Assembly: GCA_017550315.1 (NCBI GenBank)
Contig: JAFZPN010000051.1
Span: 1-58,972, forward strand
DNA from: Clostridia bacterium
Lineage (GTDB): Bacteria > Bacillota > Clostridia > Oscillospirales > CAG-272
DNA: 58,972 bases
Direction: 5' to 3'
In this document: piece by piece, positions 1 to 58,972 of the stretch
Layout of the letters: the number at the start of each line of letters is the position of its first letter
Numbering within the stretch: the first letter of the stretch is position 1
Position numbers and translations under genes: made by a program
Notes under the pieces: generated by a model
What the model was told of the DNA's origin: nothing
Seen by the model: the letters and a program-made list of their open reading frames with translations, nothing else
Database searches by the model: none

Positions 1-11
1 ATCCGGCCGCC

Positions 12-1025
12 TCAAACCCGGGGAAGCGTGAATTCCGCCCGCAGCTCCCCGATCGTCTCGCCCGTCATGCACCAGATCGCGCGGCACACGGTCCCCGTCA
101 GCTCTTCGGTTTCGAGCTTTTCGATCAGATCCCGATGCCCTCCCGGCGCGATCTGCGAGAGGATCCGCGCGGTGACGGCCTGCCAGGCGCTCTCCGTGCC
201 GTCGTACAGCTTGAACATGACGCCGAGCCGCTCTTCCTTGAGTCCGAAGCAGTAGACCCCGGATGCGCCGCCCTTCGCGACGATCCCCCCCGCCGCGTTG
301 AGCACGGTGCAGAGATAGCCGTTTCCCCGGATGAGGTGCGGACAGCGGTGCATCAGATCCGTGATCCGGCGGGCCGCGTCGGCGTAGCCCCTCTCCGGGA
401 TCAGATCGGGTGCGGCGAGATACAGGTAGGAGCGCGCCATCGCGTCGCCCGGAACCCCGAAGACCGGCACGCCGCATCCGTCCGTGCCGAGCGCGATCTT
501 CTCATACGGTGTCCCCGTGAAGAGCGCGACCGTATAACGCACGAGCCTCTGCGCCGCGGAATCCGGGAGGTGATACCCGCGCCCCGATCCGGTCAGCGCG
601 CGCTGCACGAGGATCGCCCCGATGTGCTTCGGCGTGCAGCCGTGCCAGATCTTCTTCGGCCCCTCTCCCCGCGCGATCGCCGCGAACTTCGTCGGCTCGT
701 GCGAGGGATAGCGCGGCCGCATCACGAGATCGTCCTCGGTGACGCCGGTTTTCCGCATCAGACGCTCGACGACCTCCGTGCAATAGGGTTCCCCGGCGTT
801 CGAGCCCGCCATGATCGCGCACTCCTCGTCCGTGAGGCCGTACGCCTTGTCCAGTCCGAGCAGGAACACCGGCAGGGCCTGGATCGGCTTCGAGGACGAG
901 CGGAAGAAATACCTCTCCCGCCAGCGTCCGCCGGCATAGCGAAGTCCGTCCTCGCCGACGACCGCGACGCAGCCCTCGTGCCGGTTTTCGATCAGCTCAC
1001 CCCGGCTCTCCGTCGCAAGCAGCAT
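12..1025 (-). CDS. Asparaginase II family protein (L-asparagine amidohydrolase-like)
   Basis: The 337-residue product matches the bacterial asparaginase II family (about 330 residues), which is distinct from the AnsA/AnsB type and is predicted to hydrolyse L-asparagine to aspartate and ammonia in the cytoplasm. Visible family blocks are SSSKPIQ near residues 43-49, GSNAGE near 74-79 and GTDGCGVPVFG near 180-190. No signal peptide or membrane segment is seen. The start has a strong GGAGGAG site and lies inside the last codons of the upstream rhamnosidase gene (29-base overlap), so the two are probably translationally coupled. The pairing with a glycoside hydrolase is odd; isoaspartyl or other amide substrates remain possible. 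Family call firm, substrate inferred. Confidence 0.85.
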   Translation of the reverse strand: MLLATESRGELIENRHEGCVAVVGEDGLRYAGGRWRERYFFRSSSKPIQALPVFLLGLDKAYGLTDEECAIMAGSNAGEPYCTEVVERLMRKTGVTEDDLVMRPRYPSHEPTKFAAIARGEGPKKIWHGCTPKHIGAILVQRALTGSGRGYHLPDSAAQRLVRYTVALFTGTPYEKIALGTDGCGVPVFGVPGDAMARSYLYLAAPDLIPERGYADAARRITDLMHRCPHLIRGNGYLCTVLNAAGGIVAKGGASGVYCFGLKEERLGVMFKLYDGTESAWQAVTARILSQIAPGGHRDLIEKLETEELTGTVCRAIWCMTGETIGELRAEFTLPRV

Positions 1026-3288
1026 CTTTCTCCTCCGCTGATTCTTCTATTATATTCTCGTCTGCGGGTTTCTCCGGCTTCTTCGGAAGATATTCCGCCC
1101 TCAGCCGGAAGGTCATCCCGCGCTCACCGACCCGCGCGAAGACGTCGGGCACATCGACCGTCGTACCAAAGGCGTCAGCCTTCACGCGCAAGAGTCCCCA
1201 CGGCGTCGGGATCGCGGCCGTAAAACCGTCCGTCCCCCAGAGCTGCGGATCGAGGCGGAACTTCCGCCAGCCGGATTTCAGCATCCGGAAGCCGGTGAAC
1301 CGCATCGGCAGCTCGATCACGGGCGCGCCGCCCCATGCGTGGGAGTGGTCGCCGTGGAAATCGCCCCAGCCCTCCGCGAGCCCCTTCGGGCACTCTTCGA
1401 TCACGCGGTCCCAGAGATGCATCAGCCGCAGGCCGTGCGCCGGGACCAGCCCGGTCTTCCACACGGCGAGCAGCACATAGCGCATGAAATACGGCTGCAC
1501 GTCGATGAAGGTCCCCTCGTCGAGGGCGTCTTCCGTGACGATCCGCTCCATCAGCGCGCGCGCCGCCTTGCCCCGGATCAGGCCGAAGAGGACGGCCAAG
1601 GTGTTCGCGTGACGGGAGTAATACCGCTTCTCCGGGTTGGCCGGCAGCCAGTCCTGCGGCTCCGGATCGCATTCGTCCTTCGCCCAGCCGTCGCGGTAGA
1701 GGTTCTTCTCAAAATCGTAGAATTCCCGGTTGAACGCGCCGCGGTGCCGTGCCCGCTCATCCTTCAGCCGCCGCGCTTCCCGGAGCTTCCCGAGGGTCCG
1801 GCAGAGTTCTTCGGCGGCCCGGAGCGCGTCGGACCAGAAGGCGTTGAGCACGGTCTGTCCGAGCGCCATGGGCGGGTGATGCAGCTGGAAGCCGTCGATG
1901 TTCGCCCAGTCGACGAACATATAGTTCGGCGGATTCTCAATCACGCCGCGCTCGCCGATATATGTCCGGAAGCGTCCGAGAAGCGTCTCCATCGCCGGAT
2001 AACAGGCCTCGGCGACGCTCTTGTCCCCGGTCGCATAGACGTATTCCGCGAGCATCCGGACCCAGATGAGGCTGTAGGAGGTGTGGAACATGCGGCCGTC
2101 GGTCATCGTGAGCAGATCGGCGGTCCGGAGCAGATCGAGGCGGGTCAGGCGCTCGTCGCCGAAGGTCATCCGGGTCATCGCGGCCTCGATGGCATAGTCG
2201 CCGGTGCAGCCGAGCGTCTCCTGATGCGTCGGGCTGTCGAGGTGGAGCGTCTGGCGGCACATCGCGAGGGTGAATTTGCCGACCTCGTAGAGCCGGTTCA
2301 GCGCCTCATCCCCGGAACGGAAGGTCCCCTCGTTCAGGGGATCGGCGGGATAGCGGACATAGGACAGCCGCGGCTCCGCTTCCACGCCGACGGGAACCGA
2401 GACGGTCATCCAGCCGACGCTGTACATCCTCAGGCTACGCACATAGACGGTCTCCCCGGCCGGCACGGTCACGCGGAGGTGATCCGGCTTCGGCGCGCGC
2501 ATCTCGTCCACGCCCACCCGCACGACGGCGGGCTCCGCGAGGGGATTTTCGATTTTCAATAGGAGGTAGGCGGAATAGATCCGCTCGAACGACGCACGCA
2601 AAGTGGTCTGTCCGGCGAAGACTTCGCGGGCGAGGGTGTCCGGGAGGATCTCGGTCTCCGCGAGCGGCGGAAGTCCCGGATCGGCGAGGTTCCACGGGCC
2701 GTCGACCACGGCGGGTGTCTCCTCTTCCCCGGCGGGGACGGTGAAATCCATCCCGCCGAGCGAAGAGATCCCCGGGATCGTGCGCACGGTCCACGTCTCG
2801 TCCGTCACCGCGAGGAGGTCGTCCCCCTCCTCCGCCGAGAGGATGAAGCAGCATTTTCCCGTGGAGTAGTCGGTCATGACGCCGCAGCCGGTCCAGACGA
2901 GGACGCGCACCTCGACAGCCTCGCCCGTGACGGGGACGTCCCAGCGGTTGACATATTGCTTCGGCATGGGCAGCGTATTCGCGTAATCGCCGCCCACCGC
3001 GACCGGTCCGGTGCCGACATACGCGCCGTTTACCCAGAGGCGGAATTTCGGATCGGCGAAGGCGGTGACGGTCAGGATCCCCGGTCCTGCGCTCGTACGC
3101 TTCATGGTCTTCGTGAATTCGACGGCGCGGAAAGAAAAGCCCTCGGGCGCCGGGGCAAAGATCGTTGTCGGATTGACATCCGCGCCGGGATGGGCGGCGG
3201 GATCGAGCCAAATGAATTTCGCATCGGGATGCACGCGCGCCGCGGGGAGGGGCCTTGCGGTATAGGAAATGCGTCTGTCGTCGGTCAT
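997..3288 (-). CDS. Alpha-L-rhamnosidase-like glycoside hydrolase (GH78 type)
   Basis: This 763-residue protein has the layout of bacterial GH78 enzymes: N-terminal beta-sandwich regions (about 1-320), then an (alpha/alpha)6 barrel. The family hallmark is seen at residues 351-364, D-S-P-T-H-Q-E-T-L-G-C-T-G-D, equivalent to the DCPQRE..GWTGD block containing catalytic acids. A SHAWGGAP block near the barrel end is also typical. No signal peptide is visible, so it probably acts in the cytoplasm on imported rhamnosides. It is the first gene of a two-gene unit with the asparaginase. A promoter lies 36-64 bases upstream. Activity on another deoxy-sugar cannot be excluded. Confidence 0.85.
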   Translation of the reverse strand: MTDDRRISYTARPLPAARVHPDAKFIWLDPAAHPGADVNPTTIFAPAPEGFSFRAVEFTKTMKRTSAGPGILTVTAFADPKFRLWVNGAYVGTGPVAVGGDYANTLPMPKQYVNRWDVPVTGEAVEVRVLVWTGCGVMTDYSTGKCCFILSAEEGDDLLAVTDETWTVRTIPGISSLGGMDFTVPAGEEETPAVVDGPWNLADPGLPPLAETEILPDTLAREVFAGQTTLRASFERIYSAYLLLKIENPLAEPAVVRVGVDEMRAPKPDHLRVTVPAGETVYVRSLRMYSVGWMTVSVPVGVEAEPRLSYVRYPADPLNEGTFRSGDEALNRLYEVGKFTLAMCRQTLHLDSPTHQETLGCTGDYAIEAAMTRMTFGDERLTRLDLLRTADLLTMTDGRMFHTSYSLIWVRMLAEYVYATGDKSVAEACYPAMETLLGRFRTYIGERGVIENPPNYMFVDWANIDGFQLHHPPMALGQTVLNAFWSDALRAAEELCRTLGKLREARRLKDERARHRGAFNREFYDFEKNLYRDGWAKDECDPEPQDWLPANPEKRYYSRHANTLAVLFGLIRGKAARALMERIVTEDALDEGTFIDVQPYFMRYVLLAVWKTGLVPAHGLRLMHLWDRVIEECPKGLAEGWGDFHGDHSHAWGGAPVIELPMRFTGFRMLKSGWRKFRLDPQLWGTDGFTAAIPTPWGLLRVKADAFGTTVDVPDVFARVGERGMTFRLRAEYLPKKPEKPADENIIEESAEEKDAACDGEPG

Positions 3289-3323
3289 GGCGAACCTCGC
3301 AGTTTATATTTCATTCTGTATTC

Positions 3324-3352
3324 AGTATAGCCGATCGGACATGGATTTGCAA
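3324..3352 (-). promoter_or_regulatory. Promoter for the rhamnosidase-asparaginase unit
   Basis: On the minus strand, TTGCAA (3352-3347) and TATACT (3329-3324) are separated by 17 bases. The site lies 36-64 bases before the rhamnosidase start codon. It belongs to a set of TTGC-type -35 boxes in this window. Confidence 0.65.
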
Positions 3353-3445
3353 GGGGTTTTGGAAAGCGGGAGAAAATATTTCGGATAATCGCGGCCCGGG
3401 CGAAAAACTCACCCGCGGGTTGCGCCGGTTTCGCCTGCGCGGTGA

Positions 3446-3474
3446 TTGCGCGGCAGACGGAAATATGGTATCAT
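3446..3474 (+). promoter_or_regulatory. Promoter for the XRE-TPR regulator
   Basis: TTGCGC (3446-3451), a 17-base spacer and TATCAT (3469-3474) lie 41 bases before the start codon at 3515. It diverges from the rhamnosidase promoter, so the regulator may act on the neighbouring operon; that is inference from layout only. Confidence 0.5.
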
Positions 3475-3514
3475 AGGATTGCAGCTGCAAGACAACAACA
3501 CAGGAGGATGGAAT

Positions 3515-4603
3515 ATGACCATCGGCGAGAAAATCAAATCCCTGCGTCTCGCACAGAACGTGACACAGGAAAAACTGGCGGAATATCTGAACATTTCCTA
3601 TCAGTCCGTGTCAAAATGGGAGAAGAACAACGCCCTGCCCGACATCACCCTCGTGGTGCCCATTGCCAATTTCTTCGGCGTGACGACAGACGAGCTGTTC
3701 GACCGGAACGCATCGGCGAAGGCGGTGATCGAGGGATATGACCGCCGGGCGCACGAACTGAAAAACCGCGGCGAAAGGCTCGAAACGCTGGCCCTGTGGC
3801 GGGAGGCGGTGCAGAAATATCCGAACGATTATCACTGCCTCTGCGAATTGATGGCGGAACTGGCGTGTACGGTCAACATGATCGGCGTCGATCCCGGAAT
3901 TTGGAAAAAGAACGCCGAAGAAGCCGTCTCCATCGGGGAACGGATTCTCCGGGATTGTACCGACGGTAAAATCCGTGAAAAAGTGATCTCGGAATTGACG
4001 TATCTGCATGCAAACCCGCAGAGCGGCGTTGCGGATGAGGAAAAATCCGTGACTTACGCGAAAATGGCCGGATGCGTATGGTACAGTTCGGAGATTCTTC
4101 TGGAACAGGCGTATTTCACGGAAGAAGGAGCGGAAAGAGGGCTCCGGCAGCAGCAGGAAAACATGCTGACCTTCCTCGAAACCATCACCCGGAACATGGT
4201 GCGCGTCGATCTTGCGCCGAAAGAACAGATCTTCTTTCTCGAAGGGGCGCTCAAACTCTGGGAAACGGTCATCTACGACGGAAATTATCTGTTCTACCAC
4301 CACACGCTGAGCTATCTCTGGAACTGGATGGCCCAGTCTTACGCAGAACTCGGCGACCGGGAGAATACCCTTGCCGCGCTTGAAAAATGCCTGTTTCATG
4401 CCCGCGCCGCCGACGAGGTGCCGGAGGGTGAGTCGCATTTCACCAGCACGTACGTCAATCTTGCCGTGTCGGACACCCGTGCGTCGACACGGAATTATAC
4501 GGGGGCGTATAAGGATGCGGTAAAGGAGGGACTGCGAGAGAATTGGGCGTTCGCGTCTCTGTGGGATGATCCGGCGTTTCTTGCGCTCGCGGAGAGGGAA
4601 TGA
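3515..4603 (+). CDS. XRE-family transcriptional regulator with C-terminal helical repeat region
   Basis: The 362-residue protein begins with a helix-turn-helix of the XRE/Cro type (residues about 3-60; the recognition part reads SYQSVSKWEKNNALPD), followed by about 300 residues of helical, TPR-like sequence. This layout is common in Firmicutes regulators that sense a peptide or metabolite through the C-terminal domain. The ATG at 3515 is chosen because AGGAGG sits 7 bases upstream and the HTH begins directly after; the frame is open further upstream without a ribosome site. It is divergent from the rhamnosidase-asparaginase unit, a candidate target. The ligand cannot be inferred. Confidence 0.85.
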   Translation: MTIGEKIKSLRLAQNVTQEKLAEYLNISYQSVSKWEKNNALPDITLVVPIANFFGVTTDELFDRNASAKAVIEGYDRRAHELKNRGERLETLALWREAVQKYPNDYHCLCELMAELACTVNMIGVDPGIWKKNAEEAVSIGERILRDCTDGKIREKVISELTYLHANPQSGVADEEKSVTYAKMAGCVWYSSEILLEQAYFTEEGAERGLRQQQENMLTFLETITRNMVRVDLAPKEQIFFLEGALKLWETVIYDGNYLFYHHTLSYLWNWMAQSYAELGDRENTLAALEKCLFHARAADEVPEGESHFTSTYVNLAVSDTRASTRNYTGAYKDAVKEGLRENWAFASLWDDPAFLALAERE

Positions 4604-4990
4604 CCTCCGCATTTCCCGGACTCGAACCCCCGGTTTGCAAGCAAACCGCCGAGCTTCCGGGGATGTGCAGCGGTATGAACATACAGCGCACGGGCAGACG
4701 GCAAGCTGGCTTTTAGAGAGCGTGCAGGAAGCTCGACACGGTCTCTCACCCATCCAATGCATAGCGAAAAAGGGAATCCGGTGGTTTACTGCGCCGATGG
4801 GTGGGACTCGAACCCCCGGCCAGCAAGCTGGCCATGGAGTTTCCGCCATGCGTGCAGCCTGTAAATACAATAAAGGCTTCGTGAAGTTCCTGAAGCCGAA
4901 TAGGGGAGCGAACATAGGAAACTCCGCATGTGCCTCGCCCATCAAATGCATAGCGAAAAAGGGAATCCGGTGGATTCCCCTTTTTCGCTA
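4604..4990. repeat. Degenerate repeat array with tRNA T-arm copies, downstream of tRNA-Ala(CGC)
   Basis: No gene is seen here. On the minus strand two units follow the tRNA. Each begins with CCGGATTCCCTTTTTCGCTA, then TGCATTKGATGGGYGAG, continues through about 100 less conserved bases and ends with a small palindrome (GGCCAGCTTGCTGGCC in unit 1, GGTTTGCTTGCAAACC in unit 2) followed by GGGGGTTCGAGTCC. That last string is the T-arm motif of the adjacent tRNA. Short open frames can be read through the units but look spurious. The units seem to be tRNA-3'-end-derived repeats that expanded beside the tRNA. Confidence 0.65.
4951..4990 (-). terminator. Hairpin directly downstream of tRNA-Ala(CGC)
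   Basis: A 17-18 base-pair inverted repeat (TAGCGAAAAAGGG.. against ..CCCTTTTTCGCTA, one bulged base) starts immediately after the tRNA 3' end. It may act as a terminator or processing signal. It is also the boundary where the repeat units begin. Confidence 0.55.
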
Positions 4991-5063
4991 TGGACCTGGT
5001 GGGACTCGAACCCATGACCTGTGCGTTGCGAACGCACCGCTCTCCCATCTGAGCTACAAGCCC
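4991..5063 (-). tRNA. tRNA-Ala(CGC)
   Basis: A 73-base cloverleaf reads from 5063 down to 4991. The D arm contains GTAGCTCAGATGGGAGAGC, the anticodon loop TTCGCAA gives anticodon CGC, and the T arm is ATGGGTTCGAGTCCCAC. The acceptor stem has the G3:U70 pair that identifies alanine tRNAs, and the discriminator is A. The CCA end is not encoded. Confidence 0.93.
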
Positions 5064-5191
5064 GCTGACAGGTGCTATTATATCACATCGCCTCCGCTTT
5101 GTCAACAGGATTCCGAAAAAAACTTCCGCCGGAAAAACGCGATTCCCGCCGTTCCCGATCCGGCTCTTCGCGGTGCGTTTCCCCCTTCGGC

Positions 5192-5220
5192 TTGACAATG
5201 TCCGCGCCGCATGCTATAAT
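5192..5220 (+). promoter_or_regulatory. Consensus sigma-A promoter for tldD-pmbA
   Basis: Perfect TTGACA (5192-5197) and TATAAT (5215-5220) are spaced by 17 bases, 34 bases before the tldD start codon. Confidence 0.88.
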
Positions 5221-5253
5221 GATCTGCGGAAAAATCACTCCGAGGAGGAACGT

Positions 5254-6654
5254 ATGCTTCAAAAGGAAACCCTCGCGCGCTATCTCTCGCTCTGCCTCAT
5301 GAGCGACGCAGATTTCGCGGAGATCTACGAAGAGGAAGAGGTCTCGGAGACCCTCTCCTCCCTCAATGCCGAGGTGGAAAGCGTGAACCGCACCCTGAAA
5401 AGCGGCGCCGGCATCCGGCTCTACCGCGGCGTGCAGTCGGTTTACGGCTACACCAACCACACGGACGACGAACACCTCATCCCGATGATCGAAGACCTCA
5501 AGGCCGCGCTCGGCAAGGTCTACGGTCACGGCGAGAAGGACGTCTCCCTCACCCTCGTTCCCGTGGAATACGAGAACAACAACCCCGTGAAAATCGATTT
5601 CGAGTCCGTTCCGCTCGCGGACAAGGCGGAGCTCATCCACCGCAGCGAGCGCGCGGCCAAGGCATATGACCCTCGTATCGTCAAAACGCAGGGCCGCCTT
5701 CTCAACGTGCGCCAGTCCGTGCAGATCTCGAACAGCGAAGGCCGTCTTGTCGGCGATACGCGCGTCCGGACCCGTCTGATGATCGAAGCGTATGCAGCGG
5801 AAGGCGAAAACTTCCAGAGCGGCGGCTACAACCCGGGAGCGGGCAAAGGCCTCGAATACTGGGAGGAAAAGAGCCCGGAATCCGTCGGCGAAGAAGCGGC
5901 GCGCTCGGCCATCGTAATGCTCGCGGCGAAGGACTGCCCGTCCGGGAAAATGCCCGTCGTCATCGACAACGAATTCGGCGGCGTCATCTTCCACGAGGCG
6001 TGCGGCCACTCCCTCGAAGCGACCGGCGTGGCGAAGAACCAAAGCGTATTCGCCGGCAAGCTCGGGCAGAAGATCGCGGCGGACTGCGTCTCGGCGGTCG
6101 ACGACGGCACGATCCCCGGCGCATGGGGCAGCGAAAACGTGGACGACGAAGGCAATCCGCAGAGACGCCGTGTCCTCATCGAGAACGGCATTCTGAAATC
6201 CTACATGATCGACCGGTTGAACGGGCGGCGCATGGGGATGGAATCGACCGGATCCTCCCGCCGTCAGTCCTACGAATTCGAGCCGACCTCCCGCATGTCG
6301 AACACCTTCATCTGCGCGGGGACCGACTCCTTTGAATCCCTCTTCGAGGGCATCGAGCGGGGGCTCTACGCGAAGAAGATGGGCGGCGGATCGGTCAACC
6401 CGATGACGGGCGAGTTCAACTTCTCCGTCCGCGAGGGCTACCTGATCGAGAACGGGAAGATCACATATCCGGTCAAGGGCGCGTCCCTCATCGGCACGGG
6501 GCAGGAGATCCTTTTGAACATCGACAGGGTCAGCGACAATCTCGAGCGTGGTCAGGGCATGTGCGGCTCGTCGAGCGGCTCCATCCCGACGGACGTCGGC
6601 CAGCCCGCGATCCGCGTTTCTTCCATCACGGTAGGAGGTACGGCAAATGAATAA
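5254..6654 (+). CDS. tldD: TldD metalloprotease subunit
   Basis: The 466-residue product is a TldD-type peptidase (M103/U62 family). With TldE/PmbA it forms a cytoplasmic heterodimer that degrades unfolded peptides and matures some modified peptides in other bacteria. The zinc-binding HExxxH motif is seen as HEACGH at residues 247-252, with the usual C-terminal glycine-rich segments (MCGSSSGSIPT). The start at 5254 is chosen for the GAGGAGG site just upstream; the frame is open further back without one. It overlaps pmbA by 8 bases and is driven by a consensus promoter. No RiPP precursor gene was recognised nearby. Confidence 0.95.
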   Translation: MLQKETLARYLSLCLMSDADFAEIYEEEEVSETLSSLNAEVESVNRTLKSGAGIRLYRGVQSVYGYTNHTDDEHLIPMIEDLKAALGKVYGHGEKDVSLTLVPVEYENNNPVKIDFESVPLADKAELIHRSERAAKAYDPRIVKTQGRLLNVRQSVQISNSEGRLVGDTRVRTRLMIEAYAAEGENFQSGGYNPGAGKGLEYWEEKSPESVGEEAARSAIVMLAAKDCPSGKMPVVIDNEFGGVIFHEACGHSLEATGVAKNQSVFAGKLGQKIAADCVSAVDDGTIPGAWGSENVDDEGNPQRRRVLIENGILKSYMIDRLNGRRMGMESTGSSRRQSYEFEPTSRMSNTFICAGTDSFESLFEGIERGLYAKKMGGGSVNPMTGEFNFSVREGYLIENGKITYPVKGASLIGTGQEILLNIDRVSDNLERGQGMCGSSSGSIPTDVGQPAIRVSSITVGGTANE

Positions 6655-7972
6655 GCAGAAATGGATCGCCCGCGCCGGGGAACTCGGCGCACAGGGACTC
6701 GAAATCTACGAAGGACAGTCCGCGGAGCGCAGTGTCACGTGGTTCGGCGGGCAGATGGATTCCTTCGGGACCTCGTCCGTCCTCGGCACCTCGATCCGCG
6801 CCATCGTGGACGGCAAGGCGGCAAACCTCGCGCTCGAAGCGGTGGACGACGAGAAGATCGACGAGACTGTCTCCCTCCTGATCGAGCAGGCGAAGCTGAT
6901 TTCCTCGAAGGACACGGACGAACTCCGCGCGCCGGAGGCGACCGACGAGGTGAAGAGCCGCGCCGTGTGGGTCAAGCCGTCGATGACACAGATCCGGGAA
7001 AAGCTCGCGGCCATCGAAGAGGCGATCAAGGCCGCCGATCCGCGCGTCAGGCAGGTGACGGAGATCGGCTGGCAGGAGTCCGAGGATTCCCGCGAGATCA
7101 CGAATTCAAAGGGCCTCCACGTCTTCGATGCGAGCCGCTCGCAGGTCCTCTACGCGGGCGTGGCGGTCGAAGAAAACGGCGAGGTGAAGGACGGCTTCCG
7201 TGTCGAGGTCGTGTCGGATCTCGCAAAGATCGATCCCGCCGAGATCGCAAAGAAAACGCTCGAGAACGCGGTCGAGGAACTGGGCAGCCGTCCGATCCCG
7301 TCGGGGCAGTACCCGGTGATCTTCGAGCGGCGCGCGATGACCTCCCTCTTCGGCGCGCTCACGGACATGTTCTCCGGCGATCTGATCGGCAAGGGGCTCT
7401 CCCCCCTGAAGGACGCGGCGGACACGGCGATCTTCTCCGAGAAGATCACGGTCGTCGACGATCCGAAGAATCTGGATTGCCTCTCCGTCGCGAACTACGA
7501 TGACGAGGGCTGCCCGACGCGCCGCAAGGTCCTCGTGGACGGAGGCGTGTTCCGGCAGGCTCTGCACAACACGAAATCCGCCGCGCGCATGGGCACGGTG
7601 AGCACGGGCAACGGCTTCAAATCCGGGTATGCCTCCGCGCCTTCCGTCCGGCCGATGAACTGCTGCATCCTCCCGGGCGAGAAATCGCTCGACGAACTGT
7701 GCGCGGAGATGGGCGACGGGCTGGTCATCACGCGCCTCGCCGGGCTGCATGCCGGGCTGAACCACGTGACGACGGACTTCTCGCTCCAGTGCTTCGGCTA
7801 TCTTGTCAAGGATGGCAAGCGGGACCGGGGCGCCGCGCTCATTACGGTCGCCGGGAATTTCCTCGATCTGATGAAGAAGGTCGTCTCGGTCGGTTCGGAT
7901 CTGGATTGGGAATACCATACGGTCGCCTGCCCGAGCATCTTCTTCTCCTCCTGCGCGATCGCAGGCGAATGA
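6647..7972 (+). CDS. pmbA: TldE/PmbA-type protease partner subunit
   Basis: This 441-residue protein is the second half of the TldD/TldE pair. It lacks the HExxxH zinc motif, as expected for the non-catalytic subunit, and retains the family fold, including a C-terminal CPSIFFSSCAIAGE segment. Its start overlaps the end of tldD by 8 bases and has a GTAGGAGG ribosome site within tldD, indicating coupled translation and a 1:1 complex. An alpha/beta hydrolase follows after 12 bases in the same transcript. Confidence 0.93.
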   Translation: MNKQKWIARAGELGAQGLEIYEGQSAERSVTWFGGQMDSFGTSSVLGTSIRAIVDGKAANLALEAVDDEKIDETVSLLIEQAKLISSKDTDELRAPEATDEVKSRAVWVKPSMTQIREKLAAIEEAIKAADPRVRQVTEIGWQESEDSREITNSKGLHVFDASRSQVLYAGVAVEENGEVKDGFRVEVVSDLAKIDPAEIAKKTLENAVEELGSRPIPSGQYPVIFERRAMTSLFGALTDMFSGDLIGKGLSPLKDAADTAIFSEKITVVDDPKNLDCLSVANYDDEGCPTRRKVLVDGGVFRQALHNTKSAARMGTVSTGNGFKSGYASAPSVRPMNCCILPGEKSLDELCAEMGDGLVITRLAGLHAGLNHVTTDFSLQCFGYLVKDGKRDRGAALITVAGNFLDLMKKVVSVGSDLDWEYHTVACPSIFFSSCAIAGE

Positions 7973-7984
7973 AGGAGGCCGGCC

Positions 7985-8803
7985 ATGCTGCTCAAAAGAA
8001 TCCCACTCGAAGAGAACAATCCGGACGCCTATCTGGACGCCTATCTCGCCGATCCGCTTCCGGGCTTCACCCGCCGCGCAATCCTCGTGATCCCGGGCGG
8101 CGGCTACGGAGCGGTCTGCGCGGACCGGGAAGGCGAGCCGATCGCGCTGGCGTTCCTCCCGGAGGGCTTCAACGCCTTCGTGCTCCACTACACCGTCGGC
8201 CGGAAGAAGCCCTATCCGGCTCAATTGATCGAAGCCTCCCGCGCGATGGTCCATATCCGGGAAAACGCCGCGGAATACGGGATCGATCCCGACGCGGTCT
8301 TTGCCGTGGGCTTCTCGGCGGGCGGGCATCTCACGGGTTCCCTCGGCACGATGTGGAACCGTCCCGAGGTCCGCGCGGCGGGGATCCCGGAAGGCATGAA
8401 CCGCCCGAACGGCGTCATGCTCATCTATCCGGTCGTGACGGGCGCGGAGGGATTCCGGGACGGCGGCACCATGCACAATCTCTGGTGCACCGACACGCCA
8501 ACCGAAGAGATGCTCCGCACGGCGAGCCTCGAGCTGGCGGTCGACGCACAGTCCTCCCCGCTCTTCCTCGTCCACACCTCGAACGATCAGGCGGTCGACG
8601 TGCGCAATTCGCTGATCCTCGCGGACGCGTACCGGCGGGCAGGGCTCTGCTTCGAGATGCACATCTACCCGGACGCGCCGCACGGAGTCGCGCTCGGCAA
8701 CGACATCACCCGCTGCGGCGTGGACAAATGGTCCGATCCCGCGATCGGCGAATGGGTCTCCCATGCCGCACACTGGGCAAAGCGGTTCGGCAATACCCTG
8801 TAA
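7985..8803 (+). CDS. Alpha/beta hydrolase, acetyl-xylan/feruloyl esterase-like
   Basis: The 272-residue protein has an alpha/beta hydrolase fold without a signal peptide. An oxyanion GGGYG block lies at residues 38-42, the nucleophile elbow is G-F-S-A-G-G (Ser111), and the likely acid and base are Asp201 (SNDQAVDV) and His233 (APHGV). This resembles small intracellular carbohydrate esterases that deacetylate xylo-oligosaccharides, which would fit the xylanase and arabinofuranosidase elsewhere in the window, but the substrate is inferred. It starts 12 bases after pmbA with a GGAGG site and probably shares its transcript. Confidence 0.78.
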   Translation: MLLKRIPLEENNPDAYLDAYLADPLPGFTRRAILVIPGGGYGAVCADREGEPIALAFLPEGFNAFVLHYTVGRKKPYPAQLIEASRAMVHIRENAAEYGIDPDAVFAVGFSAGGHLTGSLGTMWNRPEVRAAGIPEGMNRPNGVMLIYPVVTGAEGFRDGGTMHNLWCTDTPTEEMLRTASLELAVDAQSSPLFLVHTSNDQAVDVRNSLILADAYRRAGLCFEMHIYPDAPHGVALGNDITRCGVDKWSDPAIGEWVSHAAHWAKRFGNTL

Positions 8804-8839
8804 CCCACTAAAAACCACAGAAACGGACGGTGATCCTCC

Positions 8840-9763
8840 ATGAAACGCGAAGACCTTACCCTGCCCTCCTCTGCCGAAGGGCATCGCCTCCACGCCGTGG
8901 TCTGGTCCCCCGACGAAGAGCCGCGGGCCGTATTGCAGATCGCGCACGGGATGTCGGAGCACATCGGGCGGTACGAAGCCCTTGCCCGGTTTCTCGCGGA
9001 CCGCGGGATCGCCGCCGTCGGGCACGATCACCTCGGACACGGGGAAAGCGTCATAAACGAGCGCGATCTCGGCTTCTTTGCCGACGGGGATGCATCGGAA
9101 TCTGTCATCCGGGATATGCGCGCCGTCACGCTCGAAGCGAAGCGGCACTTCCCCGGCCTCCCGGTCTTTTTGCTCGGACACAGCATGGGATCGTTCTTCG
9201 TGCGCCGGTATCTGCCCCTCTACGGCGGGGAGATCGCGGGCGCCGTCCTCCTCGGGACCGGCTGGTTCCCGCTCCCCGTCACCCGCGGCGGATGCGCCTT
9301 GGCGCGCACGATCTGCGCCTTCCGCGGGGAGCGCGCGTACTCCCCGGCGCTCGACGCGATGATCCTCGGCAGGAACAGGAAAGCCTTTCCGGAGGACGGA
9401 CGCCTCGGCTGGCTCTCGAAGCGGCGGCAGAACGTCGCGGACTACGAGGCCGATCCGCTCTGCGGATTTCCCTTCACGACGGGCGCGTACCGGGACTTTC
9501 TGACCATCCTCGCCGCGGTCTCCGCAGAGGACGGCTACGACGGGATCCGCCGCACCCTGCCGATTCTCGTGATGTCGGGCGAGCTCGACCCGGTCGGAGG
9601 AAAGACCGCCGTGGAAAAGGTGGCCGCGGAATACCATAAACTCGAATTCACGGACGTGAGCGCAAAGGTCTGGCCCGGCGACCGGCACGAGATCCTGAAT
9701 GAGGACGACCGGGAAGAGGTCATGACCTACCTCGCCGACTGGATCATGGCAAGAGTGAAATAA
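8840..9763 (+). CDS. Monoacylglycerol lipase/lysophospholipase-like alpha/beta hydrolase
   Basis: The 307-residue product matches the 'serine aminopeptidase, S33' lysophospholipase group. The elbow G-H-S-M-G places the nucleophile at Ser115; GHDHLGHGES near 61-70 is a typical upstream family block; the probable Asp is in SGELDPVGG (about 253) and the His in GDRHE (about 286). No signal peptide is seen. It lies 36 bases after the esterase and ends before a bidirectional terminator, so it is probably the last gene of the tldD transcript. Lipid and carbohydrate ester substrates are both possible. Confidence 0.8.
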   Translation: MKREDLTLPSSAEGHRLHAVVWSPDEEPRAVLQIAHGMSEHIGRYEALARFLADRGIAAVGHDHLGHGESVINERDLGFFADGDASESVIRDMRAVTLEAKRHFPGLPVFLLGHSMGSFFVRRYLPLYGGEIAGAVLLGTGWFPLPVTRGGCALARTICAFRGERAYSPALDAMILGRNRKAFPEDGRLGWLSKRRQNVADYEADPLCGFPFTTGAYRDFLTILAAVSAEDGYDGIRRTLPILVMSGELDPVGGKTAVEKVAAEYHKLEFTDVSAKVWPGDRHEILNEDDREEVMTYLADWIMARVK

Positions 9764-9782
9764 AAGTATCAACGGAACAGCA

Positions 9783-9813
9783 AAAGGACCGCCGGTGTTC
9801 GCAGCGGTCCTTT
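9783..9813. terminator. Bidirectional terminator between convergent genes
   Basis: AAAGGACCGC and GCGGTCCTTT form a 10-base-pair stem with an 11-base loop, with A/T tails on both sides. It lies between the lipase (plus) and the solute-binding lipoprotein (minus). Confidence 0.85.
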
Positions 9814-9827
9814 CCGTTTGCCAGGGC

Positions 9828-11345
9828 TCAATCGCCGAGGTAGGTTTTATCGAGGAATTTTTCGAGCAGCTTAACCACGCTCTTTTCGTTCTTGCCGGTC
9901 TTCGAGGCGATGTTGTCGCTCTTCGACCCGACGAGATCGCGCCAGATGTGTCCGGGGGACCCGATGTGGGGCGAGTTCACGACGCCGAAGTTATACGTCG
10001 CGCCGCCGCGGATCAGGCCGATCATCTCCGCGCTGTCCTCGTCGCGGGCGTACTTCGAGAGAAGCGCCTTGTCGTAGAACGCGGGCAGGATGAACTGGAA
10101 CGAACGCGCCGCGAGGTTCTCCGTCACCGTTCCGGCGAAATCGAGATCCGCCGTGCGCGGCACGCTGTACAGGTTGTAGGCGTCCCACGCGGTGGTGTGA
10201 TACTCCGCCTGCTCTTCGGTGTACTTGGGATAGGGGATGATGCCGAAATCGAAGTCCAGCTCACGCAGGGCGGCCGCGTTGCCGAGGATGTCGGCGAGCA
10301 TGAGCGCGCGGGCTTCCTTGAAGACCTTCGCCGCGTCGCGGTCATCGCCGATCATGCTGCCCTCGTTGGTCGTAAGGAAGACGCACGGATCGACACAGAC
10401 GAACTGATAGAGGGACATAAACTTGTCGATGAAGCTCTCTTCGCTGATGGCAAGCACCGGGATGCCGTCGTCGTCCTTCACCGTCACGTCCGCGTCAAAC
10501 GCCGCCATGTAGCCGGAGATGAAGTTGGTCGAGTCGGTCGAGTAGCCGTACATGTCCTGATCGGTCATCTTCCCGTCGCCGTCCGCATCGATCGAAAGCG
10601 TTTCGGCGTAGGACTTCATGGTGTCGAACGTCCACTTCCCCTCCCGCACGAGCGTATAGGGGGATTCGAGGCCGGTGTCCGTCATCAGACCCTTGTTGAA
10701 GAAGATGCAGAAGAGGTATTCGACCGACGTCATGGTCAGATCGCCGGTGATGTAGAAGAGGCGTCCCGCGACGTTCATCTCGTAGACAATGTCGCTGTTC
10801 CACCACGGTTTCTCGTAGTTGATCTCGCTGACATCGTTCCAGTTTGCGAAGACGCCGTCCGCCGCCACCGCGGTGATGTACGCGCCGTAGCCCGCGATGA
10901 GCTGATACGCGTCGTCCGCCGCCAGAACGGAGTTCTTGACTTTGGCGGTATAGTTGCTGCGGTCGTCCCAGAGGCCGGGCTCCGTGACCGTCGCGAGGGT
11001 GATGTTCAGATCGGTCTCCACCGCCTGATTGCGCTTGTAGACCGCTTCGGAGATGATGTCCCCGTCGATCTCGCCGACGAAGTCATATTCCGTATGCCGG
11101 GGCGTGAGAACGGTGAAGGTCCTGCCGTCGTAATTCGCTGTCGGGAGGTCGGTGTAGAGGACAGCATTCGGATCCTCCTCCGGGGCCTCGGTTTCCGCCG
11201 ATCCTTCCGCCGAAGGCGTCGCCTGGCCGCCGGGCTCCGTTCCTGCCGCGGTGTCGCCGTTCTGCACCGATTCACCGCAGGAGGCGAAGAGCGGGAGCAG
11301 AAGGGCAAGGGTCAGAAGGAGGGCCAGGATCTTACTCTTTTTCAT
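9828..11345 (-). CDS. Extracellular solute-binding lipoprotein, carbohydrate ABC type (orphan)
   Basis: The 505-residue protein starts with a lipoprotein signal (MKKSKILALLL.., lipobox FASC near residue 22) and an acidic low-complexity linker, then an ABC substrate-binding fold of the family 1 sugar-binding kind. The segment PWWNSDI and the block [10 protein letters not shown] recur in two paralogs in this window. An EF-hand-like loop DADGDGKMTDQD lies in the middle, suggesting bound calcium. The start at 11345 is chosen because the alternative ATG six codons upstream overlaps the AAAGGAGC ribosome site. No permease or ATPase gene is adjacent, so it must share a transporter encoded elsewhere or act as a surface sensor. 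Confidence 0.8.
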   Translation of the reverse strand: MKKSKILALLLTLALLLPLFASCGESVQNGDTAAGTEPGGQATPSAEGSAETEAPEEDPNAVLYTDLPTANYDGRTFTVLTPRHTEYDFVGEIDGDIISEAVYKRNQAVETDLNITLATVTEPGLWDDRSNYTAKVKNSVLAADDAYQLIAGYGAYITAVAADGVFANWNDVSEINYEKPWWNSDIVYEMNVAGRLFYITGDLTMTSVEYLFCIFFNKGLMTDTGLESPYTLVREGKWTFDTMKSYAETLSIDADGDGKMTDQDMYGYSTDSTNFISGYMAAFDADVTVKDDDGIPVLAISEESFIDKFMSLYQFVCVDPCVFLTTNEGSMIGDDRDAAKVFKEARALMLADILGNAAALRELDFDFGIIPYPKYTEEQAEYHTTAWDAYNLYSVPRTADLDFAGTVTENLAARSFQFILPAFYDKALLSKYARDEDSAEMIGLIRGGATYNFGVVNSPHIGSPGHIWRDLVGSKSDNIASKTGKNEKSVVKLLEKFLDKTYLGD

Positions 11346-11386
11346 GGGGAAGCTCCTTTTCATTTCGTTGGATTTTCTTCCCCTCT

Positions 11387-11415
11387 ATTATGACACATCC
11401 CGGCTCGTTTTGCAA
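11387..11415 (-). promoter_or_regulatory. Promoter for the first solute-binding lipoprotein
   Basis: On the minus strand TTGCAA (11415-11410), a 17-base spacer and CATAAT (11392-11387) lie 42-70 bases before the start codon. Confidence 0.6.
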
Positions 11416-11478
11416 GATCCGTGTCTCTTTTTCTTTGACAAATCTTCCGGTTTTTGCGCGTTTTTCCGCCCGAAGCCC

Positions 11479-11507
11479 TTGCGCCCGGGCTCCGATTGTG
11501 CTATACT
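11479..11507 (+). promoter_or_regulatory. Promoter for the GH5-like hydrolase
   Basis: TTGCGC (11479-11484), a 17-base spacer and TATACT (11502-11507) lie 42 bases before the start at 11549. It diverges from the lipoprotein promoter. Confidence 0.65.
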
Positions 11508-11548
11508 CAACGGGAAGGGACAAAATCGACAGCAAGGGGGATGGGGCC

Positions 11549-13321
11549 ATGAACCGGAAAGACCGGTATTTCCGCAGCCCGGACGGAGAGCGATTTCTGC
11601 CGCTCGGGATGTTCGGATGCTATTTTTCGCTCGCCTATGTCGGGGAGGAGCTGGCCGCGGACTCGCAGCACGGAAATCGCCTGATCGAATTCCAGCACGC
11701 GACGCGCAGCGTCTGGCGGAGATTCTTCCGCTTCCTCGCCGAGGAGGACGGCGCGACGGCGATACGGATGTTTCCGCGCGGGGACAGCGGGGGATCGGCG
11801 TGGGAAGGGCTCGACATCGGCGGACGCCTCAACCGGCCGCTTTTCGAGAAGATCAAGGCCTATCTCGCCGACGCGGAGCCGTACGGGATCCGCCTCCAGC
11901 TCTGCCTCTTCACCGAGCCGGAGTGCAGCTTCTACTGCGAACCCTATACCCGGACCTACTGGGGCACGCGCCTCTGGACAAAGGAGGAGATCGCCGCCGC
12001 CTCGCCCGCGCAGAGACGCTTTCTTGAACACCCGGAAGACATCGTCTCCTACGACCGCTTTTTCACCGATCCCGACGTGCGGGCGTGCTGTCACCGCTTC
12101 CTCGACGAGATCCTCCCGGCGCTCGCGGATTTTGACGCGCTCTACGCCGTCGAGCTCTTCAACGAGGCCGGATGGGCCAGCCCGCACGCCGATCCCATGA
12201 ACACCTTCCGCTGGGAGGACACGCCCGGCTACCTCGACTGGATGCGTGACATGACCGATCACATCCGCCGCGCCGCCCCCGATCTCCCGATCTGCATAAG
12301 CAATCCGGGCGTCGGGCTCCTCGGTCACGATCCGGTCCACTGGGCGCGCGAGATCCGCCCGGACTTCTTCTCGCTCCACATCTATCCGGACATCTGCGGC
12401 TCCCGGCCCGGCATGGACTACGCCGCGATCGCCGACATGACCGTGCAGTACATCGCCTCCGCCGTCCCCGTGATGCTCGGCGAATGGGAGGCAATCCCGC
12501 TGCGCCGTGTCGATTTTGCGGAAAAAGAAACGCTGCTGACGCTCCTCAGCCGGGATATGGCATGGATGACGCTGCTCTCCGGCGCGCCGGGATGCATCTC
12601 CTGGTGCGCGCGCGGCTGGGGACAGTATCACGCGGTGCGTGAGGTTTTCGGGGAGCTCAAACCGTATCCGCTCGAACCCGATCCGCCGCTTGTGATCGAC
12701 ATCTCCGCAGAGCAGGCGTGGCTCGAATCGCTCTGGCACGGCGGGGAGGAACAATGCCGCTATCCCGCGTGGAAGTGGTGTCCCGACAGCGCAGCGACCG
12801 ACGGGCGTCACCGCTTCTGCGTCAAGGGCGAAAGCGAAGCGTATCAGCGCCTCCTCGACGCGGAACAGTGGAGCCTCGAGACGGGGATTCCCTACCGCTT
12901 CACCCTGGACAAGGAAGACGGCGCCGTCCCGCTCGCGTCGCTGACGAAGGCGGATTTCCTCGCGAAGGTCCCCGCTCTCTCCCCCGTCGAAGGATACCGT
13001 CAGAAGGCATTTTTCTCAGGCGGCGGGCGGCTGAAAATCGTCTATCTGCAGAATTACGCACCATATTCCCATATGATCGACGACCGGGCAGGCGGGCTTG
13101 CGGAACAGTTTTCCCTGCGCGGACGCCGTCCGGTCCCGGTCACGATCCGCGGCTTCGATCCCGATGCCCGGGTACGGGTCTATGACCTCGACGAGCGGCA
13201 ATTCCTCAAAGTGCGCGGGGAGACGCTTGACGCCGGTCTCACCGATCACGATTTCGTCGTCCTCATCGAGAAACCGGGAAGCAATTCCCCCTCCCCCCTT
13301 GAAAAGCGCGAAAAAGCGTGA
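11549..13321 (+). CDS. GH5/clan-A-like glycoside hydrolase
   Basis: The 590-residue protein has a TIM-barrel glycosidase layout. The putative acid/base is Glu206 in LFNEAG and the nucleophile Glu312 in MLGEWE, at the ends of strands 4 and 7 as in clan GH-A retaining enzymes. A C-terminal beta-rich region (about 450-580) follows. No signal peptide is visible, so it may act on imported oligosaccharides. The ATG at 11549 is used because the open frame upstream runs through the promoter; its ribosome site (AAGGGGG) is weak. Exact family and substrate (mannan, glucan or xylan) are not clear. It is divergent from a solute-binding lipoprotein and followed by another. Confidence 0.7.
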   Translation: MNRKDRYFRSPDGERFLPLGMFGCYFSLAYVGEELAADSQHGNRLIEFQHATRSVWRRFFRFLAEEDGATAIRMFPRGDSGGSAWEGLDIGGRLNRPLFEKIKAYLADAEPYGIRLQLCLFTEPECSFYCEPYTRTYWGTRLWTKEEIAAASPAQRRFLEHPEDIVSYDRFFTDPDVRACCHRFLDEILPALADFDALYAVELFNEAGWASPHADPMNTFRWEDTPGYLDWMRDMTDHIRRAAPDLPICISNPGVGLLGHDPVHWAREIRPDFFSLHIYPDICGSRPGMDYAAIADMTVQYIASAVPVMLGEWEAIPLRRVDFAEKETLLTLLSRDMAWMTLLSGAPGCISWCARGWGQYHAVREVFGELKPYPLEPDPPLVIDISAEQAWLESLWHGGEEQCRYPAWKWCPDSAATDGRHRFCVKGESEAYQRLLDAEQWSLETGIPYRFTLDKEDGAVPLASLTKADFLAKVPALSPVEGYRQKAFFSGGGRLKIVYLQNYAPYSHMIDDRAGGLAEQFSLRGRRPVPVTIRGFDPDARVRVYDLDERQFLKVRGETLDAGLTDHDFVVLIEKPGSNSPSPLEKREKA

Positions 13322-13327
13322 TACAAT
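13299..13327 (+). promoter_or_regulatory. Promoter for the second lipoprotein and GH51 unit
   Basis: TTGAAA (13299-13304), a 17-base spacer and TACAAT (13322-13327) lie 72 bases before the lipoprotein start. The -35 box is inside the last codons of the GH5-like gene. Confidence 0.6.
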
Positions 13328-13399
13328 ACAGGCAAGGATCCCTGTTCTTTCTACTTGGATTGATTTTCTGACATTTGAAAGCATTTGAAAGGAGCCGCT

Positions 13400-14908
13400 A
13401 TGAAACGCCGCATTTCCGTCATCCTCCTCTGCGCCCTGCTGCTCTCCGTCTTCTCCTCCTGCGCAAAAAGCCCCGATGAGGGGAACAAACCGAGCGGGGA
13501 ATCTCCCGCCTCTCTCACCGCGGAAACTCCGACTGCCGAAGAAGGCGATGCCGATCAGCCGAAATACGCCTACTACGACGGCCATGACTTCGGCGGAAAG
13601 GATTTCCACTTCATCAATGCCCCGGCCCTCTACTGGGATATGTTCACTTCGATGACCGCGGACGAGATCACCGGTGAGGTCATCAACGACGAGATCTTCG
13701 AGCGGAACGCCCGGATCTCCGACAAGCTCAACTGCTCCCTGTCCGAAGAGGGCTTCACGATCTCCTCCGGCGATTACTGGGACGAGCTCTCGCCCCTGAT
13801 GCAGGCGGGCGACGACAAGTACGACATCCTCTGCCTGCCGTACCGCTACACCGCGACGAGCGTGACGGGCGGCTACATCCTCAACCTCGACGAGCTGAAA
13901 AACCTGCACCTCGACGAGAACTACTGGAACCAGACGATCCTCGACGCCACGTCCCTGAATCACCGCCACTACATCGCGTCGAGCGCGGCGCACTTCATGT
14001 CCGTCGACGGCATGTGGTGTCTCTACTTCAACGAGACCCTCATGACCAACCTCCAGCTCACCTATCCCTACGACCTCGTCCGCGAGGGCAAATGGACGCT
14101 CGACCGTCTTAAGGAGTACATCCAGGCCGGCATGAATCTGAACGGCGACGCCGTATTCGCGCCTCCCTATGAAGGCCGCGCGCAGTGGAATGCAAACGGC
14201 GCGTCCGTCTACGGCTTCACCTCCTACACCTCCGTCTTCCAGAAGCTCCTCTACGGCATGGAAGCGCACATGATCGACAAGGACGACGAGGACAAGATGG
14301 TCTTCGCCGCCTCCTCCGAGCACTTCATCAACTGCGCCACGAAGCTCGCGGAGATCTTCTCCGTCGCCGGCCAGTATCTCGATGCCAACGATGACGACGG
14401 CTTCTCCTACAACCTCAACATCTTCCCCTCCGGCCGCGCGCTCTTCATGGGCGGCGAGCTCAAGGACGCGCAGGTCTTCCGCGACATGGACAACGAGTTC
14501 GGCGTCCTGCCGCTTCCGAAGTGGGACGAAAATCAGGACCAGTATTTCACGACGCTCGACTATCAGATGATGACGTTCGCGATCCCCTACACGCAGAAGG
14601 CCCCCGAGGATGCCGCGCTTCTTCTCGACGCGCTGTCCTTTGAGACGCACACCACGATCCTCGACCTCTTCCTCGGCAACCGCATCGAGCAGAAGGGCCT
14701 GCGCAACGCGGATTCGATCGAAATGCTGCACATCATCTACGACGGACTCGGGATCGACCTCGGCGAAGCGTTCGACCTCTTCGGCACCCTTGCCTCCGAC
14801 ATCAAGAAGAACATCCCGCAGGGCATCACCGAATTCGCTTCCCTGATCGAAAAGAACAAGAAGCCGATCGTGAAGCAGATGCAGAAGCTGCAGGAGAGTT
14901 TTGAATAA
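13400..14908 (+). CDS. Extracellular solute-binding lipoprotein (orphan, arabinose-glycan context)
   Basis: The 502-residue product is a paralog of the other two binding lipoproteins in this window. The signal peptide [10 protein letters not shown].. ends in lipobox FSSC, an S/T/E/P-rich linker follows, then the sugar-binding fold with the shared block [10 protein letters not shown]. It lacks the EF-hand-like loop of its paralogs. The start at 13400 is set by GAAAGGAGC upstream; an ATG five codons earlier overlaps that site. It is followed after 58 bases by a GH51 arabinofuranosidase, so arabino-oligosaccharides are a reasonable guess for its ligand. No permease genes are present. Confidence 0.8.
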
Positions 14909-14966
14909 ACGCTCTCCTGACATCGGACCAAAATCACCAATCTTCCCGAAAGGAAAGGAAAACAGC

Positions 14967-16439
14967 GTGGAAAAATACCTCATCAACCCCAACCAGAAGC
15001 TGAACACGATCTGCCGCGACATTTACGGCACGTTCAGCGAGCACCTCGGACGCTGCATCTATGAGGGCGTCTTTGTGGGCAAGGATTCGCCCATCCCGAA
15101 TGTGAACGGCATGCGCACCGACGTGGTCGAGGCTCTGAAGGAGGCGGGGATCCCCGTGCTCCGCTGGCCGGGCGGCTGCTTCGCCGACGAATACCACTGG
15201 AAGGACGGGATCGGCCCGGTACAGACCCGCAAGAAGATGATCAACACCCACTGGGGCGGCGTCGTGGAGGACAACTCCTTCGGCACGCACGAATTCTTCG
15301 AGCTCTGCCGTCAGCTGGGCTGCGACGCCTATGTCACGGGCAACCTCGGCTCCGGCACGGTGCAGGAGATGAGCGAATGGGTCGAATACATGACCTTCGA
15401 CGGCGTCTCTCCGATGGCTGACCTCCGCAAGGAAAACGGGGACGAGAAGCCGTGGCGGCTCAAATACTTCGGCGTCGGCAATGAGAACTGGGGCTGCGGC
15501 GGCAATATGAGCGCGGACTTCTACGCCGATCAGTACCGCCGGTACGCCACCTACGTGCGCAATTACAGCTTCCAGAACCGCGTGAAGAAGATCGCGTGCG
15601 GCCCGAGCGGCGGGGACTACAACTGGACCGACGTCCTCATGAAGAAAGCCGGACGCGCGATGGACGGTCTCTCCCTGCACTACTACACCGTCACGGGCGA
15701 CTGGGGACACAAGGGCAAGGCGCTCGAATTCACCGACGAGCAGTACTACACGACGCTCGAAAAGGCCTACGTCATGGAGGAGCTCGTCCACCGTCACGAC
15801 GCCCTCATGGACCGGTACGATCCGGATAAGCGCGTCGCCCTGATCGTGGACGAATGGGGCACCTGGCACGACGTGGAGGAGGGGACGAATCCCGGCTTCC
15901 TGTATCAGCAGAACACGGTCCGCGACGCCCTCGTGGCCGGTCTGACGCTCAACATCTTCAACAAGCACAGCGACCGCGTGAAGATGGCGAACATCGCGCA
16001 GACCATCAATGTCCTCCAGTCCGTCGCCCTGACCAACGGCGAGGACATGCTCCTCACGCCGACCTACTTCATCTTCAAGATGTACAAGGATCACCAGGAC
16101 GCGACGCTCCTCGGCTCCTACCTCACCACCCGCAACCTCTCCGAAAAGGGCAAGCTCCCGCAGCTCACCGAGAGCGCGTCCGTGAAGGAAGACGGCACGA
16201 TCGTCTCGACCGTGGTCAACACCTCCCTCACCGACGAGGCGGACGTCCTCTGCCAGATCGCGGATACCGCGGTGAACACCGTCGAGGCGGAGATCCTCAC
16301 GGGCGACCCGCACGACCACAACAGCTTCGAGGACAAGCATAAGGTCTCCCTCCGCGCCTTCGACGATGTCACCCTCACGCCGGACGGCTTCCGGGCCACG
16401 ATCCCGCCCTGCTCCGTGGTGAAATTCCTCGTGAAATAA
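14967..16439 (+). CDS. GH51 alpha-L-arabinofuranosidase
   Basis: The 490-residue product is a typical intracellular GH51 enzyme, removing alpha-L-arabinofuranosyl side chains from arabinoxylo- and arabino-oligosaccharides with retention. The acid/base is Glu173 in GNENWG and the nucleophile Glu296 in VDEWGTW; the early block [13 protein letters not shown] is also characteristic. A GTG start at 14967 is chosen because AAAGGAA sits 6-7 bases upstream and homology to the family begins there; an ATG 22 codons earlier overlaps the end of the lipoprotein gene and adds unrelated sequence. It is co-transcribed with the lipoprotein upstream and the small gene that starts 2 bases after its stop. Confidence 0.92.
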
Positions 16440-16440
16440 G

Positions 16441-16692
16441 ATGCGCGCGTGCAAACGCTGCCTTCTGCGGGAAGCCGCCGAGGACGTCACCTACGCGAGC
16501 GTCATGGAGAAGGTGGAGAAGATCCCGGCACATGACCGCGCGCCCGAAGAGCTTTACCGGACAAGGCTCGAAGCCTGCTCGTCGTGCGATCACCTGCTCT
16601 CCGGCGTCTGCATGAAATGCGGCTGCTATGTCGAGTTCCGGGCGGCATCCAAACGGATGAAGTGCCCGGACGCGGCGGCGAAGCGATGGTGA
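16441..16692 (+). CDS. Small cysteine-rich protein, DUF6171-like
   Basis: The 83-residue protein has a probable zinc-binding set: CKRC near the N-terminus, then C-S-S-C and C-M-K-C-G-C in the middle and a late cysteine before the end. It resembles short Firmicutes proteins of unknown function grouped as DUF6171. It starts 2 bases after the arabinofuranosidase stop codon and so is translated from the same mRNA. No enzymatic function can be proposed; a small metal-binding or redox role is possible. Confidence 0.7.
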   Translation: MRACKRCLLREAAEDVTYASVMEKVEKIPAHDRAPEELYRTRLEACSSCDHLLSGVCMKCGCYVEFRAASKRMKCPDAAAKRW

Positions 16693-16729
16693 GGCAAAAC
16701 ATAAAATTCAGATTTTTTGAAAAAACCTC

Positions 16730-16758
16730 TTGACAAGGCAAAGCTTTCGTGCTATAAT
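16730..16758 (+). promoter_or_regulatory. Consensus promoter for the T-box/ECF transporter operon
   Basis: TTGACA (16730-16735) and TATAAT (16753-16758) with 17-base spacing lie just before the T-box leader. Confidence 0.9.
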
Positions 16759-16764
16759 GCGCTA

Positions 16765-17050
16765 AACCGATGAGGAAGAGTGAGTAAGCTCCGATCAAAC
16801 CTTCCAGAGAGCCGCTGACGGTGGAAATGCGGCAGGCAAGGCAGAGCCGAATGGACTTCCGAGGGCGACCGGAACGGATTTCGCGCGAGCGGATCCCGGT
16901 ATGGAAGCCGGAGATGGACCTCCGTCAACAAAGTCCGGCGTATGATGGTACGCACTGAGTGGACGTGTTTCACGTCAGGCCGGGTGGCACCGCAGGAATG
17001 AAGTTCAGTCCTGTCCCAGCAGTCATTTGTTGGGACGGGACTTTTGTTTT
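16765..17050 (+). promoter_or_regulatory. T-box leader with tryptophan specifier
   Basis: This is a tRNA-sensing riboswitch. Stem I features (GATGAGGAAGAGTGAGTA, then AGAGAGCCGC and GGTGGAAATGCGGC) are followed by a specifier region GAATGGACTTCC, in which TGG at 16852-16854 is the codon for tryptophan, followed by A as usual. The T-box GGGTGGCACCGC is at 16982-16993 and a terminator with an 11-base-pair-class stem (17007-17041) and a T run ends the leader. Uncharged tRNA-Trp would stabilise the antiterminator and switch on the downstream transporter. The downstream TrpP-like gene independently supports tryptophan. Confidence 0.93.
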
Positions 17051-17118
17051 CAGACCTCTCCGTTCCGGAAAAACCATCGCAAAAATTACATCCGCAAAAG
17101 CGGAAAGGAGAATCTGTC

Positions 17119-17658
17119 ATGGCAGAGAAAAGAACCGTCGTCACCGAGGAGAAGAAAGGCTTCTCCATCCAGGACCTCATCGTCGTCGCCGTCCTGCTCG
17201 CAGCGGGCGCCGTCCTCAAACTCGTGGTGGGCAGCGTCGTCAACTTCTTCGGCATGAAACCCAATTTCGTCATCGCGTCCTACTGCCTCGCCATCCTGCT
17301 CACCCGTCCGAAGCTCTATCAGAGCGCGATCATCGGCCTCCTCGCCGGCGCGATCTGCCAGTTCCTCCCCGGTACGCCGTGGCTCAACCTGATTTCCGAG
17401 CTGGTCGGCGCGGTCGCGATGGGACTGTTGATCCGCGTCCCGATGAAGATCGGCAAGTTTGACGCCAACCCGATGGTCTCGACGTTCCTCTCCACCGTCC
17501 TTTCCGGCGGCACCTACACGATCTGCCTCTTCGCCTTCGTGAAGGCCACGACGGAAGGCCTCGTCGCGTATATCCCGATCGTCCTCTGCACCGCGCTCAT
17601 CAACATGGTGCTCGTGCAGATCCTGTACTTCCCGCTCAAAAAAGTCCTCGGAAAATAA
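17119..17658 (+). CDS. trpP: TrpP-like tryptophan ECF transporter S component
   Basis: The 179-residue membrane protein has five to six hydrophobic segments and the TrpP family pattern, including G-M-K-P-N-F at about residues 56-61 (GMKPD in Bacillus TrpP) and a glycine-rich LLAGAICQFLPG segment. It would bind tryptophan in the membrane and pair with the ATPases and EcfT encoded next. The leader is a tryptophan T-box, so expression should rise when charged tRNA-Trp falls. The start at 17119 follows a GAAAGGAG site; the frame is open upstream into the terminator region. Gene name is by family resemblance and context. Confidence 0.85.
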   Translation: MAEKRTVVTEEKKGFSIQDLIVVAVLLAAGAVLKLVVGSVVNFFGMKPNFVIASYCLAILLTRPKLYQSAIIGLLAGAICQFLPGTPWLNLISELVGAVAMGLLIRVPMKIGKFDANPMVSTFLSTVLSGGTYTICLFAFVKATTEGLVAYIPIVLCTALINMVLVQILYFPLKKVLGK

Positions 17659-17710
17659 ACTTCCGATTCCTTCTGATTTCATCGCTCTCTGATTCCGAAA
17701 GGAGAATCCC

Positions 17711-18550
17711 ATGATCGAGCTGCAGGCTCTCACCTTCCGATACGCCGGCGCGGACCGGGATGCGCTTCACGACATCACGCTCACGATCCCGGACGGCGCG
17801 TTCCTCGGCATCATCGGCCCGGCGGGCGCGGGTAAATCCACCCTCGCGCACTGTCTCAGCGGCGTCATCCCCCATGCGGTCCGCGGCGATTTCTACGGCG
17901 CCGTACGCGTGGACGGTCTCGACACCGCGGACAGCCGCCTCACCGATCTCTCCTGCATCGTCGGGACCGTCTTTCAGGACGTGGACAGCCAGATCATCTC
18001 CTCCGTCGTGGAGGACGAGCTGCTCTACGGGCTTGAAAACTTCGGCGTCCCGCGGGAAGAGATCGAGGAGCGCCTGACCTTCGCGCTTGAGCAGACCGGC
18101 ATCGCACCGCTGCGGCACCGCGCCATCGCGTCCCTCTCCGGCGGACAGCGGCAGAAGGTCGCCATCGCGTCCCTCATCGCGCTCCGTCCGAAGATCCTCG
18201 TTCTCGACGAGCCGACGGGTGAGCTCGATCCTTCGTCGAGCCGCCAGATCTTCTCGCTCCTGCGTCGGCTCAACCGGGAAACCGGCATGACCGTCATCGT
18301 CGTGGAGCAGAAGATCATGCTGCTGTGCGAATTCGCCGAACGCCTCATCGTGCTGAGCGACGGGCGGATCGAGCGGGACGGGACGGTCCGGGAGGTGCTC
18401 GGCGACATCGCGGGACTCGAGGCGATCGGCGTGAACTGTCCGCGGTCCGCGCGCTTCTCCTCGCTCCTTTCGGAAAAGACGGGACGTCCGGTCCCGGTGT
18501 GCGTGAATGCGGACGAAGCCGTCGAGGCGGCAAGGAGGTTGATCGGATGA
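17711..18550 (+). CDS. ecfA1: ECF transporter ATPase EcfA1
   Basis: The 279-residue ABC ATPase has Walker A GPAGAGKST (36-44), signature LSGGQRQKV (about 139) and Walker B ILVLDEPTG (about 160). A Q-loop segment VFQDVDSQI is present. With EcfA2 it forms the heterodimeric motor of an energy-coupling-factor importer. The last codons overlap the ecfA2 start (ATGA). A dedicated operon with one S component suggests a group I-like arrangement serving tryptophan uptake, although the module could also serve other S components. Confidence 0.93.
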   Translation: MIELQALTFRYAGADRDALHDITLTIPDGAFLGIIGPAGAGKSTLAHCLSGVIPHAVRGDFYGAVRVDGLDTADSRLTDLSCIVGTVFQDVDSQIISSVVEDELLYGLENFGVPREEIEERLTFALEQTGIAPLRHRAIASLSGGQRQKVAIASLIALRPKILVLDEPTGELDPSSSRQIFSLLRRLNRETGMTVIVVEQKIMLLCEFAERLIVLSDGRIERDGTVREVLGDIAGLEAIGVNCPRSARFSSLLSEKTGRPVPVCVNADEAVEAARRLIG

Positions 18551-19368
18551 TCCGGGCGGAACATGTCACTTACAGCTACCGCGGAAACGTGCAGACCGTC
18601 CGCGATCTGTCGTTCCACATCCAGAAGGGCGAATTCGTCGCGATCCTCGGCGAGAACGGCGCGGGCAAGACCACCACGGTCAAGCTCATCGACGGGCTTC
18701 TCTGCCCCACCTCCGGGCAGATGCTCGTGAACGGACTCGACACGGCGAAGACCCGCGTCAGCGAACGGGCAAAGCAGGTGGGATTCCTCTTCCAGAATCC
18801 GGACCGCCAGATCTGCCAGAGCACGGTGCGCGAGGAGATCGCGTTCGGACTCCGTGCCGTCTGGGGGAAGAAGGAGACGGATAAGATCGAAGAACGCACG
18901 GACGAGCTGCTCCGGCTCTTCTCCTTCCGGGGAGACGAGGAACCCTTCTCGCTCAGCCGCGGTCAGCGTCAGCAGGTCGCGCTGGCATCGACGCTCGCCG
19001 TCAAGCCCGCCGTCCTCATCCTCGACGAACCTACGACGGGCCTCGATTACCGGGAATGCACGCGGATCATGGAATTCATCCGCTCCCTCAACGAAACGGA
19101 GGGGACGACCGTGGTGATGGTCTGCCACGACATGGAAGTCGTGCTGGACTACGCCCGGCGCGCGCTCGTCATGGCGGGGGGACAGCTCCTCGCGGACGGC
19201 CCGGTGCATGAGATCTTCCGGGATGCCGCGCTCATGGAAAAGGCTTCCCTTCTGCCGCCCCAGATCATACAGATCTCCGGGCAGCTCGGCGGGGAATTCG
19301 CCTCGGCCGACGACGCGGAAACGCTTTCCGACATGATCGCCCGCGCGGCGGAGAGGAGGCAGGCATGA
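18547..19368 (+). CDS. ecfA2: ECF transporter ATPase EcfA2
   Basis: The 273-residue ABC ATPase has Walker A GENGAGKTT (35-43), a slightly divergent signature LSRGQRQQV (about 139), and Walker B VLILDEPTTGLD. The Q-loop reads LFQNPDRQI, as usual in ECF ATPases. The start at 18547 is fixed by the four-base ATGA overlap with ecfA1; the longer open frame upstream lies inside ecfA1. It overlaps ecfT in the same manner, indicating tight translational coupling of the A, A' and T subunits. Confidence 0.93.
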   Translation: MIRAEHVTYSYRGNVQTVRDLSFHIQKGEFVAILGENGAGKTTTVKLIDGLLCPTSGQMLVNGLDTAKTRVSERAKQVGFLFQNPDRQICQSTVREEIAFGLRAVWGKKETDKIEERTDELLRLFSFRGDEEPFSLSRGQRQQVALASTLAVKPAVLILDEPTTGLDYRECTRIMEFIRSLNETEGTTVVMVCHDMEVVLDYARRALVMAGGQLLADGPVHEIFRDAALMEKASLLPPQIIQISGQLGGEFASADDAETLSDMIARAAERRQA

Positions 19369-20114
19369 CCGATCTCTTTCAGTATGTGCCCGGGAACACC
19401 CCCCTGCACCGCATGAACCCGATCACGAAGATCCTCCTGACCCTCTCCGTCTGTATCGCGGCGTTCCTTACGGACAATCTCTTCGTGCTCCTCTTCCTGC
19501 TCGTCTTCGATCTGATGATCGGCGTCGTCGCAGGCGCAGCCCGGAAGGCGTTCTCCATCTTCCGCGGCCTCTTCAAGGTCTCGCTCTTCCTCTTTGTCCT
19601 CCAGGCGCTCTTTGTCCGCCGGGGGAACCGCCTCTTCTGGATCATCACGGACGAGGGGCTTCTCACGGCCGCGTCGGTGGTGCTCCGGCTCCTCGTCGTA
19701 TGCCTGCCGCTCGCGCTGGTGCTGACGGTGACGCAGGTCTCGGACATCGCGAACGCCATGGTGCAGGTCCTGCATGTCCCGTACGCCTACGCCTTCACGC
19801 TCACCACGGCGATCCGCTTCATCCCGCAGTTCATGGAGGAGATGAGCGGGATCATGGAGGCGCAGACGGCCCGCGGCGTGGAATTCGACTCGCAGAACTT
19901 TTTCAAGAAGCTCGGGATGCTCCTCCCGCTCTGCGCGCCGCTCTTGATCTCCTCGGTCCGGCGAACGGGCGCGACCGCCACCGCCGCGGAGGTCCGGGGA
20001 TTTGATCTCCGAACGCGGGAATCCGGCTACAAGCGGTACGGCTTCGGCCTCGTCGATCTCGCGGCCCTCTTGATCTCCGCCGCCCTCATCACGGGCGCGG
20101 TGCTGATCCCGTAA
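19365..20114 (+). CDS. ecfT: ECF transporter transmembrane component EcfT
   Basis: The 249-residue protein has about five membrane segments and the two cytoplasmic coupling-helix motifs of EcfT: A-Q-T-A-R-G-V (IMEAQTARGVEF) and a second A-x-E-V-R-G-F (AAEVRGF) further on. It joins the S component to the ATPase dimer. The start overlaps ecfA2 by four bases (ATGA) and a terminator follows the stop codon within 45 bases, so it ends the operon. Confidence 0.92.
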   Translation: MTDLFQYVPGNTPLHRMNPITKILLTLSVCIAAFLTDNLFVLLFLLVFDLMIGVVAGAARKAFSIFRGLFKVSLFLFVLQALFVRRGNRLFWIITDEGLLTAASVVLRLLVVCLPLALVLTVTQVSDIANAMVQVLHVPYAYAFTLTTAIRFIPQFMEEMSGIMEAQTARGVEFDSQNFFKKLGMLLPLCAPLLISSVRRTGATATAAEVRGFDLRTRESGYKRYGFGLVDLAALLISAALITGAVLIP

Positions 20115-20122
20115 AACCAAAG

Positions 20123-20157
20123 AAACCCGTTCAGACGTTCGGTCCGGACGGGTTTTT
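20123..20157 (+). terminator. Terminator of the ECF operon
   Basis: AAACCCGT.. and ..ACGGGTTTTT form an interrupted stem-loop with a T run directly after ecfT. It also faces the end of the convergent TPR gene. Confidence 0.8.
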
Positions 20158-20171
20158 CCGTGTTTTGCCTG

Positions 20172-20927
20172 TCATGTCCCCTCATCCCGGCGGGCGGCGA
20201 GCGATGCCACGCACGGCCAGACGGACACCCGCGCAAGCGTTTCGCGCCGGTATTCTGCCGCCCGGACCGCCTCTCCCAACCCTCCGGCATACACGGAGAG
20301 CGCATAGAAGAGGATCGCCGCGTTCAAGTCGCTCGTCTCCTCCGACGCTTCACGGTATAAATCCTCCTCCGAACACGCGCCGAGGAAGAAATCCAGCGAA
20401 CGACGGTATGCGCGGTGATGACCGGGCTGCATGTCCGGGCGCAATTCGCCGAGCAGGGACGGCTCCCGGCCCGCGCGGATCGACGCGAGCGTATGCCAAA
20501 AGATCGCCGAGACCGCCTCCTCGTCTCCGCAGGGCAGAACCTCCCGGAAACGCTCCGCCGCCGCGCCGAAACGGCCCGTGAGGTATTCCCACGCGCCGAA
20601 ATAAAACGCGAGCTTCTGCGCCTCCATGCCAAGCGCCGCCGCGCGTTCATAGCAGTCCCGCGCCTCGTCGAAGCGGAACAGGGTGAGCAGCGCGCCGCCG
20701 AGCCGCAGACAGAGCATCGAATCGTCCCTCCGGATGCGTTCGGCCTGCCGGTAAGCCTCGACGGCCTCGCGGTACCGATACTGCCGGACGAGCAGATTCC
20801 CGCGCTTCATACGGCTGTCGTAGTCGTCCGCGAGGCTTAACCACGCCATCTCGGCGGTGTCATCGGGGACCGGCCCCCGCCCTTCGTATTGGCTCTCCGG
20901 GGAGGCATAGCGGATTTCGTTCTCCAT
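20172..20927 (-). CDS. Tetratricopeptide-repeat protein of unknown function
   Basis: The 251-residue protein is largely helical. Residues about 40-125 contain two to three TPR-like units (LLVRQYRYREAVEAYRQAE; FDEARDCYERAAALGM; TGRFGAAAERFREVL), followed by a helical C-terminal region. No signal peptide or catalytic motif is seen, so a cytoplasmic protein-interaction role is likely. It is convergent with the ECF operon and lies downstream of two small membrane-protein genes on the same strand; a 57-base gap separates them. A specific function cannot be assigned. Confidence 0.7.
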   Translation of the reverse strand: MENEIRYASPESQYEGRGPVPDDTAEMAWLSLADDYDSRMKRGNLLVRQYRYREAVEAYRQAERIRRDDSMLCLRLGGALLTLFRFDEARDCYERAAALGMEAQKLAFYFGAWEYLTGRFGAAAERFREVLPCGDEEAVSAIFWHTLASIRAGREPSLLGELRPDMQPGHHRAYRRSLDFFLGACSEEDLYREASEETSDLNAAILFYALSVYAGGLGEAVRAAEYRRETLARVSVWPCVASLAARRDEGT

Positions 20928-20984
20928 TTCAGAATCCTTTCATGAAAAGGGCGATCCCGCCGCAGGGCAGAACCGCCTTTTTTC

Positions 20985-21296
20985 TCATTTCTTTTTGAGC
21001 ATCGCTTTGATCTTGCCCTGCGGATCCGAGATGAGCAGGACGATGATCCAGATCACCAGCCCCAGCGCGACGACGGAGAGGCCGAGATAGAAGTCGTTCA
21101 CGAGATCCTCGAAGGCGGGCGTGAAGTACTCCGCGCCGAGCTCGATGTATTCCGTGATCGCGTCCACGAGCCACATCAGGGACGCGCCCCAGAAGAGCCA
21201 GCAGAGGACGCCGAGCTTCATATTCTGCTCCGGCTTGCTCTTGTACCAGAGCGCCGTGACGATGACGGCGGCGAAAACCGATGTCAGAAGCGTCAT
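20985..21296 (-). CDS. Small membrane protein, second of a pair
   Basis: The 103-residue product has three hydrophobic segments (about 1-17, 28-48 and 70-92) and a lysine-rich C-terminus. It overlaps the stop of the preceding small membrane gene by four bases (ATGA), so the two are translationally coupled and may form one complex. I recognise no named family or function. Both genes share a promoter and a long structured leader upstream. Confidence 0.7.
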   Translation of the reverse strand: MTLLTSVFAAVIVTALWYKSKPEQNMKLGVLCWLFWGASLMWLVDAITEYIELGAEYFTPAFEDLVNDFYLGLSVVALGLVIWIIVLLISDPQGKIKAMLKKK

Positions 21297-21676
21297 GATT
21301 CCGCCTCCGCCGCTTCCTCTTCCTTCGCCGGTCTCTTCGCGATCGCCTTCGCGGCGAGCACCATGCCGACCCAGACGCCCGTCACGAGCACCGCCATGCC
21401 AACGCCGACGGTCCCCATCTCCCGGAGCATCTCCGCACTTTCCCCTTCCGCCGCGGCGGTGAGGAACGGGAAGAACGGCGTGACCTCGCCGTGCCAGACA
21501 TGCTCAAACGCGAGCAGCGCGGACCCGCCCCAGAGCAGGTTGTTGAGCCAGTTCAGCTTGGAGCCGAATGTGATCTGCGCCTCCGCTTCGGACGCGGGGG
21601 TGCTGTTCTTATTCATCGCCTTGGATGCGATGGTGGTGACGATTGCCTCTGCTGCGGGAACCAGAAAACATGCCAT
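21293..21676 (-). CDS. Small membrane protein, first of a pair
   Basis: The 127-residue product starts MACFLVPAAEAIVTT and has an N-terminal hydrophobic segment, a conserved-looking middle (KLNWLNNLLWGGSALLAFEHVWHGE), a second long hydrophobic segment and an acidic alanine-rich tail. The start at 21676 is chosen for the AAGGAGG site 7 bases upstream; the longer open frame reads into the leader. Proteins with this N-terminus occur in other gut Clostridia, but I know no function for them. The two histidines in the HVWHGE region could bind a metal or heme; that is speculation. Confidence 0.72.
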   Translation of the reverse strand: MACFLVPAAEAIVTTIASKAMNKNSTPASEAEAQITFGSKLNWLNNLLWGGSALLAFEHVWHGEVTPFFPFLTAAAEGESAEMLREMGTVGVGMAVLVTGVWVGMVLAAKAIAKRPAKEEEAAEAES

Positions 21677-21818
21677 GGGAATCCTCCTTTTTCCGCCGGA
21701 ACATAACAAGGCATACGCCCCCTTCTGAGGTGCGCATGCCTTCGTGAACATGATTCCGGACGGTTGTGATGCAATTTATTTCCGGGATTTCTGACCCGGC
21801 TGACGGCTTCGTGCCGAC
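21677..21818 (-). promoter_or_regulatory. Structured 5' leader of the small membrane-protein pair (unidentified)
   Basis: About 140 bases of untranslated leader lie between the promoter and the AAGGAGG site. On the minus strand, CCGTCGGCACGAAGCCGTC and CCGGGTCAGAAATCCCGG can fold into two hairpins, and a near-perfect stem AAGGCATGCGC.. / ..GCGTATGCCTT follows shortly before the ribosome site. I could not match it to a known riboswitch class; the last hairpin lacks a good T run, so it could act on translation. Confidence 0.5.
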
Positions 21819-21824
21819 GGATTT

Positions 21825-21853
21825 ATTATATCACATCCGCTAAGATCTGTCAA
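21825..21853 (-). promoter_or_regulatory. Consensus promoter for the small membrane-protein pair
   Basis: On the minus strand TTGACA (21853-21848) and TATAAT (21830-21825) are separated by 17 bases. Confidence 0.85.
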
Positions 21854-21888
21854 GATTATTTTTCGGGCGGGAATCAGGCCGTCCTCCT

Positions 21889-22758
21889 TCACCCCCGGTA
21901 ATCGCGGACAAAGCGCATGACGACGTCGGAATTTCCGCCGTATGCCTGGCAGGCGACCACGCGATCCTGCTCCGGCGCGACGATCAGCTTCTGCCCGTAC
22001 ATGCCGCCCTTGAAATACACCCGGTGTTCCGGATCCCAGTCAAGCGCGAACTCCCGCTCCACGGCGAGCCTCGTCCATGCCTCCGAGAGGATACGGCGGC
22101 CGCGGTAAAGTCCTCCGTCGCGGTAGATCATCCCGAGCTTGACCATATCCGCCGATCCGACGTACAGCCCCGAGCCGCCGACCGGATGCCCGTGCGGACA
22201 GGTGGACCACGCCATCTCGCGGTATCCGAGCGGATAGAAAAGCTCCGGCCAGAGATAGCGGTCGAGGGGCATCCCCGTCCGTGCGGCAGCCGCGCGCGCC
22301 AGAAGATAGAACGCGCCGTCCGAATACTTCGCCTGCGTCCCCGGCGTGTAGTCGAGGGGATAGGTCAGCGTGTACGCGAGATAATCCTCGCCGAACTCCT
22401 CCACGTTGCAGCAGTCGATGTCGAGGAATCCCCCCGGGAGGCCCAGACGGTGCGTGAGCGCCATCTCGACCGTCACAAGGTCCCAGCGCGGATCCATCTT
22501 CTTTTTCGTTTCCGGTGAGATCTCGTCCCGCAGGATGTCCACGAGCCGCTCGTCGAGAGAGATCAGCCCGCGGTCCCAGAGCAGACCGATCCCCGTCATC
22601 ACATAGGTCTTCGCGACCGAATAGGTGTCCTGGCACGCGTTCGCCTCCTGCATATTCCAGGTCTCGATCTCCCCGTCCCCCTGTACCTCCGAGAGGCGGA
22701 TGATCGAAAACGGCTGCTGTTCCATGAACGCCGCAAAATCTTGCAGAAATGGATTCAT
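21889..22758 (-). CDS. Beta-lactamase-family serine hydrolase
   Basis: The 289-residue protein belongs to the class C beta-lactamase/penicillin-binding-protein-like hydrolases. The SxxK active-site motif is SVAK (Ser47, Lys50), and Y-S-D in AKYSDGAFYLLARA provides the Tyr of the YxN-type motif; HPVGGSGLYVG near residue 187 is a typical third block. No signal peptide is seen, so it is probably a cytoplasmic esterase or amidase rather than a resistance enzyme. The start at 22758 follows AAAGGAGG; the longer open frame runs through the promoter. It stands alone on its transcript. Confidence 0.85.
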   Translation of the reverse strand: MNPFLQDFAAFMEQQPFSIIRLSEVQGDGEIETWNMQEANACQDTYSVAKTYVMTGIGLLWDRGLISLDERLVDILRDEISPETKKKMDPRWDLVTVEMALTHRLGLPGGFLDIDCCNVEEFGEDYLAYTLTYPLDYTPGTQAKYSDGAFYLLARAAAARTGMPLDRYLWPELFYPLGYREMAWSTCPHGHPVGGSGLYVGSADMVKLGMIYRDGGLYRGRRILSEAWTRLAVEREFALDWDPEHRVYFKGGMYGQKLIVAPEQDRVVACQAYGGNSDVVMRFVRDYRG

Positions 22759-22789
22759 ATTGTCCTCCTTTAACGCGGGATTTGTCCCT

Positions 22790-22818
22790 ATTGTACACCA
22801 TCCGGCGGGAAAATGCAA
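22790..22818 (-). promoter_or_regulatory. Promoter for the serine hydrolase
   Basis: On the minus strand TTGCAT (22818-22813), a 17-base spacer and TACAAT (22795-22790) lie 32-60 bases before the start codon. Confidence 0.65.
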
Positions 22819-22888
22819 CCCCCCGAGCGGCGGGATCGGCGGCGGGCGGCGGTTATGGTAAACTTTCTGTGAAATCTCCCCGTGCCCC

Positions 22889-22917
22889 TTGCGCATATTT
22901 TTGCAGCATGATAAAAT
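22889..22917 (+). promoter_or_regulatory. Promoter for the third solute-binding lipoprotein
   Basis: TTGCGC (22889-22894), a 17-base spacer and TAAAAT (22912-22917) lie 46 bases before the start at 22964. Confidence 0.6.
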
Positions 22918-22963
22918 AATGGCAGAAAAAAACGCAAACCCATCACGCAAAGGAGCAGAAGCC

Positions 22964-24424
22964 ATGAAGCAGCATCGCACGACCATTGCGCGGATCCTCG
23001 CGCTCGTTCTCCTGTTCGGGACCTTTGCCGGCTGTTCAACGACAACCACGGACGAGGGCACTACCCCCGTGCAGGTGACCCCGACCGCCGACGCGGAAAC
23101 CGAACCCGCGCCCGAGGAAGACGTCTACGTCTCCGACGATCTCCCGAGCCCGGACTACGACGGCTATGACTACCGCATCCTCTCCTGCAACTTCTACAAC
23201 AAGGAGCTCGCGACGTATCTCACCTATGACGAGATCACGGGCGACCCGGTGAATGACGTGCTCTACGCCTCCCGCGACAACATCCAGAGCCGCTTCAACA
23301 TCGGCATCCGCTGGATCGAGACGGGCGACACCACCGCGGGCCGCGACGCCGTGAAGAAGGCCGTCACCGCCGGAGACGACGCGTTCGACATTCTCATCGG
23401 GCACGACACCAACACCTTCGGCCTCGGCAAGGACGGCTACCTCTACAACCTCATGGCGGTCGACCAGTTCAATTTCGAGAAGCCGTGGTGGCCGAAGAAC
23501 ACGGTCGAATCCCTCCGCATCGGCGACAAGATGTACGCCGCGTCGAGCTATCTCTCCTACTGCGGCCTGCACTGGACCCGCGTCATCACGTTCAACAAGG
23601 ACTACGCGGAAGATCTCGGCTACACCGATCTCTACGACGAGGTCCGGGAGGGACGCTGGACGCTCGACCGGCTCCACGAGCTCTGCGAAGGCGTGTCCGT
23701 GGACCTCGACGGAAACGGCAAATACAACGTGAAGGACAAGATCGCCTTCACCTCGGGCGGCCAGACCTGGTACTGCATGCAGGAGGCCGCGGGCATCCCG
23801 GTCTACCGGCACGACGCGGACGGCATCCCGTACCTCGACATCGATATCGAGCGCGTCTCGAAATACGTGGACATCATGCGCCTGCTCATCACGGGCGACG
23901 ACTACGTGGCGAGCGGCGACTTTGGCATCGACCAGTTCAAGAACGGGCTCGCGCTCTTCGCCTACACGCAGGTCGGCGACGCGTATGACACCTACCGCAT
24001 CAGCGAGATCCGCTACGGGTTCCTCCCGACGCCGAAGCTCGACGAAGAACAGGCGGACTACATCAACTGCTGCACCGACGTGCCGTGGGGCATCCCGAAG
24101 AACGTGTCCCCCGAGCGTCTCGACCTCATCGGGACCGTCACGGAGGCGATGAGCTGCTACAACTACAACAGCGTCCTCCCGGCGTACTATGAAACCGCGA
24201 TCAAGGCCCGCACCGCCGACGCGCCGGACGACACGGAAATGCTCACGATCATTGCGAACACCCGTACCATCAGCTTCTCCTACACCTACCAGCTGACCTA
24301 CAACAACATCGTGAACGGATGCGTGGAGAACAACTCCGAGGTCGCGTCCTACTTCAAGAAGAACGAGAAAGTCGCGACGAAGACCCTCGACCGCCTGGTC
24401 GACGCGTACAGCAAAATGGACTGA
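22964..24424 (+). CDS. Extracellular solute-binding lipoprotein (orphan)
   Basis: This 486-residue protein is the third binding lipoprotein of the set. It has signal peptide MKQHRTTIARILALVLL.., lipobox FAGC, a Thr/Glu/Pro-rich linker and then the sugar-binding fold with the shared blocks FEKPWW and VREGRWTLD. An EF-hand-like loop DLDGNGKYNVKD is present as in the first paralog. The start follows AAAGGAGC; the upstream ATG lies in the promoter region. It stands alone, with its own promoter and terminator and no permease or ATPase nearby. Confidence 0.8.
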   Translation: MKQHRTTIARILALVLLFGTFAGCSTTTTDEGTTPVQVTPTADAETEPAPEEDVYVSDDLPSPDYDGYDYRILSCNFYNKELATYLTYDEITGDPVNDVLYASRDNIQSRFNIGIRWIETGDTTAGRDAVKKAVTAGDDAFDILIGHDTNTFGLGKDGYLYNLMAVDQFNFEKPWWPKNTVESLRIGDKMYAASSYLSYCGLHWTRVITFNKDYAEDLGYTDLYDEVREGRWTLDRLHELCEGVSVDLDGNGKYNVKDKIAFTSGGQTWYCMQEAAGIPVYRHDADGIPYLDIDIERVSKYVDIMRLLITGDDYVASGDFGIDQFKNGLALFAYTQVGDAYDTYRISEIRYGFLPTPKLDEEQADYINCCTDVPWGIPKNVSPERLDLIGTVTEAMSCYNYNSVLPAYYETAIKARTADAPDDTEMLTIIANTRTISFSYTYQLTYNNIVNGCVENNSEVASYFKKNEKVATKTLDRLVDAYSKMD

Positions 24425-24443
24425 ATACCTCACCGAAAAGAGA

Positions 24444-24482
24444 GAAGCGCTTCCTGCCGCGGGAGCGCTTCTTTTCGTTTTC
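24444..24482 (+). terminator. Terminator of the third lipoprotein gene
   Basis: GAAGCGCT and AGCGCTTC form a stem with additional CC/GG pairs, followed by a T-rich tail (TTTTCGTTTTCTTTT) running to the end of the convergent gene. Confidence 0.85.
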
Positions 24483-24484
24483 TT

Positions 24485-25858
24485 TTACTCCATCATCTCC
24501 GGCGCACTGAAGCAGGCGTAGCGGTCATCGAACTGAGCGGCGACGGCGGCGCAGTACGCGGAATCGATTTCATAAGCAAAACTGGAGATCGGCTGGTGAC
24601 ACGCGAGGAGGAAGACCTCCTCGTCCGGAATGTCGTAGGAGGCGAGGATCTGTTTCATCTCCTCCACGCTGACGCTGTGGAGAGAAAGGTCCATGATCTC
24701 TTCCCACGTCTTGTTCCGGTTCGTCCCCGCCAGCACGCCGCAGCGGTACGAGCCTTCCGCCATGCTCCAGACATACACCTCGAGCCCCTTGAAGGTGCTG
24801 AGATCGAAGTACTGGGGAAACTGTTCCCGCAACCCGGATTGATCTTTCACATCCGTATAGAAACTGTAGGAAGCTGTGCCATTATATTTCTCAAAACTGT
24901 CCCACTTAGCAATAACCTCGTAAATACAACTCCCGCCTTTCAACTCAATCATAAATCCTCTACTATAACTACCGTCTAATGCTTCCGTTTCGAAAACTTC
25001 TACAGGAATATTTTCACTCTTAGCATCAAATTGTCCCCAACATTCTTCACTCCAACAGCGAACCGAAACCTCATCGGGGGCAGTGGTCCAAAGCAGTGTT
25101 GCTCTTGAAGAAACAAGGTTCTCAAAGTACGGCATATATTTTTTTGCTGTTAATGGGTGCATGCTGTCCGCATTTATGCCCATCTCCGTACCGTCTTCAT
25201 TCTGATACGTCCAGGAGTATGTCCCTTTCAGTGCTTCTACGTTTTTATTTTCACCGCATATCACAGTCAGTGCAGAAGGCTCTTTCAAAACAATAGTTTC
25301 TTGAAAAAACCCGATGTTTTCGGTGGTTTTATACCCTTTTGTACCGGAAATGGTAACGGTTTTTGTTTCATCATCATAGCCGACATAGAAATCCAGTGCT
25401 TGCCCAAGATCCCGGAGCTTGAAATAGTTTGCTCCATCAATCTTGAAGACCTTCAGGTCTGAGGAATTGCCGTTGATACTGATGGTATTATTGGATACGA
25501 TTGCGCTGCAGCTTGCCGCGGCTGTGCCAGACAGCTCGCCCCCGATCGCAGTATAAGGCTTGCCGGAGGTGATCGAAACAGCTTTTGCGTTATCGTCGTA
25601 GTTCACCGCAAATTGCTTATCACTTCCGTTGAGCAGCATGGCAATATCTCGGAGCTTGAAATAATTGGCCCCTTCAATCTTGTAAACGGCGGGGTGAACC
25701 AAATGTGCATCGGGTGCATCGGTGCTGTTGCTTACGACGATTGCGTTATTGGTTGCAATTGCAGAATAGGTTTCTCCCAACTTCACGGCTGCTGCCGTCG
25801 AAGAGAGGAGCGTAAAGCATAATGCCAGCATCAGCAAAGAAGAATTCAGTTTTTTCAT
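24485..25858 (-). CDS. Secreted protein with two copper-amine-oxidase-N-type stalk domains
   Basis: The 457-residue protein has a signal peptide ending near TAAA, followed by two copies (about residues 20-100 and 100-185) of the 'stalk' domain found at the N-terminus of copper amine oxidases and in many Firmicutes surface proteins; each carries ANYFKLRD. The C-terminal 270 residues are not recognised. The start at 25858 is chosen for GGAGGG upstream. The gene is more AT-rich than its neighbours, especially 24,850-25,860, suggesting recent acquisition. It lies 19 bases after the serpin gene and is probably co-transcribed, so a role in presenting or assisting surface protease control is possible. 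Confidence 0.75.
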   Translation of the reverse strand: MKKLNSSLLMLALCFTLLSSTAAAVKLGETYSAIATNNAIVVSNSTDAPDAHLVHPAVYKIEGANYFKLRDIAMLLNGSDKQFAVNYDDNAKAVSITSGKPYTAIGGELSGTAAASCSAIVSNNTISINGNSSDLKVFKIDGANYFKLRDLGQALDFYVGYDDETKTVTISGTKGYKTTENIGFFQETIVLKEPSALTVICGENKNVEALKGTYSWTYQNEDGTEMGINADSMHPLTAKKYMPYFENLVSSRATLLWTTAPDEVSVRCWSEECWGQFDAKSENIPVEVFETEALDGSYSRGFMIELKGGSCIYEVIAKWDSFEKYNGTASYSFYTDVKDQSGLREQFPQYFDLSTFKGLEVYVWSMAEGSYRCGVLAGTNRNKTWEEIMDLSLHSVSVEEMKQILASYDIPDEEVFLLACHQPISSFAYEIDSAYCAAVAAQFDDRYACFSAPEMME

Positions 25859-25877
25859 GTAGTAGATTTCCCTCCGA

Positions 25878-27161
25878 TCATTCAACAATATCTGCCAGCA
25901 CGCCGAGGAAGAACGGCAGGTTCGTTTCGCAGTCGATCAACATGTAGACAAACGGGCGGTCGAGGATCACGCGCTTCCGCTCGACGATCATCGCGCTTTC
26001 CGCCACTGCCTCCACCGCTGTCGCCGCCCCGGCCTTCGTCCCGAGTTCGTCCACAGCGATGAAGGTCTTGTGCAGAACGCGGTTGACGTAGATATTGCCT
26101 ACCGCGGACGTTCCGATGCCCGTGAAGTCTGCGGCATCCCTGTCAAAGGCGGTCGGCATCCCCATCGCGGCGAGGACCTCGGACAGCTCCGTGCTGTATT
26201 CCGCCTCGAACTTCGGCAGGGCGGTTTCCACCGAAGCAATGCGCGAGGAGGCGAGGACGCGCAGGAGCCGCTCCCCGTCGAGGGTGTTTACATAATCGGC
26301 GACGCTCGTCCCTTCTTTCGGCAGAAGCGCGGCGAAGGCGTACTGCCTGCCCTGATAGTATTTGATAAACCCGACGGCGGCGTCTCCGTCTTCGAGATAG
26401 ACGTGCTCCTCGGCATGCATCAAATCGACGGTCTTCTTCTCCCCGTCCTCGCGCGTGAATTCGCCCGGGAAGACCTGATACACATAATAGGGGTGGACCC
26501 AATCACCCTCGAACGCCAACGCGTTGATAAGGTACATGACCGCCGTGTCCGGGATCTCGTCGTGAATCGCCGGAATCATACCGTCGGTGTTATCATTCAC
26601 CCAACTGTTGATCTCCCGCAAGGTGCCCTCGTCAAACGGAGCCCGGTAAACGCCCGCACCGTAAAAGTCGGCGTTCGTCTCGAGGAAGTCCGGATTCACC
26701 GCGAAGCGTTCGTCGTCGGTGAACCAGATCGAGTTGGCCAGATGAAAGCGCAGCCCGTCCCGATCCTCTGCCAGCTTTTCCCGCAGCGAGCGGAAATACG
26801 CGTTGAGCGCGTCCGCGGACATGCCGAGGGTAGTTTCCATCTCGGTGAGGGTTTCCCCCTTCGCGCCGTTTGCGGTCATGGCGAGCGCGCTCAGCACGGA
26901 CAGCGGGGAGACGAGGGTGTTTTCCCCGTCCGCGAGGCTGTTTTGGAGGAGCCGCACGGCAAAACCGGCCTGACCGATGTTGTCGGAAGGGATCTCGGGC
27001 GCGTCCGCCTCGTCGGAGGGCGTGATCTCCGCCATCAGATCCGAGGACGCGGGGACTTCCGGCTCCGGCGTGGGTTCGGATGCAGGCCGATCGGCGCAGC
27101 CCGCCAGGGAGAGGAGCATGGCAAACAGAAGCAGGATGGCCGTCAGGCGGGTATGTTTCAT
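25878..27161 (-). CDS. Lipoprotein serpin (serine protease inhibitor)
   Basis: The 427-residue protein has a lipoprotein signal (lipobox LAGC near residue 22), a Pro/Glu-rich linker and a complete serpin domain from about residue 60. Serpin landmarks include NTLVSPLSVLSALAMTANGA, the NALAFEGDW breach region and the C-terminal RPFVYMLID. The reactive-loop hinge reads GTKAGAATAVEA, with small residues at P12-P8, as in inhibitory serpins. By spacing from the hinge the scissile bond would be near Glu-Ser, but the loop is about four residues longer than in alpha-1-antitrypsin, so P1 is uncertain. It is anchored on the cell surface, presumably to block host or neighbouring proteases. Confidence 0.92.
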   Translation of the reverse strand: MKHTRLTAILLLFAMLLSLAGCADRPASEPTPEPEVPASSDLMAEITPSDEADAPEIPSDNIGQAGFAVRLLQNSLADGENTLVSPLSVLSALAMTANGAKGETLTEMETTLGMSADALNAYFRSLREKLAEDRDGLRFHLANSIWFTDDERFAVNPDFLETNADFYGAGVYRAPFDEGTLREINSWVNDNTDGMIPAIHDEIPDTAVMYLINALAFEGDWVHPYYVYQVFPGEFTREDGEKKTVDLMHAEEHVYLEDGDAAVGFIKYYQGRQYAFAALLPKEGTSVADYVNTLDGERLLRVLASSRIASVETALPKFEAEYSTELSEVLAAMGMPTAFDRDAADFTGIGTSAVGNIYVNRVLHKTFIAVDELGTKAGAATAVEAVAESAMIVERKRVILDRPFVYMLIDCETNLPFFLGVLADIVE

Positions 27162-27273
27162 GAGGTTCACCTCGCATTTTGCATTTTCTGTCTGTTAGAC
27201 GCCGCGGGGAGGCAAAAAGTTCCGCCGGACGCCGGTTTTTTGCGCCGATTTTTCGGTTTCCGCGCCGCGCGGG

Positions 27274-27302
27274 TTGACAGCGGGGGGACGGGGGGTTATA
27301 AT
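27274..27302 (+). promoter_or_regulatory. Consensus promoter for the GH10 operon
   Basis: TTGACA (27274-27279) and TATAAT (27297-27302) with 17-base spacing lie 46 bases before the xylanase start. The spacer is unusually G-rich. Confidence 0.85.
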
Positions 27303-27347
27303 GGAATCACAACCAATCCCATCCGATGAACATCAGGGAGGCACAAT

Positions 27348-28661
27348 ATGTCCAGACGCGACACGGCGCTCAAATACTTTGACGAACAGAAGGCATCCGT
27401 CCGGGACAGGATCCACAGCGGCATCGAAGAAAATCGCAAGCGGGACGCCGTCGTCCGGATCACATCGGACGCGACCCTGCCTGACGACATCACCGTCAGG
27501 GCCGAGCAGAAGAACCACGAATTCCGCTTCGGGGCCAATCTCTTCATGCTCGACGAGTTTGAGTGCGAAGAGAAGAACGCCCTGTACCGGGAGAAGTTCC
27601 CGGAGGTGTTCAACCTGGCGACCCTGCCCTTCTACTGGAGCGATCTCGAACCCGTCGAGGGTCAGCCGCGCTTCGCGAAGGATTCTCCCCGCGTGTACCG
27701 CCGTCCCGCGCCCGATCTCTGTCTCGCATACTGCCGGGAGCGCGGGATCGAGCCGAAATGCCACTGTCTGAATTACGACAGCTTCACCCCGGCTTGGCTC
27801 GCAGGCGCAACGGTCGAGGAACACAAGCAGAAGCTCGACCGCCGGTTCCGGGAAATCGCCGAGCGGTATGCCGACGCGATCCCGAGCTTTGAAGTGACCA
27901 ACGAGACCCTGCAGCGCGCGAAATCCGCGTTCTTCTACGCGCCGGACTTCCTCGAATGGAGTTTTCAGGAGGCGGACCGGTATTTTCCGCGGAACCGCCT
28001 CATCATCAACGACTACAATGTCTGGTGGCCGGAGTCCTACAACAACCGGCACGCCTATTACATGCAGATCGAGCGTCTGATGCGGGGCGGCATCCGGCAC
28101 ATCGATTCGATCGGGATGCAGTTCCACAGCTTCTTCCCGCTCGCGAGCGAACCTTCGATGGCGGCGACGCGGTACAACCCGGAGATCCTCCTCAAGCTGA
28201 TGGACACCTACGCCCCGCTCGGGCTGGCGGAGCAGATCACGGAGATGACGATCCCGGCGTATTCCGCCGCCGAAGAAGACGAAGAGATCCAGGCCGACCT
28301 GATCGAAGGCGTCTACACGGCGTTCTTCAGCCATCCTACAATGGAGGCGGTCATCTACTGGAACGTAGTGGACGGATATGCCTACAACGCCGTCCCCGGA
28401 GACATGAGCGCGGGAGAGAACGTATTCTACGGCGGGCTGCTCCGGTTCGACATGAGCGAGAAGCCCGCGTTCCGCCGCCTGAAAAAGCTGATCCGCGAGG
28501 ACTGGCACACCGACGTCACTCTGAAGGCACAGGACGGGACCGTCTCCTTCCGCGGGTTCTGCGGCGATTACGCGCTCCGGATCTATGCCGGCGGCCGGGA
28601 GATCCCCGCGTCTATGACGCTCTCGAAGAACGGGAGCAACACGGTCACGGTCCGGGTTTAA
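27348..28661 (+). CDS. GH10 endo-1,4-beta-xylanase (intracellular)
   Basis: The 437-residue protein has a GH10 catalytic barrel. The acid/base is Glu186 in VTNET (VVNE in most GH10) and the nucleophile Glu299 in ITEMTIP (TELD in most). The blocks FGANLFMLDEF, the CH motif KCHCLNY and the late YWNVVDG also fit. There is no signal peptide, as in the intracellular GH10 enzymes that trim xylo-oligosaccharides. The start has GGGAGG upstream. It is the first gene of a three-gene operon with a TIM-barrel protein and a DUF5107-TPR protein. Confidence 0.9.
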   Translation: MSRRDTALKYFDEQKASVRDRIHSGIEENRKRDAVVRITSDATLPDDITVRAEQKNHEFRFGANLFMLDEFECEEKNALYREKFPEVFNLATLPFYWSDLEPVEGQPRFAKDSPRVYRRPAPDLCLAYCRERGIEPKCHCLNYDSFTPAWLAGATVEEHKQKLDRRFREIAERYADAIPSFEVTNETLQRAKSAFFYAPDFLEWSFQEADRYFPRNRLIINDYNVWWPESYNNRHAYYMQIERLMRGGIRHIDSIGMQFHSFFPLASEPSMAATRYNPEILLKLMDTYAPLGLAEQITEMTIPAYSAAEEDEEIQADLIEGVYTAFFSHPTMEAVIYWNVVDGYAYNAVPGDMSAGENVFYGGLLRFDMSEKPAFRRLKKLIREDWHTDVTLKAQDGTVSFRGFCGDYALRIYAGGREIPASMTLSKNGSNTVTVRV

Positions 28662-28698
28662 ATCTCTGATTCATACCAACCGAAAGGCGGTGTTTTCC

Positions 28699-30357
28699 AT
28701 GATTCAAGTCAACGGCACAACCATCACCGTATCCACGAAAACCCTCGACGCCACCTTCGCATCCGGCGCGCTCGTCTCCCTGCGGTGCAAGGACGGCCGG
28801 GAATACCTCACGGAGGCGGCGAAGGACTCCCCTGTGCTCGAGATCGTCTATCGGGGCGGGGATCGGCGCGCGATCAAAACCTGTCCGCAGGGAAAGATCA
28901 CCTGCACCGCCCTCTCCGACACCTGTGCCGAGATCCGCTTCGACGCGCTCGACGGGGTCGGCGTCCTCACGATTTCGGAGGACGAAGAAAACGGCGATCT
29001 ATGCATAGAGCCGGAGGTCTCCTCGGCGCGCTACGGCGTTCTGGCCGCGCGCTGGACCGTATCCGGATTCCGGCATGAAATGAAGCTCACCGCGCCCTTC
29101 TTCCAGGGGATCGACATGGACCCGGAGGACAGCCTCATCAAAAACCGCCGCTGGATCTGGCCGCACCGCTGGGAAGCCGGGCTCTGTATCCTGCACGACG
29201 AGGAGGGCGGATTCTCTGTCCATTGCCGGGATACGGCCTACCGCGCGAAATCCCTCGTGACCGGCGAGCATCAATCGATCTCCTTCGATTCGGAGGCATG
29301 GGGGCCCCTCGACCGCTCCCTCTCCGCCGGCGGGCTGGTCTGGCGCGTCAACGTCTTTGAAGGCGGCTGGCAGGTCCCCGCGGCCGCATACCGCGACTGG
29401 CTCTGGCGGGCGTATTCCCTCGAAAAAGACGAGCGCCGGCGTCCCTCTTGGCAGCACGACATCCGCCTCGCGCTCTCCTGGGCACCGACCGATATCGAGC
29501 TTCTCAAAGCCCTGGCCGCCCGCGTCGATCCGAAGACCGTCCTGCTCCACGTCCCGCACTGGCGCATCCACGGCTACGATCAGTGCTACCCGGACTTCAC
29601 CCCGAGCGAGGCGTTCAAGGAATATCTCCGCTTTGCCCGCGGCCTCGGCTTCCACGTCATGCCGCACGCGAACAGCGTCGACATGGACCCGAGCATGCCG
29701 GAATACAAATATGTCGGCGACTTCAAATACCGCGAGATCGAAAACGGCACCTTCCCCGGCTGGAGCTGGGGGATCCCCATGCCGCATACCAACAAATCCC
29801 TCGACGAGAACCGGCAGTACAACGTCATGGTGAAAATCCATCCCGGACTTGCGCTGTGGCGGGCGATCCTCGCGGAGAACATCGACCGGGCCCTCGCACA
29901 GCTCGACTACGGGACCGACGCCGTCTTCACCGACGTGACGCTCTGCTCGTACAACCTCGACAACTGCCTTATCGACAACACCACCTCGACGGAAGGCATG
30001 GCCCGCCTGATCGACCACGTTTCCCGGATCCACGGCGGTCTGGCGGTAGGCGGCGAAGGACTGAACGAGATCACCATGCAGAAGCTCTCCTTCGCGCAGG
30101 TGCATCTCTTCGACTTCAGCCTCAACGGCGAGCCGCTCGCGCGCACCGGGAAGTGCGATTTGAACAAATTCCTGTTCGGGAAGCTCTGCGTCCCGTTCGG
30201 ATACAGCGGCCTCGGCGGGCATGACGAGAACGAGGAGATCCGGTCCCGGGTGCATCTCGAACACGGCGCCCTCCCGACGATCATCGTGGGCAGCGCGGTG
30301 GACATCGAGAACCCGACGCCCGAGGTCGCGAGGATGCTGAAGCTGGCGGCGGAATGA
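28699..30357 (+). CDS. DUF6259-like TIM-barrel protein, probable glycoside hydrolase
   Basis: This 552-residue cytoplasmic protein has an N-terminal beta-sandwich (about 1-200), as in glycosidases that bind substrate through a galactose-mutarotase-like domain, then a TIM barrel. Conserved-looking acidic sites at barrel strand ends include D in VFTDVTLCSYN, E in GGEGLNE and HxH-like PHANSVDMD. It resembles proteins grouped as DUF6259. The start at 28699 is favoured by spacing from AAAGGCGG; a start three codons upstream is possible. It sits between the xylanase and the DUF5107 protein, so a role on xylan-derived oligosaccharides is inferred. Confidence 0.65.
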   Translation: MIQVNGTTITVSTKTLDATFASGALVSLRCKDGREYLTEAAKDSPVLEIVYRGGDRRAIKTCPQGKITCTALSDTCAEIRFDALDGVGVLTISEDEENGDLCIEPEVSSARYGVLAARWTVSGFRHEMKLTAPFFQGIDMDPEDSLIKNRRWIWPHRWEAGLCILHDEEGGFSVHCRDTAYRAKSLVTGEHQSISFDSEAWGPLDRSLSAGGLVWRVNVFEGGWQVPAAAYRDWLWRAYSLEKDERRRPSWQHDIRLALSWAPTDIELLKALAARVDPKTVLLHVPHWRIHGYDQCYPDFTPSEAFKEYLRFARGLGFHVMPHANSVDMDPSMPEYKYVGDFKYREIENGTFPGWSWGIPMPHTNKSLDENRQYNVMVKIHPGLALWRAILAENIDRALAQLDYGTDAVFTDVTLCSYNLDNCLIDNTTSTEGMARLIDHVSRIHGGLAVGGEGLNEITMQKLSFAQVHLFDFSLNGEPLARTGKCDLNKFLFGKLCVPFGYSGLGGHDENEEIRSRVHLEHGALPTIIVGSAVDIENPTPEVARMLKLAAE

Positions 30358-30389
30358 GCGCCGCGCAAGAGCTCTGAAAGGAGAAGACT

Positions 30390-33300
30390 ATGCGTTACCA
30401 TCCGGTCAAAGTCCGTATCGGGACGCTGACCATCCCCACCTATCCCGAATCGGATTACGAAACGCTCCCCCTATTCGCCGAAACCCGGAACCATCAGGGC
30501 ACCTCCGGCAACCCCTTTCCGAACGCCGTCACGTCCTCCCCCTGCGCCGAGGAGGCGGTCCCGACGGACTACGAAGCCGTCACGCTGGAAAATGACTGGC
30601 TCGAGGTCACCGTGCTCCCCGCGCTCGGCGGAAGGATCTTCTCGGCGCGGGACAAGCGGAACGATTACGACATCTTTTACCGCCAGCACGTCATCAAACC
30701 CGCCCTCATCGGGGATCTCGGCTCGTGGATCTCGGGCGGCGTGGAGTTCAACTGGCCCTTCCATCACCGCCCCGCCACCTACATGCCGGCGGACTGGACC
30801 GTGGAGGAGGGGGAGGACGGCTCCGCGACGGTCTGGCTCTCCGATTCCGATCCCTTCTACCGGATGCGCGGGACCGTCGGCGTGTGCCTGTACCCGGACC
30901 GGCTGCTCCTCGAGACAAAGGTCCTCCTCACCAACCGCACCGAGCTGCGCCACCCTTTCCTGTGGTGGGAGAACGCCGCCGTCTCCGTCAATCCCGATTA
31001 CCGGCTCTTCTTCCCGCACGACGTGGATCACGTGGTCCATCACTACCGCTCCTGCTCCGCCGACTGGCCGATCGCGTCCGGGAATTACGGCGGCTGCGAC
31101 TTCGGCGAGGGGACGGACATCTCCCGGATCTGGAACGCGCCGCACGCGACCTCCTATTTCGCCGCGCCGTCCCGCTTCGACTTCTTCGGCGGCTATGACG
31201 AAGGCCGCGACGCGGGCGTGCTGCACGTGGCGGATCACCACATCGCGCCCGGCAAGAAGATGTTTACCTGGGGGCAGGATCAGAACGCGCACGACTGGGA
31301 GAAGAAGCTCACGGACACCGACGGCCCGTACTGCGAGCTCATGGCCGGGACCTACACCGACAACCAGCCGGACTTCACCTGGCTCGAACCCTATGAGACC
31401 AAAGCGTTCAGCCAGTTCTGGATCCCCCTCGCCGGGACCGGCATCCCGGATTACGCAAGCCGCGACCTCGCCGTCTCCGTCCGGGAGGATCGGCTCACGC
31501 TCGGCCTGACCCGCGCGGCCTCTTCCCTGACGGTCATGCTCACGGACGGCGGCGGGACGCTCTGCCGCGAAACCGTCTCCGCGGACGGTCCCGCCGTGAT
31601 CCGGCTTCCCCTCGCACGTCCCGCCGGCGCGGGCTGGCGGATCGAGATCGAGGAGGACGGGGAGAAGATCGCCGACTACACGGACGGTCCGTTCCCGAGG
31701 CAGGAGCCCCGGCTGATCCACGGCTATCCGCTGCCCGCCGACGTCCAGCGTCCCTTCGAGGCGTACAGTCTGGGCGAGCATCTGTTGCAGTACCGGGATC
31801 CGCGCTCCGATGCGGAGGTCTATTTCCGCCGCGCGCTGGAACTGGATCCCTCGATGGTCCCCGCCGCCCTCTCCCTCGCGGAGTGCCGCATCGCCCGCGG
31901 TCTGTATGCGGAGGCGGAGCGGGAACTCACGGACGCCCTCGCGATCCTCGATGTCCTGAATCAAAACCCCGCATCCGGGCGGATCCATGTCCTTCTCGGC
32001 CTCACACTCGAGCGGCAGGGCCGTTTCGACGAGGCCTACGACCGGTACCGCAAGGCCGCCTGGAGCCGGGACAGCGCCGCATGGGCTCTCACGCGGGCCG
32101 CTATCCTCGCCTGCCGCCGCTCCGACATCCCCGACGCGATCCGGCTCGCGGAAGAAGCCGTTCAGCGCGGTGCGGACGGACCGATCAAGGCGATCCAAAC
32201 CGTGCTGGCAAGCCGGATCGGCGCCCCGCTGCCCTATCCGCGGCATATTGGAGAAGCGCCGGACAGCGATCTCGGCTGGGCGAGGGTCTGTGCGGGCGAT
32301 CAATCGGCGGACGAATGGTTTGCCTCCGTGCGCCGCGTCGACGAAACCGTGCTCGACGTCGCCGCGGATCTTCTCGATGCCGGACTCTCAATCGAAGCCA
32401 TGCGCCTCCTCGACGAAGCCATCCGCCGCGATCCCGCCTGCTCCGCATCCCTCTATTATCTCGCCGGCCGGAAGCCTGCCCGCCTCTCCGTGGGACGCCG
32501 CTTCCCCCACCGTCCCGCCGAAGCCGCCGCGCTGGAACAAGCCGTCGCACGGGATCCCGGGGACCTCTACGCCCGCTATCTGCTCGGCGTCCTGCGATAC
32601 GGGCAGAGGCGGTACGACGAAGCAGAGGCGCTCTGGGAGAACGGCACACACCGGCCCACTCTCCGCGGCCGCGCGCTCTGTCTCTGGCGCAAAGGCGAGC
32701 GGAAAGCGGCGATCGGAATCCTTCAAAAGAGCCTCGGCGCGGATCCCTTCTGCCCGGACGAAGCCCATCAAGAGCTCGCGACCGTCGTGTGGGAATGCGC
32801 GTATCTGATGAACACGGAAGGGGAGGATCCCGAGAAAACCGCCTCCCTCATCCTCGCGTATGCGGATCCCGCTTCTCTGCGGGACGACACCGCGATGGAG
32901 CTCTGCCGCGCGTACAGCCGGGGCGGGAATCCGGAAGCGGCGCTCGCTCTGCTCCGGTCGCATCATTTCCGTCCGGGCGAAGGCAGCGAGGCCGCCATCG
33001 CGATGCGCTACATCGAAGCCCAGTGCGCGCTTGGAGACAAACTGCGCGACGCCGGGGATCTCGCCGCCGCCCGGGACGCCTATTCCGCCGCGCGGACCAT
33101 TCCCGACTGGCTCGACGGCTCGATCAGCGGAGAAGGTCCGTATCTGCGGGCCATGCTCGGCGAGGCGGAATGCCGCAAAGCCCTCTCCCCGGACGATCCC
33201 GATGAAGTCTCCGCTGCCGACGCGACCATCGCGCACGTGGCCGACACCTCCCCCGATGTGCTGCTCCGCGCGCGCCTGTACGGTGAGCTTGGACGTCCGG

Positions 33301-33485
33301 GTGACGCAAAGGCGCTGCTCGAGAAGAAAAAAGCGGAATGGACCGCCGAGCGGAACAAGGAGGACAGCGGCTACTACGCCTCCCAGCCCGCGTATCTCTC
33401 CTATCTCGAGCCCTCCGCCGCGGAACGGAAACGCCGCTTCGACCCGCTGATCGCCCGCGCGGACGAGATGCTCGAAAAGCTGTGA
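30390..33485 (+). CDS. DUF5107 domain protein with C-terminal TPR repeats
   Basis: The 1031-residue protein has an N-terminal DUF5107 region (about 40-350), a galactose-mutarotase-like beta-sandwich with PALGGRIFSARD, GGVEFNWPFHH and LWWENAAV blocks. A second beta domain is followed from about residue 460 by many TPR units (for example SDAEVYFRRALELDPSMVP) to the C-terminus. No signal peptide is seen. Such proteins accompany glycoside hydrolases in Firmicutes and Bacteroidetes and are thought to bind or act on sugars, but no reaction has been shown. It is the third gene of the GH10 operon, 32 bases after the previous stop. Confidence 0.85.
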   Translation: MRYHPVKVRIGTLTIPTYPESDYETLPLFAETRNHQGTSGNPFPNAVTSSPCAEEAVPTDYEAVTLENDWLEVTVLPALGGRIFSARDKRNDYDIFYRQHVIKPALIGDLGSWISGGVEFNWPFHHRPATYMPADWTVEEGEDGSATVWLSDSDPFYRMRGTVGVCLYPDRLLLETKVLLTNRTELRHPFLWWENAAVSVNPDYRLFFPHDVDHVVHHYRSCSADWPIASGNYGGCDFGEGTDISRIWNAPHATSYFAAPSRFDFFGGYDEGRDAGVLHVADHHIAPGKKMFTWGQDQNAHDWEKKLTDTDGPYCELMAGTYTDNQPDFTWLEPYETKAFSQFWIPLAGTGIPDYASRDLAVSVREDRLTLGLTRAASSLTVMLTDGGGTLCRETVSADGPAVIRLPLARPAGAGWRIEIEEDGEKIADYTDGPFPRQEPRLIHGYPLPADVQRPFEAYSLGEHLLQYRDPRSDAEVYFRRALELDPSMVPAALSLAECRIARGLYAEAERELTDALAILDVLNQNPASGRIHVLLGLTLERQGRFDEAYDRYRKAAWSRDSAAWALTRAAILACRRSDIPDAIRLAEEAVQRGADGPIKAIQTVLASRIGAPLPYPRHIGEAPDSDLGWARVCAGDQSADEWFASVRRVDETVLDVAADLLDAGLSIEAMRLLDEAIRRDPACSASLYYLAGRKPARLSVGRRFPHRPAEAAALEQAVARDPGDLYARYLLGVLRYGQRRYDEAEALWENGTHRPTLRGRALCLWRKGERKAAIGILQKSLGADPFCPDEAHQELATVVWECAYLMNTEGEDPEKTASLILAYADPASLRDDTAMELCRAYSRGGNPEAALALLRSHHFRPGEGSEAAIAMRYIEAQCALGDKLRDAGDLAAARDAYSAARTIPDWLDGSISGEGPYLRAMLGEAECRKALSPDDPDEVSAADATIAHVADTSPDVLLRARLYGELGRPGDAKALLEKKKAEWTAERNKEDSGYYASQPAYLSYLEPSAAERKRRFDPLIARADEMLEKL

Positions 33486-33507
33486 GCTGTATCTGACCGA
33501 ATGAAAT

Positions 33508-33878
33508 GAGGCTGTCGCAGTAACCCGACAAAAGGGAATGCGACAGCCATCTTGGTTTTTCAGAGCTTTCCTGTCAAGAAAAGCAAGTATTTTGAAACCG
33601 GGTTCCGGATATTGAACATTTCAAACTTCACTTTGTCATTGCGAGGAAGGCGTCCTGAGACGCCTGACGTGGCAATCTCTCCAAAACTGAAGATGGATGC
33701 AGAGTATTGGTGACAATGAAGGGTACAGCTTGTCCGATATTGGCACCCGGTTTCTGCTGTGCTTCTCAATACCGGAGAGATTGCCATGTCGCGATCCTTA
33801 GGGATCGCTCCTCGCAATGACAAGCTGTAGCTTGATAGGGGAGTCAACCAGCATCAGCTTTGTTATTGCGACAGCCTC
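33508..33878. repeat. MITE-like element with terminal and internal palindromes
   Basis: This gene-free stretch is bounded by 12-base inverted repeats GAGGCTGTCGCA (33508-33519) and TGCGACAGCCTC (33867-33878). A local hairpin GGCTGTCGCA/TGCGACAGCC (33510-33548) may also end transcription of the DUF5107 gene. Inside are two facing units: GTCATTGCGAGG, then a short hairpin, then TGGCAATCTCTCC (33632-33682), and its inverted copy (33774-33824). The hairpin core differs between the units. The ATTGCGAGG..GGCAATCTC pattern is a widespread palindromic bacterial repeat. No clear target-site duplication is seen. Confidence 0.7.
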
Positions 33879-33897
33879 GTTTTTGTTTATAGAAGAA

Positions 33898-35301
33898 TCA
33901 GACAGAATAGAAGGTCTCCTCGCCCAGCGATGCGGGTACGGCGTCCTCCCGGTAGGCGGCCATGGACGTCGGGAGCGGTCCGATCCGCCCGAGATCCGCG
34001 CCGCGGTACTGGATATACCGGTTGTTCCGGAACGCGGGCAGCCATTCCTCCCGCGCGGCGGAGACGTGGAGCATCATGGCGCGGCCGCGGTCGAAGAGAT
34101 TGTTTTCGATGACGAAATCCCTGCCGCAGCGGTTTTCGTGATCCCAGGACTTGATGTGCGCGGGCGTCAGTTTGTCGGGCCGCTGGATGCCCCACCCGTA
34201 CCCGGCGCGGCGCATGAGGTTGCCCTCGATCCCGATCCAGCGCATGATGCGGCTTACATCAGGGTCTTCCGGCTTGCCGAGGAAGTATTCGACCGAATAG
34301 ACGCAGTCCTCGATCAGGTTTTCCCGGAAGGAGACGCCGTCCATGCAGATGGGATCCCGGCCGCCGGAGGAATACTGGAAAGTCAGCCCGGCGTCGTAGC
34401 ACTGGAAGACATGGCACCGCTCCACGGTATAGTCCGTGCAGCCGCCGTAGATCTCGACGCCGTTGCCGAAGCGCACGGGACGCCCGCCCCGGTAGTATTG
34501 CAGCCCGCCGCCGATCCAGCCGAAGACGGAGTTGCGCACGGTCAGCCCGTTTACCGTCCCCGCCGCGATCCCGTGCGCGCCGCAGTACCGGACGCACAGC
34601 CCGTCGATGGTAACATTGTCTCCGCCGATCGTGATGCCGTGGACGCGCGGGAGGAATTCGATCTCCCGGAAGCGACGGGCGGGATTGCCCCTCTCGGAGC
34701 GCAGATATACGTACCCGCCCTCCTCCGCACGGATGGCTTCCCTGCCGAGATCGTGCCAGAAGGAGAGGTCGCCGGTGAGGTCGAAATACCCACGGAAGGG
34801 CTCGCGGGTCACGGAATCGACGGGCTCGCCGCTCTCCCAGCTCACGACCTTTTTGAGTCCGCAAAGCGGCCCGCCGTCAAAGACGATCCCGCCGCAGTCG
34901 TCCCGAATCTTCTCGCTGTACCGCCAGACGGAGGGGCAGACCTCGGTCCACGATCCGGTCTTCGCGCCGTCGAAGGGGGAGGCGGTGATCCGCGGTTTCG
35001 CCCCTTCCCCGTAGGAGGAATAGGTCACGCCCGGGAGTGCGCGGAATCCGCCCCGGAAGAGATCGCCCCGGCGGAACAGGACCAGCGATCCAGCCCCGAG
35101 TCCGCGTCTCTCCGGCTCCCGTGCCGTTTTCCACGCCGTGGCGGGGGTCCTGCCGTCCGCACAGTCGTCGCCGTCCGCGCGGATATAATACGTCTTTTCC
35201 CGCGCGGGGACGGACGGAGCATTTTCGATTTCCTCCCGGAGACGCGCGGCCTGTTCTTCGATCCGGGCGGAGATCCCGTCCGGCAGCGGTGTGATGAGCA
35301 T
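33898..35301 (-). CDS. Right-handed parallel beta-helix protein
   Basis: The 467-residue protein has the repeating pattern of a pectate-lyase-like beta-helix in its C-terminal two thirds (HGITIGGDNVTIDGL, NGLTVRNSVFG, YTVERCHVFQC, VSFRENLIEDC). The N-terminal part (YYIRADGDDCADGRTPATAWKT) matches the entry segment of secreted beta-helix glycan-active enzymes, but no signal peptide is present. It could be a lyase or hydrolase for uronic-acid or complex glycans; catalytic residues cannot be assigned by eye. It is the last gene of a four-gene minus-strand operon behind a metallophosphoesterase, a lipoprotein and a GPH symporter. Confidence 0.75.
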   Translation of the reverse strand: MLITPLPDGISARIEEQAARLREEIENAPSVPAREKTYYIRADGDDCADGRTPATAWKTAREPERRGLGAGSLVLFRRGDLFRGGFRALPGVTYSSYGEGAKPRITASPFDGAKTGSWTEVCPSVWRYSEKIRDDCGGIVFDGGPLCGLKKVVSWESGEPVDSVTREPFRGYFDLTGDLSFWHDLGREAIRAEEGGYVYLRSERGNPARRFREIEFLPRVHGITIGGDNVTIDGLCVRYCGAHGIAAGTVNGLTVRNSVFGWIGGGLQYYRGGRPVRFGNGVEIYGGCTDYTVERCHVFQCYDAGLTFQYSSGGRDPICMDGVSFRENLIEDCVYSVEYFLGKPEDPDVSRIMRWIGIEGNLMRRAGYGWGIQRPDKLTPAHIKSWDHENRCGRDFVIENNLFDRGRAMMLHVSAAREEWLPAFRNNRYIQYRGADLGRIGPLPTSMAAYREDAVPASLGEETFYSV

Positions 35302-35343
35302 GATGTGCGGTCCTTTCTTTTTGGATGTCGCCCGACTGCCGGA

Positions 35344-36606
35344 CTAATCGTACAGCTGCCGGATCCCCGCCTGCGCATCGGGCCAGAGATCGGCGTTGTG
35401 GAGCTGTTCGAGATCAAAGCTGCCGTCGGCGCGGAACGTGTAGCGCGTATAGCCCTGGAGCAGGTCGTTTGAGATCTTTTTCGTGTAGAGATTGTAGCTC
35501 GAATACCCGGACGGCACGTTGTACGACAGGACCACGCCCCGATACCGCAGGACGAAATCGTTGATGTGGTCATGGCCGCAGACGACGAGATCCGTCGAGC
35601 CGGCGTCGAGAAGCGCGTCAAAGAGGCCGCTGTTGTGTCCGGAGCAGCAGATCCCCTCGCGCCGCTGCCCCATGAGCATCACGTCGCCGTCTTCGTCCGG
35701 GATGTCATACGCGGGCACATTCGTCTGGGAGACTTCCGTCTCGCCCGTCAGTTTTTCGTAGGCGATCCGATATTCCGGGAGCGGGATGTGGACGAAGACC
35801 GTCGACGGGACCTCTCCGACGCCGCGCGACGTGTTGACGGCTTCAATGGCGGCCACGTTCTCCCGGTACCATTTGATCTGGCTCTCCTTCACATAATCGT
35901 CCGCTCGTCCGCTTCCCGCCGCGATCTCATCAGCATACTTTTCCTGATCCGCCTCGGTCATATCGCTCCCGCCGTCGAGGAAAAACAGCGAGCGCGTGAG
36001 GCGCCCTTCGGCATCCGCGAGATTGATCACGTGGTTTCCGTAACCCCAGACCGTCTCCCTGTCCGCGGTATGCTTTTCATCTGCCTCGATCAGGCAGTGC
36101 GGATAGGAGGCAAAGAGTTTTACCATCTTCTCCCGGGATATGCTCCACCGGTTGTCGCCCTCGTGGTTCCCGAGCACGCAGGTCCAGTACACCCCGAGCT
36201 CTTCCATCACACGGCAGAGCTGTTTCGCGCGCCGGGCGTTGAAGGAGGAGGTGATGTTGTCCCCGACGAAGACGACGAGATCCGGCTTTTCGTTCACGAT
36301 GTTCCGGATGACGTATTCCAGCGTGACGTTTCCCTTTTCCCTTTTGTGGTCGAGGTGAGTGTCCGTGAAGCCGATCACCTTGAAGTCACCGTCCAGAACG
36401 TTCCCGGCGGCATCCTTTTTCACGAGCGTCGTGTATCCGTCCCTCGTCTCCACGGATACGTGGTAATCCGGATTTTTCACGATCCACGACCGATCGACCC
36501 GATAGGTGACGGGCAGAACGGCTGCGGCAACCGCTCCCGCCGCGATCACGACGCCGAGGACCGCCGGCAGAACGATTTTCCATCTCTTCTTTTTCGTTTT
36601 ATCCAT
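35344..36606 (-). CDS. Membrane-anchored metallophosphoesterase
   Basis: The 420-residue protein has one N-terminal membrane segment (about 9-30) followed by a calcineurin-like phosphoesterase domain outside the cell. Metal-binding motifs are seen in order: FTDTHLD, VGDNITSS, LGNHEGD and, near the C-terminus, CGHDHIND. A conserved insert (SLFFLDGGSD) fits phosphatases acting on glycans, lipids or nucleotides. The gene starts 39 bases after the lipoprotein and belongs to the GPH symporter operon, so removal of a phosphate or phosphodiester group from a glycan is a possible role. Confidence 0.85.
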   Translation of the reverse strand: MDKTKKKRWKIVLPAVLGVVIAAGAVAAAVLPVTYRVDRSWIVKNPDYHVSVETRDGYTTLVKKDAAGNVLDGDFKVIGFTDTHLDHKREKGNVTLEYVIRNIVNEKPDLVVFVGDNITSSFNARRAKQLCRVMEELGVYWTCVLGNHEGDNRWSISREKMVKLFASYPHCLIEADEKHTADRETVWGYGNHVINLADAEGRLTRSLFFLDGGSDMTEADQEKYADEIAAGSGRADDYVKESQIKWYRENVAAIEAVNTSRGVGEVPSTVFVHIPLPEYRIAYEKLTGETEVSQTNVPAYDIPDEDGDVMLMGQRREGICCSGHNSGLFDALLDAGSTDLVVCGHDHINDFVLRYRGVVLSYNVPSGYSSYNLYTKKISNDLLQGYTRYTFRADGSFDLEQLHNADLWPDAQAGIRQLYD

Positions 36607-36645
36607 CGCTTGTCTCCCCCTTTCCCGTCGTTCCCATTTTTCCCG

Positions 36646-37440
36646 TCACTGTGGCCGGGTCGCTTCTTCGAGCGCGCGGACGGCCAGCGAGAAATCGAAC
36701 AGCTTTTCAAAGGATTCCGTATCTTCTCCGCCAACCTTCGCATACGCCTCCCGGCAGAGCGCGTAGCCCTCACCTGATCCCTCGGCAAATCCCTCGAACA
36801 GGGCGAGCAGTTCCGCGGCGTCCTTGACGGCAAACGCCTCATCCGCGAGCTCCTCCTTGTTTGAGAGCGCGTAGACGGCGCAGTACTGCATGACTTCGGG
36901 GTACCTCTCCCAGTCGATGTCCCGCACGCCCCGGACGGATTCGAGTGCGTCCGCGTAGGACATGTTCATGTGCGACACCCGGTAATCCGCGCTCATCGCC
37001 AGCCCGAGGATGAATTTGTAGGAGTAGTTCGGCGCGTTCTCAAGCCACGCGTCTTTGGCCACCCAGACGCCCTTCAGTTCCCCGTCCGCGTCGAAGCAGT
37101 CCGGGAACACGACCGTGAGCCCGTCTCCCGCACGGATCTGTCCGAGATCCTTTGCCTGCAGGTAGGTGATATCGATCCCCTGCTTTTCCTGCCGGATCTT
37201 GTCCAGCGAAGCCTCGGGGGAGGGGGAGAAAAAGACGTAATTCGAGATCCGCTGGAATCCGTTCACCGTATTGGTGAGATAGAGGCTCATCCCCGCCGTC
37301 GACATCTCCACGCCGACGTTGACGTATTTGTTTTCCTTCGCGCACCCGGCGGACAAACCAAGGATCGTCAGCGCGAGCAAAGCAGCCGCCGCGCAGCGGA
37401 GTATTCTTTTGAGGGACTTCTTTTCCTTTCCGCTCTTCAT
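36646..37440 (-). CDS. Lipoprotein of unknown function, binding-protein-like
   Basis: The 264-residue protein has a lipoprotein signal with lipobox LSAGC near residue 33. The mature part is short for a solute-binding protein; segments such as GIDITYLQAKDLGQIRAGDGLTVVFP and a downstream helical half resemble the nitrate/taurine/thiamine-precursor type of binding fold, but the match is weak. Its start overlaps the stop of the GPH symporter by four bases (ATGA), so they are translationally coupled. It could deliver substrate to the symporter or act as a surface sensor. Confidence 0.6.
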   Translation of the reverse strand: MKSGKEKKSLKRILRCAAAALLALTILGLSAGCAKENKYVNVGVEMSTAGMSLYLTNTVNGFQRISNYVFFSPSPEASLDKIRQEKQGIDITYLQAKDLGQIRAGDGLTVVFPDCFDADGELKGVWVAKDAWLENAPNYSYKFILGLAMSADYRVSHMNMSYADALESVRGVRDIDWERYPEVMQYCAVYALSNKEELADEAFAVKDAAELLALFEGFAEGSGEGYALCREAYAKVGGEDTESFEKLFDFSLAVRALEEATRPQ

Positions 37441-38948
37441 GCCTCGCTCCCTCCTTCCGCAGGCTCCGTCACAGCCGGATGTTCTTTATCCCATTCCGCC
37501 TGCCTCTCGGCCCGCATCTCGTAAAGCTCTTCGAGGATCTTTTCCTTGCGCTTGCCCGTATAGTGATCAAACGACATGATGATCCCCGGGACGATGTTTC
37601 CGACGATGCCCGAGACCGTGATGAGATAGAAGATGCCGTTCAGCGTCTCGGTCGACTGGACCACGCTGATGGTCGTCGAGCCGAAGGATTTCGCGCTGAC
37701 ATAGCCAATGAGCACCAACCCGGCCGGGAAGAGGAGGCTCTTCCAGAATCCGCTGATCCTCGACGCGGTGGACCGGAGCGCGAACACCATGGCCTCCGAC
37801 CGGACCGGCTCGCCGTACTTCTTCCAGGTCATGTATTCCATATAGTCCGTGGAATCCGCGAGCAGGATGTTCCTCGACGAGCTCATCGCGCCGTTCGGCA
37901 GTCCGGCAAAGCCGACGATCAGTGCGACCACGAGCAGCGATTTATAACCGATGAGCAGGAAGAGGATGTAGAGGATCCCGGTGTAGAAGTAGCCGTACAT
38001 GATGATGTCGCGGGAGGAGAGCTTTGCGCCGATGAAGGGCACCGCGGCAATGCCGAGATAGGAGAGCGTCGCCGAGATCGTGCCCGCGACCGACGCCATC
38101 CAGAACGATCCGAGCGTCTCGAGATAGAAGTACGCGAGTCCCGAATAGCACACCTGCCGGACCGAATCCACGATCTGGGACAAAATCAGGCACCACATCG
38201 GTCTGTTCAGCATCAGCGCCTTGAAATTCAGCGCGATCGGCGCCTCCTTCCGCCAGGCGGCCGCCGTCTTTTCGCGGAGCGTGAAATACGGGATGATCAT
38301 GAGCGCGAAGCCCGCGACGCCAAAGAAGATCGCGAAGAGCAGGTAGATCAGGGCTTCCTTCTCCATGTAGATCGCGACGAAGATCGGGATCAGGCCGCTC
38401 GGGAGCATTCCCCCGAGGGTCGACGCGAACTGCGCTACGGTGTAGAAATTTTTCCGGTCCTTCGGATTCGTGGTCATTCTGGCCGAAATGGTGGACAGCG
38501 CCATGTCGTAGAAGCCGTCCGTGATGCAGTAAAGCAGATAGAACACGAATACGTAGACGATCCTGGCCGTGAGCCCGATCCCGGGCACGACGAAGAGCAG
38601 GATCGACGAGACCGCGAGCGGCAGCGGCATGACGAGCGTGAAGGCCTTCGCCCGGCTCCTGCCGTTCTTCCCTTTTCGGTCGAGGATCACGCCCGCCAGC
38701 GGGTCCACGATGATGTTGGCGATCTTGGCCACCATTTCGAGGATGATGACGAAGGACGCCGCGATCCCCATGAACCGGGTCAGGAACAGCGTCAGCGCGT
38801 AGGCCTCCACATCCTGCGCCATGGAATTCCCCATGATGCCGGAGGAATAGCCGAATTGCTCCCTGATCGTAAACGTCGGGTTATGGACGATGTGGCCCCA
38901 TGCCGCCTTCCATTTGGATCCGGCGCTCTGTTTCTCTTCTTTGCTCAT
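37437..38948 (-). CDS. GPH-family sugar:cation symporter (MelB/XynB-like)
   Basis: The 503-residue membrane protein has about twelve hydrophobic segments in the major facilitator fold and the glycoside-pentoside-hexuronide motifs, including NIIVDPLAGVILDRKGKNGRSRAK near residues 74-95. GPH members import disaccharides, pentosides or hexuronides with sodium or protons. It is the first gene of the operon with a lipoprotein, a metallophosphoesterase and a beta-helix protein, pointing to uptake and processing of a specific oligosaccharide. A promoter lies about 220 bases upstream, leaving a long leader. Confidence 0.85.
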   Translation of the reverse strand: MSKEEKQSAGSKWKAAWGHIVHNPTFTIREQFGYSSGIMGNSMAQDVEAYALTLFLTRFMGIAASFVIILEMVAKIANIIVDPLAGVILDRKGKNGRSRAKAFTLVMPLPLAVSSILLFVVPGIGLTARIVYVFVFYLLYCITDGFYDMALSTISARMTTNPKDRKNFYTVAQFASTLGGMLPSGLIPIFVAIYMEKEALIYLLFAIFFGVAGFALMIIPYFTLREKTAAAWRKEAPIALNFKALMLNRPMWCLILSQIVDSVRQVCYSGLAYFYLETLGSFWMASVAGTISATLSYLGIAAVPFIGAKLSSRDIIMYGYFYTGILYILFLLIGYKSLLVVALIVGFAGLPNGAMSSSRNILLADSTDYMEYMTWKKYGEPVRSEAMVFALRSTASRISGFWKSLLFPAGLVLIGYVSAKSFGSTTISVVQSTETLNGIFYLITVSGIVGNIVPGIIMSFDHYTGKRKEKILEELYEMRAERQAEWDKEHPAVTEPAEGGSEA

Positions 38949-39161
38949 ATTTCACCCCATGGCAATCCTGCCCGCCCACGATCTGTCCGCAGTCCCGCGG
39001 CGGCAGGATGGTTGCATAGAACTTATGACTTTCAGGTATCGATGCCGTCGGAAGAGATCCGGATATCCCCGCTCCCCGGCAGCGCGGCAACGGGACTTCA
39101 TCAACCGCCCGATCGGATAAGGCGGGACCGTCCGTGCTCGATCATCCCGTTTCCCTCTACC
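38949..39161 (-). other. Long untranslated leader of the GPH operon
   Basis: About 210 bases lie between the predicted start of transcription and the GPH start codon, with no convincing open frame. Near the start codon ATCCTGCC.. and ..GGCAGGAT can pair around a GC-rich loop, which could hide or present the ribosome site. I cannot assign it to a known regulatory RNA class. Confidence 0.35.
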
Positions 39162-39167
39162 GCTTGT

Positions 39168-39197
39168 ATTGTACTATCAAACCGGCTCCCCTGTCAA
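39168..39197 (-). promoter_or_regulatory. Promoter for the GPH operon
   Basis: On the minus strand TTGACA (39197-39192), an 18-base spacer and TACAAT (39173-39168). Confidence 0.7.
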
Positions 39198-39240
39198 GAC
39201 CGGATGATGAAATAATGCGCAAACATGATCCCGGGAAAGA

Positions 39241-39268
39241 AAAAACTGCCGGTTAACCGACAGTTTTT
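39241..39268 (-). terminator. Terminator of the 39.3-40.0 kb gene
   Basis: AAAAACTG..CGGTTAACCG..CAGTTTTT forms a strong hairpin, with a T tract on the minus strand, 77 bases after the stop of the preceding minus-strand gene. A-tracts on both sides allow bidirectional use. Confidence 0.8.
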
Positions 39269-39344
39269 AGAATCCTGGCCAAAGGCCCAAAACTTTGTCA
39301 TGCCGCCCGCTGAGGCAGCGGTTTGAGAGATGCCGCGCCCGGGC

Positions 39345-39974
39345 TTATTTCTTCAGCTTCTTCCGGAGTTCTTCGTTCAGTTCTTTGAACACGCCTTTCG
39401 GGCTGACTTCATCGAGAAGCTCCGCGATCTTCAGGATCTGCGCGTCGTCCAGATCCCGATTCCCGGTGATGCTTCTGAACTTCGATCCGATGATATACAG
39501 GCGGATCTCGTCCTCCGCCGCTTTGTCGGCGATCATGTCGCGCACCTTGCTGCTGCGGTGGGCGAAGCCGATCAGATCCTTGTTCAATAAAGCGTAAGAG
39601 AGCTTTCCGGTCTTGTCGAGATAGGTGTCGACGATTTTTGCATAATCCTTGCCGTCAACGACCGCTTCGAGAGCGGGTTCAACCGCTTCCTCAGGTGTCT
39701 CGGGAGCGGCGTCAGGTGCGGCGGGAATGCCGCGTTTGCGGTACGGAAGGCCGGCGGTCAGTTCCATGGCTTCCCGAAACGCCTTTTTGGGGAAGAGCTT
39801 CGCGGAAGTGTTGCGGGTCAGGATCGGCTCGCCGGAAGTTTTGCTGATGGAGGCGATGCCCGGCTGAGGCGCATCGTCCCGAAGGATCACGATCCCGGAG
39901 CCTCCGGACGGGAGTTTCTGCCTGTATGCGGTCGCGGGGATGGTCGTAAGCGTGACGATTTCTGTTCTGATCAT
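39345..39974 (-). CDS. Conserved hypothetical protein, 209 residues
   Basis: I do not recognise this protein. The N-terminal half (about 1-80) is beta-rich, a proline/alanine/glutamate-rich linker follows (about 85-105), and the C-terminal 100 residues are helical and charged, ending ELRKKLKK. No signal peptide, membrane segment or catalytic motif is seen. It has its own promoter and terminator, a GGAGG ribosome site and host-like codon use, so it is very likely real. It is the last chromosomal-looking gene before the tRNA genes and integrated elements. Confidence 0.65.
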   Translation of the reverse strand: MIRTEIVTLTTIPATAYRQKLPSGGSGIVILRDDAPQPGIASISKTSGEPILTRNTSAKLFPKKAFREAMELTAGLPYRKRGIPAAPDAAPETPEEAVEPALEAVVDGKDYAKIVDTYLDKTGKLSYALLNKDLIGFAHRSSKVRDMIADKAAEDEIRLYIIGSKFRSITGNRDLDDAQILKIAELLDEVSPKGVFKELNEELRKKLKK

Positions 39975-40046
39975 GGATGAACCTCCTGTTTGACACCCTG
40001 AAAAGGGAGATGTTTTCCATGCCGTGCTCGGCCGGAGATCATGGAT

Positions 40047-40075
40047 AGTATACCATATCCTGCGCCTGCCGTCAA
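40047..40075 (-). promoter_or_regulatory. Promoter for the 209-residue hypothetical gene
   Basis: On the minus strand TTGACG (40075-40070), a 17-base spacer and TATACT (40052-40047) lie about 75 bases before the start codon. Confidence 0.75.
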
Positions 40076-40183
40076 TCGTTTTTCTCTGAAAACCGTTGTT
40101 TTCCGGTATTCACATCCTGCGCTCCTTTTATCCGTCTCGCAGATCCCCCTCCTGCGGGGTGGATTCTTATCCCAAACTTCATC

Positions 40184-40212
40184 TTGACAAAGCGGAGAGG
40201 AAGGAATATACC
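40184..40212 (+). promoter_or_regulatory. Orphan plus-strand promoter
   Basis: TTGACA (40184-40189), 17 bases and TATACC (40207-40212). No open reading frame follows on this strand before the tRNA terminator; see the candidate small RNA. Confidence 0.5.
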
Positions 40213-40215
40213 GAT

Positions 40216-40320
40216 GGCAGAGCTGTGACCACCGCCGCACCCTTGCCCCAGCCGGATCAAATCTGCTCTGCCACCCGAAAAACAAAGAAGCGCCTCAAAT
40301 CGCTCTGAAGTGCTTCTTTA
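40216..40320 (+). ncRNA. Candidate small RNA (unassigned)
   Basis: A transcript from the orphan promoter would begin near 40218 and run about 100 bases to the tRNA terminator hairpin. Its first 60 bases are closed by the complementary pair GGCAGAGC (40216-40223) and GCTCTGCC (40264-40271). No coding potential or known RNA family is recognised, and the T run after the hairpin on this strand is moderate. This is a structural prediction only. Confidence 0.3.
40284..40319 (-). terminator. Terminator after tRNA-Ala(GGC), copy 1
   Basis: AAGAAGCGCCTCA..CTGAAGTGCTTCTTT forms a stem-loop 11 bases beyond the tRNA 3' end on the minus strand. The same hairpin follows the second tRNA-Ala at 54,221-54,255. 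Confidence 0.8.
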
Positions 40321-40329
40321 TTAGTTCCA

Positions 40330-40402
40330 TGGAGCATACGGGACTCGAACCCGTGACCCCAACACTGCCAGTGTTGTGCGCTCCCAGCTGCGCTAATGCC
40401 CC
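40330..40402 (-). tRNA. tRNA-Ala(GGC), copy 1
   Basis: A 73-base cloverleaf reads from 40402 down to 40330. Anticodon loop CTGGCAG gives anticodon GGC; the T arm is ACGGGTTCGAGTCCCGT; the acceptor stem GGGGCAT/ATGCTCC carries the alanine G3:U70 pair and the discriminator is A. A second, slightly diverged copy lies at 54,276-54,348. Confidence 0.93.
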
Positions 40403-40426
40403 GGTTTCAGAAAGGACCGTTTCGCT

Positions 40427-40456
40427 TGCACCTTCAGGGACTCGAACCCTGGACCC
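40427..40456 (-). pseudogene. tRNA-Lys 3' fragment at a recombinase attachment site
   Basis: The minus strand holds only the T arm and acceptor 3' strand of tRNA-Lys: GGGTCCAGGGTTCGAGTCCC and then TGAAGGTGCA. It differs at one position from the intact gene at 54,374-54,446 and diverges completely upstream of GGGTCC, where recombinase-element sequence begins. It lies 44 bases beyond the recombinase stop codon. Confidence 0.8.
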
Positions 40457-40500
40457 GGTGCCGGTGAAAGGGATACTTTTTCCCTGTGGCTCCTCTGCAA

Positions 40501-42099
40501 TCAAAATGTTCCGATAAACTTGTATCGGATTGTGATCTTCTGCGTGGTCCTTCCGTTTTCCCGGACGCGGTCGCCCACGGTGATCGAGGCGATCAGGCGA
40601 TTCAGGACTTCCCTGTTCAGCTCCGTCATGTCGGCATACTCCGCGGCGAGATCGGCGAACTTCTCCGCGCCGTCCTCTGCTTCCCGCTGTTCTTCGAGGG
40701 CACGTTTTACCTCCGCGAGACGCTCTTCCGCCTTCGTCTGCGCCGCCTCGCAGTCCCCGGCGAGTTCCGTGAACTTTCTTTCGGACAGCACGCCTTTGAA
40801 CCGGTCGCCATACAGCTGCTTGTACATCCGGTCAAGGTCCGCGATCTTCCCGGTCAGCTCGTCTCGCTCCCGTTCCAGCTGCTTCCGTCCGGAGTCTCCG
40901 CCGTCGTCCATCCGGGCGAGGATCATCGCGATCAGCGTTTCCCGGTCCTCCCACGCCGCAGCGGACACCTTCTGTATGTCCGCGAGCACGGTGGAATACA
41001 GTTCGTCGTACCGGATGTAGTGGCTTGTGCAGGCGTCCGGGCCTTTTTTCTTGTAGGTGTTGCAGACGTAGTAATTCGTGTGGTCCTTCGTATTCGACAG
41101 GACGAGACTGTATCCGCAGGTTTCGCATTTCAGGAGTCCGGCGAAGATGTTGACGAATCCGGTCCGGCTTTCGTGCTTCCGCGTTTTCAGTCTTTCGTGC
41201 GCGTCGTTCCACAGCTGTTCCGTGATGATTGGCGGGAAAGCGTTCTCGACGACGATCCACTGGTCTTCCGTCTTGCGGACGACCTTTTTGTTCTTGAACG
41301 AGAGGACGGTCCTCTTGCCGTTGACGCAGTGCCCGAGATAGGTCCGGTTGGCGAGCATCGTATAGACGGAAGTCAGATTCCACTCGTACGGGTCTTTTGC
41401 CGTCGGTCTGCCTTCGGTCTCCGCGACATAGGCAGACGGGGTGAGGATCTTCCGCGCTTTCAGGATGCGGGCGATCTTGTCGTAGCCGTAGCCCTGATAC
41501 GCCGCCATCTCGAAGATTTCTTTGACGATCGGAGCCGTCCGCTCGTCGATTTCGAGGATATGCTTGTCCTCTTTGGATTTGCGGTAGCCGTACGGGGCGC
41601 GTGCCGCGATAAACTCGCCGTTTTCCGCCTTCGTTTTGAGCGCCTGCCGGGTCTTGCGCGAACAGTCCGCCGGGTAGTATTCGTTGAAGATATTCTTGAT
41701 CGGGACCATGAGGTCGTAATCGAGACTTCCCTTCGCCGAATCGACGTCATCCCCGACGGCAATGAACCGGATTCCCTTCTCGGGGAGGATGACCTGTAAG
41801 TACTGTCCGACCTGCAGATGCTCCCTGCCGAAGCGGGACAGGTCTTTGACCACGATGGTGTTGACCGCGCCGGCATCCGCGTCCGCCATCATCCGCTTGA
41901 ACGCCGGTCTCTCGAAGTTCGTGCCGGTGTAGCCGTCGTCCTGATAGAAATCGTGGATTTCGTATCCGTGCTCCCGGCAGTAATCGCCGAGGAGCTTGGT
42001 CTGCGTGGCGATGGAAATCGACGTGCCGTCCGCCGCGTCGTCGTCACTCAGGCGGCAGTAGCAAGCCGCCTTGATTCTTCTCTGCTCTGTAAGTATCAT
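40501..42099 (-). CDS. Large serine recombinase (element 1)
   Basis: The 532-residue protein is a TnpX/TndX-type large serine recombinase. The N-terminal resolvase domain (about 8-160) has the nucleophile Ser18 in CYCRLSDDD and the DLSRFGRE block. The recombinase domain follows (about 185-290), then a zinc ribbon (CETCGYSL with two further cysteines, near 335-370), a coiled-coil stretch (about 415-480) and a DUF4368-like tail. It should carry out site-specific integration and excision. Its stop codon lies 44 bases from a truncated tRNA-Lys. A paralog of the same length lies at 54,540-56,138. Confidence 0.93.
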   Translation of the reverse strand: MILTEQRRIKAACYCRLSDDDAADGTSISIATQTKLLGDYCREHGYEIHDFYQDDGYTGTNFERPAFKRMMADADAGAVNTIVVKDLSRFGREHLQVGQYLQVILPEKGIRFIAVGDDVDSAKGSLDYDLMVPIKNIFNEYYPADCSRKTRQALKTKAENGEFIAARAPYGYRKSKEDKHILEIDERTAPIVKEIFEMAAYQGYGYDKIARILKARKILTPSAYVAETEGRPTAKDPYEWNLTSVYTMLANRTYLGHCVNGKRTVLSFKNKKVVRKTEDQWIVVENAFPPIITEQLWNDAHERLKTRKHESRTGFVNIFAGLLKCETCGYSLVLSNTKDHTNYYVCNTYKKKGPDACTSHYIRYDELYSTVLADIQKVSAAAWEDRETLIAMILARMDDGGDSGRKQLERERDELTGKIADLDRMYKQLYGDRFKGVLSERKFTELAGDCEAAQTKAEERLAEVKRALEEQREAEDGAEKFADLAAEYADMTELNREVLNRLIASITVGDRVRENGRTTQKITIRYKFIGTF

Positions 42100-42138
42100 A
42101 ATATCCCTTTCCGAGCAGAGCGGTGTGGGGGTATCTCC

Positions 42139-42167
42139 ATTATACCCCCGTTCCCTGCCCGTGTCAA
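42139..42167 (-). promoter_or_regulatory. Promoter for recombinase 1, overlapped by a hairpin
   Basis: On the minus strand TTGACA (42167-42162), a 17-base spacer and TATAAT (42144-42139). The -10 box is embedded in an inverted repeat GGGGGTAT..ATACCCCC, a likely operator. Recombinase 2 has a related promoter at the same distance. Confidence 0.78.
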
Positions 42168-42194
42168 TCCTCCCTTCTTCCTTTTTCGCTGCCG

Positions 42195-42365
42195 TTATCC
42201 GGCTGTTTTCGCGGATTCGGCGATTTTACGCCGGATCATATCCGCCGCGTAGTCCGCGTAGAGATCGAGAAAGTCCCGGTCCCCGAATACGCGGGTGACG
42301 ATGATCTTCGTACGGTTTTCCTCCTTCTCTTCTTCTCTTTCATGTTTGTTCTCTTTCTTTTTCAA
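42195..42365 (-). CDS. Small recombinase-associated protein (element 1)
   Basis: This 56-residue gene uses a TTG start (42365) with AAAGGGGA upstream and so is easily missed. The N-terminal half is a run of Lys and Glu; the conserved part reads TKIIVTRVFGDRDFLDLYADYAADMI. A paralog with the same core (TKIIIRRTFGDQSLLEIYADYLAGKI) lies in element 2 at 57,953-58,141, also upstream of the recombinase. Conservation of the core and its position indicate a real gene whose product may assist or regulate the recombinase, for example as a directionality factor; this is untested inference. Confidence 0.7.
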   Translation of the reverse strand: MKKKENKHEREEEKEENRTKIIVTRVFGDRDFLDLYADYAADMIRRKIAESAKTAG

Positions 42366-43721
42366 ATCGTAATTCCCCTTTCGTATTATGATCGTTCAGT
42401 TAAGCACCCTGACGAGGTGTACAGTTTCAGACGGACCCCCACGTCGTGATTTGGGAGGGGTCCTGCTTCACAGACTCCCCGGCTGCCGCGGTCCGGCTGC
42501 ATAACTCCGCCTTTTTTTCGACGGGGCTTCCCTCCAGTCCTTGAGAGAGCGTGAGCAAGTTTCATTATCCCCCGTATCGTCATGGCGATCCGGTTTACCA
42601 ACACCGGATTACAGGATTCCGGAGATCGCTCGGAGGTTTCCCTCGTCATGGCGGCGGTTCCTGTGTCGCTCGGGTACGGGTTTCGTGCCGGGGTGTCTTA
42701 TTCAGTTGTCAACGAACAGATGTGTTCCTGCTAACGTCAATATTCTATCACCTATTGTCGGCAAAAGCGAGGACAGTAGCTGGCATACTTTTTTGAGGAT
42801 GTGTATGCGTATTCATTCAGATTTCAAGCCTCCCGAAGGGATTTCCCCTTCATTTATGCAGTCTGACTTCCGTTTCCCTTCAAAACTGCTGTTTTGAGAC
42901 GATTTTGGTCCTCGAAACCATGCCACATGGTGGCACTTTTGTATATTATTAATTTCTGGCACAATTTGTGTATATTCTTTCATTCATGAATCCCCCTCCT
43001 TTCCGGCCGGTTGTCTCAAGAACCTCTGTAACCAATTTGTAAAGGTGTTGCTGCACGATGCGCCTTCTCATTACGGCCATATTGTAACATCTATTGACCG
43101 CAATAACCAGACAAAAACTTGCGCGTTTATTTGAGCCCTTGAATACGTATTCATGCAGAATCAGGCATGTAAGGCACGGGACTTACCGCCGGATTGCAGG
43201 ATTCGCGTCCGGCGGTTTCATCTCGCCCGTCTTCCGGGGATTTTGAGTGAGAAAATCACGCAAGATTTGACGCGAATGAATAATATTTATTTTTACGTAA
43301 CTTCCACATTTCGCATCCTTCTTCGCTTGGCGGAGGACGTTCGTAGTTGCTGAGACCCCCACGTCGTGTTTCGTGATGGCCTCCGAGCCGGCCGGGAACG
43401 GCTTTCTTGCTGGGACGTTTTCTTCTGCTTTCAATGAGCGAGTCTCTCTGGTTCTCAACTATTCTACCGCTTTTTCTCGTGGATTTCCAAACGAAACTTC
43501 GTCCGAAAATTTGAGACGATGAATACGTATTCATGCAGTTTCAGCGCGATTTAGAGCTATTTTTGCTCCGATCTTGCAGGATGAGGCTCCGGGCGATTCT
43601 TTTCACTGCTTTTTCTTGGTTTTTGGCACAAAAAAACGGACAAAATGATGTCTGTTTGTATAATATTTTTTTGGCGAGTATTTATGCGCTTGATGCTGTC
43701 TCTTTCTTATACGCTCGAGCG
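42366..43721. other. Gene-free region of element 1 with direct repeats
   Basis: No credible coding sequence was found in these 1.36 kb, apart from short open frames without ribosome sites. It contains two copies of ACCCCCACGTCGTG (42435 and 43355; a third is at 53220), the first inside an inverted repeat. It also contains two exact copies of GAATACGTATTCATGCAG (43141 and 43521) plus a degenerate one near 42803. A small palindrome TGCCACATGGTGGCA lies near 42930. The region probably holds transfer or replication sites and decayed genes. A possible promoter (CGGACA/TATAAT, 43637-43664) precedes the NADAR remnant. Confidence 0.5.
42433..42463. other. Candidate nick site/oriT hairpin
   Basis: GGACCCC (42433-42439) and GGGGTCC (42457-42463) form an inverted repeat around CACGTCGTGATTTGGGA. 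The layout recalls relaxase nick sites of ICEBs1/Tn916-type elements, in which C-rich and G-rich arms flank a CACG- or TATC-containing loop. No relaxase gene is present in the window, so function is unproven. Confidence 0.35.
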
Positions 43722-43974
43722 ATGGATCTGGGCAATCTTGGTATCCTTGCCCCGCACAAAGCAAAATACTACAACCGTTACGATATTAACTGGCTCTCTG
43801 ATAAGGTCGATGAGTGTACAGAATTGAGGTACATCACATTTTGGAAAGCTGATCCCTGCGAAGAAAACAACATCTTTTCTCAATGGTATAAAGCCCGAAA
43901 TCCAATCTACATGAATGGCCGCACCTATATTACAGCCGAACAATACATGATGTCCGAAAAAGCCCTCCTCTTTC
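43722..43974 (+). pseudogene. NADAR-family gene, 5' part (interrupted)
   Basis: The frame encodes the N-terminal half of a NADAR (YbiA-like) protein: KYYNRYDINWL, then LRYITFWKADP, then FSQWYKARNPIYMNG and AEQYMMSEKALLF, all typical of the family. NADAR proteins are ADP-ribose-linked N-glycosidases; some reverse DNA ADP-ribosylation as antitoxins of DarT toxins. The reading frame then runs into unrelated sequence. The missing half lies 3.2 kb away at 47,131-47,567 in the same orientation; joining the two restores the frame as ..KALLF-R-DMDSYL... The start codon (43722) lacks a clear ribosome site and is uncertain. Confidence 0.8.
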
Positions 43975-44085
43975 AGCTGATTGAACCGGGGACGGTTTTT
44001 CGTATGTCTCCCCCATCAGCGCTGCCGTTTGCGGACGCTCCGAGCTGTGTAAAACGCGCGAAGGGGCAGTTTCCGCGTCTTCCTG

Positions 44086-45555
44086 TCACCAGAAAGCGCG
44101 GCGCACCGGCAGCGGATCCGCGGTCTGCGCCATCCGGTCGGCGAGCACCTCGAGCATCCGCTTTTGTTCCGCGGCAGCTTCCGGTTTGCCGTACAGGTTG
44201 ACATGCTCGCCGGGATCGGATTCTAGGTCGTACAACTCGCTGCCGGGAATGTCGAGCGTGTCCGTTCCATGCACCTTCACAAGCTTCCACCTTCCGTCGC
44301 AAACCATGGTGAGAAAGGCGAGCGGATCCCGGTGGTTGATGTTGGAATTGTAATACTCGCTGTAAACGCTGTTCCGATGGTGATCCGGCGCGGCTTCGTC
44401 CGTGAGCAGCCCGAGGAAGGACCGTCCCTGGAACGAGACGGGGATCCCGATCCCGACCGCTTCGCAGAGCGTCGGCGCGAGGTCCACCATCTCGACGAGC
44501 GCCTCCCGTCTCACGCCGCGGAGCGTGTGTCCCGGCCAGTGGATCACAAACGGGATGTGAACGGCGTTTTCATAGCAGTACGGCCCCTTGAGGTAGATGC
44601 CGTGATCGCCGAGCGATTCGCCGTGGTCGGAGGTGAAGATCACGATCGTGTTCTCGTACTGCCCGATGGATTTTAAATAGTTCACGATCCGCCCGACGCC
44701 CGCGTCGATCTGATCGACCATCGCCCAGTATGCAGCCCTGAGCCAGCGGTGATCCGTTTCCGTCATCTCGTCGTAGGCCAGGTGTCCCGGCGTGTTGTAT
44801 GCCCCCTCGTGATCATGTCGCTGGAAGACGGATTTGCTCTCCAACTCGCCGGGCACATAATCCGGGAGCGGGATTTCGTCAAGCATCGGGCGGTACCGTT
44901 CCAGATATTCCGCCGGGGGATCAAAGGGATGATGGGGGTCGTAGCAGTTGATCGAAAACAGCCACGGCTGATCCGGCTCCTGCTCCCCGATGAAACGCAT
45001 CGCCTCGTTAAAGCACCATGTCGTCTGGGAATACTCCGTCGGCATCCCGTACCGCACGTAACGGCAGTCCGGGAACGGATCCGTCTTAAAGTCCAGTCCC
45101 TGTGCCGTCAGCCAGTTGGTGTAGGCATTGCCGGACCAGTTGCCCCTTCCTGCAGCCGCCGGATGGTGCGACCACGAGAAGAAGGAGTAGCCGTCGTCGA
45201 TGCGGCGTTCCATGTCCGGCTGGACGGCGGGAGAGCAGACGCTGATGTGCAGCTTCCCGGAGAGACCGCAGACATATCCGTTGTCCGCGAAAAGGCGGGG
45301 CAGAAGCAGTTCCGTCTCCGGGATGTTCTGTCCGTTCTGCCGCACGCCGCAGGTGCGGGGATAGCGGCCGGAGAGAAAACTGGCCCTTGCCGGCGCGCAG
45401 ACCGGGCTCTGGGAATACATACCGTCGAACAGTACTCCCTCCGTGGCAAGAGCGTCGATGTGTGGCGTATGCGTAAAGGGATTGCCGTAACAGCCGAGCG
45501 TGTCCCGCCGCTGCTGATCGGTGCAGATCCAGAGGATGTTTGGTTTTCGTTCCAT
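44086..45555 (-). CDS. Type I sulfatase (arylsulfatase family), first
   Basis: The 489-residue protein is a formylglycine-dependent sulfatase. The modification site is C-A-P-A-R (Cys53 in SPVCAPARASFLSGRYP), to be converted to formylglycine by an anaerobic maturase. N-terminal metal ligands are in ICTDQQRRDTL, and the FTSDHGESLGDHG block near the middle supplies further metal ligands. No signal peptide is seen. It would remove sulfate esters from a sugar or aryl substrate. The start follows an AAAGGACGG-like site. It lies 28 bases after the second sulfatase and probably shares its transcript. No maturase gene is nearby. Confidence 0.92.
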   Translation of the reverse strand: MERKPNILWICTDQQRRDTLGCYGNPFTHTPHIDALATEGVLFDGMYSQSPVCAPARASFLSGRYPRTCGVRQNGQNIPETELLLPRLFADNGYVCGLSGKLHISVCSPAVQPDMERRIDDGYSFFSWSHHPAAAGRGNWSGNAYTNWLTAQGLDFKTDPFPDCRYVRYGMPTEYSQTTWCFNEAMRFIGEQEPDQPWLFSINCYDPHHPFDPPAEYLERYRPMLDEIPLPDYVPGELESKSVFQRHDHEGAYNTPGHLAYDEMTETDHRWLRAAYWAMVDQIDAGVGRIVNYLKSIGQYENTIVIFTSDHGESLGDHGIYLKGPYCYENAVHIPFVIHWPGHTLRGVRREALVEMVDLAPTLCEAVGIGIPVSFQGRSFLGLLTDEAAPDHHRNSVYSEYYNSNINHRDPLAFLTMVCDGRWKLVKVHGTDTLDIPGSELYDLESDPGEHVNLYGKPEAAAEQKRMLEVLADRMAQTADPLPVRRAFW

Positions 45556-45583
45556 GATTTCCGTCCTTTCGTGCAGGCGTTCT

Positions 45584-46990
45584 TCAGTCGGCTTTGGTGC
45601 GCTGAATGATCCGGTCCTCGACCCAGTTCTCCCGGTAGTAGCTGACCGGATGGAATTTGTCGTTTACACGGGCCATTTCGGCGGCCATTTTGCTTTTCAG
45701 ATCGGCGAGGACGGGCGCATAGGCCGCTTCTCCGACGAGGTTCCTCCTCTGCAAAGGATCGGCGACGTTGTCGTAGAGGTGTTCTTCTCCGTCTTTGCGA
45801 TAGACGGCGTAGGTGTACCGCTTCGTGCGGAACGCGCGCCATTCGTATCCCTCGCCCCAGTCCGCCGTCGCGCCGGTCCCCATCATGAGCGCGCCGTCCG
45901 GTTCAGCCGCGCCGGGCTTTCCGCGGAGAACAACCGAAAGATCATGGCCCTCGACTTCCGCCGGGATCGGCAGACCGCAGAGGGAGCAGAGCGTCGGCAT
46001 CACGTCGACCGTGTTGAGGCAGACGTCACAGGGACCTTCCGGGATCGTACCCGGGCAGCGCATGAGGAACGGCACGCGGACGGCCTCCTCGTAGAAGATG
46101 TTCTTTGCCCGCCGCCCATGCGCGCCGAAGAGCTCGCCGTGATCGGAGGTGAAGACGAAGACCGTGTCCTCCTCGATCCCGAGCCGTTCGATCGCCGCGC
46201 ACATCCGGCCGACATTGTAGTCGACGTTGGCGACCATGGCATAATAGACCCGCATCCAGGCGGGGATCCGCTCCCGCTCCTTCGGTGAGAGCCGCGCCCA
46301 TCCGTCGGCGTGGGGATCGTTTTCGGGCAGATAGTTGTCGGGGAGGGTGAATTCCGTGTCCCGGAACTGCGCGAGCCATTCCGGAGGCACGTTGTTCTCG
46401 TCCCACGGGTCGTGCGGCGTACCGAGGGAGAGGAAAAGAGCAAATGGCTTGTCCCCTTTCGCCAGTCGCTCGAGCTCCCGGATCGCCATATCCGTCTGGC
46501 AGTCGGGCTCGTACGCGCTTTCTCCGTAGTGGATCTTTTCCGGAGAGTTCAGGTGATAGTAGGAATTCTCGCCGTAGTTTTCGTGGTGGAAATTGTACCC
46601 GGCGAAGAACCCGTCGAAGCCCAGCCGGTCCGGCCCTGCGGGGATGTAGGAGTTCTTCGGATCGAAGTGGTTCCCGAGCTCGTTCGCGTAGAGATGCCAT
46701 TTGCCGATGTAGGCCGTCTCGTACCCCGCGCGGGAGAGGACCTTGGCGAACGTATCGTGTTCCGGGGAGATGCGGATCTCATTGATGACCATCCCGGTGG
46801 AGGTCGTATACTTGCCGGTGAAGAGCGAAGCCCGGTAAGGAGCGCAGACGGGATGCCCCGATACGGCGTTCGAGAGCTCGCAGGATTCCCGGGCAAGACG
46901 GTCGATGTTCGGCGTCTCTGCGCGGTTGTCCCCGGCATAACCGCAGGACTGCCTTCTCAGCTGATCGGCAAACATGTAAACGATGTTCAT
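45584..46990 (-). CDS. Type I sulfatase (arylsulfatase family), second
   Basis: The 468-residue protein is a second formylglycine-dependent sulfatase with site C-A-P-Y-R (Cys49 in HPVCAPYRASLFTGKY). The metal block FTSDHGELFGAHG and the IGKWHLY block are typical. No signal peptide is seen. It differs clearly from its neighbour, so the pair probably acts on two sulfate positions or two substrates. The start at 46990 is chosen for GAGGAG 8 bases upstream; an ATG 13 codons earlier overlaps this site. A -10 box (47033-47028) lies within the inserted block. Confidence 0.92.
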   Translation of the reverse strand: MNIVYMFADQLRRQSCGYAGDNRAETPNIDRLARESCELSNAVSGHPVCAPYRASLFTGKYTTSTGMVINEIRISPEHDTFAKVLSRAGYETAYIGKWHLYANELGNHFDPKNSYIPAGPDRLGFDGFFAGYNFHHENYGENSYYHLNSPEKIHYGESAYEPDCQTDMAIRELERLAKGDKPFALFLSLGTPHDPWDENNVPPEWLAQFRDTEFTLPDNYLPENDPHADGWARLSPKERERIPAWMRVYYAMVANVDYNVGRMCAAIERLGIEEDTVFVFTSDHGELFGAHGRRAKNIFYEEAVRVPFLMRCPGTIPEGPCDVCLNTVDVMPTLCSLCGLPIPAEVEGHDLSVVLRGKPGAAEPDGALMMGTGATADWGEGYEWRAFRTKRYTYAVYRKDGEEHLYDNVADPLQRRNLVGEAAYAPVLADLKSKMAAEMARVNDKFHPVSYYRENWVEDRIIQRTKAD

Positions 46991-47130
46991 GATACTGTCT
47001 CCTCGTGGAGTATCCTTCCTTGCTTCCATTATACACCATGAAGCGGCAAATGAAAAGGGAGATTTGAAATTTTACTTGGTTTTGCCGAGAACACGGGTTC
47101 CGCGAGCCATTTCCACGGAGATAAGCCCTC

Positions 47131-47567
47131 GAGACATGGATTCCTACCTCTCTATCATGGATAAGCCAGATCCGCAGAAGGATAAACATCTGGGACGTCT
47201 TGTAACTGGGTTCGATCAAAGCGTCTGGGACGCCAATGTTAGAGAAATCCTCTTCCATGGAAATCTGGCTAAACTGCAGTCTGATATAGAGTTCGTAGAT
47301 GCGTTGCTTGCGACCGGCAATTCCGTCCTTGTTGAAGCTTCCCCCCTCGATGGTTTTTTTGGAGCGGGATTGGATAAAACATCTCTACTAACGGCAGATG
47401 GAACCCTTCTGGTTCATCCGCACAATTGGCATACGAAGAAAGATCCCGCCAAACAATCCCAGAACCTCCTCGGCTTTGTGCTGATGGGGTTAAGGGATCT
47501 GTTCCGGGATCTGATGAAGGAAAGATGGCTGCCGGGTGAGGAACAGGTATTTTTCAGCGAGGAATGA
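47131..47567 (+). pseudogene. NADAR-family gene, 3' part
   Basis: From about 47131 the plus strand encodes the C-terminal half of a NADAR protein: DMDSYLSIMDKPDPQKDKHLGR, then FDQSVWDANVREILFHGN, then VLVEASPLDGFFGAGLD and NLLGFVLMGLRDLF, ending at 47567. These blocks follow directly on those at 43,722-43,974 in intact homologs. There is no ribosome site or start codon at the proper place for separate expression, although ATG codons at 47137 and 47158 exist. The 3' end abuts a convergent AAA fragment. Confidence 0.8.
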
Positions 47568-47568
47568 A

Positions 47569-47778
47569 TCACTCCGATTCGATCACAATTGACGGCGCAC
47601 GAAAATCCTCCGCTTCAAGGGTTTGTAACTCCTTGTCCGAAAGCTCCGTAGTTCCGTACAGTCGATCCGCTTGTCTGACAACTGCTGCCTCAAACATATT
47701 CCTGACTTCGCGAGCATTTGCGAAATTCTCATCCCGCGCATCATATTGTTTTTTCAGGATTTCTGACGCATAGAAATT
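47569..47778 (-). pseudogene. C-terminal fragment of a CbbX/SpoVK-type AAA ATPase
   Basis: The minus strand encodes only the C-terminal lid of a CbxX/CfxQ-type AAA+ ATPase: ARDENFANAREVRNMFEAAV, RQADRL and DKELQTLEAEDF are family blocks. Walker motifs are absent because the sequence upstream switches to the DUF3846-like remnant. This looks like a deletion scar between two element genes. Confidence 0.7.
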
Positions 47779-47779
47779 T

Positions 47780-48125
47780 TTACTCTTTGAACAATGGTGG
47801 GCTCCTTTCCTTCGATATGGCAATGATCTTTCCGGCAAGTTTGAAGAAGGCCTCCGGGGAATGGAACATCTTCTCGTATTTCTCCTGCATATCCTTCGGG
47901 AGGGAGGAGAAATCTTCCTCCCCCAAGCCTGTAATCAGGAACTTCCCGCAGATTATGTCCACCATCTCCCCGTCTTCGTCGTAAACGGCGCGGTTAGCTC
48001 TCATCCCGTTGATCTTCCCTTCTTCGTTGCAAATCAGCGCGACTGGATCGTTGAAATAGTAAACGGCCTGTATATCTCCGTCTACTGCTTACTGCTTTCT
48101 GGAGCGATTCCAATCCGCTGTCCAT
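47780..48125 (-). pseudogene. DUF3846/YodL-type element protein, frameshifted by a 7-base duplication
   Basis: The start at 48125 has AAGGGG upstream and reads MDSGLESLQKAV, then loses frame. A tandem repeat TACTGCT (48083-48089 and 48090-48096, plus strand) is responsible: removing one copy restores LQKAVDGDIQAVYYF and then NDPVALICNEEGK, RAVYDEDGEMVDIICGKF and LPKDMQEKYEKMF, as in conjugative-element proteins with a DUF3846 domain. The frame ends at 47780, where a ribosome-site-like AAAGGAG leads into the AAA fragment. The gene is therefore inactive unless slippage occurs. Confidence 0.75.
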
Positions 48126-48134
48126 CGTAACCCC

Positions 48135-48163
48135 TTGATTTTTCGGGTCAAGTATGATATTAT
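48135..48163 (+). promoter_or_regulatory. Promoter for the secreted phosphoesterase gene
   Basis: TTGATT (48135-48140), 17 bases and TATTAT (48158-48163), about 85 bases before the start at 48249. It diverges from the DUF3846-like remnant. Confidence 0.55.
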
Positions 48164-48248
48164 ATATTTGTGTCTGTATGCTGAACTGTGATTCCGGATC
48201 GGAAAGCTTTTCGACGATCACGACAGACAGAACAGGAGGTACGAACCG

Positions 48249-50312
48249 ATGAACAGGCTTTTGCGCGGCTTGCTGACAACTGCGTTGGCCGTGCCGATGA
48301 TGCTGCTTCCGAGCGGTCTGTCCGCGGCGCCACCCGGACTCTCTACTGACAAAACCGTTTACGAGGAAGGCGAGGACATATTTGTCACCGCTTTCGGTGA
48401 GGGAAAAGACTGGGTCGGTATCTACGCGCGCGGTGAGACGCCAGGCAGTCCCGCCTCGATTTACTGGTATTACGTCGCCGGGGACGCTGAACCCGGAGAA
48501 CCCGTCAATATCAGAAAGACGCGCAGCAACAATCGGCCGGAATACGCGTCGCTGCCCGGCGGAGCCTACACCGTCTTCCTGCTGCTGAACGATGGATACA
48601 CGGTGTCGGAATCCGTGGATATCATAGTCCTGCCCCCGAAAGAAAACAGGATCGCGGCCGCGGCGGATTCTGTCTACGAAGGGGATGCTCTGTCCGTCAG
48701 GGTCTTCGGCTCGGGCGGTGAATGGGTCGGACTGTTCCGGAAAGGCGAGGATCCCATAACGGCTGATCCGCTCGCGTCGTTTGTCCTGACACCGGAGAAG
48801 AGCGGAACAAATGTGACCTTGAAACCGGATTCGGGGAGTCTTTCCGCAGGAGAGTATACGGCCTGCCTTTTCGACGATGAATGCAGATCGGGATCCCCTG
48901 TCACTTCCGTCGATATTACCGTTCGCGAAGCGAAAATCCCCAACGCGCCTGCCGGGCTCAGCTGCCGGTTGGAGTCTGCGTCGGAGGGATTTGCCGGCGG
49001 AACCGTAAGGCTCGAACCCGCCGGGGAGGGAGCCGAAGCGGAAGATTTTCTCCTGTTCTGGGGAAAGGACGGAGAGCCGCTCCCCGGATATACCCGCCTC
49101 GCGAAAGCCCACGCTTCAACATCCTCCGTCGAATTCACGCTCCCGCAGTATCTGACGGTTCCTGAAGGCGCGGAGGAAATTCTCGCCTGCGGGGAGAACC
49201 GGTTCGGCCGATCCCCCTATGTCTCCGTATCTCTGCCGGAAGGAACCCGGCCCTATACCGCTGGAGAGATCCTTCTGCGATTTCAGGTGACGAGCGACTG
49301 GCACGTGACGGATGATCCGAATCACGACCACAACCGGCATCTCGGCATGATGCTCGATGACATTGCGGCGGTTTGCCCGGACAGCGCGGCAATCGTTGCG
49401 GTGGGGGATATTGCGGATCACGGGTGGGAATCGGAGTACAGGCGTGTCGAAGAGATCGTCGGGAGCCGGAAAAACGTTCCTCCGATCCATTATGTTATCG
49501 GCAATCACGACGTGTCCATGAACAAGGGATACAAGAAGCAGATCGAAATCTTCGGAGCGTTCTCCGGAAACGAAAGCGCGTATTACGATCTCTGGATCGG
49601 CGGGTATCATTTCATTTTCCTCGCGTTTGAAACGGAAGGCGCCCCCCAGTCCATCCCCAAAAAGGAGCTGACCTGGCTTGAGGAAAAGCTCGCCGAGGAC
49701 GCCGATCCAAAGAAGCCCATCTTCGTTTTCTGCCATGAATCCATTGTGAATACCGTGGCCGGGAGTACGCCCGAGGAAGGCTGGTGGGGGATCTCGAACG
49801 GAGACAAAGTCGCACAGATCTTTTCCCGCTATCCGCAGACGGTGTTCTTCAACGGGCACAGCCACTGGGAACTCTGCTCTTACAACGAAATGTTCGCTGG
49901 GGACGGAAAACGGACGTTCTCCGCGTTCAACACCTCCGCGGTCGGATATCTCTGGACGGGATACAATGTCGTGCCGGGAGAGTATCTCTACGGGTCGGAA
50001 GGGCTTTTCGTGGAAGTATCCGAAAATGCGCTCACGGTACGCGGAAGGAACTTTGTGACCGGCGAATGGACGGCGTCTGCGCAGTACGCGGTTCCGGGCG
50101 CGTGGGAAAACATCACGGTGTCCGCTCCTGCCGAAAGCGTTCCCGAAACGGACGGGAAAGAGGCGGAACCTACGGATAAACCGGCTCCGGAAACGGATTC
50201 CCTGCCCGACGAAGGGACAAAGGGCTGCGCCTCCGCACTCGGCACCGGTTCAGCACTCGTCTTTCCGGCTGTCTGCGCGGCAGCGGTTTTGACCCGGAGA
50301 AGAAAAGAATAA
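48249..50312 (+). CDS. Secreted metallophosphoesterase with repeat domain and C-terminal anchor
   Basis: The 687-residue protein has a signal peptide (about 1-26), a repeat domain also found in the next gene (about 30-130, with DWVGIYARGETPGSP, SIYWYYVA and YTVFLLLNDGY), a diverged second copy (about 133-230), a beta-sandwich, then a calcineurin-like phosphoesterase (about 345-570). Metal motifs in order are SDWHVTDD, VGDIADHG, GNHD, FCHES and GHSHWE. An acidic Pro/Thr linker leads to a C-terminal tail: G-C-A-S, a hydrophobic stretch and RRRKE. The tail resembles protein-sorting signals and predicts surface anchoring. The ribosome site is CAGGAGG. Substrate unknown. Confidence 0.88.
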   Translation: MNRLLRGLLTTALAVPMMLLPSGLSAAPPGLSTDKTVYEEGEDIFVTAFGEGKDWVGIYARGETPGSPASIYWYYVAGDAEPGEPVNIRKTRSNNRPEYASLPGGAYTVFLLLNDGYTVSESVDIIVLPPKENRIAAAADSVYEGDALSVRVFGSGGEWVGLFRKGEDPITADPLASFVLTPEKSGTNVTLKPDSGSLSAGEYTACLFDDECRSGSPVTSVDITVREAKIPNAPAGLSCRLESASEGFAGGTVRLEPAGEGAEAEDFLLFWGKDGEPLPGYTRLAKAHASTSSVEFTLPQYLTVPEGAEEILACGENRFGRSPYVSVSLPEGTRPYTAGEILLRFQVTSDWHVTDDPNHDHNRHLGMMLDDIAAVCPDSAAIVAVGDIADHGWESEYRRVEEIVGSRKNVPPIHYVIGNHDVSMNKGYKKQIEIFGAFSGNESAYYDLWIGGYHFIFLAFETEGAPQSIPKKELTWLEEKLAEDADPKKPIFVFCHESIVNTVAGSTPEEGWWGISNGDKVAQIFSRYPQTVFFNGHSHWELCSYNEMFAGDGKRTFSAFNTSAVGYLWTGYNVVPGEYLYGSEGLFVEVSENALTVRGRNFVTGEWTASAQYAVPGAWENITVSAPAESVPETDGKEAEPTDKPAPETDSLPDEGTKGCASALGTGSALVFPAVCAAAVLTRRRKE

Positions 50313-50381
50313 AGCACCCGAAAGGAACGCGGCGTTCCTTTGACATATCCGAATTTCATCACAAAGAAAGGAAAGACCACC

Positions 50382-51332
50382 ATGAATAAGCATTCCATGA
50401 AGATCGGCGCGATCCTGTTTCTGTCAGTTGTCACCGCGCTCTGTCTGGCAGTTACCGCGTCGGCTGCTGAGAAGTACCTCACGCTTCCGAAGACCGTCTA
50501 CGGACAGAATGAGGATATCCTCGTCACCGCTTCCGGCGAAGGAACCGACTGGGTCGGCATCTACGCACGCGGTGAGACACCCGGCAGTCCCGCCTCGATT
50601 TACTGGTACTACGTCGCGCAGGATGCGGAACCGGGCGAAGCGGTGGATATCCGCGAAACGCGCAGCAACAGCAGGGCTGAATACGAAGGCCTGCCTCCGG
50701 GAGAATACACGGTCTGGCTGCTCCTCAACGACGGATACGAACCGTTCGATTCCATCGACATCACCGTTATTACAACGCTGGAACTCGACAAATACTCTTA
50801 CACAGAAGGCGACGATATTCTCGTGACGGCCAATGGCGAAGGCAAGGACTGGGTCGGGCTGTACCTTAAGGATGAAGTTCCCGGCGGCGGTATTGCCTCG
50901 ATCTACTGGTATTATGTGGCGGAAGGGCACACGCCGATGGAGCCTGTCAGCATCAAGGGTGAGACGCACAACGCGGACCGGGACGACGTGGCGGATCTCC
51001 CGGCGGGCGATTATACGATGTTCCTACTGTCAAACGACGGATATGACGTGATCGACTCCATTGATTTCACGATTAAGGAGGGTAAGAAGGAAGAACCCGC
51101 CAAGGCCGAAGAGGCGACGGAACCGGCGAAGACGGAAGAACCGGCTGAACCTGCTTCCGAACCCGAACCGGCCGAGGCATCAAACGATACTCCCGCCAGC
51201 CCGGAACCCGCGGCGGCCGACACCGGAACTTCCGCTTCGGCTTCAAAGTCCGGCTGCGGATCCTTTGTCAACGGAGGATTCATCCTTCTTATCACGCTTC
51301 TCGGCTCTGCCTGGATCGCAAAGAGAAGGTAA
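50382..51332 (+). CDS. Secreted two-repeat surface protein with C-terminal anchor
   Basis: The 316-residue protein has a signal peptide (cleavage near ASAAEK), two copies of the about 100-residue domain seen in the preceding gene (about 28-128 and 129-228), a Glu/Pro/Ala-rich linker (about 230-285) and a tail of S-G-C-G-S, hydrophobic segment and AKRR. The first repeat is nearly identical at DNA level to the first repeat of the phosphoesterase (around 48,415-48,485 against 50,550-50,620), showing recent duplication. The start at 50382 has GAAAGGAAAG upstream. It lies 69 bases after the phosphoesterase. Binding to a shared ligand or cell-surface partner is likely; no function is known. Confidence 0.8.
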   Translation: MNKHSMKIGAILFLSVVTALCLAVTASAAEKYLTLPKTVYGQNEDILVTASGEGTDWVGIYARGETPGSPASIYWYYVAQDAEPGEAVDIRETRSNSRAEYEGLPPGEYTVWLLLNDGYEPFDSIDITVITTLELDKYSYTEGDDILVTANGEGKDWVGLYLKDEVPGGGIASIYWYYVAEGHTPMEPVSIKGETHNADRDDVADLPAGDYTMFLLSNDGYDVIDSIDFTIKEGKKEEPAKAEEATEPAKTEEPAEPASEPEPAEASNDTPASPEPAAADTGTSASASKSGCGSFVNGGFILLITLLGSAWIAKRR

Positions 51333-51367
51333 GCTGCTGGGTATAATCAAGTTCATCTTCTGAAAAT

Positions 51368-51402
51368 GGAGGCGCGGGTCTTTCCGATCTGCGTCTCCTT
51401 GA
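51368..51402 (+). terminator. Terminator after the surface-protein gene
   Basis: GGAGGCGC and GCGTCTCC form a stem around a 17-base loop, 35 bases after the stop codon; the T run is short. Confidence 0.6.
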
Positions 51403-51746
51403 CTGTATCTTGGGGCGATGAGGAGAATCGAAGCCGAGAAGTTGTGCATCTCATTTACGACATTTAGGGAACCGCTGAATAAACAGTCCAAAAATCAAGG
51501 ATATGTGATGAAAAACTCTCTTTGACTTCGATTTACGCTACAAAGACGCTCCAAAGAGCGGTTTCCAAAAAGAATCGGGTTCCTCTTAAGAAAAACCGTT
51601 TTGGGATACTGACCCGGTTCGACCAACAGAACAGCGAGCTTGTCCGGCTTGTCTCCAGTTTCATTCAGTACAGCGTTTTCTTATTCCATCGTCAATGATG
51701 TCGCCCTCCCTTTACTCTTATCACCATAACAAGGCGGTCAAGAGAA
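51403..51746. other. Intergenic region without a recognised gene
   Basis: No open frame with a ribosome site is seen. The composition is more AT-rich than the flanks. A string AGGGAACCGCTGAATAA near 51466 recalls ends of some insertion sequences, but no partner end or transposase was found. Confidence 0.5.
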
Positions 51747-51986
51747 ATGTATTTGAATCAGGCGGTCAGCGAACGGTTGAAGGAACTGCTTGCCGAGAAG
51801 AACATGACGCAGTATGCGCTGTACAAGCGGTGCGGCGTACCGAAATCGACCATCGGAAATCTTGTAAACTGCACCTATGATTCCGTTGTCCTGCGCGTGC
51901 TTCATGAATTATGTCAGGGACTCAGCATCAGCCTGACAGAGTTTTTCGATTCCCCTCTGTTCAGCGAGGACAATCTGGAACCCTGA
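51747..51986 (+). CDS. Small XRE-family repressor-like protein
   Basis: The 79-residue product is almost entirely a helix-turn-helix of the Cro/CI type (EKNMTQYALYKRCGVPKSTIGNL as recognition region), ending with DSPLFSEDNL, typical of short regulators in Clostridia integrative elements. The ribosome site is the weak AAGAGAA before the ATG. It probably controls element genes; targets are not evident. The TnpV-like gene follows after 75 bases. Confidence 0.85.
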   Translation: MYLNQAVSERLKELLAEKNMTQYALYKRCGVPKSTIGNLVNCTYDSVVLRVLHELCQGLSISLTEFFDSPLFSEDNLEP

Positions 51987-52061
51987 TGGGAATTGCCATC
52001 CTTGCGCTCCGGGCGGGAATGTGTTTCAATGTCCCCGCCACCCGGCAGAAAGGAGCGCGCC

Positions 52062-52403
52062 ATGATCGAATACATTCCCTGCGGAGACTATTTCATCCCC
52101 GACCTCAAGCTGACCGAAACGCCGCCCATCGTAAAATACGGACGTATGCGGAAACGGTTTCTCAAGGAGCATCGCCCGATCCTGTACAACCGGATGACCC
52201 TATCGGAAAGCTTATTCCCCCACCTTCTCGAAATCGAAGCCGCCGCAAAGCGAAGGATCGAATCTATTCTTCCCGCCCTGGTGAAGGACGCCGGGGTGAC
52301 CGAGGAACTGAAAGCCGCCGATCCGCTGAAATGGGTCGGGCTTATGAATGCGTGTCACGCGCAGGCGGAAGAAATCGTCCTCGCGGAGCTGATTTACAGC
52401 TGA
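52062..52403 (+). CDS. TnpV-like transposon-encoded protein
   Basis: The 113-residue protein matches the small TnpV family of Tn4451/Tn4453-type and related elements: IEYIPCGDYFIPDLKL at the N-terminus, GRMRKRFLKEHRPILYN, and a C-terminal NACHAQAEEIVLAELIY. Its biochemical role is unknown. The start at 52062 is set by AAAGGAGC. Its presence supports the view that the surrounding genes come from a TnpX-type mobilizable element, consistent with the large serine recombinase at the far end. Confidence 0.85.
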   Translation: MIEYIPCGDYFIPDLKLTETPPIVKYGRMRKRFLKEHRPILYNRMTLSESLFPHLLEIEAAAKRRIESILPALVKDAGVTEELKAADPLKWVGLMNACHAQAEEIVLAELIYS

Positions 52404-52413
52404 CTTTACGAAA

Positions 52414-52441
52414 ATCCCCCGGAGCTTTTTTCTCCGGGGGA
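52414..52441 (-). terminator. Terminator of the BRO antirepressor gene
   Basis: ATCCCCCGGAG and CTCCGGGGGA form a 10-base-pair stem. On the minus strand the hairpin is followed by TTTTCG, 20 bases after the BRO stop codon. Confidence 0.8.
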
Positions 52442-52461
52442 CTCGCATATACCGTACCGTT

Positions 52462-53013
52462 TCACGACGCGGGGGGCTCCTTCGCCCTAAGCTTCTTGAT
52501 TTTCTCCGCCAGAACATCGACCTCCTCATAGAACGCTTTTCGAATCGCATCCGCTTCCTCCGGCGGGATCATACCGGCTTTTGCCTCCTTCTCCGCCTCC
52601 AAGCTCCGATGGAGCAGGTATGTGAACTTTCTGCCATAATAGAAACCGTTGACACGGATCGAGGGCAGCACTTCGTCCATCAGCCAGTCGGCAAACTGCT
52701 CCCCGAGTGTTGTCCAGGAATGGAACAGCAGCCGGTAGAAGTCCGCCTCGCAGATGTATTTTCGGTGGATCACCTGCACGGCGTCGCTGCCGTCCTTCCG
52801 CTTGCCTATCACGACGATTTCGTCGACCGTTTTTGTCTCCCGTTTGCAGTGGCGGCGGATCGCGTCCCTTGGATTTTGATACCCGAGCCGTTTCGCGCAT
52901 TCAATCGCTGGAAAGAAGAAATCCGCTCCCTCCTTCAGCGGCTCAAGCCCCTCCAGCTCTGACCCGTCGTAAGAGCCGATCAGGGCAGTGATTGCCAGAT
53001 TCTCGTTATTCAT
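52462..53013 (-). CDS. BRO-N domain phage-type antirepressor
   Basis: The 183-residue protein has the Bro-N fold found in phage and element antirepressors: ECAKRLGYQNPRDAIRRHCK (about 37-56), an IHRKYICEADFYRLLFHS region (about 82-100) and FADWLMDEVLPSIR (about 107-120). The C-terminal third is a charged helix. It probably binds DNA or a repressor and regulates element genes. The start follows AGAGAGGA. It is convergent with the TnpV-like gene. Confidence 0.88.
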   Translation of the reverse strand: MNNENLAITALIGSYDGSELEGLEPLKEGADFFFPAIECAKRLGYQNPRDAIRRHCKRETKTVDEIVVIGKRKDGSDAVQVIHRKYICEADFYRLLFHSWTTLGEQFADWLMDEVLPSIRVNGFYYGRKFTYLLHRSLEAEKEAKAGMIPPEEADAIRKAFYEEVDVLAEKIKKLRAKEPPAS

Positions 53014-53393
53014 GCTGTTTGTCCTCTCTTTCTGGATTTTTGACCGTCAGCTCAATATACCGTCAAACATCACAAATCTCATTGATGTGTTTTGTGCGTT
53101 TTGACGATCATTTCAAATGAGATTCATTTTTCCGCGCATATGATTCCGATTTCGTCTTGGCAGTCGGATAATCGACATTTCCCAAAGGGGTACTGATACT
53201 CCATCATGATCTCGTTCCTACCCCCACGTCGTGATTCGCTCTCCCGTCTCTTTTCCGTCCGTCCTCCCCTGAGTTTTCCAAGACGGGGTTTTCCCGGTCC
53301 TCGCGCGCGCGTGACGGACGGAAGGAGGATGACGATAAAGAGAGCGTCCGTAATTGATAGTTTTAGTTCTTAGTCTTTTAGTATTTATTCTCT
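53014..53393. other. Noncoding region with nick-site-like repeat and inverted repeat
   Basis: No gene is seen. ACCCCCACGTCGTG, the third copy of the repeat found at 42,435 and 43,355, is at 53220-53233. A long-range inverted repeat CCGTCCGTC/GACGGACGG spans about 53,267-53,322. The part next to the initiator-like gene is very AT-rich (around 53,350-53,410) and may be decayed coding sequence of that gene. Confidence 0.5.
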
Positions 53394-53786
53394 TTAGTAT
53401 TTAGTAGTGTCGGATTTCCCTGATCCGGGTCGGCCGCGACAGGATTCTCCGATCGTGGCTCCTCCGTACGCCGTGTTTCCCGAAAAATTCTTCTCCGGAA
53501 TCTCGTGGATTTCCCACTCCTCCTCCGTAAAACTCCCGTTCCCCGACCGGATCCGCGTCCGGCGCAGATAGCCCGCAGCCTCCAATTCTTTCAGCGCTAC
53601 CCGGACGGCGTCCGCCCCTTCCCGGCAATGCGCCACAAGCCCACGCGTGGAAAACTTCCAGTCGTCGGGGAGGGACAGCATGTACGACAGCAACCCCTTC
53701 GCTTTCAGGCTCAGCCGCGTGTCCTTCAGATGGGCGTTGCTCATGACCGTATAGTCCTTGTTCTTCTCCGCTCTATAAATCGGCAT
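53394..53786 (-). CDS. Replication-initiator-like winged-helix protein (probably frameshifted)
   Basis: The 130-residue product begins like the helix-turn-helix replication proteins of Clostridia mobile elements: YTVMSNAHLKDTRLSLKAKG, LLSYMLSLPDDWKFS and a winged helix to about residue 85. The last 25 residues look out of frame. In another frame the same DNA reads NPVAADPDQGNPTLLNT, the kind of Asn/Pro-rich segment that follows in homologs. A frameshift near 53,460 has therefore probably truncated it. The ribosome site is AAAGGAG. Palindromic repeats lie directly upstream. Confidence 0.65.
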   Translation of the reverse strand: MPIYRAEKNKDYTVMSNAHLKDTRLSLKAKGLLSYMLSLPDDWKFSTRGLVAHCREGADAVRVALKELEAAGYLRRTRIRSGNGSFTEEEWEIHEIPEKNFSGNTAYGGATIGESCRGRPGSGKSDTTKY

Positions 53787-53808
53787 TTTAGTCTCCTTTC
53801 ATTGACCT

Positions 53809-53915
53809 CAACTTGTGTCCAACTTGAACACAAGTTGATTTTTCATTATTCCGGAAATTGTACCCAAGTTGGTCACAATTTCGTGGTTTTAATTCTGCCC
53901 AACTTGGACAGAATT
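53809..53915. repeat. Three palindromic sites upstream of the initiator-like gene
   Basis: Three near-palindromes share a CCAACTTG-type core: 53809-53837 (arms CAACTTGTGT/ACACAAGTTG), 53855-53881 (arms AAATTGT/ACAATTT) and 53891-53915 (arms AATTCTG/CAGAATT). They lie 23-130 bases before the initiator start. They may be binding sites for the initiator (origin or autoregulation) or for a repressor. Confidence 0.6.
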
Positions 53916-54220
53916 TCGTGTAACGTTCATATTTGGCTTTGATGCAAGCGTTTCACCGACTTTCTGAAATGAAAAAAGAGCCAGATTATGATCCCGGATG
54001 AAATCAGTCTGGCTCGCGTTCATGTGAGGATGGAGGTCAATCCTACGAACTTTTTCACATGAATTCTATTCGATTTTCGGACGCCCGTATCCCTTCCTTC
54101 ACTCAAAACGCGCCTTCCGGCGAAGAGGGGGGGATACAGCGATATTGCCATTTTTTGCCAATACGCCGGCGCGGATCTGCTAATTTTCTGATTTGCGCAG
54201 AGGGGTGCGCCTACAAACGA
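53916..54220. other. Region between the palindromes and the second tRNA-Ala terminator
   Basis: No gene is recognised in this 305-base stretch. Short open frames lack ribosome sites. It probably marks the right end of the element 1 cargo. Confidence 0.4.
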
Positions 54221-54255
54221 AAGAAGCACCTCAAATTGCTCTGAAGTGCTTCTTT
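54221..54255 (-). terminator. Terminator after tRNA-Ala(GGC), copy 2
   Basis: AAGAAGCACCTCA..CTGAAGTGCTTCTTT forms the same hairpin as at 40,284-40,319, 20 bases beyond the tRNA on the minus strand. Confidence 0.8.
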
Positions 54256-54275
54256 CCGCTTTCGGAGAAAGCGAT

Positions 54276-54348
54276 TGGAGCATACGAGACTCGAACTCGT
54301 GACCCCAACACTGCCAGTGTTGTGCGCTCCCAACTGCGCTAATGCCCC
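54276..54348 (-). tRNA. tRNA-Ala(GGC), copy 2
   Basis: A 73-base cloverleaf reads from 54348 down to 54276, with anticodon loop CTGGCAG (anticodon GGC), the G3:U70 pair and T arm ACGAGTTCGAGTCTCGT. It differs from copy 1 by a few bases; the T-stem changes are compensatory (G-C to A-T), so both genes look functional. Confidence 0.93.
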
Positions 54349-54373
54349 AGCTTTGAGAAAGAACCGTTTCTCA

Positions 54374-54446
54374 TGCACCTCCAGGGACTCGAACCCTGGA
54401 CCCACTGATTAAGAGTCAATTGCTCTACCAACTGAGCTAGAGGTGC
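54374..54446 (-). tRNA. tRNA-Lys(CTT)
   Basis: A 73-base cloverleaf reads from 54446 down to 54374: GCACCTCTAGCTCAGTTGG at the 5' side, anticodon loop CTCTTAA (anticodon CTT), T arm CAGGGTTCGAGTCCCTG and acceptor GCACCTC/GAGGTGC with discriminator A. Its 3' end is repeated at 40,427-40,456. Confidence 0.93.
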
Positions 54447-54470
54447 GTAGCGAAACGGCTTTCCCTATTA

Positions 54471-54503
54471 CTCCCCCTACTGGACTTGAACCAGTGACCT
54501 GAG
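54471..54503 (-). pseudogene. 3' fragment of an unidentified tRNA at the element 2 boundary
   Basis: On the minus strand CCTCAGGTCACTGG, TTCAAGT and CCAGTAGGGGGAG give a T arm and acceptor 3' strand, but no anticodon or D arm follows; recombinase-element sequence begins instead. Amino acid identity cannot be told from this half. It lies 37 bases beyond the recombinase 2 stop and 24 bases before the intact tRNA-Lys. Confidence 0.7.
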
Positions 54504-54539
54504 GCTGTAGTTAGGGAAGTAATTACGCTATTTTTTTCA

Positions 54540-56138
54540 TCACAGTGCACCAATGAACCGGTAATTAACTGTGATTTCTTGTGCAGTTCCACGTTCCGTT
54601 TGGGTCTTTTTCCCGACCGTAATGGATGCAATCAGGCGGTTCAGCATTTCTCTGTCAAGCGTCTTGATTTCCTGATACCGATCAGTTATTTCAAGAAAAT
54701 CACTTAAATTCTGCCGGATATCAGTATTGTTATTGAGGGAACTTTTCAGTTCTGTGAGGCGTTCCTCGGCTCGGCATTGTTCCGTTTCAACCCGTTCTGA
54801 CATCTCCTTGAACTTCCTGTCTGACAACAAACCGTCAAGGCGGTCATCGTAGAGCCGATCATATCTGACGGAAAGCTCTTCGATCTTTTTAGTGAGATCA
54901 ACAACTTCACGCTCCATCATCTGACGTCCGGTGCTGTCGGTTTCGCTGATTCTTTGCAGAACCTTCTCCTTGAACGCTTCCCTGTCTTTCCATACCGCAC
55001 AGAGCATTTGCTTTACGTCGAGGAGGACCGCCTCATACAGATCATCGTAGGTGATGTAGTGGCTGGAGCAGTAATCCTTTCCTTTCTTGCTGTATGTCTG
55101 ACACACGAAATAATTCTTCTGTGTCTTGGCATTTGTTAGGCCGAGCGCATATCCACAGTCCCCGCACTTTACAAGTCCCGCAAAGATGTTGACGAATCCG
55201 TTTTTCGTTTCACGTTTCCGGGTTTTCAGCCTCTCATGCGCGGCGTTCCATAACTGTTCGGTCACGAGCGGCGGGAAGCGGTTCTCCACGACGATCCATT
55301 CGTCCTCCGGCTTATGGATCACCTTCTTGTTTTTGAAGGAGGCGATCCTGCGTTTGCCGCTGACGAGGTGTCCGAGGTAGGTTTCGTTCGAGAAGATATG
55401 GTAGATTGTCGTCAGGTTCCATTCCGTCGGCTCTCGGCTGTAAGCGCGTCCGGCCTGTTGGGCCTGATATGCCGCCGGAGTGATGATTTTCTTCTCGGTT
55501 AAGACTCTCGCGATTTTGTTGTACCCATATCCCTGATACGCCGCCATCTCAAAAATCCATGTGATGATCCCTGCGGTTTTCTCGTCGGGTTCAAGAATGT
55601 GCTTATCCTCTTTTGATTTGCGGTATCCGTATGGGGCCTGCGAGCCGATAAACTCGCCGTTGGCAGCTTTCGTGACGAATGCCTGCCTTGTTTTTCTGGA
55701 GCAGTCTGCGGGATAATACTCATTGAAGATGTTTTTGATTGGAATCATCAGATCGTAGTCCAGACTGCCTCGGTCGGAATCGACGTCGTCTCCGATGGCG
55801 ATGAAGCGAACATGTTTGTTCGGAAAGACCATCTGCAAGTAATTCCCCACTTGAAGGTGTTCTCTTCCAAACCGGCTGAGATCCTTCACCACCACAGTAT
55901 TGACCAGTCCGTCATCGATATCCTGCATCATTCTTTTGAAGGCAGGGCGGTTGAAATTCGTGCCTGTGAATCCATCATCTTTATAGTAGTTGAAGATTTC
56001 CATGCCGTGATCGCGGCAGTAGTCTCCGAGGATTTTGGTCTGCGTTTCTATGGACACCGACGTACCGTCCTGGGCGTCGTCATCGCTGAGGCAGCAGTAG
56101 CAAGCCGCTTTGATTCTTCTCTGCTCTATGTTTTTCAT
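54540..56138 (-). CDS. Large serine recombinase (element 2)
   Basis: The 532-residue protein is co-linear with recombinase 1: nucleophile Ser18 in CYCCLSDDD, DLSRFGRE, recombinase domain, zinc ribbon (CGDCGYAL with later cysteines), coiled coil and DUF4368-like tail. The two share about 60 percent or more of residues by eye but differ strongly in DNA and GC content, so they are old paralogs rather than a recent copy. The ribosome site is AGGAGAGA. The gene ends beside a different truncated tRNA, suggesting a related but distinct attachment specificity. Confidence 0.93.
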   Translation of the reverse strand: MKNIEQRRIKAACYCCLSDDDAQDGTSVSIETQTKILGDYCRDHGMEIFNYYKDDGFTGTNFNRPAFKRMMQDIDDGLVNTVVVKDLSRFGREHLQVGNYLQMVFPNKHVRFIAIGDDVDSDRGSLDYDLMIPIKNIFNEYYPADCSRKTRQAFVTKAANGEFIGSQAPYGYRKSKEDKHILEPDEKTAGIITWIFEMAAYQGYGYNKIARVLTEKKIITPAAYQAQQAGRAYSREPTEWNLTTIYHIFSNETYLGHLVSGKRRIASFKNKKVIHKPEDEWIVVENRFPPLVTEQLWNAAHERLKTRKRETKNGFVNIFAGLVKCGDCGYALGLTNAKTQKNYFVCQTYSKKGKDYCSSHYITYDDLYEAVLLDVKQMLCAVWKDREAFKEKVLQRISETDSTGRQMMEREVVDLTKKIEELSVRYDRLYDDRLDGLLSDRKFKEMSERVETEQCRAEERLTELKSSLNNNTDIRQNLSDFLEITDRYQEIKTLDREMLNRLIASITVGKKTQTERGTAQEITVNYRFIGAL

Positions 56139-56178
56139 TCTCTCTCCTGTTCCGAGCAGAGTGGTTGGGATCGGGGAC

Positions 56179-56207
56179 AGGATACCACATCCGGGTTCCC
56201 GTGTCCA
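56179..56207 (-). promoter_or_regulatory. Promoter for recombinase 2
   Basis: On the minus strand TGGACA (56207-56202), 17 bases and TATCCT (56184-56179), at the same distance from the start codon as in element 1. Confidence 0.55.
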
Positions 56208-56258
56208 GCTTCTCTGCTGTCGGATCTGTTATTTTTCTGATAACTTTCTCTTTTCCCC

Positions 56259-56287
56259 TTGACAATGTGTACTCAATCGTATATACT
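56259..56287 (+). promoter_or_regulatory. Promoter for the Phd/PIN module
   Basis: TTGACA (56259-56264) and TATACT (56282-56287) with 17-base spacing lie 23 bases before the antitoxin start. Short repeats around the -10 region could be the autoregulatory operator. Confidence 0.82.
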
Positions 56288-56310
56288 ATATTGTGCAAGG
56301 AGGTGTACCC

Positions 56311-56598
56311 ATGAACTTCTACTCTATCCGCGACCTGCGTACCGAAACCAAAAGCATCTGTGACCACATCCAGTCTGCCGGAGAAGCCGTCATCACCAAC
56401 AACGGCAAGCCTACCGTACTGATGCTCGACATCTCTGAGGACAATTTTGAAGAAGTGCTTCGCGCCGTTCGTCAGGCAAAAGCCATGATCTCTTTCAATG
56501 CGATGAGGAAAATCGCCGAGGATAACGGCTTTATGTCTGAGGAAGAAATCGAAGCTGAAATCCAGGCAGCAAGAGAGGAACGGCGGTCTAAGACATGA
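56311..56598 (+). CDS. Phd/YefM-family antitoxin
   Basis: The 95-residue protein has the Phd/YefM fold: YSIRDLRTETKSICDHI, then EAVITNNGKPTVLMLDI at about residues 28-45, followed by an acidic helical C-terminus that would wrap the toxin. It should repress its own promoter and neutralise the PIN-domain protein that starts within its stop codon. The start follows AAGGAGG. Pairing of Phd-type antitoxins with PIN toxins is common. Confidence 0.88.
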   Translation: MNFYSIRDLRTETKSICDHIQSAGEAVITNNGKPTVLMLDISEDNFEEVLRAVRQAKAMISFNAMRKIAEDNGFMSEEEIEAEIQAAREERRSKT

Positions 56599-57152
56599 TG
56601 CTCGCTGTATATGACACCAATGTCCTCGTCTCTGCTTTCTGGACTCCGCAAGGAAAGGCTTCCGCTCTCTTGCGTGAAGTGATCTCCGGGAAAATCACCC
56701 TGTGTTACGATGCCCGGATGATGTTTGAATACAAGGACGTTTTGCTCCGTCCAAAATTCAAGTTTTCTGAGTCCATGGTTTCCTCTATTCTGGATTACAT
56801 CGAATCCAGCGGTCTGTCGGTCACACCGCCCGCCGTTTCCGATGTGCAATTCCCAGACGAGACGGATCGTGCCTTTTTTGAAGTGGCCCGGTTCTGCAGC
56901 GCGCCTCTTGTGACTGGGAATTTGAAGCACTATCCGGTGCATCCCATGATCATAACCATTGCTGATTTCTACGATACGCATATCCTTCACCGTTCTGACA
57001 CCGCCTCTTCCAAAGTGCTACAGGCACAGTCGTCTGACGACAATGTTCCGCTGCGTCCATTCGGAGAAACGCAGGACGCTCTGAAGCAAAATGTATTCAC
57101 CGACGCAGAAGATCGCGCCGAAATTGAACGTCTTGGAGGGAAAGCCAGGTAA
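56595..57152 (+). CDS. PIN-domain toxin (COG1569 type)
   Basis: The 185-residue protein has a PIN ribonuclease domain: acidic residue in VYDTNVLVSAF, middle acidic CYDARMMFEYKDVL, DETDRAFFEVA near residue 95 and VTGNLKHYP near 115, as in 'putative toxin-antitoxin system toxin component, PIN family'. A C-terminal extension of about 45 residues is longer than usual and has no recognised motif. The start overlaps the antitoxin stop by four bases. Expected to cleave RNA when freed from the antitoxin. Confidence 0.85.
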   Translation: MMLAVYDTNVLVSAFWTPQGKASALLREVISGKITLCYDARMMFEYKDVLLRPKFKFSESMVSSILDYIESSGLSVTPPAVSDVQFPDETDRAFFEVARFCSAPLVTGNLKHYPVHPMIITIADFYDTHILHRSDTASSKVLQAQSSDDNVPLRPFGETQDALKQNVFTDAEDRAEIERLGGKAR

Positions 57153-57288
57153 CGGTCTGGGAATTCACTGATCCAAACAGAGACGGAAAAACCGGGATCT
57201 ATAAAGGGATATCATCTGGATATCCTCTTCGTTCGCGGAAGTTGCAGAGCCATTCCTCTGGATCCGCTCTGGAAATCTGTGAAAAGAC

Positions 57289-57317
57289 TTTACTTTTTCT
57301 CTCATCTCTGCTATACT
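57289..57317 (+). promoter_or_regulatory. Promoter for the MntA/HepT module
   Basis: TTTACT (57289-57294), 17 bases and TATACT (57312-57317) lie 32 bases before the mntA start. Confidence 0.6.
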
Positions 57318-57349
57318 TTACTTGAGATACCTGAAAGGAGGGGCGTGCC

Positions 57350-57649
57350 ATGGGAAGTCATTCCACAGTCCAAGACATTTCGGATCTGCTGACACCGATT
57401 TTTGCTCGTTATGACATCCGCCATGCCGTCTTGTTTGGTTCCTTTGCCAAAGGCTCTGCAACAGACACAAGTGACGTGGATCTTTTGGTCGATTCCGGGC
57501 TGAAAGGACTTCGTTTTCTCGGTTTTACCGAAGCGATTCACCATGCCGTAGAACGTCCTGTCGATATCTTTGATGTGAGGCATATCGAGAGCGGATCGCG
57601 AATCGCGCGGGAAATTCAGGACACGGGAGTGACCATTTATGCAAGATAA
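57350..57649 (+). CDS. mntA: MntA-type nucleotidyltransferase antitoxin
   Basis: The 99-residue protein is a minimal nucleotidyltransferase with the signature GSFAKGSATDTSDVDLLVD (about 36-54; GSx(10)DxD). In MntA/HepT systems the antitoxin transfers AMP to the HepT tyrosine near the RNase motif. The ribosome site is AAAGGAGG. It overlaps hepT by 11 bases, as in typical operons. Confidence 0.88.
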   Translation: MGSHSTVQDISDLLTPIFARYDIRHAVLFGSFAKGSATDTSDVDLLVDSGLKGLRFLGFTEAIHHAVERPVDIFDVRHIESGSRIAREIQDTGVTIYAR

Positions 57650-57981
57650 AGATCGTATCGATTTGATCCTCACCTGCATTGATAAGGTTCTCCGTTACTC
57701 TGCTGAGAAAGACTACGATTCGTTTTCCGGAAACTCCATGCTTGTCGAAGCCTGCGTCTTCAATCTCAGTCAAATTGGAGAGCTCTGTCATAACATGAGC
57801 AGCGAATTCACAACAGCACATCCGGAAGTCCCGTGGAACGAAACCTACGGACTTCGGAATCGGATCGTCCATAATTATGAGGGCGTCAACCTCCGGCTTG
57901 TATGGGAAAATTTCTGATGATCTTCCGGAACTGCGAACTATCATGTCCGAACTCATGTCGGATTGCGAGCAAGTTCCTTAA
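57639..57981 (+). pseudogene. hepT: HepT-type HEPN toxin, frameshifted near the C-terminus
   Basis: The product has the HepT motif RNRIVHNY (R-x4-6-H-x-Y, residues about 73-80). The frame stops at 57917 after LVWENF (92 residues). Dropping one A from the AAAA run at 57907-57910 gives VWE-I-SDDLPELRTIMSELM.. and a stop at 57979-57981, exactly as in full-length homologs of about 113 residues. The toxin therefore lacks its last helix unless the extra A is a sequencing error. The catalytic motif is retained, so partial activity is possible. Confidence 0.8.
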
Positions 57982-58141
57982 CCTGATTCATCTCCTCGAG
58001 AATCTTCCCCGCCAAATAATCGGCATAGATTTCGAGAAGACTTTGATCTCCGAAAGTGCGGCGGATGATGATCTTCGTTTGCCGGGGTTGCTCAAGGTTT
58101 GCCTGATTCTGAGCCGCCGTGCTATTGAGGTTTGTTTCCAT
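57953..58141 (-). CDS. Small recombinase-associated protein (element 2)
   Basis: The 62-residue protein shares the core TKIIIRRTFGDQSLLEIYADYLAGKI with the TTG-started gene of element 1 and has an Asn/Gln-rich N-terminus instead of the Lys/Glu run. The start at 58141 has AAAGGAT upstream. In element 1 the gene lies 96 bases before the recombinase; here two toxin-antitoxin modules (1.8 kb) intervene. Function unknown; a recombination accessory role is inferred. Confidence 0.72.
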   Translation of the reverse strand: METNLNSTAAQNQANLEQPRQTKIIIRRTFGDQSLLEIYADYLAGKILEEMNQVKELARNPT

Positions 58142-58217
58142 TCTGTAATCCTTTCTTGAATCCCCTGCCGATGAGAATCGTGAGGAGCGATCTTTGTCCG
58201 GCTGCGGGATTCTTTCA

Positions 58218-58421
58218 TTATTTTCTTCTGCCTGTCCCACGGGCAGTGGCGAGCAGCTCGAGGACATTATCATGCGCATGGGATATACCGCATCGGTCGC
58301 AGAGGATACGCTTTCCAGTGGTGCAGCAGAGCGTGCAGGAATGGTCGAAGTTCCTGTTGGCTTCGCTGACGGAACGGCTGGCTTTCTGACGGTCGATGCC
58401 TATCTCTTCAAATCTGGTCAT
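58218..58421 (-). CDS. Small cysteine-rich protein overlapping mazF
   Basis: The 67-residue product (start ATG at 58421) reads MTRFEEIGIDRQ and has clustered cysteines, CTLCC and CDRC, suggesting a zinc knuckle, followed by GISHAHDNVLELL. Similar short proteins sit in Clostridia integrative elements beside recombinase genes. It overlaps the end of the mazF gene by 14 bases, so translation is likely coupled. No function is known. Confidence 0.6.
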   Translation of the reverse strand: MTRFEEIGIDRQKASRSVSEANRNFDHSCTLCCTTGKRILCDRCGISHAHDNVLELLATARGTGRRK

Positions 58422-58785
58422 GGCGTTCAGGATTCTCCTGAACTGTAAGGTCGAGGCTGTATGACAGGACATGGTTGAGGACACGCATGGTGCTGTCGTC
58501 GGCCTGACCGATCCATTTCAGGATGCGGCTCTTATCGATGGTACGGATCTGCTCCAGCATTACTCTCGAGAACAGGCTCAACTTCCCTTCCCGCAGACGG
58601 ATGGATATGTGGGTGGGAAATCTTCTTGCCTGTTTTTTACTCGTGATACAGGCGACAACGACGGTTCCGCTCTTTTGGTTTGCCTTGTCGTTTTGGATCA
58701 CAATCACAGGCCGGGTTCCTGTCTGCTCATGTCCTATACTGCCGGACAGGTCGGCGGTATAGACTTCACCGCGTTTGACGGTCAT
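58408..58785 (-). CDS. mazF: MazF/PemK-type endoribonuclease toxin
   Basis: The 125-residue protein has the PemK/MazF fold: VKRGEVYTADLSGSIGHEQTG at the N-terminus, RPVIVIQND, a TSKKQARRFPTHI segment and LSLFSRVMLEQIRTIDKSRI, characteristic of MazF mRNA interferases. The start at 58785 has AGGGAGA upstream; a longer open frame exists without one. No MazE antitoxin is seen in the 187 bases before the window edge, so the partner is beyond the edge or absent. Some element-borne MazF homologs act without a dedicated antitoxin. Confidence 0.85.
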   Translation of the reverse strand: MTVKRGEVYTADLSGSIGHEQTGTRPVIVIQNDKANQKSGTVVVACITSKKQARRFPTHISIRLREGKLSLFSRVMLEQIRTIDKSRILKWIGQADDSTMRVLNHVLSYSLDLTVQENPERHDQI

Positions 58786-58972
58786 GGTAATGTCTCCCTT
58801 CGGTGGTGTATGTAAGTCCGCGGGGAGGATGATCCGAAATGGACGCACCTCCCCTGCGGGCGGTTATAAGTCGTTTTGTGTAAGTCTCCGCTTTTGTCCC
58901 AGACTCCCCCGGAGGCAGGCGTCAGACAGACGGCTGGTTGCTGGCCAGCCTCATGGGACTCTCACCCTCGCC
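58786..58972. other. Right edge of window, partial region with a small palindrome
   Basis: No complete gene is seen. GGCTGG.. / ..CCAGCC (58932-58950) followed by TCATGGGACTCTCACCCTCGCC resembles, in layout, the palindrome-plus-T-arm units at 4.6-5.0 kb but in different sequence. The feature is cut by the window end. Confidence 0.3.

Follow-up and report, generated by a model that had tools for sequence, protein, structure and literature searches.

How did a NADAR-family gene of a Clostridia bacterium come to be interrupted by a pair of sulfatase genes, and does its loss matter to the cell? The locus lies on contig JAFZPN010000051.1 (assembly GCA_017550315.1), whose positions 1–58,972 are referred to here as the window; the features of the locus are compiled in Table 1. 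In a Pfam profile search, the two halves of the NADAR gene matched complementary parts of PF08719, with 43722–43976 covering positions 2–53 of the 163-position profile and 47130–47564 covering positions 58–162. The right half scored 77.8 bits, and the left half scored 31.2 bits, which taken alone is below the cut-off of 35.1. One intact homolog (L007) was 61% identical to the left and 64% identical to the right half. Thus, a single NADAR gene is cut in two by a block of 3,156 bp, whose boundary can shift by 2 bp, since TC is present both at 43973–43974 and at 47129–47130.

The two halves, kept apart as queries, were compared by tblastn with 26 loci (L061–L086) and with L033, which is the same contig as L061 and was left out of the locus count. 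Both halves were matched in 25 of the 26 loci, the exception being a sequence that starts inside the gene (L079). The spacing between the halves was exact in all 25. In ten of them, the F that closes the left half (43971–43973) and the R that opens the right half (47130–47132) had directly adjoining alignment coordinates; in the remaining 15, one or both alignments ended 1–8 residues early, and the spacing corresponded exactly to the missing residues. We conclude that no codon was lost and that false assembly is unlikely. The split and its coordinates, as proposed in a sequence-only reading of this DNA, were therefore borne out, and in none of the 25 loci were the halves two separate complete genes. 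An 8-bp repeat, AAGCCCTC (43960–43967 and 47123–47130), was dropped as a candidate target duplication, as it conflicts with the exact spacing. An empty NADAR site was not found in a close strain; the 3' half matched only 3 of 146 other relatives, one of them from the same genus at only 43%, which counts against the reading favoured below.

Table 1. Features of the NADAR locus and of the surrounding island (positions in the window)
Feature	Position	Strand	Details
Left direct repeat of island	40280–40456		Terminator-like stretch, tRNA-Ala (40330–40402, minus), tRNA-Lys 3' part (40427–40456)
Large serine recombinase 1	40501–42099	-	532 aa; Resolvase, Recombinase, Zn ribbon, DUF4368 (Pfam)
Rest of recombinase module common to G011	42100–43685		Outward promoter-like site 43637–43664 (+), promoter scan
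NADAR 5' part	43686–43974	+	Lacks start region; homology from 43695 at the latest; Pfam, tblastn, Met positions
Inserted block	43975–47130		3,156 bp, TC at both ends; exact spacing of halves in 25/25 loci and sequence
Sulfatase A	44086–45555	-	489 aa; Pfam Sulfatase + SGSH_C; CAPAR motif
Sulfatase B	45584–46987	-	467 aa from ATG 46987 (listed ORF begins 47029); Pfam Sulfatase + SGSH_C; CAPYR motif
Promoter-like site ahead of sulfatase B	47028–47056	-	TTTTCA-17-TATAAT, 10 of 12
NADAR 3' part	47130–47567	+	Pfam, tblastn
Two partial genes	47572–48004	-	AAA-lid fragment (47572–47838), DUF3846 fragment (47783–48004, profile 57–103 of 103); Pfam
Right part of island	52462–53786	-	Bro-N gene (52462–53013), HTH_36 gene (53394–53786); Pfam
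Right direct repeat of island	54215–54403		tRNA-Ala (54275–54349) and start of intact tRNA-Lys (54374–54446)
tRNA-Asn 3' fragment	54471–54498	-	Beside recombinase 2; 26/28 bases match tRNA-Asn of L094
Large serine recombinase 2	54540–56138	-	532 aa; start of second island; Pfam

The gene is also irregular at its 5' end. The DNA common with the sister species G011 ends at 43685, and NADAR homology begins by 43695 in tblastn alignments with L069 and L070. All 12 homologs compared (L067 by eye) carry a Met 7–27 residues before the LGNL motif. In the same comparison, the window has Met only at 3, 50, and 66 and none at the expected start. It has therefore probably also lost its front, at the point where it meets the recombinase module. 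Compared with the NADAR/YbiA family (PF08719, TIGR02464), it is broken mid-gene (43974/47131) and probably at the front as well; instead of one uninterrupted frame with a start, we find a pseudogene. As the front seems to be lost, the sulfatase block need not be what killed the gene, and the front may have gone before or after the block arrived. The ATG at 43722 could still act as a start; L066, L069, and L070 have a Met there, plus others upstream. While the coordinates of the sequence-only reading stand, the missing 5' end and the island setting had not been recognised in it.

The two sulfatase genes are intact, as both ORFs match Pfam Sulfatase over the length of the profile. Each combines this domain with a CxPxR-type motif, and in their Sulfatase and SGSH_C domains and motif A and B resemble S1-type sulfatases, compared with which the pair is unusual only in its location. 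Solved relatives by sequence include 4upi for sulfatase A and 6j66 for sulfatase B. The promoter previously assigned to the pair corresponds to a promoter-like site ahead of sulfatase B, one of 6 that the scan detected in the region against 1.7 expected. The sulfatases are probably still expressed. Their G+C content (0.61–0.62) is close to that of the first 40 kb of the window (0.616), in contrast to 0.44 and 0.49 for the two NADAR parts. The right end of the block (46988–47130), however, has an island-like G+C content of 0.469, which counts against the reading favoured below. Sulfatase relatives from the same genus (76–84%) are located at separate places elsewhere. Sulfatase B and an MFS gene (37.4–38.9 kb of the window) have counterparts on one contig in G024; there the gene bodies alone match and the flanks do not, so an origin of the block by local inversion was rejected.

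The NADAR locus occupies the variable middle of an island of approximately 14 kb (40.46–54.40 kb), which is bounded by direct repeats consisting of tRNA-Ala and the 3' part of tRNA-Lys and carries a large serine recombinase gene at one end. The left repeat aligned with 54215–54403 at 84%, and its tRNA-Lys fragment was aligned to the intact tRNA-Lys in L094. The segment 40325–43685 matches L046 of the sister species G011 at 89%, and the Bro-N region is likewise found near tRNA-Ala in that species (L118). Recombinases 1 and 2 are identical at 331 of 532 positions, and the genome contains five DUF4368 matches. With its terminal recombinase, tRNA-linked direct repeats, and variable cargo, the island resembles integrative and mobilizable elements (IMEs). 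It differs from them in that no relaxase was recognised among the ORFs scanned by Pfam. Furthermore, its recombinase is of the serine type, unlike the tyrosine recombinases attributed to tRNA-targeting IMEs in excerpts of PMC5704250.

We consider it rather probable that the locus is cargo of a decaying island, in which a chromosomal sulfatase operon arrived cleanly and once in a lower-G+C NADAR gene. The island would probably have entered the T-arm of tRNA-Lys via its own DUF4368 large serine recombinase (recombinase 1) and would thereby have come to be bounded by the tRNA-Ala/tRNA-Lys direct repeats. The NADAR gene would have lost its front at the junction with the recombinase module and taken up the two chromosome-like sulfatase genes as an operon (promoter, then B and A), any target duplication or microhomology not exceeding 2 bp. 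Most likely, the block was moved by a one-off illegitimate rearrangement and not by a dedicated sulfatase transposon. As noted in the sequence-only reading, transposase and clear inverted ends are lacking: Pfam revealed no transposase domain in the two genes of the block, and inverted repeats between its ends were not above the chance level. Nor are the ends repeated, and the TC/GA dinucleotide at both is the one hint of a mechanism. The block carries no large serine recombinase of its own, and besides the sulfatases no ORF of at least 150 aa was assigned a domain. Its ends were unmatched in 117 other genomes of the family, a search in which two first-look candidates were scored per genome and copies may be missed.

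Could the block nevertheless have been mobilised from outside? Recombinase 1 or 2, or another large serine recombinase of the TndX/TnpX type, might have worked in trans and placed it as a recombinase-free cassette at a GA dinucleotide in NADAR. In its favour are the clean insertion, the DUF4368 recombinases flanking the region, the further DUF4368 matches in the genome, and the TC that stands in direct orientation at each block end and reads GA on the opposite strand; GA is reported at Tn5397 ends and targets in excerpts of PMC3672683 and PMC4430133. Among known systems, Tn5397/Tn4451-type elements come close in their clean insertion and dinucleotide, and TndX, given as 533 aa in PMC3672683, is similar in size to the nearby recombinases. 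We regard this cassette as unlikely. Simulated insertions showed the dinucleotide overlap in 4.5% of cases through chance alone, and the block, which differs from those elements in lacking a recombinase, has ends unlike the sites of its neighbours: only one match to the recombinase flanks, at 1.5%, emerged from 40 comparisons. Target and joint reached at best 6 of 10 positions with the tRNA attachment sites, which 6.3% of background GA sites also attain. The likeness of the NADAR target to a tRNA T-arm was rejected as a signal, since the shared CTCGAA makes it expected and it does not exceed background. The broader proposal, that island serine recombinases in this genus pick up chromosomal operons in trans as recombinase-free, GA-bounded cassettes, strikes us as quite improbable; if true, islands would gather ordinary metabolic genes in the way that integrons gather cassettes. 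Chances are equally slender for a non-autonomous element, such as one of the IS200/IS605 or REP type, that depends on a transposase encoded outside the block. The absence of a long target duplication would suit such an element, as would a motif close to the left end that could form a hairpin, but the ends fold no better than shuffled sequences (z from -0.95 to 0.41), and a Y1 transposase (PF01797), present in 8 of 25 genus genomes searched, was not found in the window's own genome. An element of this type was therefore rejected. The left-end motif recurs at just three other genomic places with at most two mismatches (reversed control, 0), one of which (L003) is a complete terminator hairpin, and it was discarded as a genome repeat. 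The left block end might therefore be half a terminator, but a whole-terminator pattern of this kind occurred 0 times in the window's own genome, which leaves the idea as a possible lead.

Two other accounts dispense with a mobile block or make the loss adaptive. The split could be an error of metagenome assembly joining unrelated pieces, in keeping with an assembly broken into 231 contigs (85.4% complete, 4.9% contamination) and with the changes in G+C at the junctions; yet two false joins made independently would not preserve the codon-exact spacing of the halves, and we hold such an error to be very improbable. Very improbable, too, is a selected loss, following the disappearance of a partner ADP-ribosyltransferase toxin or owing to sulfatases that were useful at this site. 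DarT1-linked NADARs act as antitoxins according to excerpts of PMC11543638 and PMC11125620, and a search of the window's own genome (assembly 85% complete) gave no DarT domain and thus no DarT–NADAR toxin–antitoxin pair. Nothing suggests, however, that a partner of this kind ever accompanied this NADAR. Among the 63 ORFs neighbouring 17 homologous loci, the 25 families listed, of 62 in all, did not include DarT. A single one of the 63 ORFs encodes an ADP-ribosylglycohydrolase domain, and no strong recurring partner emerged. A DarT partner lost together with NADAR was accordingly rejected, and the suggestion that loss of an antitoxin matters here found no support; the data gave no hint of a toxin–antitoxin consequence. 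The two NADAR lesions and the adjacent gene fragments fit neutral decay, and the loss would then have been of no consequence for selection.

The intact NADAR homolog scores above the cut-off of TIGR02464, the riboflavin-intermediate N-glycosidase model, which we take to be of the YbiA type. In PADLOC, both NADAR halves hit the candidate-defence model PDC-M42C; to an anti-phage NADAR model the 3' half has a weak match, with 25 bits against a cut-off of 240. On these matches, a defence role for the window NADAR is possible.

Returning to the arrival of a sulfatase operon in decaying cargo, which we favour, the split is real but rather commonplace as an instance of island gene decay. None of the papers listed in a literature search dealt with a NADAR gene broken by sulfatases, which is no proof of absence. 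The locus would offer a neat and sharply delimited example of how chromosome-like catabolic genes end up in the cargo of a decaying island. Its surroundings are perhaps more useful than the split itself: two neighbouring islands lie side by side, with large serine recombinases whose apparent targets are the T-arms of tRNA-Lys and tRNA-Asn. Such targeting, if it holds, would be of interest to specialists in mobile elements.

Both parts of the divided NADAR gene were compared with homologs recovered by a genome scan (25 loci, L061–L085) and by a scan of viral contigs (one locus, L086); L033, which is the contig of L061, was left out of the count. In a profile search, the window's two pieces covered complementary portions of the Pfam profile NADAR, and both halves matched 25 of the 26 homologous loci. 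The sole locus without both halves, L079, has a sequence that starts within the gene. The spacing of the halves was exact in all 25 loci, which bears out the sequence-only reading that a sulfatase block divides a single NADAR gene. In ten of these loci, the halves were immediately adjacent; in the remaining 15, one or both alignments fell 1–8 residues short, and the gap comprised exactly those residues. As judged from these alignments, the block (3,156 bp) was inserted cleanly, with an ambiguity of 2 bp. The NADAR parts are stop-free over 96 and 145 codons, lengths attained by 13 and 2 of 5000 base shuffles, respectively. Because both parts are stop-free beyond most shuffles, the break is young in decay terms, and the disruption is fairly recent. 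We conclude that it is real and precise, lies inside a decaying island, and is of an ordinary kind. The features are compiled in the table.

Features on the contig
Feature	Position	Strand	Remark
MFS transporter gene block	35346–38962		
Left repeat	40280–40456		terminator-like stretch, tRNA-Ala, 3' part of tRNA-Lys
Module common with the sister species	40325–43685		recombinase module
Recombinase 1	40501–42099	−	large serine recombinase with DUF4368
Motif copies	42434–42459, 43354–43379, 53219–53244		(G/T)ACCCCCACGTCGTG(A/T)TT
Palindrome repeats	43107–43164, 43487–43544		around TGAATACGTATTCA
Palindrome repeat, weaker	42769–42826		around TGAATACGTATTCA
NADAR, 5' part	43686–43974	+	
Block	43975–47130		
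Sulfatase A	44086–45555	−	
Sulfatase B	45584–46987	−	
NADAR, 3' part	47130–47567	+	
Metallophosphoesterase gene	48249–50312		
Next ORF	50340–51332		
Right repeat	54215–54403		
Right stretch with cut tRNA	54215–54498		
Recombinase 2	54540–56138	−	large serine recombinase with DUF4368

The left repeat recurs on the right with 84% identity (aligned). On the left, tRNA-Lys is cut, and the 30 bases left of its 3' part adjoin recombinase 1; the right repeat has an intact tRNA-Lys, and a 28-base remnant of tRNA-Asn adjoins recombinase 2. The two recombinases have 331 of 532 positions in common. An intact Asn-Lys-Ala tRNA cluster is present in G020, a related genome (locus L094). The sister species G011 has a cut tRNA-Lys at L046/L105 and at L118, and an intact tRNA-Lys next to a cut tRNA-Asn at L117; the Bro-N region close to the right end of the island was found again near tRNA-Ala at L118. 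We read this arrangement as a putative integrative island of ~14 kb, followed by a second island. For both tRNA-Lys and tRNA-Asn, the cut falls within the T-arm, next to one of the two related DUF4368 serine recombinases, and likewise in the sister species. The apparent targeting of tRNA genes by this recombinase class may itself be of interest.

Turning to the NADAR 5' end, a Met lies 7–27 residues ahead of the LGNL motif in all 12 homologs compared (the position in L067 was counted by eye, as the script had missed its LGNL motif). The window's gene has Met only at 3, 50, and 66 residues before LGNL. The nearest one (ATG 43722), present too in L066, L069, and L070, could serve as a short start. 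The two distant ones fall within the recombinase module common to G011 (89% match). Beyond the equivalent of its end at 43685, the G011 sequence is different, and NADAR homology starts by 43695 (L069, L070). We infer that the native start was probably lost between 43686 and 43695.

The two sulfatases in the block carry the motifs CAPAR and CAPYR, and a promoter scan found a promoter-like site within the block. Its G+C content is chromosome-like, the right end excepted (0.469). Relatives of the block were searched for at the DNA level in 118 sampled genomes of the family, with two first-look candidates scored per genome. A match occurred in 13 of the 117 other genomes. Each of the matches listed was confined to a single sulfatase gene, and, across the 117 genomes with two first-look candidates each, none of those listed spanned both sulfatases or included the block ends. 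Sulfatase B has a relative in G024 (84%), and G002 contains relatives of A (80%) and B (76%) on separate contigs.

For the arrival of the block, we prefer a one-off relocation. A recombinase-aided insertion of the TndX type would account for the TC/GA at each block end: the literature describes direct GA repeats at the ends of such elements (PMC3672683, PMC4430133) and, for the Tn4451 enzyme, recombination between 2-bp identical sequences (PMC5704250). However, TC/GA arises by chance in 4.5% of simulated insertions, the target and the joint resemble the tRNA sites no more than background does, and the block ends fold no better than shuffles. Nor was a second copy of the block ends found, including in the 117 other family genomes (two first-look candidates each). 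We therefore consider a TndX-type insertion improbable, and a one-off relocation remains our preferred reading.

The intact NADAR homolog scores above the TIGR02464 cut-off, and PADLOC returned a candidate-defence match to NADAR itself. DarT was not found in the window's own genome, whose assembly is 85.4% complete and consists of 231 contigs, one of which makes up the window in its entirety. A survey of 63 ORFs adjoining 17 homologous loci yielded neighbour families of which the most frequent were present in three members; DarT was absent among the 25 of 62 families listed, and an ADP-ribosylglycohydrolase domain occurred in one of the 63 ORFs. Relatives of NADAR with <60% identity were also found in plasmids (63 records) and phages (640 records), and the family thus travels on mobile DNA.

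Further observations concern the island and its surroundings. The motif (G/T)ACCCCCACGTCGTG(A/T)TT, with three copies on the island, recurs at one more place in the genome with two mismatches and might be a candidate transfer origin or recombinase site. The repeats around the TGAATACGTATTCA palindrome in the recombinase module are perhaps putative operator sites. A 274-nt repeat with 74% identity is common to the metallophosphoesterase gene and the next ORF, and is a predicted duplicated domain on the island. The MFS transporter gene block is conserved in three sister species (G011, G016, G024) with differing flanking genes, and gene order within the genus seems much rearranged.
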